Shown here piece by piece: positions 1 to 64,000 of a DNA stretch of 64,000 bases. Numbering within the stretch: position 1 is the stretch's first letter; each line of letters begins with the position of its first letter. The notes beneath the pieces were generated by a model. That model worked only from the letters and a program-made list of their open reading frames with translations, did not search any database and was not told the origin of the DNA. Source of the DNA: Isoetes taiwanensis (Eukaryota; Streptophyta; Lycopodiopsida; Isoetales; Isoetaceae); assembly GCA_021234155.1 (NCBI GenBank), contig JAJEKV010000130.1, positions 468,508 to 532,507 of the forward strand. The letters are read 5' to 3'. The translations under genes were made by a program, and so were the position numbers.

Positions 1-3000
1 GTACTTTAGCGTGTGCGTAGGAACTGGATTGCTTTGCAGTCCTTGTAGCATATGCACATCATGAACGCTTGACTTTTGTTTTTTAGTTTCATACATGGTT
101 ATATTTTGGTTTTATTATTTAGTGGCAAATGTATGTCGGACATAGGATCATGTACGAGTTTTGGGTATCTTTGCGTATAAGATACATGATTGTAAGCCGA
201 ATAATGATGAGTCATTTGGAGGCATAAATTGGCTGGTTCACCATGTGGGTGCATCTTTTTGAGTTCCCATAAATCTGTTTAGACCTTTGATTTAATCCAT
301 TAAACTTTAAGTCCAAAGACCAAACGGATTAGTACAACTCTTCCTTGTAAACATCATCTGTTGCATGTTTTTTCATGACCAGCTAGTCTATGGCACACTT
401 TTATTAACAGTGGATATGATGGTTGGGAAATCATTACTCTTGCTCCAAGCAATTTCTAAGACTGGTTTACTGCGTTATACCATGTGCAATATGCTATGTG
501 GGAATAGAATCATGGTTAGCAACTCGAAGTGGTCTTATATTAAAACTAGAAACGTGTGCCCGGCAATGCCGGGCATTAGTCGTGGACGTATGAATCAGTA
601 GAGCGATAATGCAGTTTGTAGGTGGAATAAAAAGTTGTAAGTGTATTCATATTTATCACACATATATAATCGAGTGACTCATTTTTCTTTTTTTTTGTTC
701 TGCACTTCTATTTTTTCTCCGCCGGAATCCAAATGCAATTTTTGGCGACACGTATTCCTGGTCCATCTTGCACCGACGTGTGTCTCCTTTTTTCGCTCAC
801 ATTAAGTGCGTTGGATTTTTCTGTGGGGAATTCCTCCCGTCTCTTCCCCTGCAGCGCAACTATTCAATGTTCCGGCGATCCCATTCCTCATTCTTAAATC
901 TACACACAAACGGAGGGGAAGTTGCATGCAGATGATGGAAAATAGATCTGTGCCGAAGGTAGATTTGCTTTTCTTATGATATTTTGTGTTAGAATAATCA
1001 ATGTTAAAGCAAATAGCTGTTAGAATAAATTTTGTTTCAATTGATTGAATTTGCTTCTGTTTCTGTGGAGCTTCTTGGAGCTTCTGCTTCTACATCGGCT
1101 TCTGCTTCTATGGAGTTTCTGAGCAAGAAGACGTGAGGTCTGCTCCGGCACTCTGACGCCATAGCCAAGCTGAGGTGAGATGTAGGCATTTAGGTATAGA
1201 ATGACGCCATAGCCAAGAAGTAGGTGAGATTGGCGATTCCATCAACAATATGGTCTGCATCAGTCTCCTCTGCAATATCCACGGAGTCTCCTTTCTCCGC
1301 CTCTCTGCCTCGCAAGTTGGTTTCTTCACCATATGAACCTCTATTATACAAAGTTGAAATTTTGGCCGTTGCCATCGAAGCAAGGGACACAGTCTTGTGC
1401 GTTGAGAAATATGCGCTCTTATGAAGATCTCGATATTGCATTCAAAGGAATCATAGTTCAGATTCTTATTATAAAATATAGAACAACTTATCTCTGATCT
1501 CTGAATGTGATCGTGGAGTTCTACTGAAGCTCAGAATATCAGTAACGCGTTCAGACAATGCTTCAACTGAATTTCCTGCTCTGCTCTAGATGCTTTTGTG
1601 TTCTTCATACTTTTAGGCAAGAGGATCAAAATTTCTTCACTCAGCTATGTCAGCAGACTGTGAAGGCTGTTAAGGGCAGGAATTACCCATCTGGCTTAAG
1701 CTTCACCCGGTTTTTTCTTCGTAGCTGCCCTTTCTTTTTGCTCCATGTTTTACATAGTTGGTTTAAAAAGGTATATGATAGTTCTGTTTGGATAATGAAT
1801 TCATGGTATGTGCATTTAGGAGTACACAGCGAGATTGTTTACAATAATAGGAGGTATGTACAGAGCAATTGTATTAGTATGTGCATTTAGGATGGAGGGC
1901 TTGCTAGAACTATGTGCCCGCTTGCTATCTCAAAGAACGGCTTGAGGAGCTATCGGTTGTCCTAAGGCCTTTCAGGACATAGCAAAGTATCTCCAAGAGA
2001 AACCGCTATTTGGCTAACAAAAAGCCTAAAGGGGATCTTTGGCAGATGAAAACCATGCTACTGGAAGTCGTATTTTAGATGTTCTCAGACATTGCCTTGC
2101 CCTAATGGGCTGTAGAATTTCAACGAAAGGTGTATTGACTTAGAAAGGATTATAAAGCTAGCATAGTGTCGGGCAAAACCCAGGTTTTGGAAAGTGGAGG
2201 TGCTTACAAAAGTATTTGATTATGACAGATTCATTATATGTAAATTGATCGGCTTTTATACTTTTCCTACATGCGATTCTTTTGCATGCATGGTGTTAGT
2301 TGTTCGATGAAAATGCCGGGCCGCAGCTTTTTGATCTTTGAGATTCACAAGCAGTTCATATAGCTTCATCTCTGTCATTATTCGTTTTGGGGCCCTACTG
2401 TAATGGCGTGAATTGTTTTCATCAAGGTTGCATGGTAACATGATTAACGACATTGATCATTGTAACATTGTTTAAAGAAGTTTATGAAGATGTCTCGAAA
2501 TGTGAGGCCAAAGGCGTTATCCAAGATCGTTTTGCGAAAAAGTGACGGGTCAATAGTTAGGATGTACTCCATAGTGGTGCCTATTATGAATTTGAGGGGT
2601 ATGGTGTGATTTTGGAGTGTGGCAACAAGCATTTTTATTGATGCAGCTCATTTTTGAAGCTTTCAAAGTCTTATGCAACATGAATGTTTTCCTCAAAACC
2701 ATTTCTCGATGTACCTTTTCAAAGGCTCCACCTTCCCATAAGTCAGTCCATACATATATAATAAGCATAAAAAGAGCTATCCACTTCCAAGCATTTTCTT
2801 TGCAGAAAACAGTAAAAATATGTATTTCTTTGTTAGTAGCTACATAATAGAAGAGAGAAGTATGTAGTTGGCTGTTAGTAGTACCCACTTATGTTGGCTA
2901 CATATAGAAGAGAACGCTTGCTGAGATAGTGTAGTTGGCATTTGAGGAAATTCTATAGCACACCATTTGTTCTACTTAAAGATTGTAAGGATCAAACGTG

Positions 3001-3983
3001 ATTATATAATATTGCAAGGAACAAACATGATTGTATAGAATTATTGTAAACATCAGAATAGGCCCAATGTAAAAGGCAACCAATGCCACCTTGAATATGT
3101 CTTTGCAGAATGGTGCAAAAGAGGCCCAATGGGAAGGCAACCAGGTGTTAAAGAAAACCCAATGTTTGGCTAGAAGACTTGCTCCATCTAGTCCTTAGGA
3201 ATCAGCTTTGAAATTCTCTAAAGATTCCCTTAGAATCTATCAAGTCTTTATTGAGATTCCTTTAGATTCTCTCAAGATTCTTTTCCATTTCAAGAAAATT
3301 GAAAGATTATGCAAGATTCCTTGAGATTCACTTTAAGATTTTTTGAAGATTCCATAGATTTCCTCAATACTCAATACTCCTTGAAGATTCGTAATGCCAT
3401 TTCTGATCCGCTTCCATGCTCTGATATGTCCCCTCCTCCAACCGTGGCCGCCTTAATCTGTGTCCTCGAATATATATCTTCGTGCTCTTCCATTCAAAAG
3501 GGGCTTTTGCTCCTAGCTCTTAAATCAAACTTTTTTTCAATCTCAACCCTTAGATTAAATAACCATGCTTTCCTTAGCCTAAACTTACATTAAAACTGTG
3601 CATGTCTCACAGTGATATCGTATGATTGTTTACCTTGCTCTTTGTTGTTAACTTTTGCAAGTAAGTGAACTAAACAGTGCATTGCATGTAGAAAGCCTTG
3701 CATTTCTACTATTCTATATGCACAACTCCGAATGTGTGGCACTAGCATTGTAACCTCTAACTCTTTATGGTGCAAGAAATGAACAACAACGTCTAGAAGA
3801 AATAATCAAATTAGAAAGGCTTGCATTTTGATGATTCTATAGAAAGGCTAGCAAAAACAAATAAACATTTTTGCATAAATATTGCTAGGACGAGAGGTTG
3901 CATACACTAATGTATATGAATCCATACTTGAGAATGCATTATTTAGCATGTGATGTCAACTCACAATTCCTTTACGTTTTACT
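1..3983. other. Unassigned intergenic DNA
   Basis: No gene, RNA gene or recognisable transposon was found on either strand. Open frames are short, overlap one another and match no family I know. Two low-complexity patches stand out: a CTTCTG-rich stretch around 1052-1125, and a run of degenerate AAGATTCC-like units around 3180-3400. A short near-duplicate containing 'gacgccatagccaag' occurs at about 1152 and 1202. Confidence 0.6.
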
Positions 3984-4014
3984 GACGATAAAAACAATTC
4001 TATTCTATTCTATC
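3984..4014. repeat. Isolated terminal-repeat-like motif (AATAG-rich TIR family)
   Basis: The stretch reads as a GACGATAAAA block followed by three TTCTA units. It resembles the right terminal inverted repeat of the element at 22371-23036, with one changed segment in the middle. No partner end is visible nearby, so this is either an orphan terminus or a coincidental match. Confidence 0.4.
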
Positions 4015-4498
4015 AAAACTGGGCAATGGGGTGAGAGTAATTTAAAGGAAAGGGAAATGTCTTCTGCCTTGAACAACAAAATGTAGTGCTCGATAAGACA
4101 TTAAGGAACTATTGAAAAAACTAAGAAAGGCTTTAGACCATTAGTCAATGGCGACCTATGACATTTAACACATTGAAGTTTTTGCAATACTAGCCTTGCT
4201 AGTTTAACGCCCTAAGAACTAGATTAATATAATACCATATGCATAAAGTTGTTAGAAATCCAGCAGATCGAATGCTATTGACGAGCCATCGTATCTTTGC
4301 CTCCCCATGAGTATACTAAAACTATCTCTAATCTGAGTGTGTTTCACAGCATTGTATTGATAGAATTTCGTTACTAATGGGTCCAATTTCACGGTTTTGA
4401 AGAAACAGTTAACTTTACATTGTCACTTTTTAATCACATTATTTTCTTTTAGAACACAAGGTGAGGAAATGCATGTCCAATCATGTACATGTAGGTAA

Positions 4499-4616
4499 GA
4501 TGGATGAAGAGAAATGTTTGTGGTGGCAAAGATGGATGAAGAGAAATGTTTGTGGTGGCAAAGATGGATGAAGAGAAATGTTCGCGGCGGCCTTGGCCGC
4601 CGCGATAAATTTCTTG
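4499..4616. repeat. Tandem 32-bp repeat running into a GC-rich foldback
   Basis: A 32-bp unit beginning GATGGATGAAGAGAAATG occurs at 4499-4530 and 4531-4562, and a third partial copy starts at 4563. The third copy runs directly into a perfect hairpin with arms CGCGGCGGCC (4583-4592) and GGCCGCCGCG (4595-4604) around a TT loop. An imperfect continuation of the stem (AGAAAT on both sides) lengthens it. The same hairpin and right flank recur at 47686-47716, so this is a dispersed sequence rather than a local accident. Confidence 0.75.
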
Positions 4617-6429
4617 TAGATGTAATGGAGTGTCATTGAGAAATGGTTTAGGGATGCAAAAATAATCAAATGTATAGGATGGAACAGAATGGGTAGACTT
4701 AAAGAAGTGCATAGAGTTTAGAGTCTTGGTTGTGATGGATTGCAAATCCAATGACTGCAATTGGAGCATAGTGTAGATCCTGCTACCTGATATTGCAATA
4801 TAAGAGTTCTACCTTTCTAATTGCTATTTGCATTGTTGGCTTGCCTTACTGAAAGCATGTGTTGACTGCATGTTACATCAAACTGTTAAGTATTTATTTA
4901 TACTAACTGCCACATCATTAGGTTAAAACATAATGCAAATTGTTAAATATTGCTTCACACTAAATGTCATGCCATTAGATTAGAAATTGTATTGCAAATG
5001 GAGCCTAAGGGATGGCCTTCGCCTATCCCTGGTTATCTTGTGCTGCTACCTTAACAATATTGTTATCTTTTCACCCCAACGCCTTAACAAAATTTCCAAA
5101 CGGAAGTCAATATGAGGCAAGGTTCAACTAAGTTCTCTAACCTAACGGTCCTATAACATTCATTGTGCCTTAAACCTTACATGTATGATTTATCCAACAT
5201 GTTTGACTCGCATATACGTAATTCACCACAATCTTTCAGATAGATATCCATGTGGACTAATGATTTGTATCAAATAAACATTCATGAGGACAAATGATTA
5301 GTATCGTGTGCCACAGGCAAGAGTCAATGGACGTGATAGTTTATAATCAAGATTTCCATTAATTTGATACAATGACTAAGGCCCATCGTAATCAATGGTT
5401 TTTACATATTATTACAAATGTGCTAAGATATTTACTCTGCAAAATGCATCTTGTTGCCACCAAAGGCAAACTTGCAAACATGGTCTAAGCAAGATATTGT
5501 CGCTGCCATTGCCAAAGCATTGAGTGTTCATAGCTGCTCTTGGGATATGAGCCAACAGAATAAGAAAGCAATGTATTTAAATAAAAGGCACTCTAGGTTC
5601 AGCCCACATATGACATCCAAATTAATTTTTGTCTCACCTCCAGACCCAAGTTAGAAGGGAGTAAACGCATAAAAACCACTGCAGAACCTTCAAGTTGATA
5701 TGTCTTCCATGATAAGCTCCAAATAAAACATAATCACCATGGAAATCAAGAACTTATCTTTTCGGTTTGGATGTAGGAGTTTTGAACCAAGTTATCTTTC
5801 TGAATCATCTAACTCAAACTGAAGCAAAGCATTTGCTGGTAATATCAATATACAGTAATTATAATGAGTAGCCAATTACCTGAAGCAATACCTTGAAGCA
5901 TTTTAGCTATTACTTTGTTGCTGCATTCTTTTTTGAACACCATCTGAAAAATGTGAAAGTGTAAAAAGCTAGCCACTGGGTGCAAATAGATGCTTGAAGA
6001 AATAAAAGATTACGGGCCATCCATTCCAACCTTTTCGCAAAAAACGGTGATGTCAAATGGGCATGGAGCCCTCCGAAATGGATGTACTGATGTAATGGGC
6101 TGCTTTTGATCGAGGCCAACCTTGAACCTTATACACGCAAGATGGCAATGAAGATGAGATTGTATACAGTTTCTATTTGGATAGTATACATAGCAAATAG
6201 ACATCCCTCGGATCAAATAGGTTCCAACCAAACGATCTCCAGCCAGTCGGTCGAACATGCAAAAAGGTCCGGCATGCATAAGAATGATAGAACTTCCAAA
6301 CTTGGTAGTGGTCAAACCATCCTTCCAGTTACAACACCTGTACGCACTATTGAGGTTGCAACAAAAAGAAAGATCATATAGAACTCTAAAGCATGCATGA
6401 CGAACTGTAGTAGGATCCTGCAATGGCAC
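4617..6429. other. Unassigned intergenic DNA
   Basis: No supported gene. A 139-codon open frame on the minus strand (6010-6429) shows no recognisable domain. It abuts the candidate exons of the next entry and could be untranslated sequence or chance. Confidence 0.5.
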
Positions 6430-8212
6430 TCAAAGCAACTCTTCATGTCCTTTCTTCAACGTAAATCCACCATTTGCACATTTTTTACTTGTCCACAAAA
6501 GCTGATATACAATGATGACAGTCCAGTAATATAAGTAATATAAAATCTGACCTGGAAGAAGCATACTTTTGTGCCAGGCATGCACCTTCTGAAACATGCA
6601 AATAGACATCCAAACACCTTGAAAAATCCAGAGATTCAAGTTGCAAGTTGCAGTGGAATACCCATGCAGGAGAAGATGCCCACCTCCTATAATTCATTAT
6701 GATTTACTGCATTTGATAGTCAACTATATAAATGATCAAGCTCAGCTAGACCTGCAGCAATAACAACGGCTAATTAAGCAATGTGCCCTTCCCAATAGAT
6801 ATTACAATGCAAAATGGATTGCCAATAAATATTGAGATAAAATATTCTCAAAGCCAAAGAACCTGAAGATGGTGTTCCGTAGTCAAGGAAGTATGATGGA
6901 GTAACGGAGATAATAGAGGAATTTGCAGTTGAAGCAACGTTATCTGCGCAACATCACCTGAACCCTTAACAACGATATGCTCTACAACAAAATGGAGACA
7001 AAGTCGAATTAATTTACCTATCATTTGAAGACATCTGATCATGTTCACAACGGTATCCTGCAAGCAAAAAATGGAAGGGCTTGAGAGGAAAATCTATTAA
7101 CTTTCCAGTAGAATTATAGAACAATGCAAGAATTATATAAATATATGCAGCATTCGAACAGTAAATGCAAGCATCAATGAAAAATACATATCCATCCATA
7201 CACTCTCCAACTTTCATATGAGAACGTAAAACATACCTATTTTGAAATATCAGAGAATGAGCATTGTTGGTCAATGGAAGTGGAAAGGATGAGAATCGAC
7301 CTTCAAGCTCTGGAGGTAGTAGTTCATTTGAAAATGTAGAAAATGATGAAGTAAGCCCTTACTAATCCATAAAGACTGCTAAAGTTGTACATACTGCAAC
7401 TATAGATCTAACTTCGTCGCAAATTTCTAATGTAAGCACTCAATATGATATGCAACTACCTACATGAGACTCACGCAACATCTAAATAAGGTATTCAGTT
7501 AGACCTACCTCTGCTTATCAAAAAGAATTATGTTGAATGAAATGAAGATGCTGACTGTATAGTGGTGATATCTCAGAACCAAGAATGCTTCCGAGTCCTT
7601 CTTAGACAGCTTAAAGTTGTACTCCATCTCAAAAGCAACCCCAAGGCCGTTAGACCTGCTGCAAGAGCATTGAACTTGCAAACCACAGTTCAACAACAGT
7701 TACAGAAGTAAAAACTCTAGCTAGATAATGACAAATCCGAACATGAAATGCACGCAATCCTGGAGCTCAACAGGAAGAACATGCAAGGACCACAGGAAAA
7801 ATGTCAGAAGAAATACATAAACAATTACACCGTGCATTTTTTGGAATGTTAATCATGGCCATTACATTGCCACAGTCAAGAACGAAAAATTTCGCTTGAG
7901 CTCTTCCTTTGCTTTCGGCCAACAAAACCAATGGAACAATAATACGACCAATCAGCAATTTGAGCCCTGAGATACAATTTACAACATTCAGCTCAAGCAA
8001 AATGCACAATCCACCATATGGCCCAGCTCGGGTTTACCCAGCTCTGATTGAGGCGCCAAATCATAGAGAGCAACGAAAAATCTTGAGGCGCCAAGGATCT
8101 TAGAGTCAGCAAGGCGTGAACTGAGATGTATTTACATCGAAGTAGGAGGTCGATGGAGAGGTAGCTCGGCCAGTTCAAATTTGAACTGACATTTAATGCC
8201 CGCAACTACCAT
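6430..8212 (-). CDS. Candidate unrecognised multi-exon gene or gene remnant
   Basis: Several minus-strand segments are open, bounded by plausible splice signals and mutually phase-compatible. A first exon could start at the ATG at 8210-8212 and end at a GTAAAT donor (8136). Others are 7509-7658, 7363-7393 (31 nt), 7237-7307, 7018-7057 and 6863-6981. A possible terminal exon encodes a peptide ending KKGHEELL before a stop at 6430. Phases agree for 7509-7658 to 7363-7393 to 7237-7307, and for 7018-7057 to 6863-6981, but not across the 7237/7057 junction or at the start. I recognise no domain. It may be a real gene with exons I mis-set, a pseudogene, or a non-coding transcript with chance open exons. 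Confidence 0.3.
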
Positions 8213-8874
8213 CCCGCAGGTAGAACGCAAATGGAAGGGAACGCCGCATGCGGCGTTCCGTCCGGCGTTCCATGCGGCTGCACATGCACATTTCCCAACA
8301 CCTTACCAAAATAAAACAGAAGATAAAAGAAAACGCCTAGGGAGGTTGAATCCATTCCAGCTTGCTTCTTCACTTGCTGTAGTATGTACCTACTTTGTGA
8401 ACATGTTATCAAGGCATGTTTACTAGTTCAACATCATCATTTGCATCTAGCTTTGTTACATAAAGGTTGAGCTAGAGAAGGCCACATACAAATTTAGATG
8501 TTATAATGTGATTGGAGAAGGCGGTTGAGCATCTCACCTTTTTCCTAGATTTGTTGTAGCAATATATTTTCATTGGTTTTTGTTAACTCTTCAGACAAGA
8601 TGAAGCATTGATTAGGCTCCAGAGTGTTTGCCCAGCATGCATTTGTAGGATTTTGTTGCACATCGCAGGTTGTGGACCATCCAATAATAAATACCTTTTG
8701 AAAAAAACTTAACTAACTCAACATCTCAAAATTAATTAAGTGTTTTTCAAAATAATATAGCTTTAGAACCTAACAAAACTATAAGTTTATCTGTTGAACA
8801 ACCTATATGTTGCTGCTCATTAGACTTATTAAATGTTCTTAAAATGAATGTGATCTAAACCTCAGCTTTGATCA
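8213..8874. other. Intergenic DNA flanking the retrotransposon
   Basis: No gene seen. It contains the perfect palindrome at 8238-8259 and ends in GATCA (8870-8874), the left copy of the retrotransposon target-site duplication. Confidence 0.6.
8238..8259. repeat. Perfect 22-bp palindrome
   Basis: Two 11-bp arms, GGAACGCCGCA and its exact complement, meet with no spacer. A partial third copy (GGCGTTCCATGCGG) follows at 8263. It is GC-rich in an AT-rich neighbourhood. No function can be assigned. Confidence 0.7.
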
Positions 8875-10502
8875 TGTGACGCTCCCTGAATATATACGAC
8901 CCCCGGCCGTATACATACGGGGACTTTCCCCTCCCATGGCGACCCGATCGCCACGAGCAGGGCCCTCCGTCTATCCCGGGCCATCTATAGAGAGATGCCC
9001 GAGTGAAGGACACGGAGGTGTCATTCGGCCCACGCCTTCAGTGGGACTCCTACGTCGCGGAAGCGTGAATACATGTTAGCACACAGCATAAATCATATAT
9101 AAATAACCACCACGAAGGGTGGCGCATCCATCCAAATACCAACGGCAAAGAATATGCATCTAAACTAAGAAAACACCCCAAACCCCAGGTTCTACCCCGG
9201 TTCAGACTCCTGTGAGGATAGACTGACGGCTCGGCCTCAAGAGATCGGCATTTGTGAGGTATAATCGGCGTTGGCTGGCATAGAACATCGGCTAGGGTTG
9301 TCCACTCCATCCGCCCCTCCTGTGCACACTTTGCAGATGGGTCGATTCACGCTATGGCTTCGCTATAGCCTTCCGGAGACGCAGGCTCGAGGTATCACCC
9401 TGCGGAGCCTACTCCAGGGTTCATGACGCCCCGGTCCGATGAGGCAGGTCAGGGAAGCGTCCCCTTCGAGGATCATTAAAGGTTGGTGGGTGAGCTAGAG
9501 AATACGCGCGCATCGCGACCCCCGCATTCATACCCGACTTACTCACCTTAAATCTACTCAAAGTGCAAGATGCTCCATACAGATCACACCTCTACACCCA
9601 GGGAGTGTCAGAACCCATACCCGGCCCTCGCGGGCCGGCCATCAGGCCTAGCCCACTGTAGGAGTCTCAGGAGCCTTTTATGTTCGTGCAAGACCCCACC
9701 CCCACTTCACCACTGCGTCCCTTCTTTGGTGCTAAGCCAATCCATAGCATCTATGACCCGGTGGTCCCTTGTACACAGGCCGCAACTAATAGGATAATAC
9801 AGGGCTCTATCTAGGAGCATACTACAATAAATGGGCTCAGAGGTCTCTACCCCCTTATCCCCCCATTTCAGAGTAAAGCTATGCAAAGAATCATCAATCC
9901 ATCCTTTAAGAGCAAAACCAGCATCAGAAATAAAGAGAACTCACCTTTACAATCAAGGGTTAGTTCCTACAAGTAAAGCACAGAGAGAACAGAGAAACAA
10001 ACACAACCAGTGCCCAACAGGGGCGCTACCCTAGAATTCACAGGCTATCCTAGCCACCCACCTGAGTTCCTGCTAGACCCGTTATCGTTTGGTGCTTCCA
10101 TCTTCCTGGTCTTGGTGCTCTGCTTCAGCTACACAGGTAAAAGTACTTGGTATGGTGGCGCTCAGCTTGGCAGGGGTAGGCGCTCAGCTCCTGCTCCTTT
10201 TTGGACGAATTTTGGGAGTCAATTAGGGATAGGGATCAGGTTGACAGCCCATTTTGGAAGTCCCCATGCTGGCCAATCGATTTGGGCCAGGTGGCGCCTT
10301 CCCAAAGCATTAATTAACCTAATTAATCCATTTAACCCTTAATTCCCTCGATTATAGGTTATTATTTTAATCCCTTTTAGGTCAACCCCCTAGGTTACAA
10401 TACCCCATGGCGGCGTACCTTTAATGAGTGACGTGTCGGTATATTTATACGTATACCGTATAAATACATTACATATACCGTAGAAATACGTGGAACGTCA
10501 CA
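8875..10502 (-). repeat. 3' LTR of the chromovirus
   Basis: It begins TGTGACG and ends CGTCACA on the plus strand, a 7-bp terminal inverted repeat with canonical TG...CA. It aligns along its length with 20454-22087. The copies differ by many small indels and by CG to CA/TG changes. A TATAAATAT-like box lies close to the right edge (around 10440), where U3 starts on the minus strand. Confidence 0.93.
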
Positions 10503-10515
10503 TTCTCCCCTCCTT
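10503..10515 (-). other. Polypurine tract
   Basis: On the minus strand the 13 bases immediately upstream of the 3' LTR read AAGGAGGGGAGAA, a pure purine run at the position where plus-strand DNA synthesis is primed. It fixes the element's orientation as minus. Confidence 0.9.
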
Positions 10516-10995
10516 AAAAACAATGCTGTCCTCAGCATTGGGGTTAGTTAATCAGAGACAGTTACTTGAAGAAACTGAAGTAGAAAATACATTTCGGACA
10601 GTAATACATTGAAGTTGAAAATATAACATCGTGTCGGCACCAAGGTGCATTTTACAAACTTATCATAAAAAGAAAAGTTTAAGGACCGAAGTCCGATTTA
10701 AAAACATCATAGACGACGAAAATCACACATGTAAACAAAACGAATCCGAAAAAGTTGGGTCATCAGCAACCCTCTATACATGGGCAGGTCACGAACTGCT
10801 CACTGGCCTGCACATGTCAATATATCAGTATATATCAATAATATAATTAGATTGTGGTTGAAGGGACCACCCCCTATAGTAATTAGAAGAAAATCCTACC
10901 TACAAGGGAACCTATCATGCCTATAGTTTGCTATTCATTGCGGCATAAGGAATGGTCAAGTTCCCATTATAGCCGAGATGAACGCAGCCTACTAA
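10516..10995 (-). other. 3' untranslated part of the chromovirus
   Basis: The 480 bases between the end of the chromodomain frame and the polypurine tract hold no supported coding sequence on the minus strand. It is probably the element's 3' untranslated region. Confidence 0.6.
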
Positions 10996-11361
10996 CTACA
11001 TGCCTTCGAAGCAATTCGTGGTCATGTCAACATCAACAATACACCACGTCCTAGAGAACACAAAGGTGATCTCATCATCGGTAACTATTATTAAATACGA
11101 TGCATCTACCCCTCTACTGCATGATTCGCGGCGAATCAAGCCTTCAAGCTTACCGCCGGGAGCGAGGTTGATAGCATCGTTGATGGTGCGGCCCTGAGAT
11201 TCCCGCATGAAGTCCGGATAGTGCTTGTCAAGGTCTATCTTCATCACCCAGGTAGCATCCTCAACTGGTAAGTGCTTCCACTTAACCAAGTATTGCAACA
11301 TTTGAGTCCTTACGGTGCATTTTATAAGCTCGATCAAGGAGAGCCCGGGCACTATCTCCAA
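10996..11361 (-). pseudogene. Chromodomain at the end of pol
   Basis: The open frame contains the chromodomain core around YLVKWKHLPVEDATW, with the aromatic residues Y, W and W that form the methyl-lysine cage region in this family. In chromoviruses this domain follows integrase and is thought to steer insertion to chromatin with methylated H3. Here it is out of frame with the integrase by a small shift around 11350-11361. The domain stops with no further recognisable module. Its presence matters because the same element also carries a histone H3 domain. Confidence 0.85.
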
Positions 11362-12833
11362 TTTGCTCCTCTGTCATTTCTAGGAGGATTGGGGTATCCA
11401 AAACCTCCTCCTGGATCAGGGGTGTGTTGTTTCAGAAGACTCACGTGAAAGACCTTGTGGATCTTCAAGCGGGGTGGCAAATCAAGCGATATGCTGTTCT
11501 CCAACACGTTCAAGAATCGTGAATGGCCCAGCCCATCCGGTGCCAACTTCTTGCGATTACCAATCTTAAGCTTGGCTTGTTTTACTTTGATCTTAAGCCA
11601 AACCGATTCGCCCACCTGGAAGACTCGTGGGGTTCTGTGTTTATCTGCTACACTCTTTTGACGACTGCGTGCAGCTAATAAGTAACCACGAACTTCTTCA
11701 ACCAAAGCTTGCATTTCCAGAAGGAGTTGTTGAGAAACCTCAACTTTAGAAACAGGGTTATGCCATGTGTCTGGAGTAAGACATTGATATCCATAATTTA
11801 TCATAAAGGGAGACATTCTGAAAGACTCCTGTTTCATACTGTTGTAGGCAAACTCTACCAGATAAATATAGTCAGCCCATTGTGATTGCTTACTCCACAC
11901 ATAACTTCGAAGCATATCTTCGATAATGCGATTGGTACGTTCTGTCTGACCATCCATCTGAGGATGATAGGCCGTACTCATAGCAAGCTTGGTCTGGATG
12001 GTGGCGAAGAAGTCTTTCCAGAATGCACTTACAAATTTGGGATCCCTGTCGGATACAATAACTCTTGGCATTCCGTGCAACCTCAAAATCTCCTTTGCAA
12101 ATAGCAGGGCGGTGTCGAAGGCTGTGTCGGTGGTACGACATGGCAAGAAATGAGCCATTTTCGACAATTTGTCGACCACCACCATCAATGCATCATATCC
12201 ACAGAGAGTACGTGGAAGGCCCACAATGAAATCCATGGTTATCACTCCCCACTTTGCGTTGGGCACATCCAGAGGTTGCAACTCTCCTGGAACTCTTAAT
12301 TGTTCAGCCTTGGTTTGTTGACACACCTGACACTGCTTAATGTATCTAGCAATATCCTTCTTCATCGAAGGCCAGAAATAGCTGGAGCGGATCTTAAAGT
12401 AGGTCTTCATAAACCCTGCATGTCCAGCTATAGGGTTGTTGTGTGTGTCATGGAGGATCAGCTTACGTACTCCCGAAGTCTCAGTTACACACAACTTATC
12501 CTTGTAATATAACAAATTGCCCTCTTTCTTATATGAACGGAAAGCTTCGCGTTCTTTATCTGTGCGTGCTTCCTTACTCAAACTAACCCAAGCGTCACAG
12601 AACTCAGGATCTGTGACCAAAGTCTGCTCTATTTGTTTCCCAAACTCACTAGTGAGGGTGGAAATTGCGTTACAATGGGTTCGGGTTACCAAAGGATGGC
12701 GTGATAACGCATCCGCGACCACATTGTGCTTCCCCGGCTTATACATAATCTCAAAATCATATTCTTCGAGAAACTCCATCCACCTTCTCTGACGGAGATT
12801 GAGATTAGGCTGGGTTGTTAGATAACGGAGACT
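11352..12833 (-). pseudogene. Integrase region of pol
   Basis: The frame begins directly after an in-frame stop at 12834-12836 and runs 11352-12779 from its first Met. It shows the RNase H/integrase linker (YKPGKHNVVADALSRH), the HHCC zinc-binding module ending CQVCQQTK, and the catalytic core with D in TMDFIVGLP, D in VSDRDPKFVSAFW and E in DGQTERTNR. The C-terminal part is the usual basic, GPY-type region, ending in a run of prolines before a stop. All three catalytic residues are retained. The stop separates it from RNase H and a frameshift separates it from the chromodomain. Confidence 0.93.
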
Positions 12834-13319
12834 CTAATGATCCGTATCCAGCTGGAATTTCCTACCAAGAAGGTAGTGTCTCCAAATGCGCAGAGCACGG
12901 ACAACTGCTAACAACTCCTGATCATGGGTAGGGTATCGATGTTCCGTGTCGTTCATCTTCTTTGAATCATATGCAATAACTCTCCCCTCCTGCATTAGGA
13001 CTCCACCGGTAGCAATCTTACTAGCATCCGTTGCCACTAGTTTATCCTTTTCAGGATCGGGCAAAGTGAAGACTGGTGCAGACGTTAAAGCATCCTTAAG
13101 CTTCTGAAAGCCTACCTGGACTTTTGCTTTCCAATGTTCCATCCAATCCTTCACCTTCTCATGCTTTGTGAGATCAGTAAGAGGTGCGGCAATCGTTGCA
13201 AAGTCCTTAACAAATTTCTGATAATATCCCGCTAGTCCCAAGAAACTCCGAACTTCCAAAACATTACCCGGAATAGGCCAATCCCTTACTGCTTCTATCT
13301 TTCTTTGGATCCGTAGCAA
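12834..13319 (-). pseudogene. RT thumb and RNase H region of pol
   Basis: The start matches the RT connection of Ty3 elements ([18 protein letters not shown]). It then runs into RNase H with [24 protein letters not shown] and ending LDTDH. The TDH motif is followed at once by a TAG stop, where related elements continue with Lys-Ser-Leu. The frame therefore continues in principle into the integrase entry after a single stop codon. A shift near 13320 disconnects it from the RT fingers and palm. Confidence 0.92.
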
Positions 13320-13325
13320 TTCCCT

Positions 13326-13960
13326 CTATTTGAAATGATATGCCCCAAATAATCCACCTTTGGGAGTCGCAAACTTGCACTTAGAGAACTTGGCAAAAGA
13401 GCGATGATGCCTTGGCTTTTGTAGGGCCAACCTAAGATGTTGCTCATGCTCTTTCAAAGTTTTACTATAGATGAGAATGTCTTCGAAGAAAATAACAACA
13501 AAATCATCCAAGTATTGGCGGAAGACGTCATTCATCAACCGCATGAAAGTTGCAGGAGCATTAGTTAGTCCAAAAGGCATAACGGTAAACTCATAATGTC
13601 CATATCTAGTGCGAAAAACAGATTTATGGATGTCCTCCTCTTTTATCCTTATCTGATGGTATCCGGAGCGTAAATCAATCTTTGAGAAATATTTGGCCCC
13701 TTGCAACTGGTCCATTAGATCATCTGCCCTAGGCAAAGCGTACCGATTCTTGATGGTATGCTTATTGAGCTGCCTATAATCAATACACATCCTCAAGGAG
13801 CCATCCTTTTCTTAACAAAAGGATAGGGCTAAAAAAGCCCTAAAAACAAGGCCGAATGAAACCTAGGTTTAGTAACTTCTGAGGTTGCTTCTTAAGCTCT
13901 GCCAACTCTGGAGGACTCATACGGTACGGGGCCTTACTAGTAGGCTTAGTACCTGGTTCT
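13326..13960 (-). pseudogene. Reverse transcriptase core of pol
   Basis: The open part (13326-13796) carries MCIDYRQLN, the catalytic LRSGYHQI segment, [12 protein letters not shown] and the metal-binding motif. In Ty3 elements that motif normally reads IDD; here it is FED, the first Asp codon being Glu (GAA, 13492-13494). Upstream, 13797-13960 belongs to the same domain but is shifted and has stops. The Glu substitution would be expected to impair polymerase activity, consistent with a dead copy. Confidence 0.92.
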
Positions 13961-14199
13961 AGAGCTATCTCACATTCTACCCCTCTAAAAGGAGGAAGCT
14001 TCTAGATCTCATCTGAAAAAAGAGCTTAAATTTCGGAGAAGGTTGGCAATCCTTCCCAGGCAAGGTGTCAATTACATACGCTAGCATCGACTCAATAGGG
14101 GCAAGTCTAATGACGCAAAGGAGCTTTTCCTTGCGTAACTTTTTTCTAAGCTGCGTGATAGACATAGATCGCATAATAGGGTTGAATGGATCACCTTTA

Positions 14200-14600
14200 A
14201 TAGTCACGCGTGCTCCATTGGCGGCGTTGAAGGTAACCTCCGGCTTTCATGGTCTATATTGGCCTTGCGGATGCCAAAAATTCCATACCCACAATAAGAT
14301 CATATTTGCCAATGTCCATTAACTTCGGCACCCAAGGCAACCGTGCACCGCAACCGCAAGATCTTAAGGTTAATCGCTACCGCCATGAGTGTGTAATCGA
14401 TCTTACCATCGGCTAACGTGGATGGCTTTGGCTGGGATCTCAACGTTTCAATTTTGCAATACCCAGGCCATTCTAGGAGAAGCAAAATTTATGTGTACTA
14501 CCCAGTATCCATCAAAATTATGAAAGGCTTACCGTCTACTTGGCCTATGGTAGAAATAATGTAAGGCTGACTTTCAGCATTGCTTGGGTTTCTATAGTCA
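14200..14600 (-). pseudogene. Retroviral-type aspartic protease region
   Basis: The frame 14498-14725 ends with the protease active-site triad FIILMDTG (DTG at 14501-14509), followed directly by a TAG stop. The rest of the protease lies in other frames down to about 14200. It joins gag upstream and RT downstream, as expected in a Ty3 polyprotein. Confidence 0.75.
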
Positions 14601-15845
14601 GCAAGGATATGAGACGACCGTGAATATACTGCGGAGCCGCCCCTCCCCGGCGGTAGTGTTGACTCAAGATCGTCCCAATCGAGGTCAGCCATAGCCACCA
14701 AGGCGGTTTGCGGACATAAGGGCAATTTTGCATAAAAGTGCCGGTCGCATACACCTGTAGCATGCCTTATCTCTACGGAGCTGTTCTGCGGCCTCGTTAG
14801 GAATAATAGGTAAGAGGTTCGAACTTCCTTACCGACATTGTTACGCTCACGGGCTTTGAAGGTGACTTTCTTTTCCTAGCGGCCATAAGAGTTTCGTTGA
14901 GAGGGCCCCGGACTTGGCGGCGGGGTTTTGTAAGGTGTTATTAGGCGTGGCTCGAAAGTAAGAAGGGGCCGGATATCGGTTCCTTTTTGGTGTGTCCTCT
15001 TCGAGGCTTAATGCCTTAGCTTTAGCTTCGCGAATCGATTTTGGGTCTATGGCCTTAACCATTCGTTTAATGGATGGGGCCAACCCTTCAATGTAGCCCT
15101 CCACCGCCCTCTTTTCATATTCATCCTCGTATGCATCCTCAAAGCGCATGAATTCATCGGTGTAGGCTGGCCCGACATCCCCTTCTCGCTCTAACCTCGT
15201 AGAAGGTGCGGATTTGTTGGCATTTGTGTACGAGGCACATAATGCGACTTAAAAAGCCTTGGCAAACTTTTTGAACTTGCACTTGCTCCCCGCCGGGTGC
15301 TTGGCTCGCATAGCCCTTCCACCAAATACTGGGCGACTCATGTAAGGTTTGTGGAGGCAACCTTCCCCTGTATCCTTTTCTGTCATTCCATAGGATTTCC
15401 CAAACTCCTTCATCTCGTTGAGCCAGGACTCTGCATTCAGCCCACCTCTAGATTTGCCATCAAATTGGGCGATTTCCTATTTTTCCATATATTTGGTTAT
15501 GGCTGTATCAACCGTTTTACGGTACTCCTTATTCGTGATGTGCATGGCCTTAGGATGACCGCAGGCGATTGAAGGACTCGAGAAGTTCGACCGAGGAGGA
15601 GGTGGCACTTGTCCCTAGAGGAGCCTCGATGGCGTTTGGAACGGTGCCTCCTTAATCTGAGTGCAAAGGCTGGACTTCAGTCTGTAAGGCTGCTTGTGGT
15701 GGGGACTTGGCGGTAACGGAGGTAACTCCGGTCCATCCTCCTGGACATGCTGCGGTGGGTTGGTATTCAGCACATAAGTCTACAACTCAACTACTTGCCG
15801 CTTCATCAACATAAGTTCACCTTTCGGGGTTAACCCTCTTGGCAT
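14601..15845 (-). pseudogene. gag capsid-nucleocapsid region
   Basis: A start codon at 15843-15845 fits the beginning of gag but meets a stop at 15780. Pieces in several frames show the Ty3 gag signature: an FDGKSRGGLNAESWL block around 15450, and 14847-15149 with MRFEDAYEDEYEKRAVEGYIEGL typical of the capsid C-terminal half. Repeated single-base shifts break it into at least five frames. No intact CCHC knuckle is visible. Confidence 0.75.
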
Positions 15846-16132
15846 TGAGGGTATCGCCGGTGGCGTTAGCGTGCGTGCAGATCTATATTGAGCATAACAA
15901 GATATAAGCAGAATTTCAACAACATCAAGTCTCACAACAAGATCATTTTGGGTAGCACTGAAGTAAGAGTGAATAAGAGAAGACAAGAGAAAAGATTTTG
16001 ATTATAAGTCAAAACAACTGTTACATTGAAGAACTTCACACTGAAGATAGTTATCAACTTCAAGTGGGTTTTTATACATTGGTTATTTCTTTAGTCACAC
16101 TGGACATAGCATAACAACAAAGGGGTCCGGAC
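15846..16132 (-). promoter_or_regulatory. Possible internal promoter/leader upstream of gag
   Basis: Between the stop of ORF-C and gag, the minus strand carries GTATAAAAACCC (TATAAAAA around 16069-16076). An AT-rich, CT-rich leader of about 220 bases follows, then the gag start. The arrangement resembles a plant core promoter plus leader. It could let gag-pol be transcribed independently of the upstream cargo. This is inferred from motif and position only. Confidence 0.35.
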
Positions 16133-16797
16133 CTAGGGGTTCGCGAAAGGGTACAAGATAGAGTAGCGAACGCTCTCGCGTACAGCTCTCACTAACTTGT
16201 AGCGAGCCCAGGCCTGGACAATTACAGGTTGGTAGTCCCAGGTGGGGCTAACAATAAGGAGATTGAAAAGCCTCCTTAATGCGTAGAAAATTTGCCAGAG
16301 GTGGTCGTTGGCATCTTCAAAAGCTTCGTGCCTGGACATATCCCAATAGTCCCATGTATGGCGAAGGGTCTGCTTCAGGTCGTCAAAGGCCCGTTCCCTG
16401 AGGATGTTAACTACCTCCATCCCCTTGTCTGGATCATAAGGTTCTTCTGGCTCTTCGGGTTCCTCCATCTCATAGTCACCATCTCGCTCCGGGTACTCTC
16501 CATATCTTTGGCCGTAATCTTGGTCGGGAGGTCCGGGATCATCCCTTCGTATCAGGTCGGTAATTCGTTCTTCATACTCCTCAAGGGTCTCGTCTGCAAG
16601 ACGACAGGAATAAATATATATGCATTGAACAAATTCCCTAATTAAACATTGAAGAGAAAAGACAATTCAATGGTTTTTCGATAGTACCAGAAAATATAAG
16701 GAAAATCCCTGAATATATATATATATGAAAAGAGTACATAGATCATGTGATGGCCCCTTAAAGGTAATGGCAATCAAAATTACTTACAAATAGACAT
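16133..16797 (-). CDS. ORF-C: cargo ORF, apparently spliced, unknown function
   Basis: The main exon (16133-16593) encodes an acidic segment rich in Glu and Pro (EEPEEPEEPYDPDKG), then a helical, Trp/Arg-rich region, ending LYPFANP before a stop. It is preceded by a strong acceptor (CCTGTCGTCTTGCAG, ending 16594). Upstream, a donor GTAAGT starts at 16787, ten bases after an ATG at 16795-16797. Removing the 194-bp interval 16594-16787 keeps the frame open from that ATG for about 157 codons. I recognise no domain. It lies on the element's coding strand between ORF-B and gag. A functional intron would have been lost on retrotransposition of a spliced RNA, so unspliced genomic RNA must have been copied. 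Confidence 0.5.
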
Positions 16798-16819
16798 AAT
16801 TGTCTGCTTAAAACTAGAA

Positions 16820-18229
16820 TTAAGAGGTCGACCCTTCAATATCTTGGGCTTGGGTGTCAAACTCGGGCTCTGGTCGATGCTGTAGGAGTAGCACACTAGG
16901 ATTAACTGATGAGGCAACTGATGAAGCTATCTCTGGAGGGACATTGGTAGCCAATGGCGCTGCAACCAGCAGACTTATGTTCATCCAAGAACCAATCTCA
17001 TGGTCAAACACTGCAATGGCTAGATCACGATTCACCAGGATGACCTGCTCAAGGTTAGGAGCTAACTTCTTATGGCCGGCTGTAGTTGAAAGTGCTCGGA
17101 GTGCCCATACAGCCACCTCTGCTTCAGGTACAATTGCTTTAGCAAAGAAAAGAACCTGTCTGCTGGTGAAAGCCGACAAAAAGAACCGAGTAATGTGGCA
17201 TTTCAGCCCCTGAACCATCGAATGGGTTGAAGAGGCCAACTCAAACTCCAAATTCTGGGGCAGCTCCTCCTCCATGGCAAAATCCTTCTCCTCCTGAGCA
17301 TACTGGCTCTCATCACATAAATCCTCCATAGATGGGTCGTCTTCGATCTTGACGACGACATCGTTGATGTTGGGCACATGTGGCCCCGTAGCCTGAAAAA
17401 CCAATTCAGGAATTGAAGATGGAGTACCCTGAATCATTAAATGGCATAAGGATAGCAGTGTGCTGATAGGCTCAACATCAAGAGGCTGATAGTTGAGCAG
17501 TTGGTGTATCTCCGGCACATAGACGGGACGAGAATAATCAATGAAGTCATCTGACCACGGCAATACTCGGCCGAGCTCATAGAGAAGGTGAGCCGTCTTT
17601 TGCTTGCCCTTATTGGCGATATCTTGTCGCCCATTGAATGTCGCTCAAAGAGCAAATAATCTTGATCCCCAACCTTGATGGTAGAAAGCGAACTTAAGCC
17701 GACAAAGAGCTTGGCCTTTACTACGGGGTAGAAGCTTCTCTTTGGCTAATTCCTTCCATCTTACAAAGTCGGCATAACTGATCGCTCATCCTCCTCGGGA
17801 TACGGAGGAAGTGGGGACTTGGCTTGCTCTAAAGCCCGGTGTCGCACACCGATCAACATACCTATCCATAATGGCAAGGGCAAACTGGGCCTCAAAGTAC
17901 AGCCCATTAGAACCGCAGTCAATGATGGGGGCGTGCTTAGCACGTCTGAGAATGCCCTTAAGAATATCGTAACTGTGGCGATCATCCCCAAACATGTGCT
18001 CTAAGATGTCCCTATGAAGATAGGGTTGAGGCGGCTCCTCGAAAAACTCTGCTTGGGGCAGGATTTCCTCATCATAGAACTCTAGGAAGGTCTCATAATC
18101 AGGGTGTGCGCGCATGTTGTCGATGAGGTCGACTGTACACTGCAACATGGGATCCAAAAGAGGGTAGGGAACCTGAGGATCCCATTGCTCGCCTCCCATG
18201 TACCATGCTAGGCGCCCAGCGTAATCCAT
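16820..18229 (-). pseudogene. ORF-B: unrecognised cargo ORF, frameshifted
   Basis: Two long open parts, 17786-18229 (147 codons from an ATG) and 16820-17563 (247 codons), are joined by shorter open pieces in other frames. They look like one original ORF of roughly 470 codons broken by about three single-base shifts. The N-terminal part is acidic and aromatic-rich (MDYAGRLAWYMGGEQW). The middle contains an acidic patch (VVVKIEDDPSMEDL). The C-terminal part is hydrophobic and Ala/Ser-rich but has no clear membrane helix or signal peptide. No family is recognised. It sits between the H3-bearing ORF-A and ORF-C on the element's sense strand. An envelope-like gene is not supported. Confidence 0.5.
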
Positions 18230-18509
18230 TACTGCAGACGGAAGACGGGAGGAGGAAGAAAACGAAAGGAGTAAGAAATAATGAAACCCTAAAATGAATG
18301 TCAGTTTTAAAGTTTCTGGGCACGGCGTTCGAGGCGCCAGCTCATTATTGCTGTTATATTTTATATTTATTTATTTAATTATTTCTCTCTTTTTTTTTCT
18401 AATATGCGTACATAAAGAAAGAAAATCATACGCCGACTAATAAGTCAAAACAAGATTTGTATTAATATATAACAAAATTACATAGATACAAAAATGTTGT
18501 TTTACATAA

Positions 18510-18975
18510 TCATGGCCGTTCCCCACGGATCCGGCGTGCTAGCTGAAGGTCCTTTGTCATGATCGTCACTCGCTTGGCATGAATTGCACATAGGTTTGCA
18601 TCGCCAAAGAGGGCCACCAAATAGGCCTCGGCTACCTCCTGGAGTGCTAAAATGGCATGGGTCTAAAACCGGAGATCTGTTTTAAATTCCTGAGCAATCT
18701 CTTGGACTAGCCGCTGGAAAGGAAGTTTCCGTAGCAAAAACTCGGTGGATTTCTGGTACTTCCTTATTTCCCTAAGTGCCACGGTGCCAGGCTTGTAACG
18801 ATGCCTCCTCTTAGGCTGGGGTGGAGCTCCGGGAATAGTTTTCCCAGCTGTCCTCGGATGCCGGGCCTTTCGGATGATCTCATCTCGCCGGTTGTCCCCT
18901 GCAGTCTTAGCGATACTACCCCGAGCCTTGAGCTACTCCTTATATTGAGCACCCGATTTACGGGGTGTCTTCTTC
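18510..18975 (-). other. Histone H3.3-like tail and histone fold inside ORF-A
   Basis: From the codon equivalent to His39 (18801-18803) to the stop there are exactly 97 codons, the canonical H3 length with no indel. Landmarks include [44 protein letters not shown] and LARRIRGER. Tyr41, His87 and Leu90 equivalents are all present, the residues that separate plant H3.3 from H3.1. By recall of plant H3.3 I count about 15 differences in 97. The CENH3-type longer loop 1 is absent. The tail is not canonical but contains KKTPRKSGAQ, which resembles the QTARKSTGG context of Lys9. One TAG replaces the Gln85 codon and another lies in the tail. No intron interrupts the domain. Confidence 0.93.
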
Positions 18976-19797
18976 AGTTTTCGGCGAGGGACACGAACTT
19001 CTGGAGGTGGCTGGTCTTGCCTGTGCCGTTCTTCCTCTTCTTTCCTCAAGCTGCTCCTTACCGCCTCTGTTACCTCGTTCACCCTACGCTCTGCTTCATC
19101 CCTGCATTCTCCTCGGGGCTTGCTCTTGTTCTACTGCTGTTGATGGATAGTGTCCTCCGGCTTGGCGACCTCCTCGTCATTGCGTTGCCCTCGTGATTCG
19201 CCCGGGGAGGGCGGCTTGCTCCTCGACCCCGCTTTTCCGGCTATTCTAATATCCGTTCTTCTTGTAAGCTCCGGGGAAGTAGCGTGGAGGGTTGGCTTTG
19301 CATGTCCGCTCAACGGCCCGTAGAACTGGTCCGTGAAGAATGAGGGTGTTCGGCTTCGGATAATACGGTTAGTCTCCTCTTCATATGAAAAAGTTGGGAG
19401 GGTGTAAGATCCCCATCAAAGAGGCACATCCAAAAGTTTCCCATGTAGCGGTACCACGAAGGCGGGTCATCCAGATGCTAGCCATTTGAGGGTCCGCCTC
19501 TTGGGCCATTTGCGGTACATTTTGGGCGCTGCGTTTGTAGGGCCTCTTCTTCAGCTTGTTCATCCCCACCTGGCGGAAAGAACCGTGCGTACTTGTGGAC
19601 ACCATCTTCCTGTTCAACCACAATGCAGGTCTCCCGGATGGCGTTGAGCTTAATTACAAAACGCTCATTATAGCGGAAAGAGCGGGTATGGTATTCGACT
19701 CCTTCGTGAGAAACGTTTAACAAAATATTCGGTATCTCCTCAGTTTTTGCCTCCGCTTACGGGCGATGGGTTTTGTGCATTAGCGGTGATTCGCCAT
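18510..19797 (-). pseudogene. ORF-A: cargo ORF ending in a histone H3 domain
   Basis: From a likely ATG at 19795-19797 the reading runs, with about three small frameshifts before 19381, to a stop at 18510-18512. From about 19380 down the frame is constant and interrupted only by three TAG codons (19131-19133, 18933-18935, 18663-18665). Parts in order: an N-terminal region (19400-19760) with beta-rich text that weakly suggests a BAH-type fold; a basic, Pro/Ser-rich linker; a charged helical segment (VRSSLRKEEEERHRQ); an H3-like tail; and the H3 histone fold. It is the first ORF after the 5' LTR leader, so an LTR-driven RNA would present it first. Without its stops and shifts it would be roughly 430 codons. 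Confidence 0.75.
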
Positions 19798-20438
19798 TAA
19801 AAACTCTATGGGAGTTTGAGAATGACGGGGCTTGCGCTTGTATACTTGCTTATTTGCCTCCATCCTTAAAAAAGTATTTGGTGGGCGCGGGCGGTGCTTC
19901 GGGGGAGAAAGGTATGGGATGAGGTTTGGCTATGGCGAAGAGAAGCTCCCAGTTCCGGCGGCTATGGCGGCTAGGCGGAGCTCAAGAGGGCACTAGGCGT
20001 TGTAAAAAAAATGAAGAAAAAGTTACCTTTTGACTACATTTGAAATTTTAACCCTAAAAATTTTTTTGGAGAAAAAAGTGGCGGAACAAGTTTTTCGAGG
20101 TGGCGGGCAGTCCCTACCTCGGCGTTCTTTGGCCCGATGGCGTCCGTACCCCCGTACCGCCACTTAGGGTTAGGGTTTTTTTTTTTTAAGGTGGCGGGCA
20201 CACCCTACCTCGATGTCGCCACCGTCGCCAGCAACACCCGGGTACCCCCTGCCCGCCACTTAGGGTTAGGGTTTCGCACCGGGTAGGCATACCAATTTTA
20301 TGCTTAGACCACGTTAAATCAACCATGACAACATCTACTTACACCACCAAAATCTCATACCACTCCAAAGATCCTCACTCACTAGCTAACGATCTAACGA
20401 GTTAGTATGTGGCCAGTGCAATAGTTTGGCTTCCCGAA
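19798..20438 (-). other. Leader of the chromovirus with two GC-rich hairpin units
   Basis: This is the region between PBS and ORF-A. It carries two tandem units, 20100-20180 and 20191-20275, each starting GTGGCGGGCA and ending in a CCGCCACTTAGGGTTAGGG block. In the second unit GTGGCGGGCA (20191-20200) can pair with TGCCCGCCAC (20250-20259). The same module occurs in the LTRs of the unrelated copia element (58985-59053 and 63607-63675). Its T-rich run (20177-20187 on the plus strand) separates the two units. Confidence 0.7.
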
Positions 20439-20453
20439 CCATGCTCGATACCA
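20439..20453 (-). other. Primer binding site (tRNA-iMet type)
   Basis: Directly inside the right-hand LTR the minus strand reads TGGTATCGAGCATGG. This matches the plant initiator-Met tRNA primer site TGGTATCAGAGC... apart from a missing base. It fixes the 5' end of the element on the right and supports the LTR boundary at 20454. Confidence 0.88.
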
Positions 20454-22087
20454 GCGTGGCTCCTCCACGAATATATCGACCCCGCCTTATACATGCAGGG
20501 GACTTTCCCTCCCATGGCGACCCGATCGCCCACGGCGAGGAGCCCTCAGGTCTATCGGGCCATCTATAGAGATGCGAGTGAAGGTTTCTGAGGTGTCATT
20601 CGCCCACGCCAGCCGGTGGGACTCCTACGTCGGAAGCGTGAATACATGTTAGCACCACGGCATAAATCATATATAAATAACCACCACGAAGGGTGAAGTG
20701 ATCCATCAAATACCAACGGCAAAGAATATGCATCTAAACTAAGAAAACACCCCAAACCCCGGGTTCTACCCGGTTCGGACTCCCGTGAGGATAGACGACG
20801 GCCCGGCCTCAAGAGATCGGCGAGTAGAGGTATAACACGCGTTATCGGCATAGAACATCGGCTAGGGTTCTCCACTCCATCCGCCCCTCCCATTGCACAC
20901 TTTGCGGATGGGTCGATTCACGCTATGGCTTCGCTATAGCCTTGGGAGAGCGGGCTCGAGGTATCACCGCGGAGCCTACTCCAGGTTCATGACGCCCGAT
21001 CCGGATGAGGAGGTCAGGGAAGCGTCTCCTTCGGGGATCACAAAGTGGTTGGGTGGGTGAGCTAGAGAATATGTGCGCATCAGCGGCCCGCATTCATACC
21101 CGACTTACTCACCCTAAATCTACTCAAAGTGCAAGATGCTCCATACGGATCACACCTCTACACCCTGGGAGTGTCGGACCCATACCCGGCCCTCACGTGG
21201 CCAGGCTATCAAGCCCTAGTCCCAGCGTAGGAGTCTGAGGAGCCTTTTATGTTCGTGCAAGACCCCACCCCCACTTCACCACTGCGTCCCTTCTTTGGTG
21301 CTAAGCCAATCCATAGCATCTATGACCCGGTGGTCCCTTGTACCTGGCGCGCAACTAATAGGATATCTGGGGGCTCTATCTAGGAGCATACTACAATAAA
21401 TGGGCTCAGAGGTCTCTACCCCTTATCCCCCCATTTCGAGTAAAGCTATGCAAAGAATCATCAATCCATCCTTTAAGAGCAAAACCGGATTCGAAATAAA
21501 GAGAACTCACCTTTACAATCAAAGGGTTAGTTCCTACAAGTAAAACAATGAGAGAGAAAGAGAAACAAACACAACCCGGTGCCCAGGGCGCTACCTAGAA
21601 TTCACGGGGCTATCCTAGCCACCCACGAGTTCCCGCTAGACCCAAGTATCGTTTGGTGCTTCCATCTTCACGGTCTTGGTGCTGCGCTTGACTACACGGG
21701 TAAAAAGTACATGGTATGGGCGCCACCTTCGGGGTAGGCGGGGGTAAATTTCCGCCTGCTCCTTTTGGACGAATTTTGGGAGTCAATTAGGGATAGGGAT
21801 CAGGTTGATACTTAATTTGGAAGTCCCCATGTGGCCAATCGATTTGGGCGGTGGCGCCTTCCCAAAGCATTAATTAACCTAATTAATCCATTTAACCCTT
21901 AATTCCCTAGATTATAGGTTATTATCTTTAATGATTAAATTAGCAGCTAATTTAATCCCTTTTAGGTCAACCCTCTAGGTTACAATACCCCATGGCGGCG
22001 TACCTTTAATGGGTGACGTGTCGGTATATTTATACGTATATCGTATAAATACGTTACGTATACCGTAGAAATACGTGGAACGTCACA
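20454..22087 (-). repeat. 5' LTR of the chromovirus
   Basis: Direct repeat of 8875-10502, ending CGTCACA at 22087 and followed by GATCC. A TATAAATATA box (22025-22034, minus strand) lies close to the U3 start. It is set among near-palindromic GTATA/TATAC stretches. It carries an extra ~25-bp AT-rich piece around 21925 relative to the other LTR. Its inner edge (20454-20470) has drifted from the TGTGACG seen at 8875. Confidence 0.9.
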
Positions 22088-22370
22088 GATCCTGCACTTG
22101 CATTTCCAGAGGCTCAGATTGATCTTCAATCATAGGCACTTTATGTATTTCATCTGTTAATATTTATTGGAGTCATATTTTGTGTTCTCTGTGTAACATC
22201 TTTTAGTTATGCAGACACGAAGCTGAATTGGAAAGTGGGATTTACATGTTATGGCTTTTTATAGTATCAGCATGATGTCCCATTGGCTTGTGACCTTCTA
22301 TAGTTTTGTGCAGAATTGAATAGGGATACTTGGCTTAATGTCTGAAGCATTTTCTAGGGCTGAAATGATA
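22088..22370. other. Flank between chromovirus and TIR element
   Basis: Starts with GATCC, the right copy of the target duplication. No gene seen. Confidence 0.6.
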
Positions 22371-23036
22371 AATAGAATAGAATAGAATATGATTTTATCG
22401 TCCACGGAGAAGTAGATAATCAAATGGAAGATGAAACATGTCCATGCGATATACCAACATGTCTTAACAAGTTCTCTTGCAGGTTAATCCCATGCTCACG
22501 AGGGGCCCACACCACTACCTGTGCACCCATCTACCCATGAAAAAGCGCAGGGTGATTGCTTCCATTCGCACAGGTGCACACCACCTCGCATTGAGGCGAG
22601 GGGAGATGGATTGGGAGCAGCGTGAGGACAGAGTCCGTGTCCATCAGCAGCCATTAAGGATGAAAGTCCGCCCTCCGGGCTGTAAAATCTGAGCATATCG
22701 GGCTCGGTATGCTTTCGATTAGTTGTGCCCCATCGGGCCTTGCATGAGCTAACGACCGCGGCCTCTGTAGGCTTGTTGGGATCGTACCTCGAGGGAGGTA
22801 ATGGATCTGTGGACTTCGGTTATGCCCCTTGTCCGACATTAACCTGTTGTACTTGTGATTATGTATATAAGCGTGCGGTATATGTGGCATCCTTATTGCT
22901 ACTAAGGTTTTCCCGAAAACCCTTGAGGTGGGGTTTTTTAATCACGGTAGTATCGCTGCTGCTCTCTCTTTGTACTTGGGTCCCATAGGCGGTTGGTCTT
23001 CGTGGGCGATAAAATCATATTCTATTCTATTCTATT
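22371..23036. mobile_element. Non-autonomous TIR element (AATAG-rich ends)
   Basis: A 666-bp segment is bounded by 36-bp inverted repeats, left 22371-22406 and right 23001-23036, with a single mismatch (GTCC against GCCC). Each end is an AATAG microsatellite-like run followed by ATGATTTTATCG and CCACG. No transposase frame is present inside. No clear target duplication is visible. A diverged piece of the same internal right end lies inverted at 25712-25871, and a lone end occurs at 56761-56800, so this is a dispersed family. Superfamily unknown. Confidence 0.75.
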
Positions 23037-25711
23037 CTTTCCTATGCTTGCAATTAGCAAGCATGTATATACTCAGAAACCTAATCCCCCACAAGAAAAT
23101 ATCAAATGCTTAGCAGCTCAAAGTCTATATTCAATATACCACACTTCTTTTCTTTACTATAACCTGCAGAGTCATCACAAAAAACGTATTGATGTGCATT
23201 TTGAAAATAAGAATTGTGTTGGCATCGCCCAAAATCTAGGAAATACTTGCTACCAATTTTACAATGGCATGCTGTAGCTAACAATTGCCTTCTGATTCCA
23301 TTGCAATAGTTAGCAATTACCAAAAACAGTCTCCGCTTATTTTTTCTTAAAAGGCATGTCAACCTTAATTGCTTCTTTGTGAACCACTTTTTGGTGTCAA
23401 AAAATTCCTCGTTCATTAGTTCATTTGATGTATTTGTACGTTGTGTTTGTGTTGTGTAAGTGTCCTCTTAATATACCACATGAAAGATATTCATGACAGA
23501 CTTCGACAATGCCAAAGCCTTATAATAGATAAATGACTAATATCTTAAACTTTACACGTTAAAAACCTTCCATTTAACTACCATTATAGTTGTTGCCAGT
23601 TAACAGAGCTCTCCCCTCGGAATATAAAGCTTTCCTAACAAACGCTTGATTAAAAGATGGACAAGCTCTTCTGCCCATTAGAAATAATAGGCATGATAAG
23701 GGATCTGTCGCTCATTTGATCTTTTAAGCAATGCAAAATTATCAGTTCGTACGTGGATTTTAAGTTCTTGCTTGATTTTCAATGTCGTAGTGTAATCTTA
23801 TCTCAGAAGCTCGCTATGAAAAAAGAAGGGTGCAGGTATGATTCAAACTATATATACATTTTCATTTCTTCCCATTTTATTTTATCCCAACATGAACTAC
23901 ACCAACTAATATTGAGAGAATCAGATGTACTACACAACTGAGGTATTTACGAGAACTTGCAAAATAAAGAAAAAGCTTTTACTTACAATTCAACACCAAC
24001 AACTAAAACCATTAAATAAAATAATGATCCCTATAATTGTAGGATTAGCCATGTGATGCACTATGGAGATTGCCCTATACTTCAATACCAACAACAACTG
24101 AGAGAACTAACTAAGATTGATGCTTCCATTCTTTATTTTTGAATGCTCAATTCCACTATAGAAAAGACTACAATTCACACTACCCTGACCTAAAAAAACT
24201 ACATTAGGTTTGACTAGGAATTTCACCGAGGGTTTGACCATGGGTCTGTTGTCTTTTTTACGGGGGAAATTTCACACTAGGCTCATAGATGCCAGATTTG
24301 TTTGTTTCTTTCATACTAGGTGTACAAAATTTAGAATCTCTTAAAATATTGGATAGTCTTAGCGAATATATGGTAATGTTAACCGATGCAACTTCCACTA
24401 TAAGTTCTTCAAACTTAATTCTTGACACTCATAGACATTCATCTTTTAAGCAATTTTTATGTCATGCTAAATAAATCAAACACAATACTTTGAGTTTAAT
24501 TCAAATTTAACTCGATTATTCACCGGGAGGTATTAATAAACAATGCTGACCTTCATTGAATGGCTATTATGCGAGGAATTGAGCTTAAACGTTCGCGTGT
24601 TTAGACTAAATGCATACTGAACTTTACGCACTAATCTGTTTCATCTCGAACATTATTCCTCGATGTTCATCAGCCATGATTGATAAACCCATTGATAGTA
24701 CAAAAACTTGTAATATATGTACCAGTACCAGATATATAACATACAACCGCGTCCTGTGCACCCCTGCTAGTGGAGGATTGCATTATTAAAACAATTGATG
24801 CAATTTGTTGATGCCTTACCATCGACTGAATGGCAATAATAATAGATTAGCTAACATCTTTAATAGTTTCATGGCCTATCAATAACAATCATATTTACAA
24901 TATCATGACACATCTTCTAGTTGTTCCTTTGGTGAAACCTACATACGTAAACATGGGTAAAAGCTTGCAAGTCCAATGCGTTTGGAGGATTGTGAAATGC
25001 AATTTTAGCATTGAGGAGGGGTAGAAAACGGCAGAATGCTATTTCTTAGATTGGGTTTACTTTCAATGATAGCTATGCATGGGTAGATCATGGCAAATAC
25101 TTAGCAAACATTGACAAATGTTACTTGCATATATGTTATGCAATCCTGGTTCGCAATGTTGAAAAATAGTCCTCGAAATATTAATGTGTTACGCATTAAA
25201 TATTGGGCAATTACATGTTGTAAAAAATATAATGTCAAAGAAAATGTTCTACAAATATTAGCCAACATATGCAAAAAAATGATGGAAAAGTGTTAAGAAT
25301 ATATAAATGTTGGGCATATGATGGATATATGTTGGACAAAATTTTAAAAACGATATTTCTTTTATATTGGCTATGTAGTTATTTACTGGTTATGTAGTTA
25401 TGTACTTGACTACATAGAATGTGGGCCAGACCAAGAGAAAATTGATACAGGCATGTCTCATCACATAATATTTTGACAGATTAATGCGCACAATGGAGAC
25501 AACAAATGCCCCTTCTTCTTCTAATGTGCACTCTTCGAGTAACAAGAGCGCATGGAATGATAGGGTGGTAATGTGGTTGTCAAACTGTTCCCAAGCCACT
25601 TCACTCTCCGGCCATGGAGGGCAACCCTCCGTGCGCAGGACCTTGTTAATTTAGGTTAATTGGTTAAATGAAAATGGGCTAAGCATTAGTAAATCTTTTG
25701 AGGATTCAAAT
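23037..25711. other. Unassigned intergenic DNA
   Basis: AT-rich sequence with no supported gene, RNA gene or transposon protein on either strand. A motif GTGCGCAGGACCTTGTT near 25632 recurs in near-identical form at about 40247. Confidence 0.6.
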
Positions 25712-25871
25712 AATAATTGAATTGAACTGAATGATTTTTATCGTCCAGGGAGGCCGATCGGCCTATGGGGCCCAATACAAAAGTGCACCAGGCATATTGC
25801 TGCCCGAGTTAAAAAAAACCCTGCCTCGAAGGGTTTTTGAGGGAAAAATTGTGGTAGCAATAAGATTGCTG
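25712..25871. repeat. Fragment of the AATAG-ended TIR family, inverted
   Basis: Starting from a degraded AATTGAATTGAA end and the block TTTTTATCGTCCAGGGAGGCC, this ~160-bp stretch matches the reverse complement of the right end of 22371-23036. Shared blocks include GCCTATGGG, AAAAAAACCC, a GGGTTTT run and GTAGCAATAAG. It is truncated; no second end is seen. Confidence 0.65.
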
Positions 25872-26499
25872 ACAAGCTGTACATCAAGTGGTTGACCGGG
25901 GGTATACGTGAGCTCTCGGATCCATTATCTCCTGAATGCATGATCCTAGTGGGTGCACCAAGGTAGCGCATGCCATGTGCAAGAACATAAATTACACTTG
26001 TTTTTATTCATCATTCAACCCATGAGTCTTCAACTTGCAATTTAATTCACCCCTAAATGCCATTGTTGTTAAACAATGAAATGTGCACTCATATATGCAT
26101 CTTCACACTTGGGACAAAATCGGGCATTAGTTCTCTATACCTACACCATGAAGAATGTGATAATGAGTAAACAATCGATGTGTCAAACAAACGTTTGGGA
26201 AATTACCATTGTAAGTATTGTTGTCTTTAAATTTTGAATAGCCCTTAGTCACAGAGAGAAGTGCACCTACATGTGAATTATCCGCATCTAAATCTTTCGA
26301 GTATAATCTGACAGAAAAGTTATTTCCTTCTCTTTCCCATTTCTTACTGGCAGAACTACGTAAAATAAGAGGATGGAAGCAATAGGTTTGTATTTCTTTG
26401 AGACCATATAGAGTGATTTTTCTATTTTTTGCAGTCTTTGATGGTGTCTTTGCGGTCTTTTCATAGTGTGTATTTTTAGACTAGGCCCTGGAGAGTGGT
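25872..26499. other. Unassigned intergenic DNA upstream of the LINE
   Basis: No gene or repeat boundary identified. The 5' end of the LINE could not be located precisely and may lie within or after this stretch. Confidence 0.5.
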
Positions 26500-26885
26500 C
26501 TGATGGGTTGGGCTTGTTATAGGCTTTGCTAGCTTCAAGATAATTGTTTGAGGTCAGTGATATTCCATGATTGTCTAGATTTTTATTGATCAGGATGATT
26601 TGGAGGCAGAGGATCAGACTTAAAAAGAAGGTGGCAGCTTCTAGGATAGTGTGGCAGTCTATTCCAACTCGTCGTTGCTTTTAAAAGAAAAAATTAGTAC
26701 ATATGGGAGTTCTTATGTATCTAGGAGATGCAATTAAATTACTGGATTGAAAATCTTGAAATTCAAGTGGCAGTAGATCTTGGATTGCAGTATTTGGAGA
26801 AGGACTATGTGGATTGCTAGTTCTTGAACTTTTTGCTTGTTTCGCAATATGATGACCTAGAGGCTTCTCCGTATCGGATTTCCTT

Positions 26886-27695
26886 GTGAGTGTTGCTAAT
26901 GGTTTTGGTACTCACTTGGCTCATTCTATAGTTGATGGTGCTAAGATTTGTGTCTCTCTGCCTTGTGGCCAAGCTCTGCCTAGTTCCGTTATCATCAATA
27001 GTGGCCCTATGTTCCTCAAATTTGATTTGCAGCTACTGAATGGTCCTCAACTTGCTGATTTGTTTCCCCAACTTGAACTCTTTGCAAATTTCCGTGCTAA
27101 GCGGGATCGCCCTGCCAATGTTCCTATTTCCTCTTCGCCTCTCACTTCTGCTTCCTCCAAAGCTGCACCTCCTCAGTCCACGTCCTTTAAAGATGCAATT
27201 GGTCAGGATGTTGATATGCCCTCTTCCTCTAATATGCAGTCTGCACCAGTTCTTAGTGCTGATGCTAGAGCTAAGTTTCAAGAGCAGCAGGAATGGCGTG
27301 ATAGAGTTACTGATGGCTGGACAAAAGTTAATTTGAAGAAAGCTGCCCGTAATAAATTTGCTCAGTCTGCCTCTCAGGCGGCACATCCTAGTGGAGATGG
27401 ACATGGTAGTGCACAACAGCATGCCATCATTCCTTTATCAGAGGTTGAGGTACTCTGTGGAGGGCCAGAGCAGCGAGGAGGCTCTCCCTTGCCACAATCT
27501 GCACATAACATGGAGAGGGTGGAGCAGAGCGGAGGCTCCCCTCTGCCAATTGGTCCAGGACACAATGGAAGGGTGGAACAGAGAGGAGGCTCCCCCTTGC
27601 CACTTACTCGCACACGATGGGCAGACCTCTCAAATGCAGTTAATCTTCCTGGGGTGACTGAGATGGATGTGGAGCATCCTCAACTGCCTACATGA
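26886..27695 (+). CDS. LINE ORF1 (gag-like), 5' part probably lost
   Basis: A 269-codon open frame rich in Ser, Pro, Gln and Gly, of the kind that forms the C-terminal half of plant LINE ORF1. Residues around 195-245 contain three copies of an imperfect repeat with RGGSPLP or SGGSPLP preceded by VEQ. No CCHC knuckle is seen. The upstream sequence has a stop just before the frame, so the real start may be lost. Its stop codon overlaps the ORF2 start (ATGA at 27692-27695), a layout that fits reinitiation. Confidence 0.65.
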   Translation: MSVANGFGTHLAHSIVDGAKICVSLPCGQALPSSVIINSGPMFLKFDLQLLNGPQLADLFPQLELFANFRAKRDRPANVPISSSPLTSASSKAAPPQSTSFKDAIGQDVDMPSSSNMQSAPVLSADARAKFQEQQEWRDRVTDGWTKVNLKKAARNKFAQSASQAAHPSGDGHGSAQQHAIIPLSEVEVLCGGPEQRGGSPLPQSAHNMERVEQSGGSPLPIGPGHNGRVEQRGGSPLPLTRTRWADLSNAVNLPGVTEMDVEHPQLPT

Positions 27696-30600
27696 ATATT
27701 CTTTCTTGGAATGTTAGGGGAGTGGCTTCTTCTCCAAGCAAAAGGAGTAGGTTGTCCCTCTATCTGTCTAAGTTCTCCATGGATCTATGTTGTTTTCAGG
27801 AGCATGTGCCAGAAAGGCGATGTTCAAAAGCTGGCTAACATTTTGGGGCATGATTATAATGTGCTTGTGGCGGCTGCTGATTCTGCTAAAGCCGGTGTTC
27901 TTACTGCATGGAAGCCCTCTTTGAATGTCACTTTCACTCAAGTGGACAGGTTTGGTCGTTGGATAATTGTTAAATGGAAAGAACGGGGGCAAGAATGCGG
28001 TTTAGTGAATGTTTATGCTCATAATTATCCACGTCAAAGGGGAGCTTTGTGGGCCTCTCTTCGTAGCAAAGTTATCAGGCTAGGCAATAATGTGGCATGG
28101 TTGCTCATAGGGGATTTCAATATGGTTGAAATTGAGACAGACAGGTGTGGCAGGGGATCACAGGTGGTTCAAAGATTTGAGCGGGAGCAATGGAAACGTC
28201 TGCTGCATGATCGTGGCCTTGTGGAGATCGAGGGTGATCAATCCTTCACATGGTGCAATGGATGGACAGGCAACGGTAGAGCTTACGCCCGACAGGATCG
28301 TGGCTATTATAATGCAATAGCTGCTGATTTTCTTTAGTTGCAGAGAACTAATTTATTGGATAGTGCAGTCTCAGATCATAATTCGCAATGGTTCTCTACT
28401 GGACGACCTTTGTGGCGAAGAGCCACAAAAACTTACTTCAAGCTCAATACTAAGCATTTGAAGGATAGTGAATTCATTGCAAGTTGTAGGAATGCGTGGT
28501 CTCATGAATTCTCTCGTAGTGGTGGCATGGCTGGTGTTGTTGCTGCCCTCAAGGCTGTAAAATCCTTTGCAAAGCAGTGGGGTCATGCACAGGTGGTTCA
28601 GACTAGAGGCCAATTAACCACGTTGTATCAGGAGTTACAGAGATGTTGCGCTCTTGCCCCTTCTTCTGGTATTAGAGAGAAAGCAATCATGACGGAGATT
28701 AAAGCCATTAAGACGGCTCATGTGAATCAAGCCAGGATAAAGGCAGAACTGGAATGGTTTAGATCTGGCGATAGATGCTCTCACTTCTTTTTTCGAGCTG
28801 CTAGAAGAAGGCGTATGATGGCCTCTATTAACTCCCTTATCTTGCCTGATGGGTCAGAGTGTTCGGATCCAGTTCAATTGAAGCAGTATCTCCACGACCA
28901 CTTTTCTTCATTTTTTTCTAGACATCAGTGGTCCACCCCATTGTGTCAGCTGAGAAGCGTGCACACCTAGAATCAGACATCACTATTAATGACTTACATT
29001 CAGCTGCTTCTCTTTTAAAAAAAGACAAGTGCCCTGGCCTAGATGGTTTTCCAGTGGAATTTTTCCAGGAATATTGGGATTGGTTGGGTTGCGATCTTTA
29101 CAGTGCTTTCTATGAGTTCCGTAGGCTCAGAAGGATAAGACCCTCAATACTGACTGCATTTCTCTTATTCCCAAGTGTAAAGAGCCGAAGACAATATCTT
29201 ATTGGCGTCCTATCACATTATTGTCTTCCGTATATAAAATATTCGCGAAGGCCCTTGCAGAAAAAGTGTGTGATGTCTTAGCTGTATCAATCTCTCCTAT
29301 TCAATCTGGATTTTTGCCAAGGAGGAGCATTTTAGACAATGTTGCTGCTGCTTATGAGGGTATGTATTGGGCCAGATTGAAAGGTCTGCGTGTAGTCTAT
29401 CTTAAATTAGATTTTGCCAAGGCATATGACAGTGTGGATTGGGAATTTTTGAAAAAAAGCCTCTTAACATTGGGCTTTGGTCAGCAGTTCACCAGTGATG
29501 TTATGAAGCTCCATATCTCGGCACAGTCTACAGTGTTGTTTCAGGGGGAACCCTCCATTGTTTTTTCGATTGGGCGGGGTGTTCGCCAAGGATGCCCATT
29601 AGCTCCACTTTTGTTCACAGTGGTAGCTGAGGTCCTCTCACAGCTATTTGCTAAGGCTATGCAGGATGGAATAGTCCAGGGGTTGAATATGGAGGATGGT
29701 TCACAAGAAATTTGTAATCAGTATGCTGATGACACGTTTCTCTTTCTTGTGGCTGATGTGGACAATCTTCAGAATGCAAAGCTTCTTCTTGATACTTTCT
29801 CTTTCGCATCTGGAGTTCTTGTTGGTTGGCCAAAGTGTTATGCATTATGGACGCTTGATGGGGTTGTGCCTCCTTGTGTTGCTGATTTTCCTTGGGAGGT
29901 GCTTCCTCATGGAAAGGCTACTAAACTTCTTGATATTCCTGTGGGCATTCATATATCTACTTCTGATGCTAGGGATATTATCATAGAAGGGTTGCGAAAA
30001 CATTTGTTTTGGTGGAATACTGCTAAGCTCTCTCTGCCAGCGCGAATAACTGTTGCAAAGCATGTTTTAAGTAATTCCCACATCTATATGGCCTCTGCCC
30101 TTTTGGCTTCTCAGTCAAAATTTCAGGTGATTGTTACCATTGTTCGTAATTTTATTTGGGGTGGGAATCAGGAGCATGCTATGGTTACGGTTGCATGGTC
30201 CAAATGCACTAGGCCAAAATTTGCAGGTGGTTTAGGTATGACAGACTTCCATCTGCAGAGTAAGATTCTGATGTCTAAGTTCATTTGAAGGATCCTTAAG
30301 GATATGGTTGACTCACCTGGAGTGAGGTTGATGAAGCAGTCACTCGCACATTGTGTTCCTTTTGGGAAAGCTTCATTAAAACCTGTTCTTCCTTGGAGTC
30401 TCTTTTATCAGCTATGCCCTTTTCCTAATGCCTCCCCTTTTTTGAATGGCCTGCTGGAGTCTTGGGAGATAGTACGGATCTTATTTTGTATTGATCTTGT
30501 TGCATGTCAGCAGTTGACTGCCCCTTGTTGGTGGATACCTGTGGAAAATAATCTTCCACTTTGTGCCTCAGTTCATCCATTAACTCAACGACGCTGGCGG

Positions 30601-31171
30601 TTAGCAAGAATCTTAACAGTTGTCAGCATGGTATGATTCTGGCCAGTTAGCGACTTGGCAAATTTTTCAAACAAAATTTTTATTGTCTCGATGGGACAAA
30701 CCTATTTGGCAAAAGGTTGCTAGTACTCTGCCATTGGTTGCTTCAGAGGCTATTGAAGGGTACATGTGGATTTTCCACCAGAGTGTTCACGAGCATAGGC
30801 TTGTGAACTCTATGTATAGGCTGCTTGTCAATGGTGATATCCTTCCGCCATCCACTAAGTGGTCCCTTCAGCTTTCACCTCCTAGTTGGAGACGTATGTG
30901 GACTTGGGCTTGGGATAAACTACTCCATCCTAAGGTGGCAGTGCTTTGGTGGCAGATTCTTCACAGATGCCCTCGGGTGAATGTGCTTGTCCACAGGTTT
31001 GATCCTCGAGTGTCAGCACTCTGCCCACTGTGCAAGCAAAGGGACGAGACTATTGAGCATTGTTTCTTTTTATGTGATCACCTCCAGCCTGTTTGGTCTT
31101 GGCTGCTTTCTCTTTTTCATGTGACATTGACAAGTCAGCAAGTGCTTCTGGCTATTTATCCGGATACTTGA
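27692..31171 (+). pseudogene. LINE ORF2: endonuclease, reverse transcriptase, zf-RVT
   Basis: It starts with the endonuclease signature MNILSWNVRGV at 27692 and has GDFNMVE near 28112 and the SDHN motif near 28370. An in-frame TAG lies at 28335-28337 and shifts occur near 27820, 28930, 29150 and 30290. RT motifs are clear: CPGLDGFPVEFF, LDFAKAYDSVDW, RQGCPLAPLLF and the catalytic NQYADDTFLF (around 29720). The 30620-31171 frame ends with the zinc-binding RT-associated domain (CPLCKQRDETIEHCFFLC). The layout is that of plant L1 ORF2; length is near normal but expression as one protein is impossible in this copy. Confidence 0.9.
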
Positions 31172-31519
31172 AATAAGGTGCGGAGCCAAGCATTTCATTT
31201 GGCATCAGGATGGTTGTTGTGGTCCATTTGAAAGCGTAGAAGATTGTGTATCTTTCAGGGTTTGGATATTCCTCCTACAGTAGTCCTCCAGGATGCATAA
31301 GCTAGAATCGCTAAGGCCTACCATTGTTCTTCGCTTGCTCCTGCCAAGAGACAGTTGATATTTGAGTCCTATTTGAGTGTGTTGTCTTATGCATAGGCTG
31401 GTGGTTCTATTCAGTGGATCATGACTATCCTCTGAGATTTTATTCCCGCCTTTGCAGTTGTATCTGGCTTTTGGCTTGGTGTTTTAATAAAGTTTGTCGA
31501 TCTTCAAAAAAAAAAAAAA

Positions 31520-32059
31520 CAATGCACGATATTTTGGATCATTTTTAGGGCTGGGATTTATTGAAATTTATGGCGGGCTAGGAGATCTCTACCTCTACAA
31601 TGGGAATGTTTTGCTTCAGGCATACCGTTTGGATAATTATCTGTTTGTATGTCCTCCTTCTGTCGTCTCCAGGTTTTGGTCCAAATTATTCCACTAGTTT
31701 GCAAAGGGTACTGGAATCATTATGTGTGCTTAATCCAAATCTGACCATTAAGGGTGACAGAAACTGCTACAGTCTTGCGAGCAAATGGATTGGTTTTGGA
31801 AATTTATGGAGAAGATCCTATAGTACTTTGTTCAACAAAAGAAGGTTGAATTTTCCCTGCAGTAAGCTGACCCGAAGAAGATGTTGAGCGACTCTATGAT
31901 GAGTACAGAACTTATGTCATTTTCTCTATTTTCTAATAGCAGATTCTTATTTTTTCCCTGAATCTTCAGGGTTTTTTGTGCTGTAGTTTTATATCATATG
32001 AATACAAAACTGTCATTTCTTCAAAAATAAAATCTTTGCATAAACACTTCAGTAAGTGA
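31520..32059. other. Unassigned intergenic DNA
   Basis: Begins directly after the LINE poly(A). No supported gene on either strand. Confidence 0.6.
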
Positions 32060-32650
32060 AGTCCCTAGATGAACAATGTAGTATCTCTCCTTTGTTGAAT
32101 GTTGTTCATTATTGTCTCTGCATTATCCAGGCATCTTGCACTTCCAAAAAAGATCAACCATGCAAATGCAATGAAGCAGTAGTGGCTACCTTCATCAACC
32201 ATGCCATCACGACTAATGCAAAAATAAAATTGTCTAGAATGATTGCATGTGTCTGGTCCCTTACACCATCTTATGCAAAATCTTAACGACACCTTTCCCA
32301 TTATCGTGCTTCGCATGTGCAGCTACCATGGAAGACCATGAAATAACATCCTTTTATATTGATGTTGAGCATTTCAATGAATAATTGAATGGCCTTCTCA
32401 GATAATCCATTATCAGCGTAAGTAGATATTATAGAATTCTACGAAACTATGTTTCTTTGAGGCATTTGTTTAAGCATCTTTCAGATGTTCATCATGTGCA
32501 TATGCAACACTCGTGAATCTACATTAGTATTCGCCATTTGTTCGAAGAAATAAAAGACTTCCTTCAAGTGTTCTTCCTCGACAAATGAATAATGGGATGA
32601 ATAATTGATGATGCCCATGGAAAATGAGTTGATGTTTTAGAAAAGCTGTT
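32060..32650 (-). pseudogene. Pentatricopeptide-repeat (PPR) gene remnant
   Basis: On the minus strand, pieces in alternating frames show PPR repeat text: MPQRNIVS followed by YADNGLSEKAIQLF, a diverged SW(S)SMV-like repeat with NGKGV, and a terminal repeat with GMVDEGSHY and CLDNAETIMNNI. The order and spacing match the last P, L and S repeats and the start of the E-type region of a plant organelle RNA-editing PPR protein. Several frameshifts and stops break it and no start or DYW end is present. It is a decayed fragment. Confidence 0.7.
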
Positions 32651-35216
32651 GAATGACCTGTGAAATCAACATCCGAATACCGATGTTTTTAATTCCATCT
32701 GACTAACAAAAGACATGTTTACATCTAATATAAAGATAGTAATCCCTTTTTTTACACATTAAAGAATAGATTTTATTTCATTCTCACTGAAAGGCTATCA
32801 AATATATGCTTTGGTATTCAAATGCGATCCAAATACGATTCCTGACCTCTGCCTCAATAGAAGAGCACTTATAAGCTATCACTATTTTGATCTAAGCACA
32901 AGACATAAGACCATGAGGAGAGGTATCAATGCCTTGAAAAATGTGAAGCCTGCTTCATTCCCAAATGGACTACAAAACCAAAGCCAAGATGAAATATCTT
33001 CTTCTTAGTTGAGGGCCATCTATCAGAGTAGGATGCTCGAAGAATGTGTTGGCCATCCAAGGCACCATGAAATAAATTTTGCAACCAAGGCCAGGCAAAC
33101 AAGCATATGCTCAAAAGATTCAATCTTTGCAAGGCAAATTGGATCACATTGATGATGGAATGCAAGTTCCAACAGCAATGCAGAAGGAGTGAATTTTATG
33201 GCTACTAGATAACTCAATTCTTTGACTGAAATTTTTGGAAGCAGTAAAGGGCAAAAGTATGTTGGTGGGGTACAAAAAAACGCGACTCCAGCACTTAGAT
33301 CAATACCTTGGACCTACTATTCTATCATAGTATTCCACTTGTCATTAATTGGAGTTGTTACATGTTTCTATTGATTACCTAATTACCATGTGCTAGTACC
33401 AGTAACACCCTAAATAAGTTGTTGTATGGGATTCTATATGAGTGTTGTCAGCATGTATCCGGACGCCTGCTTTTGCACCCCATCAACATACTTTTGCCCT
33501 AAATGTGTTGATGAGCACAGGCCTTTATTACTCAAAACAATACAAAGAGTACATGGGGGACTCAAAACCTAGTGGAGAAAATGTCCGCGAGAGTAAAACT
33601 ACCCACCACATACATAGTAGAAAAAGAGAAAAAAGAATATCACCAAGAGCATGACTACTATGAATAAATATGAATCTAAAGATAGAGCTTCCAAATGATA
33701 CTTTTGACGTCATCTTTTAAGGAAGAGCGATTATATTCTTTGATAACATGACTACGAGCATCACTGAATACTTGAATATATGGAAAGAGCTGTCCTCTGA
33801 AGATGAAGGGATTTTGTCCTCTTCCAAATGGACCAGGTGTTTCAAGCAGATGCCAAATGGCCCTCTTTTTCAGCTTGGCCCAAGAGATGGAATAGATTGA
33901 CAATAGGATCTATTGACTATTCAAATCACAATGAAAAGGCCCAAAAGCCACTACGAAGCATGCCAAACATTCTTGCATTAGGATATGGAGAAAGTGGATA
34001 GAATAATGCCCATGAAAGGAGTGGCTTAATTGATAGAGAGTCGAAAGAAATGCACATCTGCAAGGAAGAAGTGATTTTGGTCATTAGGAAATTTTAAGAA
34101 GAGATTTTTTGGTCAGCTGTCCAAAATTCTACAACGAAAATAATGTATTATCGCACAAAGTATTGGTCGTAAACAAAAACAACTTCAAGTAAACAGTATT
34201 CCCATGTCTTAAGGAAGGAAATTTTATGCAGCATCTTAGAAGATAGAGTCTTTTCGAGTGGGCATCAAAATGATGCGAACAATTTTTTTTGAAAAACGTC
34301 AAATCACCATAACAAATGATCTGCAATGCCAAATTGACTGAAACATGCATAGCAGCACCATTGCATATTTGGGGCAATCCATAGTGCCTCTGGAAGAATC
34401 TAAGCAAGATGGTGACCTAAAAACAATCTGTTCTCACTCCGGCTTCTGCATGCAAGCTTCCCAACGAACTGGCAGTTCTGAGCAGTTTTCAGGGCTTTTA
34501 TATGGGAGCTCCTCCACAGTCAATTGCAGCCCTCAATCCATCTTCCTCCCAAAATCTACAACTTCTAATTAGAATATGCGAAGCATATCTTATTTTCACC
34601 CCATCCATCCCTAGGCTTTGCGCTATGGGGAGTTCAACTTTTATTTCTAGTACGTTTTCAACAAGTCTTTGTTGATTGTGCCGCCGCTTAGTATGGGACG
34701 GTAGATTAGTCGGAGATGGAGATTTTGCGATGGAAGAAAACAGAGCGCTTTATTTGTCAACCACGGTCATGTTTGAATAAAAAAAAGAACAGGTTTTTGT
34801 GGACAACAGATTTTCTTACTACTGTCATGTTAAAGCCATAAGGTTGAGAAATTATGTGGGGCATATGGTTTTGGTGAAGGTGGCCCGAAATATGACGGTT
34901 AGGGTTCCATTGTTTCTTTTGTTTTTTTTTTTTTTCCTCATTAGCATGGTCTGAGCAAACAACGACTGTAACGAATTTGTGGCAGCCATGGTCCGATGAA
35001 GAGGGCCGACCAGATGTGGATGGCGCGATGGCGGACATGCTGAACGGCCAGATGTTCCTCCTGCTATGTTGGATGGTGCTAGGCATGTGTGTTGCCAGAA
35101 AGGGCCCTGAGATTCTGCTGGATTTCACATAAAGGATCGGCTGTCGGGGTCTGAGTGCAGGGTTTGGTGGCGATGGGCAGTTCGTCTTCTCCAGCAGGTA
35201 GTGACTGAATTCAGTC
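32651..35216. other. Unassigned DNA, possibly old retroelement debris
   Basis: A minus-strand frame at 33023-33217 contains CDPICLAKIESFEHMLVC, spaced like the zinc-binding domain found at the end of plant LINE ORF2. It may be a degraded LINE fragment; nothing around it confirms this. Nothing else is recognised. Confidence 0.4.
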
Positions 35217-37140
35217 ATGTTTCTTCGTAGGCTGGCCAGGGGTGTGTCCAAGGGCTTTGTGGATGCTGAGGGGAGGCCATCAGAAAGCAGTGCTGTGGCA
35301 GCATGCAGAGATCTGTGGGAAGGATTCAAGCTCTATGGTGATGTGAATATGCACAAAGCCAATTTTGAGGAAACTCCAAACAGCGTGCCTGATGATGGTG
35401 GGGTTCAACAGAACCAGGAGTTTGAGTTTGTGAATTTACCAGGGTTTTCTGTTGCTGCTAACACAAACCAGGTTGCTAGTAAGACAGATACCAGTTCAGC
35501 AGGAAGGTCCATGTTTTTGAAGGGGGGCCTGGCAAACAAGTGTTTGCTGGTAAGAAGAACTTAGTAGTGAGGAAGAGAATTATTGCGAAGCCTCCAAGAG
35601 CGTCTGTTCCACACATGGATCAGCCCTCTTCCTTGGATGTTAGTGTAACTGTTAGCATAGGGGGAGTGGATGTGTGGGATGCTGTGTACAACTGCGTATG
35701 TAGGTTCTTGGATGCTGAATGCTTTAATGGAATTGTGAGCCTAGAGAGAGGATTCGACTTAGACCATCATTCATCTGCAGTGCGTATTCAGGATTGTTTT
35801 GTCGAATCCTATAGCAGTGAATGCCAGGTTGAAGAAGTACTTGGGTTGGATACACACAAACCGGCTGGTGCTGTTATTCTGTGTAAGACCCTAAGAGACA
35901 CCAAGCTGCACTGTTATGAGGGGATGCTAGGTTACTGTCTAAAGGACATGGGGAAGATGCATCATAGGCATCACATGAAGGGTGTAACTGCTGAACAGAT
36001 TGAATGTGGAAAAGATTTATATGCGCTCTATGGAGCTGGTGACATTAAGAACTGTGTTACTTTTGATAACCGCAGTTGCTTTTAAAGGTTGGGCACTTCC
36101 ATCTTCATCATGTGAGGAGACAATTGACTGCATCTTTGATTCAGACTGTCTGCAGTATGCTTCTTACGGAGAAATTTGTGCTTAGTGGTGTATGGATTCT
36201 TATATCCAACACTGCTTTCATTTCCCAGCAGCGTGTGGAGGCTACTTGGTGATTAACTCTGAATCCCAAGTACACCACTCATAGTGACGTGAGGAGTGTG
36301 GTCTATGGGCTTCCTCCTAGAATAGTTCCGGTAGAGCAGGTTGAGAAGGCGAGAAGGAGATTCTGGGATGCTAAGGCAGTTATTGAGGATGGTGAAGAGA
36401 GTGATCAGAACGAGAAAAGTAGCAGACACATCCTTGGCTGGCTGGCCATCTTACATCCCTTTCAATTTCTAGGATTGATCCTTCTCTACTCAGTAAGTTA
36501 GGGGTTGTTTCCTTTACTCATGTACATATTTCTTCGTTTTAATGTAAGCACGATCAAAGAAGTTAGCATTGCTATGGCCGATGCAGATAGGGAGGTTGTT
36601 TTCAGCCCACTTGTAAATATAGATACTGACTCCGATGAAGAACTGGAGAAGTGTGGTCATGCTACAGGTGAGAACAAGTCTGAGTGTTTTCACCTTCACG
36701 TTGACATGGATTTGGTATCAAAGGAGACGATGATGAGCATTAGGGAGTGTAAAACTGCTATGTGCAACACGATTTAATGCTTGGAGGAAGCTTTGCACTG
36801 TCTAGACATGGAAGATTTGAAGGTTTCTTTGAAGCAACACAGAGTCTTCCGTGGTTACATGAACCTCATGCGTGCTCTCTTCAGAAGGCACAATAACACC
36901 TTTGGAGCGTCTTGGCGAAATTTGTACTTTTCGCGCACTATGCGGGCTGAGATGGCTATGGGAAGCCGTGTGTTTTTTGTTTTACCTCATTTATTCTTTG
37001 TCCAGTTTATGGTTGTTCTGTGTACAGAGGTTGTCTATCTTGTGTATGGGCTGCTTGCTTATGAAGCCTCTTCTTCAGGCTTCTTTGTGAAGCTACCCGT
37101 GTTTTTTATGAATGCAAAAGTTTCGGGTTTCTATGTATAA
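35217..37140 (+). pseudogene. Replitron-like HUH (Rep) transposase gene, decayed
   Basis: Frames 35217-35564, 35540-36085, 36289-36501, 36505-36777 and 36781-37140 succeed one another on the plus strand. The middle one has a Rep-like core: VSIGGVDVWDAVYNCV, FNGIVSLERG, then DHHSS where a His-x-His motif would stand, GAVILCKTLRDTKLHCYEGM and the tyrosine motif GYCLKDMGK (Tyr with Lys three residues on). This order is what I know of Replitron transposases: Y1 HUH endonucleases without a helicase. The HUH pair looks degraded. The region after 36085 continues in other frames with HHVRR and PRIVPVEQVEKARRRFW. No terminal repeats were identified. Confidence 0.6.
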
Positions 37141-40100
37141 CTTGGAGTTCGTATATGTAATTTGATGTCTCTGTTCCAGTTCTCTACATCTGCTATTTCG
37201 TTGTTAAGAATGTCTTTACGTGGTGCAATTGTTTCTGTAATGTGGGTCTCCACATGTAATTTGTCTTCGTTAGGTTGTTTCTATGATGTCAATGAAATGT
37301 AATTTCCATGCATTTACACAGTTACCAAATTATCTGAATTAGCTGGTTGATTTTACTCTGTTCTATTTGTCTTGCATACGTATAAGTACCTGTATAAATA
37401 CATGTATGGGGAGCAACGACTTCTACATGGGTGTGATGTGGAAATTCCAGGGCCCTTGATTTGAGATATTCGTGGAATCATATCTGGATTCAATGATCCA
37501 GAGTGAGGGAAGAAATACACCGAGTTTTTGGGTTGCCCCTAAGGGGGCAAACCCTTGTTCATGTGGGTTTTAGGCATATTCTAAGTATATGCTAGAATAT
37601 TCTTAGAATATGTTGGAAGGCGCTAAAACCCTTTGTTGTTGTGGCGGTTGCCATCGTTCTTTGAGGCGACCCAGCGTGCAAAGCGGGCTAACCGGTATTG
37701 CTATTTCTCTCGAATCGAGAGCGAGCTCTTTTGTCTATCTCTTCTCGAATCTTGTGTTGCTCTATCGCCATAGCTGGATTTGTGTAACTCTCGTTAAGAA
37801 TGGATTTGACTTGGCCAGTGCACAAGATTTGAGGATTTGTCGACGCCATCCTTTTGAAGCTCAGCTATGGCGTAGATATTTTCGCAATCAACTATGAGAA
37901 GACTCGCCAAAGGGGAGCCTTTTTTCTCCAGCAGGTATAAGTGGAAGGGTGAGGTTTTTAGAAGATAATACAAAAAAGAGGAAAAAGGAAGATTTTTCCA
38001 CAGAAACAAGGGTTTTTTTGAGGATTTTGTTTTGTAGAAACAAAGGGTTTTTGTGGAAGAAAACTACGGATTTTTGTTTCATTCTACGCATCATAATTTG
38101 TTCATTTAGCATCACTATATGTCTCTACGCTCGGCTCCAAGATCGCTATAGTTAAAGCTTGATAATGCTGTTTGCTTGGTATTAGAAAACAAGGGATTTT
38201 AGTGCAGATACATGGGATTTTTTCCACTATTCTTGATTGCATGGGGTCGATTCTCTCTTTCATGGTTGATTAGTGTTTTTTTTTTTCTTCTCTTCTTCCA
38301 GTACCAGGAGTTCTTAAGGCACCGATTTGTATTATGCAAGAGGGCCGATCTTTTCTATATTGATTCTTGCAGATCGACACTTGTAAAAGGGCCTATTTTT
38401 TGAAAGAAAAGAGCGAGAAGGCAAAAAGCGGGGGTTTTTGTCTTGAGAGACAGAGGATCTTTTACCTATTGATGATTGCAGGCCAATGTTTTCTCTATTG
38501 TTTCTTGCAGAGCCCGATTTTTTTCTCCTCAAGAAGTTCTAACAGGCACTAAGATGGCAAAAATAGGGAAAAAGAAAGGAAAGGACAAGATGACCTGTAA
38601 ACACCTGTAACATTTGCTGCTTTACTACTTGGATTCTTGTCTAAAGAAAGGTTGGCAATTGGAAGTTAGGTAATGATCAAACCCTGCCCTTATTACAGTC
38701 AAGCGATAAAGTCGGGCAATGTTGAAGCGTTACACGGAGAGGGTTTCTTGGCTCTTGTACTGTCCTAGGCGTTTTACGGTGAGAAGATGACTCTATCACC
38801 TGTGGAGATTTCTTTGTTTGTCATATCTTGATTAGAAATCTGTTGAGGCTATCTCTTCTCTTTTTTTCAGGCATTTCATTTGTCTTTGAATATGATAACT
38901 ACTGAGACACACAATGATGTGAAAGGTGATTGACTCATGCAAGCACTCATCGTGACAACTATTTAGCTCTTCTGGAAGGTCCGAGGACTAATGTTCTTTT
39001 GTAAATCTATTGGATAACATCTCATTCTTTTAAGGCCACTATGCCAATCTATTGTACATATGCTTGTGATGACTAACAAAAGATTGGATCGGGCTAATTC
39101 AAAACCTACAATTGTATTATATCTTCCTTGGAGAACATGACCCTACTATTCTTTGTAGGCGAGGCTTCCGGACATAGCAACAACAAAGCGTCGAGGGGAT
39201 TTTATTGACCTTTCATGGTTGGTTAGCTCAATATTTCTTTGATTCAATGGTTTGTGAGCCGTTTGGCTCGTAATTAGTACAATGTTAGGAGTTAATAAAA
39301 GCACATGGTAATCAACCATAAATGTCACAAACATGCGTGTTGCCTTGTCATGTATACGTGGCATGTCAAGCGATATGAGCTAGCATCGGATCTTGAAATG
39401 CTAAGTCGGTGTGAAGCAAAGGACAATTTGTTACAAAGGGCGGGGTTAATTCTCAGGCTTCGGACACGGAAAATGTGCAAGCGATTTTCACGGACCTCAT
39501 TTTTTTTCTTTCTCGTGATGGCCACAATGCTTGAGGTGAGTATATCATTTTACATCCTTATACAAAGATACAAGGCTATCATCATGTATTCGTCAAAAGA
39601 TGGAATTGAATTTGACTTTGGCGATTGATATTTTTACCCAACCATATATATTCCTCCGAACATCAACCAAACATTTAGTGCTTCTCTCTCCCTCGATTCG
39701 TGGTATGCGAGCATTGCATGCCATATCATGAATTTTTATAATAAAGAATAAGTACAAATTTTTGTTCCTCATGCACCGAGAAAAGTGCATCTTCGCCACA
39801 ATAAGATTGTTATTGTGCCTTTTGAACATTTCGTTTTGTTCCCGGCCTTTTCGAGATACTATGTGCTTGATGTAGATAGTTCGACAATTTTTCTCATGCG
39901 AGAAGCGACATGCGTGGTTGTATGTAAAATACATGGGTGCGTACAATTTCCATTACTGATGTAACTACACGAAGCATTCTTCATGAATGGCTAATGTGTT
40001 TTAGACAAAGAACATAATCACGTTAATCCCAATTGCTCTAGGCACTGAGCTTCGCAAGCCTCTTCTTGGTCCATATACATATCATAAACAAAAGAAAACA

Positions 40101-40436
40101 AAACAACACAAAACAAAACCCCCATTCAAACCATTAATAAGCCCTGACACATGAAATGATCTAACAAGAACCATGAAAATGAAACGACGACAAGAAACAT
40201 GAAAACACACCTTTGGGCCACCAGAGGGCAACCAGAGGGCAACCCGTTGTGCGCAGCACCTTGTTCTGATTTGAAGTTGGTTCAATCATGACCGTGGTTG
40301 TTACATACATAAGGCGCTCGGAAGAAAACTGTTATTTTTGGGCCATACCCTTTTCCCACGTAATCGACATACGTGGTTATTAATATTATACTCTGTTTCC
40401 AAAATAGGAAATAGGAAATCGAGCAAGCCAAAATAA
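37141..40436. other. Unassigned intergenic DNA
   Basis: No supported gene. Around 37970-38540 phrases such as GGGTTTTTG and TTCTTGCAGA recur irregularly, suggesting old degenerate repeats. The last few hundred bases are the upstream region of PEX11A. No clear TATA box was identified. Confidence 0.55.
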
Positions 40437-40473
40437 TGGCCGCTACGGCGAACACTCAACCTCCAGGGCAGCG

Positions 40474-41467
40474 ATGTCGGATGCTACCGATTCGGGGGAG
40501 CGCCCTTTTCTGGATCATTTAGAAGCCTATCTTAGCCGCCGTGATGGTATCGACAAACTCCTCAAAATCCTTCGTTACTCTTGCAGACTTTTTTTGGCTT
40601 CTTCTTTTGCACCTTCTCCAAAATCAGAGCTTGCTGTTCGCCTCAAGGAGTTTGAAACCAGCGTAGGTGTTAGCCGAAAGGCCTTTCGGTTGGGGAAATT
40701 TGTGCAGGACTTGAATGCATTGCGGACTTCCGTTAGCAAAACTGGGTTCTGGTCCTTGCTAACATCCAAAGATGGGGTTCTTGAGCTTGTGGCTTATGGA
40801 GGTGAAGGCATTTATTATTTTGTGGAGCAATTTGTCTGGCTGGTAAGATGATTTTCTTGTATGAAATATAACTTTGTAAAGCTGATCAGCTTTTGACATT
40901 ATAGTTTCCCTTGCTTATTACTTCGTAATTATTTAAATTTCTTTCTAAATGGTTCGATTAGTCTTTTATGGGCCTTACTCTTTAGTACAAATCCATTCTT
41001 GTCTGTTCCCTGTAGTGTTCATTTAAGCCTCCTCTCTCAGAATTATAACTCATGTTTTACTGTCTGTGAAACAGACTAAAGCAGGCCTTCTTCATAAACG
41101 TAATGCTAAACAGTTGCAAAAAGTTAGCGCATGGGCTGAGTTCGTTGGATACTTTGGAAGTGTGGTATTGAAATATATTCAGGTTTCAGCAATGCTGGAA
41201 AAGGAGCAAAGAATAATTCATGGCTACATTAAGAAAGCAGAAGAGGCTGGCACACAAGTTCCAGATCATGTGTTGTGGCAACTGCGGACCATACAAACAA
41301 AACGTTTTATGAAAACTCTTTCAATTGTTCAAGATTTTGCTGATGCCCTACTTGCTTTGAGTGACATAAGAGATGGAAAGGGAAGGCTTTCTGGGCCCTT
41401 TTTGCTTAATTTGGCTGGTTTGGTTTCTGCATTGATCAGTACTCACAAAAATTGGCTCAACTCTTAG
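40474..41467 (+). CDS. PEX11A: Peroxisomal membrane protein PEX11A (two exons)
   Basis: PEX11 proteins sit in the peroxisomal membrane and drive its elongation before division. Exon 1 is 40474-40842 (123 codons) with donor CTG|GTAAGA. Exon 2 is 41075-41467 with acceptor AAACAG|ACT; both are phase 0 and give 253 residues, close to the ~250 usual for PEX11A. Signature text includes [69 protein letters not shown] and the C-terminal [14 protein letters not shown] with STHKNW. These match PEX11A rather than the PEX11B or PEX11C/D/E groups. An upstream ATG at 40435-40437 is out of frame and gives a short peptide, so 40474 is preferred. No break is seen; it appears functional. Confidence 0.93.
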
Positions 41468-44400
41468 CCATCGTTACCATATTTATTGGGAACATATATT
41501 TATCTATTCTAATAATTAATTGTGATTAATTAGTAATGAAGCACTCATTCTTACAGAGCTCTTAATATTGTGACAAACACCCATTGATGCATCGGGGGTG
41601 ATTCATCTTCCAGAGAAGAATTTGGCATCTTTAGATCTATTAGACTCATCGTTGCTACTTGGACATGTGATTTATTTTCAGCGAAAGCGAACATGCACAA
41701 TTCGCTTGATCTCATGGCTTTCTTAAGGCGGTAAGATTTAATGCAGTATTTGCGATGTATATGTTTGTCATGGTTTGCAAATTTTGTCTGCAGTCCTTGT
41801 TGATGACAATAATATTTCATGTTGTGCTATGCTTTGCTAGCATGCTGCCTCAGTGCTCCAGTAGAATCTGTTAACATTAGATTTCTTTAGCTCATGTTGT
41901 GCACCCATGCTGAGGATGCGGCTACTAGATCTTCATGGGAAAAGGAAGTAGAGTTGGCTTGATCTCATGGCTTCCAGTCAAGTTCTAGTTAAAGGAGGTG
42001 CAAGGTTAGAATCTTAATATCTACTTTTGGACATTAGAATTGCTGTAATTATAATTCATGCAAACTCACCTTGTGCAGCTTAACCAGTTGGGGTTTGTCA
42101 GACGATGGCAACCTTTCAACAACTTAAATGCATCATATGCACCAACACATAAACGTGATTATGACAATTAGAATGAACTGATGGACCATTCAGAGATTTC
42201 AATATTTGTTGCAAGCTTTTAGATTTGGTAAACTCAGCCACCAGATCTGTGTGTGATTGGAAACAGGCTGGTTTCAGTCTAAAGGTGGTGCAAGGTTAGT
42301 CATCAAAGGGCTTACTGATACATGCAGGGCTTACTGATACATGCAGCGTGACCCCATCCAATAAGAGCGTTTTACCACCAAATCTTGGCCGAGTCTGATG
42401 GTAGTATGATCTAAGTCACATTTACAAGCACCAATGTGACAAATCTAGCCTGCTTGGATTGAAGTTCCAATACAAATGAAGCAAAGAGCTGCGCATGTAG
42501 GGAATATACAGCTGAGCTGTTTCGGCTAATCTGTTGTAGTCAATTGTGCTTAGTCATTCAGGACACTGTTCCCTATAAATAATCTATACAAGAATTTGTT
42601 GCGGAGTGGATGCTAACAGTTTGAATTGCTTTGAGGTGCAAACGGAAGAGAAATAAACAGTATATGTTATATGTAATTGGTACATCTTTGGAAGAAATCT
42701 AGGACGATAAGCTAGCTACTTTGTCCCATAAAGTCCTGAATTCATGAATTCAGGTGACCAATCAATAGGATTGCCTTAGTTTGGAGTTAGGTTTTAATCT
42801 GAACCTTCCTCCATGATTTGACATTATAATGCCCGTATATATAGGATTCCCATCTGGATCCTACAATAAAAAACAAAGAAAATATCAAATTAAAGAGATG
42901 TTTTTCCATATCCATAAATTCGTTATCAAAACATATATAAATCAGTTTGTAATTTTTCATTTTCCTTTTTTCTTGTTCTGCGCCGCAATCGACGCTCTTC
43001 TCCTCGTGCCAGGTAGCACGCCATACCCATCTAACAGAGGATGGAGGTTGCTTGCTGGTTACGGCATCGTTTTTCTGCCACGTTTTCTGAGCAACATGCA
43101 TGGGTGCTTCTGGCGCCACGTTCATCCCAGTGTTCTCCCATATTTGTAAAAAATCACAGCTTAGATTACATATTAGATCACAGCTTGCGCTTGCTATTTT
43201 TTCTGTGCTTTTTATCGTGTCTCGATGCCTGGCACAATGGCGCCTTCGGAACCCTTTGGAGATCTGCATTTTCTTCATGAATCCGGATCCCGAGAATAGA
43301 AATCGGCTTCCTTCTTTGCATGGCTTTATTTTTTGAAAATATGTTCGACTCAATGCGCATCCGCATTTTGTGACTTAGTGGAAGAAAGAAGCAGGGCACA
43401 TGATAGTCTATCTTGGCAGTTATATTTCTTCGCTTTGCTGGGTGAAGTCACTGACACTCATCTAAATCCTGCAATGAGGAAGCCTGACGAGTTTCTCAAG
43501 CATCATAATCAGTCGTCTGAGGTATTGAAAACAGTCTTGCAATTTATTCATGTAGTCTCAACCGCATATGAAAGATCGTTATTTTGCATTTCTTCCTAGT
43601 TCCTGCTATATTTTTGAAAGCCATTTAGTTTCTATACGCAGCTTGTGAGGGAAGTGTGATAATGTTTTATGCCATTACCAATCATTCTGCTTGCATTCCA
43701 AGATTTCATATTTAGGTTTCCTCTGTATTGCAATCTCTATTTTCTGACCTATGTGAATGTATTGCTTTCTGTTTCTTCTTGACTCCATCGCTCATCCAAG
43801 TTTCCAACTCCATAGCTGAAAGGTGGTTTATTTGTGTATTCCTTATGTAGATTGAGATAGACTTTTGTACAACTCATTTTTTCAGTAATACAAATGCTCT
43901 TCTCGTTTGTTCACTTGCATGCTCTTTTCTTTTTTCCCAGATATTATAATCTAAAAGTTAATTTTATGCAGTCCTAGAAACTTTGTGACTGGACTCCATA
44001 ATGCCTATTAATGTCTCTCTTACTATTCTGCCTTGAAGAAATTATTGGATCCAATTATGCTGGTTTTGCACATGGGTACATGTTGTTATGGGTATGAAAT
44101 TATTTGGATCTGACTGAAGATGCATTGTGACATTCCATTAGGTATTCATTCAACCTTCACAAATAGTTAAGGGACGCTGGGGTATGGACAGCTGAGGTGT
44201 GTTTAGGGACGCTAGACATGGTTTGATTTAAAGATATATATCAGAACATGTGGTTTTTGCATTGCTATTCTATTCGGCATGATCTCACAAACAACATCAT
44301 GTCATTTCTTCTTATCTTACCAACAAAACCCACTGAACAAGGTTGCATATTAAACGGGAGCAAATCATTGAAACGGGAGCAAAAGGAATATTCCTCAAAG

Positions 44401-44700
44401 ATTCCCTTTTTTTTTCAAAAAAAGAGCTAAAATGAGGTAAAATTTTTATTTTGATCATAAAATTGCATTTTGACCCCCCCCCAAAATCACTCAATTTTTA
44501 TGCAAAGAGAAAATTGACTATGTCAAAGTGACACTTTTCCTCCTACAGTTAGAATTTACGAAATGTGTTTCTAGAGAAAACCACTAATTTAAAGTGTCGC
44601 CCCTACACAACATTTTGTTAGCTTGGATTGTATTCGGAAAAGGTACATTTAGGTTATAGTGAGCCATTTTTTTAATGATATAATATTTCAAAGTACCAAA
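41468..44700. other. Unassigned DNA downstream of PEX11A
   Basis: No supported gene. An 18-bp phrase, GGCTTACTGATACATGCA, is repeated in tandem around 42308-42345. Two moderately long open frames, 42787-43353 minus and 43333-43599 plus, show no domain or splice context that I trust. Confidence 0.5.
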
Positions 44701-45140
44701 ATTGTATTCCGGAATATATTTTTGCCATTCGAGAATAACAAAAGTGTATTCAGGAATACACTTTTGCTTTTCTTAGAAGTCAAAGTGTATTCCGAATACA
44801 CTTTTGGTTTTGCTTTCGAAATCTAAAAGGTATTAGGAATACATTTTTCTTTGTATAAGTTTTGAGACTCAACAGTTGAGTGGAATATATTTCCTATTGC
44901 GGATAGCGGTGGGGAAAACCAAGCGACATCAACTAGGTTTTTTAGCATCTTCAATAAATTTCAATGACCTTGCGATTTTATTTTGTTTATTTTATGGGGA
45001 TCTGAGGATTATGGTTCTAAATAATAAAAGGGATTGCTTTTGTTTCTTCTTGGAAGGCTAGGGATACTAGATCATGGTAGCAAAGGAAAGTGGAAAAGTT
45101 ATTCTCGGAATACACTTTGTATTCCGAATACATTTTTAGT
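44701..45140. repeat. Cluster of short perfect palindromes, set 1
   Basis: Several copies of a palindrome built on GTGTATTC-N(1-2)-GAATACAC lie close together. The clearest are 44739-44766 (13-bp arms around AG) and 44782-44104 equivalent positions 44782-44804 (11-bp arms around one base). Shorter or imperfect copies lie at 44705-44716, 44826-44850 and 45100-45137. Arms extend into A/T runs (AAAAG...CTTTT). The same core recurs at 46897-47050. Confidence 0.8.
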
Positions 45141-46884
45141 TACAACGGGAGGGGGCGAATTTTTTTTCTCCTCTCAACCGGGTTTGATCGAGGCGATCTA
45201 CTTCATTTGTGGTCTACTTGGCTTTGGCATGGTGAATCGAAACCCTGGCTCTGGCGGTACTCGGTAAGCTTCGAGGTTCTTAGATTTAGGGTTTTCATGG
45301 CCAAAATAAACCCATGTTCTTCCGTGCGCATGGCTCAGCACGATTTCTCTTGTGTTTCAAGAATCGTGCTAGAAATAAACCTAATCAAACATGCAAAAAC
45401 TACGGAAACTCCTAAAGCGTCTTTATATTTGTATTAAAAGCCGGGGTCTCGTAATTTTTCTTGATGATCGGGTTTACCGCCTTTGATGATCAATTTACCG
45501 CGACTTCAACGACTGGGACTTCGGGAGGAGACCCTCTGCCAGAGCAAAGTGAAGTGATGATGATTCATCTCAAAAGCTGAAGTGATGAAGACGATTCATC
45601 TGTAAACTCTTGGCGGACCATCGTATCCTATGAAATTCAGAGGTAAGTTTTTTGCTGGAAATTCGGAGATAGTCGTGAGCCAAAACCAAGGGCTAAGAAT
45701 TTTGCTGCCCTCGAATGAATGTACACGACAGTATGTTGGTGCAATTGCAATTGCATTTATTGAAGAGGAGCGCAAAGATAGAAATAGATGCAAGAATTTG
45801 CGCACTTGCTCTCGCTTTAGGGAGTAGAATGCTTCCCTGCCGCGTCGAGGAACATAGATTCAGAATCAACGCGTCATGCCGGAGGTGGATAGGCCCGATT
45901 TTGATGCCAATAACTCACTTGTCATCTCACTTGTTGAAGATCTATGATAAAGTCGCGAACCCGGTGTTTGAAAGTATTTTCGAGAGGTAATCCGGACTTT
46001 GTTGAGGAGGTCTTTTTAGAGGTAATTTAGGCTTTGTTGAGGCCGATAACATCTTTATCAAAACCCTAAACTTGGTTTTATTGCTTGTGTCTTCCACCAA
46101 ATGGTCTTGACCGGGAAATAGACCAAAAATTAAATAAATAAAATACACATATTTGTGTACTTGCTACCATGGTTTCTCATTTTGTATGTGCCATCTAAAT
46201 AGTTAGGCAAATGTTGCACTCTTTGCCCAATCGTAACATGAATACTTTTAAGAAAGAAGACAATGCAAAATATGCATGCAATTTTACACATTGACACATG
46301 GCATCCATGCCAAGCATTAAGAAAGCACAAGCCCAAAAGTAATTTTGTGAATAAGCACTTTTTAAAAATCTGAGAGACGTAATAATAGTATTAGCTACTT
46401 ATCGTTTTTCCAAGTGACACAAGTTTTCAACACCAATGTAAAGTTTACATATTGCGCGTTCTCATGCATTATATAACATACCATAGGCATGTTGTTCATC
46501 CTCATGCATTGTTTGTGTATCCATATGCATAATTTGATAAAGAAAACTAAATTGAGTCTCCCTCTAATTATAATATAAATCTAAGAAATGGATAGCCAGA
46601 AAAGATTATATTTAAATGCATCTCACCACTACGCAAGGGACATGCTAGTTATTGAGGACATGCTTGCCTATGCAAGGGACTTGCTGTTTATTGGAGACAG
46701 ACTTGCCTCCCAAAAATAACAACTGGCTTATGCTATGAGCAGGTCACCGGATTTAGGAAATCTAAACATATGGAGGCATTGCTAATTGTTTGGCTTATAA
46801 GGTGCAAGATCCTTCTAGGCATAGACGCCCAAGTGCTAAATCTTGTTTAGGAAATTTTCTTAGAAAACTTTGCCATGTCTGGTT
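45141..46884. other. Unassigned intergenic DNA
   Basis: Lies between the two palindrome clusters. No supported gene or recognised transposon protein. Confidence 0.55.
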
Positions 46885-47050
46885 TCTTAGAAAGCAAAGG
46901 TGTATTCCAGAATACACATTTGTTTTCTCAGGAAAGCAAAGGTGTATTCTGGAATACACCTTTGCTTTTTCAAAATCCAAAGTGTATTCTGGAATACACA
47001 TGTGTATTTTAGAAAAACAAAAGTGTATTCCAGAATACACTTTTGTTTTT
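46885..47050. repeat. Cluster of short perfect palindromes, set 2
   Basis: Four palindromes with the core GTGTATTC-NN-GAATACAC lie within 160 bases. They are 46897-46921, 46936-46965 (14-bp arms around TG), about 46980-47002, and 47013-47050 (18-bp arms around CA, flanks A-rich and T-rich). Spacing is about 40 bases. They belong to the same family as the set at 44.7 kb. Confidence 0.85.
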
Positions 47051-47685
47051 GCATTTTTTGTTTTGTGTGTCCTAGTGTGTCAAAACATGTCAAACATGCT
47101 TGAGGGAACAACTAAACGTGGAGACTTGGGACATATACCCAGTTGCAACATCTGACAAGCATATTGTTCAATACGCACCAAACTTTGAGGGTGCCAAATT
47201 GATGTACTGAAAAATTTCAAAGAAACAGTTATTATTTTTTCTTCTCTATTTTGATGTTTTTGATATCTCATTTTCAGAGATTATATATTCACATCTACAT
47301 TTTTGCCATTTTTAAGAGTGCTTCTTTGCAAAACATAGACTGTGACTTAATGAGGAGCCAAAATGAAGGGAAAAAAAAATTGAACCTTTTGAAATTCTCA
47401 AGTTTTTTAAAAAAAGGCCAATTTTAAGAGCATGGTGTTTTTTTAAAGGGAATCTTTGAAACGAGAGTTTTGCAACACTCCCATTTGATTTGCAACCTTG
47501 TTACTGGTTATCTGAGACTATTATATGGGATCTTATTGTCATTAGGATCACATGGTTTCTATTGCACAGGCATCAAAACACGAGGTTATAAAAAGCAGGT
47601 TCAACTCCTGCATGTTCAATATTGATGCAATATGTAGAAGATGATTAAGAAGGCTTCTCTAAATAGAAGGTGTGGAAAAGAGAGA
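47051..47685. other. Unassigned intergenic DNA
   Basis: No supported gene or repeat. Confidence 0.55.
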
Positions 47686-47716
47686 TGTTCGTGGCGGCCT
47701 TGGCCGCCGCGATAAA
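47686..47716. repeat. Second copy of the GC-rich foldback
   Basis: GTGGCGGCC and GGCCGCCGC flank TT and are followed by GATAAATTTCTTGT, as at 4583-4616. Similarity continues weakly for about 40 bases to the right. The tandem 32-bp units of the first copy are absent here. Confidence 0.7.
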
Positions 47717-50700
47717 TTTCTTGTTTATATAATTGAAAATAGCAGATGGGTGAGAAAATATGAAAACTTCTCTTCCAATGATGTTTGACTTTGAACAATA
47801 TGCAAACAATCAACACTTATTGAACCTTCTAAGTAGATATAACAAATCAACGTGCCTATGGTGCTAGGATGGCTTTGCAAGCATTTTGCTACTCAAACTA
47901 TCTACATAAGAGAAAACAAGATATGTGCACTGGCATGGTAGCAGTTTGCTTAGGAAATGTAAAAATATTTTAAGCATAGTTACGTCCAGTTCCACTGCAC
48001 AAATTAACAAAGTGACTGCCATCAGTTTCACAAACCATACATCTTCAATGAGATCATTTATCTTGTTATATATCTTGTTGCAACTAGCCTTTAGGGATTC
48101 ATTAGAGTCGAGCTTCAAATTCATCAACAAATGCAACTAGATTCCATACAGAGGAGTGGAGAAACTCATCTACATTCGGGCTAGGAAAAATTTAAGATGT
48201 CCAAAATGGCATATAAGCATATTTCAAAATAAAACTTACCTGAAAAGCAGACCAAATTATTGAACAGATTTCGATACACTGAATGACGACAAACATACAT
48301 GAAGAAAATAGTCCGACAGAGTTCCGCATGAACAAATAGCATTGCACCAAAAAATAAAGGAAATCAAGCGAACTCAGGGAAATAGAGCAAGAGCATGTTC
48401 CACAAAGAATACACAAAGATTAGCTTTAGGTTTCCTATTATCTTCTTGAAAACTTCATATATATGTAAATTTATTTTTTAGAATACCGTGGCGTAATCAA
48501 ATAGTAACCACAATGACATGAATAATAGATTTGCATTTGGATTCTTCTCCAAACATCCACCCACTAGACAATCAATCACTTCAGAAGCTTGTATTTTGTA
48601 ACTGTGTAAAATGGTGGCCATTTTATGGGATTGCTAGTAAAAAAATATATTGCTTTTCTTGCCGTAGTTAACTGCATAAAAAAGTAGATAAAGACAACAT
48701 ATGTATATGCATGTAGATAAAGTGGAATTGACCCATTTAAAGAATAAAAAAGGAAGAACTTCAGCAAACTTGGTTGTGTTTTGATTAGTGCAATGCTCTG
48801 CAATATGTGCATGTTACGGAGAGATCTAAGGTACATGGCCTCTACTACAGAGACATCTAAGGTGAGTATGGTGAGGATACTTGAGTTGCACAATATGTGT
48901 CTGCTACTGAGAGATCTAGTTAGGATAGTTAGGCATTACATAGTAAATAGACTAGCAACACGAAAACAAAGTTAACAGGTGAGTTATCATGCGTAAACCA
49001 TAGGTACAACTTGCAGCAAGATGCATACATTTCAGTCATTATGCTCGTCATTGCAAGTAAAGGTGACTTTATATAAGCTTCATAAGAGCCATTTGATGAT
49101 GCCTTCTATCTATCAAAATGGCTAATTTAATTTAATTTCATTTTATCTTATCTTATCTTATCTTATCTATAAAAGACCAATTTTCACCTAGTTAGAAGGC
49201 CTGCTGCAAAATCTAATCTAATCTGCAAGAAATTTGATAGTACTAAATGGCAGGACCCAAGAACTGGGATAATTTGAAAGGAAAAACCCATTTATTGAAC
49301 TCTAAGTAGAGCTTTATCAAAGCAAAACAAGTTGTAATCATTCAAAAGCAAACTCCATAATCTGAAGTAAAATCATTAAGCAAAACCAGGCTGGGAAATC
49401 CCAACATGTCACTCGAACTATAACTCCAATAGATCTAGTGCCTCATAATAGAAAAAGCTGTGAAAAAGGAACAAAGCTTTTGAGTAAGCTTGAAATACCG
49501 CCACAGAATGATGAAAAAAATAATGTGGAGGAATATAATAATATAAAAGGTGGAGGCAGAATCCAAATGATAGGCCTCGCTACCAACATCTCAAAACCAT
49601 AGACTATGGTTGTTTAGTTAAGGACAGGCCACAAATGGTTGTGATACCCGCAACTGTAGCGGTTCAACTACAGGAATTATTGACCAAAGAGGCAGCAGAT
49701 GAGGGGGGAGATACTTAAGCATCAGAAACAATAGAGATTACATTTTCTAGGTAGAATAAATTAGTTACTTTTTATTATGCTCTGCATTCTTCATAATAGC
49801 ACAAGAGCTCTTATACATTACTACATTATATATTGCTGAATAGGTGCTGGATACACCTAAAGAACACAAGCATCACAGCAGTCACTCGTTGTGACCAAGG
49901 TCAACAAGTTAATCTCATAGGCGTCGTGCTCTGGAAGCCATACGAGATAAATAACAACATGGTGGTAACCGAGGGAATCCATCTTGTGACAATTAGCTAT
50001 GGATTGCAAGTAGGGATCAAGTTGGATACCTCTCATTATGCACTTATTCAGATCATTTTAAGTCATGGAGCAAGTGATGGAGTCGATATTTTTAGCTCGA
50101 GCAGGCGACAAAGCTCTATTGATAGCAGATCTTGAACGTCAAGACATTGCAAATGAAGGCCTCCTCGACTCAAGTGCAGTTATATTTATACCCATGAAAT
50201 TATTGAGAGAACATACGAATATCATGCACATAATAATGGTGTATGTATGTACCATCAATAATAGTGGCGGGTGGGCCACGAAATGCTTTGGTGGCAATTG
50301 ATAATTTTTATGGATACTTAGAAGTAGGAGAAAATACTTCAGGTTGACTACATTAGCTTAGGTCAAAATTCTCAAAATCGTGTTATTCTCTCCAATTAAT
50401 GAAACCATGCTTTATAGTTCGAGAAGGATTCAAGTCGTGACAGTTTACAAGCGTGAAATAGAAACAAATTCAAGCCAATTACAAGCATTTGGACAGTTTA
50501 CAAGCGTGAAGTAAAACTTATTCAAGCCAATTACATCATGTATTAGCCACTGCTAGATCATAAATCGTGCTCTAGCCTCAACTAGAACCTAAACCACATA
50601 GCCCTATCCATTTTTAGGACTACTATTCCTGCCTGGAAGCTCTAATCGAGCATGCATACGAAGGCATAGAGAGGCTAGATTTTCCTGGTATAGATTTTGT

Positions 50701-51492
50701 ATGCCCAAAAACACAAGTGCAGTAATGAATGTAAACATTTAATCGCATTGTCTCAAACTTTGAAGAACTGAAAAACTGATCAGAAGTCTGCGTAATACCC
50801 CTGCTTCATCTGTGCAAAAATCTGGAGCAAATCAGAGTCGTCCCAAATTATTTGGAGCATTCCGAAAGATTTCGCCTTGCATTCATACCCAGATAGAGAT
50901 TTAAAGCATTCAGAGCTCCATAGCCAGAGAGGGATTTACAGAAACTTAACGGCCACCATAGCTGTAGAAGGCAAAAGCCTGCCCGACCTACCCTCGCTCC
51001 TTTCCTCGCATGCAGTCTGACAGTAGCACCCATGTTCCATAGAGCTCTGTTTAGAAAGTATTGTGTTTTGGTTGCTTTGCTTATCTCTGACCGTCTGCTG
51101 TGCATATTCCTCGTATATTCCTTCCCATGCAACTATCTCGGCCATACATTGGACATATTCATGGCATATTGGTCCTTCCTCACAATCGTGCAAAGGGATT
51201 GCCCTTGGGGCAACCCAAAAATTCCCAAATAATAGTTGACACTCGGAGGCTACTAGTGTATTTTGATGAAGAAACGTTGGAACAAAAAAGATTGAAAGGT
51301 GGAGTTAAATGCCTTATGCCAAAGCCTAGTCCCACGGAGACGTGTCTCGAAAAAAAGAAAGGAATATGATCCTTTAATTTCCGGTTGCCGGAAGTTGGGC
51401 ACCCAAAAGAAGAAACTAGAAACAGAGCATCAGGACTAGGGGGCCGCTTTACGTCCTGCTTTGTGATTCCGAGCTGGTAGATCGATCGAATC
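47717..51492. other. Unassigned intergenic DNA upstream of the PUX gene
   Basis: No supported gene. A (TTATC)n microsatellite lies at about 49143-49170. The last ~200 bases are the likely promoter and 5' leader of the PUX gene. Confidence 0.55.
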
Positions 51493-54400
51493 ATGGATCC
51501 GACAGCCTTCTTAGAGGCCGTGCAAACGTTTATGGGAATCACTGGAGCCCCAGAAGCCTTGGCAACACAGTTGGTCCAGGTTCATTCCTGTTTCTAATGC
51601 AGTAATTCGTTTTTTCGTTTATCGGTGCTGCTTTGGGTTTTCTGTAGTTCTTGTTTTTGAGGGTTATGAGTGTTGCATGGGAGATAGAATACGAAACCAC
51701 ATGCCGAATTTTCTTCTCAGAAGCAAACTCAACCCTAACAAGTCCAATCAATAAACATCTTACATCATAGATATTCCGAATACATAATGCATGGTTCCTC
51801 ACCTGGTAACAAATGCTGCGTTCGCTTTTGTTAATCTTATGATTCATGCATTTCTTGGAGTAGTTGTTGATTTCACAGGCATAGTAACAGCTGTAGTCAA
51901 AATGAGACAGTTGCAAATTGCTTGTTGGACATATTCAGAGTGATTCTTATTTCTGAAGAAAAACTTCCAACTCTATTATATGAATCCTTTAAGTAATGTG
52001 TACTATAGCGAATAGTCATGAGAAGCTGTAGAACAAAGACATACACACGTACAATCCTCCTGTCTTCTCGGATAAGGAGCGTTGGCGGCTTATGAAAATG
52101 TTAAAATATCACTAATCTCGTCCTTTTGCCTTTAACATGGTTATACATGAATAACAGCTCTAAGTTACATTTATAACAGCTCTAGGGCATTTGCAGAAGT
52201 GTATTGCATAAAATTTGGGCATTACTAGTTTTGAATTTGTTGCACTTATTGTTGAGTTGAGACATTATACAGTATTCTGTTGAAACCATGTTTCGTCTTC
52301 TAAGTTTTAAAAGGCTGTCTGGGTTGGTTGCTTTGAAATAATACTGTCCATGACGCAGAGGAATGGAGGTGATCTTAATGCCGCTATCAACGCATATTAC
52401 AATGAAGGGGATGATACTCTGTATGTTTCTAAGGGCATTCTCATAAGTCATGTATATGCATTTGCCGTGCTGCTCCCATGACCACTTTGGTTGTTTTGCC
52501 CAGGGTTAGGTCTCACCTGCAACATGAAGCTCCTGAGAGAATACCAGACTATATGGAGGAGGATGAGGCAATACCAGTCCATCATACTCAATCCTCATCA
52601 GTTCCTATGGGATTGCCTGCTAGGGGCCAACTGTTTGATAGCATTTTGGGACCAGGAAGTCGAATTGGATCAGGTTTATCCCCTCATGTCTCACACCCAC
52701 GTGACGTTAGACCAGTTCATATTGATTGGCATGATGAGGAAATCAGTTCACCTCATGCATCACGTGCCGATAACTTAGTGATAGAAGAGGTTAGTGAAGA
52801 CCACCATCATGATGTACCTAGAAGATTGAACAGTCAGCCTATTATTAGCATGGATGATGAAGTACCACCATCATTTATTAACCTACCAGAAGAAAGAGGG
52901 CCACGGCATTTTGGGGTTCCCAGTTTTCCTAGTCATTATGCACCTCAAGTAACTGAGGTGCCTCCAGCCAATCCTGACAACTACGATGTTGAGGAGGAAA
53001 TGCTTCAAGCAGCCATTGAGGCCTCGAGAAAGGAAGCTGAGGAAGCCAATCGAAGAATGTTACAGCAGGTGCTAGTAGTTCTATTTTCTAAATTATGTTT
53101 CAGGTCCCTTTTCAGGGGAAATGAAAGGTTTTTACACGTTTTATTAAATGACTTAGGAGACAGTTGTTGTTGATAATGATGAGCCAGCGTTGAGAATGGA
53201 AGATGATGACCTTGCCCGTGCTGTCTCTCTTTCGTTGAAGGTACAATCTCTATTCGACCATGATAATTTCCATGCTAGATGTGCTTTTGCAGATCTTTAA
53301 CTTTCTTGTTAGAGATTTAGACTGCAGAACAAGAGAAGCTGCGGAGAGAGCAGCAAGGCACAGTTGGTGCTGATACATCAAATAGGTATTGGTGAATTCT
53401 CAAATGCTGCCAGGCTTTGCACCTGAGAATAAATATGCATTCTTTATGTCTGAGGATCTCTCTGAGAAGAACGCGTTATTTTCTAGGGGTCTCTCACTTC
53501 AAGATGATGAGATGATTGGTCCAGCAGTGTTTATAAAAAGTACACTGCCATCCTCAAGTGCTCCACGTGAAGAAAATGAGGAACCCGAAGAACCGTTGTT
53601 GAGACGCAGATCTACTAGGCGTCCTGTTTCCAGTTCCAACGCGCAGAACACTATTATAAGTGCAGGGGCAGGGGATGAAGTTTCAAGTAGGTCGCAGCAA
53701 ATAAGTTCTGCTGAACAAAGTGCACGCGAAGCTGATTATGCTCCAAGCGCTCCATCTGAGCCAAATGGTGGTTTGTTTCAAGCTGATGAGGTGAGAGGAT
53801 AATGTGGTGGAGCATTTATTCCTTGTTATATAAGTCCATAGGGGTTGGTAGTTGAGGTGGTTGTAACGACACTTAAAATCAATATAATATCTAGGATTGC
53901 AAAGACAACAGCTCAATTATTGTGGGTATGTGATCTGTTAAAATTCAACATTAGCTAGTGGAATGGAATAAAAATACAATTCTTTCTTCTTTAAGGCCAA
54001 AACCGTGGCAAGATGGGTCTTAGATTATGCTTATCTGTCTACTATTTAATTTGTCGACCACTTTTTGTAATGGGTTCACCAATTTTTGCTAGACTTTGCA
54101 GTGGGGAGGCATATCATCTGAAGAGCAGGACGAGGCTGTAATGCTTGAAGCAGCAATGTTTGGCCATCTTTCCCAGGATGAGCTTCCCTACAGGCTCCGC
54201 ACTGGTGTTCATGGTGATGTGGGCTTTAACTCAGCTATGGGCACAGAAGGAACTGGCCGCAGGATGGCTCAACCACCATCACCAACTGTGGTTGCCCAGC
54301 GACTCTTGCGCGAACAACAGGTATCTTGGTGTTTCTTTGATGCTTGAATACTCTTCTGGTGAAGACACTTTATGGAGTATTCTTGCAGGATGATGAGTAC

Positions 54401-55076
54401 CTTGCATCATTAGCAGCAGACAGGGAGAAAGAATTGAGAGCATTACAAGAAGCAGAAGCTCGCCGAGTTGAAGAAGAAGCAGCAGCTGCAGCAGCAAGTG
54501 AAGAGAAAAGGCGTCAAAGAGAACAGCAACTAAAACAAGCACTGGAAGTTGAGGCAAGTTATAGGTGCTTTGATTGATTATCCTTGTTATTTGAGCAAAC
54601 TTTTTTTTGTTCTATAGGAGTTGGAGAGGCTTCTTGACGCAAAAAAGAATTCACTTCCACCTGAACCCGCTAATGAAGATGAGGAGGCAGTAACATTGCT
54701 AGTCCGTTTTCCAGATGGTAGCAGGCAAGGTCGACGGTTTAAAAAGTCTGACAAGCTCCAAGTAGGTTTCCAGCATGTGTAAGCTCTGTATTATTGATGA
54801 ACTTGTTTGCAGAATGCTAACAATATGACATGTGCAGTGTCTCTTTGACTTTATTGATGTAGGACGAGCTTCAAAGCCAGGGACTTACAGACTGGTAATA
54901 TTTAGGAAGAGTAAATTATGTTTTATGAGATTGCTATTTATTTGACAATCCTGCTTTTCTTGGTCCAGGTGAGGCAATACCCACGCCGTGCATTTACAGA
55001 TGAAGAACATGGTGCTTCTTTTGCCGAACTTGGGTTGTCAAATAAGCAGGAGGTTTTGTTTCTAGAACTGATTTAA
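51493..55076 (+). CDS. Plant UBX-domain (PUX) protein, CDC48 adaptor, 11 exons
   Basis: Exons: 51493-51579, 52359-52420, 52504-53068, 53160-53240, 53321-53385, 53487-53790, 54102-54320, 54389-54553, 54618-54761, 54838-54894, 54969-55076. Together they give 618 codons plus a stop, with all phases consistent. Residues 1-50 form a UBA-like ubiquitin-binding domain ([34 protein letters not shown]). A ubiquitin-interacting motif lies near 250-265 ([14 protein letters not shown]). [21 protein letters not shown] is a PUX-family block. A Glu/Ala-rich coiled coil precedes the C-terminal UBX domain (about 537-617; [23 protein letters not shown]), which docks on the CDC48 N-domain. The architecture is that of the PUX7/8/9/13 group; I cannot assign the orthologue. 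Intron 8 has a GC donor (GAG|GCAAGT, 54554). No disruption is seen. Confidence 0.9.
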
Positions 55077-55723
55077 AAATAAAGCTGGCAACCATCTGTA
55101 GTTTCTACAAAATATAATCCTTGATTTTTGAATTACAAAGGGCATCTTGCCACTATTCTTCTGCTGGTTATCCTGACCGCAAGGAAAAATAAATCGCCTT
55201 CCATGTACTTAGTTTTTTTTTGTATTGGGCATCTACCCTTGCTGTAATTATATTTGCTACTTATGAAATAAGAATGTAAATTGTGGTTCTACATTTTCGA
55301 TTTTGTTCTGATTGTTTTTGCTGTATATGGTAAAGAGCTCAATTCAAGTCTGGCAGCTTATTTCAAATTTGGTTTTTTCTGCCACGAGTATATGCTTTTG
55401 CGATTACGTCTTTTTTCAAGGTTGACTTGTTTTATAAAGGTGACCATGGTGTAAGTAGTCTGTTCGCATTGTTCATGCATTTGCGAATGGATTTAGCAGT
55501 CCACTTCTGTCTGTTCTATTGACTGTAACTGGGGCATACGATAGTTCTATGCTTTTTAGGATAGATAGGTAGATATTATTTTAGAAAGGTCGATTAGTCA
55601 TATCCCAAAATTCTATCAAGACCTAAAGGCGATTTCCCATGGGCAAGAGGTCTAGACATATCTCATGATGCAGTAAAGTAGACCCCAGTAAACTAGACCC
55701 CGTATACTCTACATGTTTTATGT
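55077..55723. other. 3' flank of the PUX gene
   Basis: Likely 3' UTR then intergenic DNA. An AATAAA-like signal lies just after the stop (55078-55084, AAAATAAA). No other gene is seen. Confidence 0.5.
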
Positions 55724-55830
55724 AATCAATCGACAATTTTTGGCGTTATGCAATCAATCGACAATTTTTGGCGTTATCAGTTCATACTCTCTACATGTTT
55801 TATGTAATCAATCGACAATTTTTGGCGTTA
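55724..55830. repeat. Three copies of a 25-bp phrase
   Basis: The phrase AATCAATCGACAATTTTTGG plus CGTTA occurs at 55724-55748, 55752-55776 and 55806-55830. Longer flanks (CTCTACATGTTTTATGT) are shared by the first and third copies. Confidence 0.8.
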
Positions 55831-55947
55831 CCAGTTCATACTCTGGTGCAGGTGCAGAGGCTGGAGCTTGTCCATGGAAATGGCTTTATTGGGATACAAT
55901 AGAAATCATCATGTATTTTATTCTGCTCTATCACATGGGAACGTTCC

Positions 55948-57338
55948 ATGCGAGCTCCATAGCACAATACCGGATTGAGGGACTGGCAATTTAGTCGTTT
56001 TTTTACGATTTGGCATTTCAAATTATGACGGCTCTATTAGCTTGGCAATGTGTTCGAAATGTTATGTACTCCTATATAATCATTTTGCTTTAGATTCCAG
56101 AGACCGCATTCTAAATTTGGGGCAAATGCCACAAGTATTCTCAAATTTTCCTCTTGCCATTTTTTTTATTTATTTTTTATTTTTTATTTTCGAAGAAGAG
56201 CATCTATCCTAATCGTCTACTCACATCAAAGCTATTGCACCGTTGGAAGATGAGGCAGATGTAATTAAGGGACTATGTGGCATTTATTGTCAGTTGTTAG
56301 AAGTCATTAAAATCTAGGAGTTAGTTAAATCAGGCAATTCAGTAAACCGTGAGTTATCATGCAATTCAGTAAATCGTTGGAGTCATGTATTCTGTTTTAT
56401 ATATATGAAATAAAATAGGTTGGAGCGTGAGTTTTCTCCTTGGAATCTTGGCATGCATGTATTCTTGGAGTTCTTGAACTCTTTTATGGTATGAGGGCTG
56501 GTAAATCCCTGAGTGAATCGAGGATTGTGATCGGAAGGAAGTCTAAAATCATGTCTGAGAAGAGATACTTGGAAAAGCTGAACGTCAACAACTCCTACAT
56601 TTGGTTTATGCGAGCTCCATAGCACAATACCGGATTGAGGGACTGGCAATTTAGTCGCTTTTTTACGATTTGGCATTTCAAATTATGACGGCTCTATTAG
56701 CTTGGCAATGTGTTCGAAATGTTATGTACTCCTATATAATCAATTTGCTTTAGATTCCAGATAATAGAATAGAATAGAATAGATTTTATAACGTCCACGG
56801 AGACCGCATTCTAAATTTGGGGCAAATGCCACAAGTATTCTCAAATTTTCCTCTTGCCAATTTTTTTATTTTTTATTTTTTATTTTTTTTTTTATTTTTA
56901 TTTTTTCAAGAAGAGCATCTATTATTTTTAAAGAAGAGCCTAATCGTCTACTCACATCAAAGCTATTGCACCGTTGGAAGATGAGGCAGATGTAATTAAG
57001 GGACTATGTGGCATTTATTGTCAGTTGTTAGAAGTCATTAAAATCTAGGAGTTAGTTAAATCAGGCAATTCAGTAAACTGTGAGTTATCATGCAATTCAG
57101 TAAATCGTTGGAGTCATGTATTCTGTTTTATATATATGAAATAAAATATGTTGGAGCGTGAGTTTTCTCCTTGGAATCTTGGCGTGCATGTATTCTTGGA
57201 GTTCTTGAACTCTTTTATGGTATGAGGGCTGGTAAATCCCTCAGTAATCAAGGATTGTGATCGGAAGGAAGTCTAAAATCATGTCTGAGAAGAGATACTT
57301 GGAAAAGCTGAACGTCAACAACTCCTACATTTGGTTTA
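55948..57338 (+). repeat. 660-bp tandem duplication containing a gag start
   Basis: Unit A is 55948-56607 and unit B is 56608 to about 57338, directly abutting. They are nearly identical except for a clean 40-bp insertion in B (56761-56800) and length changes in a T/A-rich run. Each unit ends with a copia gag start (ATG at 56551 and 57281, MSEKRYLEKLN...) preceded by a PBS-like TGGTATGAGGGC. The unit therefore probably represents the 5' end (LTR edge, PBS, gag start) of the old copia element, duplicated in tandem. Confidence 0.8.
56761..56800. repeat. Precise 40-bp insertion matching a TIR-family end
   Basis: Unit B reads ...TTCCAG, then 40 extra bases with the AATAG run, GATTTTATAACGTCCACGG, then AGACCGC. 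Unit A has TTCCAG directly joined to AGACCGC (56095-56107). The 40 bases match one terminal repeat of the element at 22371-23036. It is either a solo end left by excision or a very small mobile unit. Confidence 0.75.
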
Positions 57339-58920
57339 TCAAGGTACGAGCGGTCCTTGCAAAGAAAGGGTTATGGGCATTTGCTCTGGAGCAGATGTGG
57401 CGTCTGTGAAAAAGAATGGTGAAAAAGAAGTGATAAAGAAAGAAATGGCTAAATGGGAGCAGCTCAACTGGAAAGCCAAGAATCAGATGATGAAATATGT
57501 GCAAGATGCATATATTCCATGCATTGAGGAGATGAAAACTGTCGAGGAAGCTTGGGAGTACTTGGAGAAGGCATTTTAGAAGGATATTAGGGTTTTTTTT
57601 TAGATTACAAAAGGGCCTTCAAAACATGCCAACTAAGTCAAATGAAGACAAATGAAATACCAATCAGAAATTAGAACTGATGGGTCAAGTCAACAAAACT
57701 GTTATAACTATCTCACTGGATCACATTTTCTAGCATAAATGTTGATAGAAAACTTGAAATGAGCTTTTGTTTGGCGCAATGGATAGATCTCATCGAGCCT
57801 TGGGTAGTTTGCACATATTTTAACCATTTCTGATTGTCAAAACTCTAAAAATGTGGCTTTTAACATTTTTTACTATCCTATAAGGTTAAAAGATATATAA
57901 ACCACCCAAGGTTGGAAAGATCTCAATGAGATCTATCTATTGCACTAAATATGAGCTCATTTGGAATTTTCTATCAACACTTATCAGTTTCTTATAACTG
58001 TTTTATTGACTGGATTACCAGTTCTGTTTTCTGATTGGTAGTTCATATAGCTTAGTCAGCAGTTCTTAAAAAGCCCTTCTATAATCCCTATTGTTAATTC
58101 AGCCAGCAAGCTATGCTCTACAAACAGACGTTCACAACGAAATGCAAGGAAGGGGAGGAAGCAAATACATATACTGAGAAGATCATCAGCAAAGCAGCTG
58201 CATGGCATGGGAAAGCCATTGCCAGATGATGCAATTGTAGGAGCATTGATCATGGGGCTGCCTTCTTCATATGATGGGGTTTGGGCAGTAATTGGAGGAG
58301 CCAAAGAAGTCACTGTGGACTGGGCATGTGCCCAAATTTTGCAAGAAGAGGCAGTGAAATGCAGTCGTAAGAAGCTGATAAGGGATCTTGGAGTCGTGAT
58401 GGAGCCCCTCTTTATGTAGAAAAGCAAAGACCAGAAACAAGAATGTGTTGCAATTGTGACAAAGTGGGGCATCTAGCAAGAGATTGTCCAGAATCAATAA
58501 AGAGGAGAAATCAAATGGAGGATAAGAACAAAGAAAAAGGAAAGAATGGGAAAAAGGATAAAAGATCCCGTAAGGCAAAAGTGGAGACAGATTCTGAGCA
58601 AGAAGAAGGGGATAGTAGTGACTGTGGTAGTTTCTTGGCCAGGGCAGAAGAAATTTCAGGATGGCTGAAGAAGGCATGGGAATATGCTGGGAAGATTGTA
58701 ATTATTCAGAAGCAAATATGTTCATGGTCCAGAGGGAGGTGGAGGTATGGTACCTCGATTCTGGTGCAACAAACCATATGACTCCAGACAAGGGCATTTT
58801 TTGTAAGATCAAGAAAGAGAAAGAAAAAGAAGTGTAGTGACATGTAAATGCATGCTTCAAGTGCAGGTAGAAGGAAGCATCCAAATTGCACGGGAATCCA
58901 CCATCCAAGTGATCAAAAAG
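57281..58920 (+). pseudogene. Old Ty1/copia gag-protease, interrupted
   Basis: It starts with MSEKRYLEKLN, then KNGEKEVIKKEMAKWEQLNWKAK-type UBN2 gag text (57331-57579), is broken by the foldback at 57658-58040, and resumes at about 58060. It continues with GLPSSYDGVW, the zinc knuckle CCNCDKVGHLARDC (about 58443) and the protease motif YLDSGATNHMTP (about 58750). The coding text reaches the left edge of the young copia element, and the first bases after that element (63988 on) appear to continue the same frame. It is a different family from the young element. Confidence 0.8.
57658..58040. mobile_element. Foldback MITE inside the old copia gag
   Basis: A 383-bp segment whose two halves are imperfect inverted copies of one another over about 150 bases. 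The outer ends are perfect (TACCAATCAG and CTGATTGGTA). Internal paired landmarks include TGTTGATAGAAAA and GATAGATCTCAT. TA at both edges would fit a TA target duplication of a Tc1/mariner-type MITE. It splits the gag reading of the old copia element and has no coding capacity. Confidence 0.75.
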
Positions 58921-59360
58921 TGTTAAATGGTGTCATGTTATTTGGGAGACCTATGAGAAGCAGTGGCAGTAGGTCAAAGTCAAAGTGGCGGGCACCCCCT
59001 ACCCAGGTGTTGCTGGGCTCGCTAGAAACACACAGACACCCCCTGCCCGCCACTTAGGGTTTGCGTTGACCAGTCAAAGTCAAAGTCAACTAGGGCCGAA
59101 ATTTTAGGAGAGCAAGTCTATCTACTCCGGATTTTTAGGCAAGTTGGAGAACTTTCCATATGAACGGAGATGCACAATATGACAAGTGGATGCACCCAGA
59201 TTGGAAAGGAAATATGGATATAAATGTGGGATGATGCAAAGAGTGGGAGAGACTTGCAGGTCGAGATATGGAATCAGGTGATTGTTTGAGCGCCTGATTG
59301 ATCTTGTTGTCAGTGTATTGTGTATCAGTTTATTGAATACATCATCTTCAAATCCTAACA
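58921..59360 (+). repeat. 5' LTR of the young copia element
   Basis: TGTTA...TAACA, 440 bp. It contains the GTGGCGGGCA...TGCCCGCCAC hairpin (58985-58994 with 59044-59053) followed by CTTAGGGTTTG, also present in the chromovirus leader, and flanking AGTCAAAGTCAAAG repeats. Confidence 0.95.
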
Positions 59361-59361
59361 G

Positions 59362-59374
59362 TGGTATCAGAGCC
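59362..59374 (+). other. Primer binding site (tRNA-iMet type)
   Basis: TGGTATCAGAGCC one base after the 5' LTR, complementary to the 3' end of plant initiator-Met tRNA. The gag ATG follows immediately at 59375. Confidence 0.93.
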
Positions 59375-61159
59375 ATGTCAAGCAGGTTTGGAGCAGGGTT
59401 GTTGAACTCTATTGCAGTGTATGAAGGGGGACCAGGTTTTCAGATTTGGAAGGAACAAATCAAAAATGTTCTTGAAAATGAAGGGCTTTGGGAATTAGTT
59501 CAAGGAACTAGTTCAAGTGGAGATGCAGTCTCTGTGGCTGCAAGAAGAAGTTCTACCTCTGGTGAAGTAGACTCAAGTAAAAGTGGTAAGGATGAAGTTG
59601 TTAAACTTCGTGAAGCATATGGTATTTTGACCAGCAAAGTTGGGGCTTCAATTTTGCTGAAGATAAGGGGAAAGTCACCTAGTGATATTTGGAAGTTCCT
59701 GCTCAAAAACTATGAGGAAAAAACATCATCTCAGATTGATGTTCTTGATAAAGCACTTAGGATGCTAAGGGTAAAAGAAGGTGATGACTTACCAAAGTTT
59801 TTCTCTAAGTTTGATAACATTGTGGCAGACTTAGAAGGTGCTGGGGTGTTGCTGACTGAACAGCAAAAATTGTTGCATGTGGCAAGAGCAGTTGAGGGGA
59901 ACAAGCAGTTGTCAACTCTTATTAGGAATGTGGCCAAAACCAGAGAGGCAGCAGAAGAAATGATTCGAACAGAGTTTGAACAAAATAAGGTATTGTATGA
60001 TGATGACATTGAAGATAATGTTGAAGTGTTGTATGCAGGTAAGGGCAAAGCAAAGTTTTCAGGAAAAAGTGCTAAAGATAAGAGTGAAATAGGTCCTTGT
60101 TTTCACTGCAAAGCAAAAGGGCATTTAAAGATAAGTTGTCCTAAATTGAAAGAGGTTGAGTGCTTTAACTGTGGAGGCAGAGGTCACTTTGCAAACAAGT
60201 GCTCAAGCAGCAAAATGAATAGAGGCAGACCAAGTAGAGGAAGAAATTATTCTAGAGGTCGAGGAAGAAATCCTGATACCCAAAGGTCTGCTGTAAATTT
60301 GGTGCAAGATATTGAAGAAGAATCAAGTGAAGAGGATGAAGATGCTGAGGTAAGTAATTATGACATTTTGGTTGTTTCAAAAGAAAAATCTAATAATGAT
60401 GATGAAATGTTAATATTAGATAGTGGAGCAGAAAAATCCGTGACCAGTTCAGCCAAATTATTCAAGGAGGAAAAAGAAGGAAGAATTAAGCATATCAAGT
60501 TAGGAAATGGGAAGTTACAAGATGTTCAATGCACGGGAATGTTAGAATTGTTTGACCTTCAAGGGAGAGCAGTAAACTTGAAGGATGTTTTGTGTGTACC
60601 TTCACTAGTCAGAAATTTAATTTCTGTTGCACAGTTAGTAGACATGGATTACACTGTTGTTTTTGACAAGTATCAATGTAAAGTGCTTTTGAATAATGAG
60701 ATCAAATTTCTTGGAAGAAGATTTGGTAATTTGTTTGCATTGGATAGTGGTTGTTTGCCCTGTGTTAATTCTGTTATGATTCCAGATATGGACACTTGGC
60801 ATCTGAGGTTATGTCATGTTAATCATAGCACCATAGATACTATGATTAAACAAAAAATAATCAAAGCAAAAAATGAAGTTGATGAGCCAAGAATCTGCCT
60901 AGGTTGCATGCTAGGAAAACATGCAAGATTGCCTTTTAAAAGGGCAAAGAGAAAAACCAAAGGGGTGTTGGAGCTAGTGCATAGAGATCTCGCGGGCCCT
61001 CTTAATGTTAGAGGAATATCAGGAAAAAGGTATTTCATTACCTTTATTGATGACTTTAGTAGAAAGACAACATGCATGTGTCTTAGAACTAAAGATCAAG
61101 CCTTTGAGGCTTATAAAATGTTTGTGCAAGTGGAGTTAGAAACAAGAAAAAAAAAGTGA
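59375..61159 (+). CDS. Copia gag, protease and N-terminal integrase
   Basis: The ATG at 59375 (MSSRFGAG) lies just after the PBS and is preferred to the upstream frame extension, which lies in the LTR. Parts in order: gag with the GGPGFQIWKEQIKNVL start and UBN2-type core; two zinc knuckles (CFHCKAKGHLKISC and CFNCGGRGHFANKC, about 60095-60210); an Arg/Gly-rich stretch; protease with LILDSGAEKSV (about 60410-60445); the GAG-pre-integrase HHCC module (WHLRLCHVNH ... CLGCMLGKHA); and the beginning of the integrase core (HRDLAGP, FITFIDDFSRK). The frame ends at 61159 in a run of nine A bases, where the integrase would normally continue. Confidence 0.92.
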   Translation: MSSRFGAGLLNSIAVYEGGPGFQIWKEQIKNVLENEGLWELVQGTSSSGDAVSVAARRSSTSGEVDSSKSGKDEVVKLREAYGILTSKVGASILLKIRGKSPSDIWKFLLKNYEEKTSSQIDVLDKALRMLRVKEGDDLPKFFSKFDNIVADLEGAGVLLTEQQKLLHVARAVEGNKQLSTLIRNVAKTREAAEEMIRTEFEQNKVLYDDDIEDNVEVLYAGKGKAKFSGKSAKDKSEIGPCFHCKAKGHLKISCPKLKEVECFNCGGRGHFANKCSSSKMNRGRPSRGRNYSRGRGRNPDTQRSAVNLVQDIEEESSEEDEDAEVSNYDILVVSKEKSNNDDEMLILDSGAEKSVTSSAKLFKEEKEGRIKHIKLGNGKLQDVQCTGMLELFDLQGRAVNLKDVLCVPSLVRNLISVAQLVDMDYTVVFDKYQCKVLLNNEIKFLGRRFGNLFALDSGCLPCVNSVMIPDMDTWHLRLCHVNHSTIDTMIKQKIIKAKNEVDEPRICLGCMLGKHARLPFKRAKRKTKGVLELVHRDLAGPLNVRGISGKRYFITFIDDFSRKTTCMCLRTKDQAFEAYKMFVQVELETRKKK

Positions 61160-63475
61160 AATGTATTCGATCCGACCGTGGTGGAGAGTTCATGTCATCC
61201 GAAGTTTATCAAGTTTTGCAAGGTAAGGGGAATAAAGAGACAGTTTACATGTAGTTTTTCTCCACAAACTAATGGCATTGCTGAAAAAAAAAAAATAGGA
61301 CAATTTTAAATCTTTGTCGAGCTATGATAAAACACACGGGGCTACCCAATTATTTGTGGGAGGAAGCTGTCTTAACAAAGAAGAAAGTTCAGAATATGTT
61401 ACCAAATAGAGTCGATTGGAATGATCCCAGATGAGCTATGGTCAGGAGTTAAACCAAACTATGAGACACTGAGAGTTTTTGGTTGTCTAAGCTTTGTTCA
61501 TGTACCAAAGCAACAAAGGTTAAAGTTGGATGATCGAGCAAGAATAGCCTTTCTTGTAGGATATGATCAAGAATCCAAGGCATACCGATTATTTGATCCA
61601 CAAAGGAAAAAGATTTTGATCAGTAGAGATGTGACATTTGACGAATCTCAATCTTATAAAAACATAAAGTTTTTCTCTGTTAATCCTAAAGAAAAGGAAG
61701 TTCAGAAATTGAATACGAACTTTATTGATGATGATGATGAGCAGGATGCCAACAAACTCTCCTCTCAACAAGTTGGTACTGAAGACGCTTCAGATAGTGT
61801 GGCGGATGCCATAGAAAAGGAGGTAACACAGCCAAAGGCTGGTAGAAGAACTGCAGCTCAGATCTTGCAACAAGAGGCTAATGTTGATCATGAAAGGTTT
61901 GGAAGAGATAACACAGGTAGAAGTAGGAGAATACATAGTGAAGCAGCAGGTGTAAACCTTATTGAAATCCTTGCCTTCTTTGGATCTTCGAAAGTACCAA
62001 AATCTTATAGAAGCTATAAGTGTGGGTGATGCAAAAGAATGGAAAATTGCCATGAATGATGAGCTGGATGCATTTAAGAGAACAGGGACGTATGAGCTTG
62101 TAAACTTACCTGAAGGTAGACATGCAGTGGGGTGTAAATGGATATTTAAAATCAAGCGAGGAGTACAACCTCACTCAATTAAGTATAAAGCTCGATTAGT
62201 AGCACGTGGATATATAATGAATAGGGAATTGACTATGAGGAAACTTTTTCCCCTATAGTAAAAATGACAAGTATCAGGATGTTGTTAGCAGTAGCAAATG
62301 CAAAGAATTTTGAGGTACATCATATGGATGTCTCTAACTTTCTTGAATGCTGACTTGGAAGAGGATATCTTTATGATGCAACCTCCCGGCTTTGAGCAAG
62401 GGAAAGATAAAAGTGTGGAAACTTAAAAAAAATTTTGTATATGGGTGAGGCAGTCCACCAAGACAATGGTATATTTGCATGGACTCATATTTAAGGGAAC
62501 AAGGTTTTATAAAACTAAAGGATGATGGAAATATTTATTTATTTAAGGATGGGAATGAAGTATGCTATATTGCATTATATGTGGATGACAATGTGATGGT
62601 TAGTAGCAATCTTGATGTGCTACAAAAATGCAAAAAGACATTCTCAAGAATCGGTTTAAAATGCGGACTTGGGCTTAACTTAAAAAGTTTTTAGGAATTG
62701 AAGTCTTGGAGATAGAGACAAAAGGGTGTTCTTACTTTGACACAAGGTGAAAATATTGCAGGCATGCTCAAAAGATTCAATATGGAAGATTGTAAGGTAG
62801 TAAAAACTCCCATGGTTCGGGTAACAAACTAACCTTGAATTTGAATGATGACAGGTCAGAAATGGAAAACATTCCATATCAAGAGTTAGTTGGCTGCTTA
62901 CTATATTTATCTAGCTGCACAAGACCCGATATTTCATTTGCAGTCAATATTCTAAGTAGATACTGTCATAACTTTGGAAAAGAAAACCGCGTGCAGCTAA
63001 GAGGGTTCTAAGATATTTGAAAGGCGTAGATTATGGGATACAATTTAATTCGATAACATGGAGTTGCTATCATATGTGATTCAGATTGGGGTGGAGACCA
63101 CGATGAAAGAAAATCAACCGTGAATTATTTGCATGCTAGGAGGAGGGCCCATTTCATGGAAATGCGTGGAAGCAAAAAGGCAATAGCAATCGTCTGCGGA
63201 GAAGTATCATTATGCAACCCCCAACCTTTGCTAAGGAAATAGTATGGAGTGAAAGGTTGCTACAAGAAATAGGTATAGAGCAAAGAAAACCTTTGAAATT
63301 GTTTTCTGACAGTCTCAGTTGCATAGGAATGACGAAAAATCCAATACAACATGAAAGGACCAAGCATATCGAGCTGGAGATGCATTTCATAAGGGATCTA
63401 GTGAAGAAAAGAATCATTGAACCGCAATATGTTCAAACCGAAATGCGGTTATGATATATTTTGACAAAGGCTTTG
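61160..63475 (+). pseudogene. Copia integrase remainder, RT and RNase H, frameshifted
   Basis: Continues from the previous entry in other frames: IRSDRGGEF (second catalytic Asp) and PQTNGIAE (catalytic Glu, followed by a run of 12 A bases) near 61170-61300; the integrase C-terminal text in 61421-62029 (ELWSGVKPNY, LRVFGCLSFVHVPKQ); RT start in 61962-62258 (GCKWIFKIKRG, KARLVARGY); the RT catalytic YVDD at 62578-62589; and RNase H in 63212-63454 (SDSLSCIGMTKNP, RTKHIELEMHFIRD). At least five shifts separate these pieces. All catalytic landmarks I can see are conserved. Confidence 0.9.
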
Positions 63476-63532
63476 ACTGAGTTAAAATTTAGTAGACTGA
63501 GACATATGATCAGTTGCAAGGAAAAATAACAT

Positions 63533-63542
63533 GAAGGGAAAG
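63533..63542 (+). other. Polypurine tract of the copia element
   Basis: GAAGGGAAAG directly before the 3' LTR. Confidence 0.85.
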
Positions 63543-63982
63543 TGTTAAATGGTGTCATGTTATTTGGGAGACCTATGAGAAGCAGTGGCAGTAGGTCAAA
63601 GTCAAAGTGGCGGGCACCCCCTACCCAGGTGTTGCTGGGCTCGCTAGAAACACACAGACACCCCCTGCCCGCCACTTAGGGTTTGCGTTGACCAGTCAAA
63701 GTCAAAGTCAACTAGGGCCGAAATTTTAGGAGAGCAAGTCTATCTACTCCGGATTTTTAGGCAAGTTGGAGAACTTTCCATATGAAGGGAGATGCACAAT
63801 ATGACAAGTGGATGCACCCAGATTGGAAAGGAAATATGGATATAAATGTGGGATGATGCAAAGAGTGGGAGAGACTTGCAGGTCGAGATATGGAATCAGG
63901 TGATTGTTTGAGCGCCTGATTGATCTTGTTGTCAGTGTATTGTGTATCAGTTTATTGAATACATCATCTTCAAATCCTAACA
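63543..63982 (+). repeat. 3' LTR of the young copia element
   Basis: Same length as the 5' LTR and identical by eye except at one base. The shared GC-rich hairpin lies at 63607-63616 with 63666-63675. Confidence 0.95.
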
Positions 63983-64000
63983 AAAAGATACTGTACATCC
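63983..64000 (+). other. Target duplication and resumed old copia sequence
   Basis: AAAAG (63983-63987) duplicates 58916-58920. The following bases appear to continue the reading of the old copia protease region across the insertion; the rest lies beyond the window. Confidence 0.65.

Follow-up and report, generated by a model that had tools for sequence, protein, structure and literature searches.

A histone H3-ending open reading frame in a chromovirus family of the Isoetes taiwanensis genome

The genome of Isoetes taiwanensis contains a family of Ty3/Gypsy chromoviruses in which an open reading frame (ORF) ending in a histone H3 core is carried upstream of gag, and comparison of its sequences indicates, with a probability of about 0.97, that this H3 is a selected gene of the retrotransposon family. 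The copies found, the selection acting on them and their element context argue for a standing gene and not for a one-off capture. No prior description of a retrotransposon H3 was found in a narrow literature search covering the main texts of papers available without subscription, and the titles and abstract openings of chromovirus papers held no claim of an element-borne H3.

The window (the whole 64-kb stretch of contig JAJEKV010000130.1 that was analysed) contains a Ty3/Gypsy chromovirus on its minus strand, spanning approximately 8875-22087 (Table 1). Its two LTRs are 87.8% identical, with 188 mismatches in 1587 aligned columns (5' against 3', K 0.129), and the flanks, GATCC on the right and GATCA on the left (8870-8874), were read by eye as a 5-bp target-site duplication in which one base differs. 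The primer-binding site (PBS), TGGTATCGAGCATGG, is of the tRNA-Met type. About 5 kb separates it from gag, and this interval is occupied by three extra sense ORFs, namely the H3 ORF, ORF2 and ORF3. The LTR pair, the PBS and the gag-PR-RT-RH-IN order expected of Ty3/Gypsy elements were found in the window and its relatives taken together, with Pfam matches to gag-PR-RT-RH in copy L012 and to RH-IN in L017 (rve just below the cut-off), and with gag/capsid matches above the cut-off in L012 and L028. The spacers between the ORFs of the chromovirus look AT-rich by eye. An 86-bp stretch of its leader (20188-20273) is 78% identical to the terminal repeats (58982-59067 and 63604-63689) of an unrelated element at 58917-63982, judged Ty1/copia-like by eye from its ORFs and young because its 444-bp repeats are 99.8% identical. 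Elsewhere in the window, plus-strand ORFs at 26856-31887 resemble, by eye, a LINE endonuclease and RT, a tandem duplication of approximately 0.7 kb (88.7% identical) lies at 55948-57339, and short inverted and direct repeats are clustered at 44686-47055.

Table 1. Features of the window chromovirus, in window coordinates.
Feature	Position	Strand	Basis or remark
5' LTR	20463..22087	-	start TGTGACG at 22087; self-comparison of window
Primer-binding site TGGTATCGAGCATGG	20439..20453	-	motif match
Decayed H3 ORF (H3 core preceded by an N-terminal domain and a charged linker)	18510..19863	-	H3 match and unbroken relatives
Histone H3 core, 97 codons, H3 positions 38-134	18516..18806	-	protein and Pfam match
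ORF2 remnant	16820..18229	-	no Pfam match; shares a diverged block with the H3 ORF
ORF3	16133..16603	-	conserved among copies; no Pfam match above cut-off
gag remnant	14847..15450	-	weak capsid match, E 0.03, below cut-off
Reverse transcriptase fragment	13326..13811	-	Pfam RVT_1, 106.6 bits
Integrase	11352..12833	-	H2C2 73.3 bits; SH3 33.7; rve 30.6, just below cut-off
Chromodomain	11203..11310	-	31.7 bits; judged group II by eye
Polypurine tract	10503..10517	-	read by eye
3' LTR	8882..10502	-	self-comparison of window

A plant H3.3 query gave one significant match in the window, on the minus strand at 18905-18516 (91 of 130 residues identical, 170 bits, E 1e-52). The Pfam Histone family matched the upstream half of the window H3 with 61 bits, and the top-scoring sequence among solved structures was an H3.3 (7ux9). 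The core aligned without indels across its 97 codons, bearing out the canonical length given in the preliminary description, and the placement proposed there, on the sense strand of a chromovirus upstream of gag, was likewise recovered, the H3 lying inside the LTR pair and downstream of the PBS. The H3 frame at 19415-18513 is interrupted by three inner stops, all TAG (19133-19131, 18935-18933 and 18665-18663), and the ORF's own stop is a TGA at 18512-18510. When the window ORF, which probably starts near 19863, was compared with its nearest intact relative (L027), the matches were spread over three frames and thus imply at least two frame changes, confirming the three TAG stops and upstream frameshifts previously noted. 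Y41, H87 and L90, which had been taken as H3.3 markers, are all found in the window core, but only H87 is diagnostic in this host, since the host H3.1-type genes that were read carry both Y41 and L90.

The host genome assembly (1.658 Gb, 1110 contigs) was searched for further copies, and the totals of these searches are first-look counts, not copy numbers. The Pfam histone profile returned 8705 candidates; among the best 150, which were scored, 15 begin at profile position 2, like canonical H3, and the other 135, which resemble the element type, begin at positions 4-25, with open frames of up to 494 aa. Twenty of these 135 were fetched and, having been picked for long open frames, are biased towards intactness. 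All 20 carry an unbroken ORF that ends in H3 and matches Pfam Histone, with lengths from the first methionine of 400-464 aa in 19 copies and 334 aa in L022, so that the intact relatives anticipated from the broken window copy do exist. ORF2, ORF3, gag and RT were found downstream on the same strand in 19, 15, 15 and 13 of the 20, respectively, with at least one of them in every copy, and a PBS motif was found upstream in 17 (L028, at another distance); in most copies, no other long sense ORF stands between the PBS and the H3 ORF. The partner LTR was present in all six copies whose 3' LTR place was fetched, and the K values of these pairs (0.035-0.104) presumably correspond to ages of approximately 1.4-4 million years at 1.3e-8, a rate that may not be that of this host. 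L011 has an additional, diverged piece of H3 (50% over 42 aa) in sense orientation at approximately 75-200, upstream of its LTR region.

Searching with the whole ORF gave 12,071 first-look candidates, of which 95 were scored; 14 of these were split over two rows and 81 aligned in a single row, and 40 of the 81 single-row matches were stop-free by hand count, some of them covering part of the ORF. Additionally, an ORF3 search (2958 candidates, 150 scored) was sampled at about every seventh row (n = 20), taking 1.1 kb at the expected place of H3. H3, intact or broken, was found in 15 of these 20 stretches, and the remaining five showed neither a sense H3 nor an element backbone in approximately 4 kb; at one of the five, L048, an H3 element runs in the opposite direction. 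To lineages A and B this sample added lineage C, in which L067+L046 has an open frame of 421 aa and an N-terminal domain approximately 35% identical to that of lineage B, and lineage D, with the single member L039. The preliminary description had named two outcomes that would speak against it, confinement of the H3 to a single copy and a host gene outside the LTR pair; H3 instead recurs in every long-frame copy and in most ORF3-chosen stretches, and it lies between the PBS and ORF3 in independent copies. An RT search of the host genome gave 25,290 first-look candidates, and open frames of up to 1553 aa among the 150 scored suggest that the wider element family has been recently active.

The H3 core of lineage A (5 long-frame copies, 10 pairs) showed dS and dN values of 0.57 and 0.007 and a median dN/dS of 0.009, and that of lineage B (15 long-frame copies, 105 pairs) values of 0.95, 0.030 and 0.032, respectively, the pairs behind these medians not being independent. 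The N-terminal part gave medians of 0.16 (A) and 0.13 (B). Differences at codon positions 1, 2 and 3 of the core were 4.95, 0.41 and 21.65% in lineage A and 7.01, 1.32 and 33.45% in lineage B, and shifted reading frames gave pN/pS above 1. Seven within-lineage pairs from the ORF3-chosen sample and the window copy had dN/dS of 0.024-0.111 (Fisher p ≤ 1.9e-7 each), which are upper values because post-insertion decay is included. The dN/dS comparison proposed at the outset therefore returned purifying selection on the H3 core, at approximately 0.01-0.11 within lineages. In ten copies, the median dN/dS was 0.025 for RT and 0.037 for H3 (those of 45 pairs with defined dS), and by this measure the constraint on H3 is about equal to that on the element's own polymerase.

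The interval around the H3 core has a history of its own. L010 (lineage A) and L012 (lineage B) are 89.6% identical over the part that runs from the LTR to shortly beyond the PBS, and 85.5% identical over the ORF3-to-pol part, and between the PBS and ORF3 the H3 core alone could be aligned (73%). The L010/L021 comparison resembles this one, and L027 and L028 were alignable from ORF3 to pol only. The LTRs do not split the lineages, with mean best-match identities of 80.4% (A-A), 82.4% (B-B) and 81.2% (A-B). Similarly, RT pS over 16 A-B pairs was 0.43, compared with 0.41 within A and 0.48 within B, and H3 pS over the same 16 pairs was 0.87. The H3 ORF and ORF2 thus belong to a single block that differs more between elements than its flanks do and that has probably been exchanged between element backbones. 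Such exchange hints that the H3-ORF and ORF2 proteins may work together.

In an alignment of 26 stop-free rows, from which the stop-containing window, L038 and L042 copies were left out, 59 of the 97 core columns were invariant, and these include most of the DNA-contact and H3-H3 interface residues. H39, R40, T45, R69, R72, F84, C110, H113 and A114 were kept in all 26 rows, as were R116-T118, M120, D123 and R129; the decayed copies carry R72Q (window) and T118N (L042). Positions 60, 64, 102, 104 and 105 are variable among the element H3s, and lineage A has R42K. The canonical ARTKQTARKS-type tail is absent from the 20 long-frame ORFs and from L046 and L055, an N-terminal domain and a charged linker standing in its place. 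A lysine that resembles K27 by its K[ST]xP context persists in lineages A, B and C, and lineage C has ARKS in L046 and SRKS in L055, so some silencing-type sites are retained. The N-terminal domain gave no Pfam match passing the cut-off, a search of the protein collection at E 0.001 yielded no relative, and its structural model had no clear structural neighbour or known fold.

A tree of 28 element rows, four host H3s and four reference H3s, with no CENH3 included, placed the element H3s on one side of a branch against the host and reference H3s (support 100/99). V89I, T107A and I124L are common to the representatives of all four lineages, with exceptions among members (I124 in L019-L021, V89 in L028), and the element H3 core is most simply read as a single derivation from an H3 gene. 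E77, present in most element rows and in the host H3 genes read, is missing from the reference H3s used, pointing to the lineage of this host as the source of the capture. Sixteen continuous host matches with a canonical tail were found by a search that could miss intron-split genes. One of them, L074, is of the H3.3 type (T31, H87) and intronless, so the intron-free state of the element H3 is by itself no proof of capture from mRNA. The label 'H3.3-like' holds in part, as lineages A and D carry H87, but the representatives of B and C carry F87; H3 position 31 of the element ORFs is not alignable to canonical H3. Identity with CENH3, which has a longer loop 1 and a divergent core, was rejected on the indel-free 97 codons and on the 83-87 of 97 core residues that the lineage representatives share with host H3 genes.

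Plant Ty3/Gypsy chromoviruses (Galadriel/Tekay/CRM/Reina) have the same LTRs, tRNA-Met-type PBS, gag-PR-RT-RH-IN order and chromodomain; unlike them, the present family has its PBS and gag approximately 5 kb apart, and the first of the three additional sense ORFs in this interval ends in H3. The chromodomain lies at the integrase C-terminus (32.9 bits in L017) and keeps, by eye against HP1, the tryptophan alone of the three aromatic cage residues in the window, L017 and L024. The methyl-H3-reading group I type, for which all three would be expected by criteria in the available text of PMC3350952, is therefore not supported, and neither is the earlier statement that this chromodomain reads methylated H3; it fits group II, whose binding partner in plants is described as unknown in the accessible parts of PMC3350952 and PMC6317226. 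The eORF-5'F of plant LTR elements are likewise sense ORFs of at least 250 codons upstream of the polyprotein; in the main text of PMC6317226 such eORFs are heterogeneous, 21.4% are similar to a known domain and no histone is named among them, its one 'histone' referring to chromodomains. Relative to plant H3.3 and H3.1, the element H3 has the same core but no canonical tail, the three replacements seen in the four representatives and an N-terminal fusion. Bracovirus H4 acts on host chromatin and is, by analogy, the nearest functional counterpart. Bracovirus H4 (PMC9145170) and the medusavirus and melbournevirus histones (PMC11500106, PMC12297534) are, in the available texts, likewise encoded in viral genomes, but these are DNA viruses, whereas here an LTR retrotransposon carries H3 alone, with a large N-terminal fusion and at high copy; the term 'retrotranspos' was not found in the available text of PMC9145170.

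How the protein might act is a more tentative matter. The reading preferred, at somewhat below even odds, is that of a private, anti-silencing H3 variant working through nucleosomes. The element H3 core would pair with host H4 (and H3), be handled by host histone chaperones and be built into nucleosomes, most likely on element cDNA or fresh insertions. Such nucleosomes would escape the normal silencing marks, because the usual tail (K4, K9 context) is replaced, and the fused N-terminal domain might recruit element proteins, perhaps ORF2, which is suggested because it stays linked to the H3 ORF. Slightly more reserve attaches to the wider proposal of a histone serving as a replication gene, in which private element-H3/host-H4 nucleosomes, escape from tail-based silencing, H3-ORF2 cassette exchange and an arms race with the host would be combined.

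Unlikely, but the strongest of the rivals, is a packaging role, in which the H3 protein, with imported host H4 or alone, would condense cDNA in the particle or pre-integration complex while its N-terminal domain binds capsid. The conserved DNA-contact residues and the position of the ORF as the leading long sense frame behind the PBS in most copies agree with this, and histones organise the genomes of some giant DNA viruses according to the available text of PMC12297534; nevertheless, the strict maintenance of the contact surfaces for H3 and H4 implies that the protein pairs with H4, no capsid-binding motif was recognised and the N-terminal model has no clear known fold. Marginally less probable is a decoy role, in which the protein would not be lastingly incorporated but would sequester histone chaperones or H4 and thereby impair replication-coupled deposition and silencing. 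Histone chaperones hold the C-terminal half of the H3 core, which is the best conserved part here, and steps that depend on the tail could be obstructed by the fused N-terminal part, but a decoy would not need the DNA-contact residues, which are mostly kept. That the H3 is a captured passenger hitch-hiking without function is very improbable: the window copy is broken, and many plant LTR-element eORFs are divergent, with a function that is in doubt (PMC6317226, available text), yet the dN/dS values of 0.009-0.11, the third-position pattern, the frames that stay open in copies whose LTR pairs have K values of 0.035-0.104 and the retention in four lineages contradict it. A host H3 gene or pseudogene beside the element, or a transposon inserted into the chromovirus, has nothing beyond the single window copy in its favour and next to no likelihood, given the same PBS-ORF3 place in independent copies and the separate set of 16 canonical-tail host matches.

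Transposon silencing acts largely through modification of the H3 tail. If the preferred nucleosomal reading is true, a fused H3 that lacks the canonical tail and is under strong purifying selection would be a direct counter-move against silencing at the level of the nucleosome, and the family would provide the first retroelement-encoded histone variant. As a natural variant, the element H3 can be set beside H3.1, H3.3 and CENH3, and the idea that a retroelement may define chromatin of its own can be tested on it.
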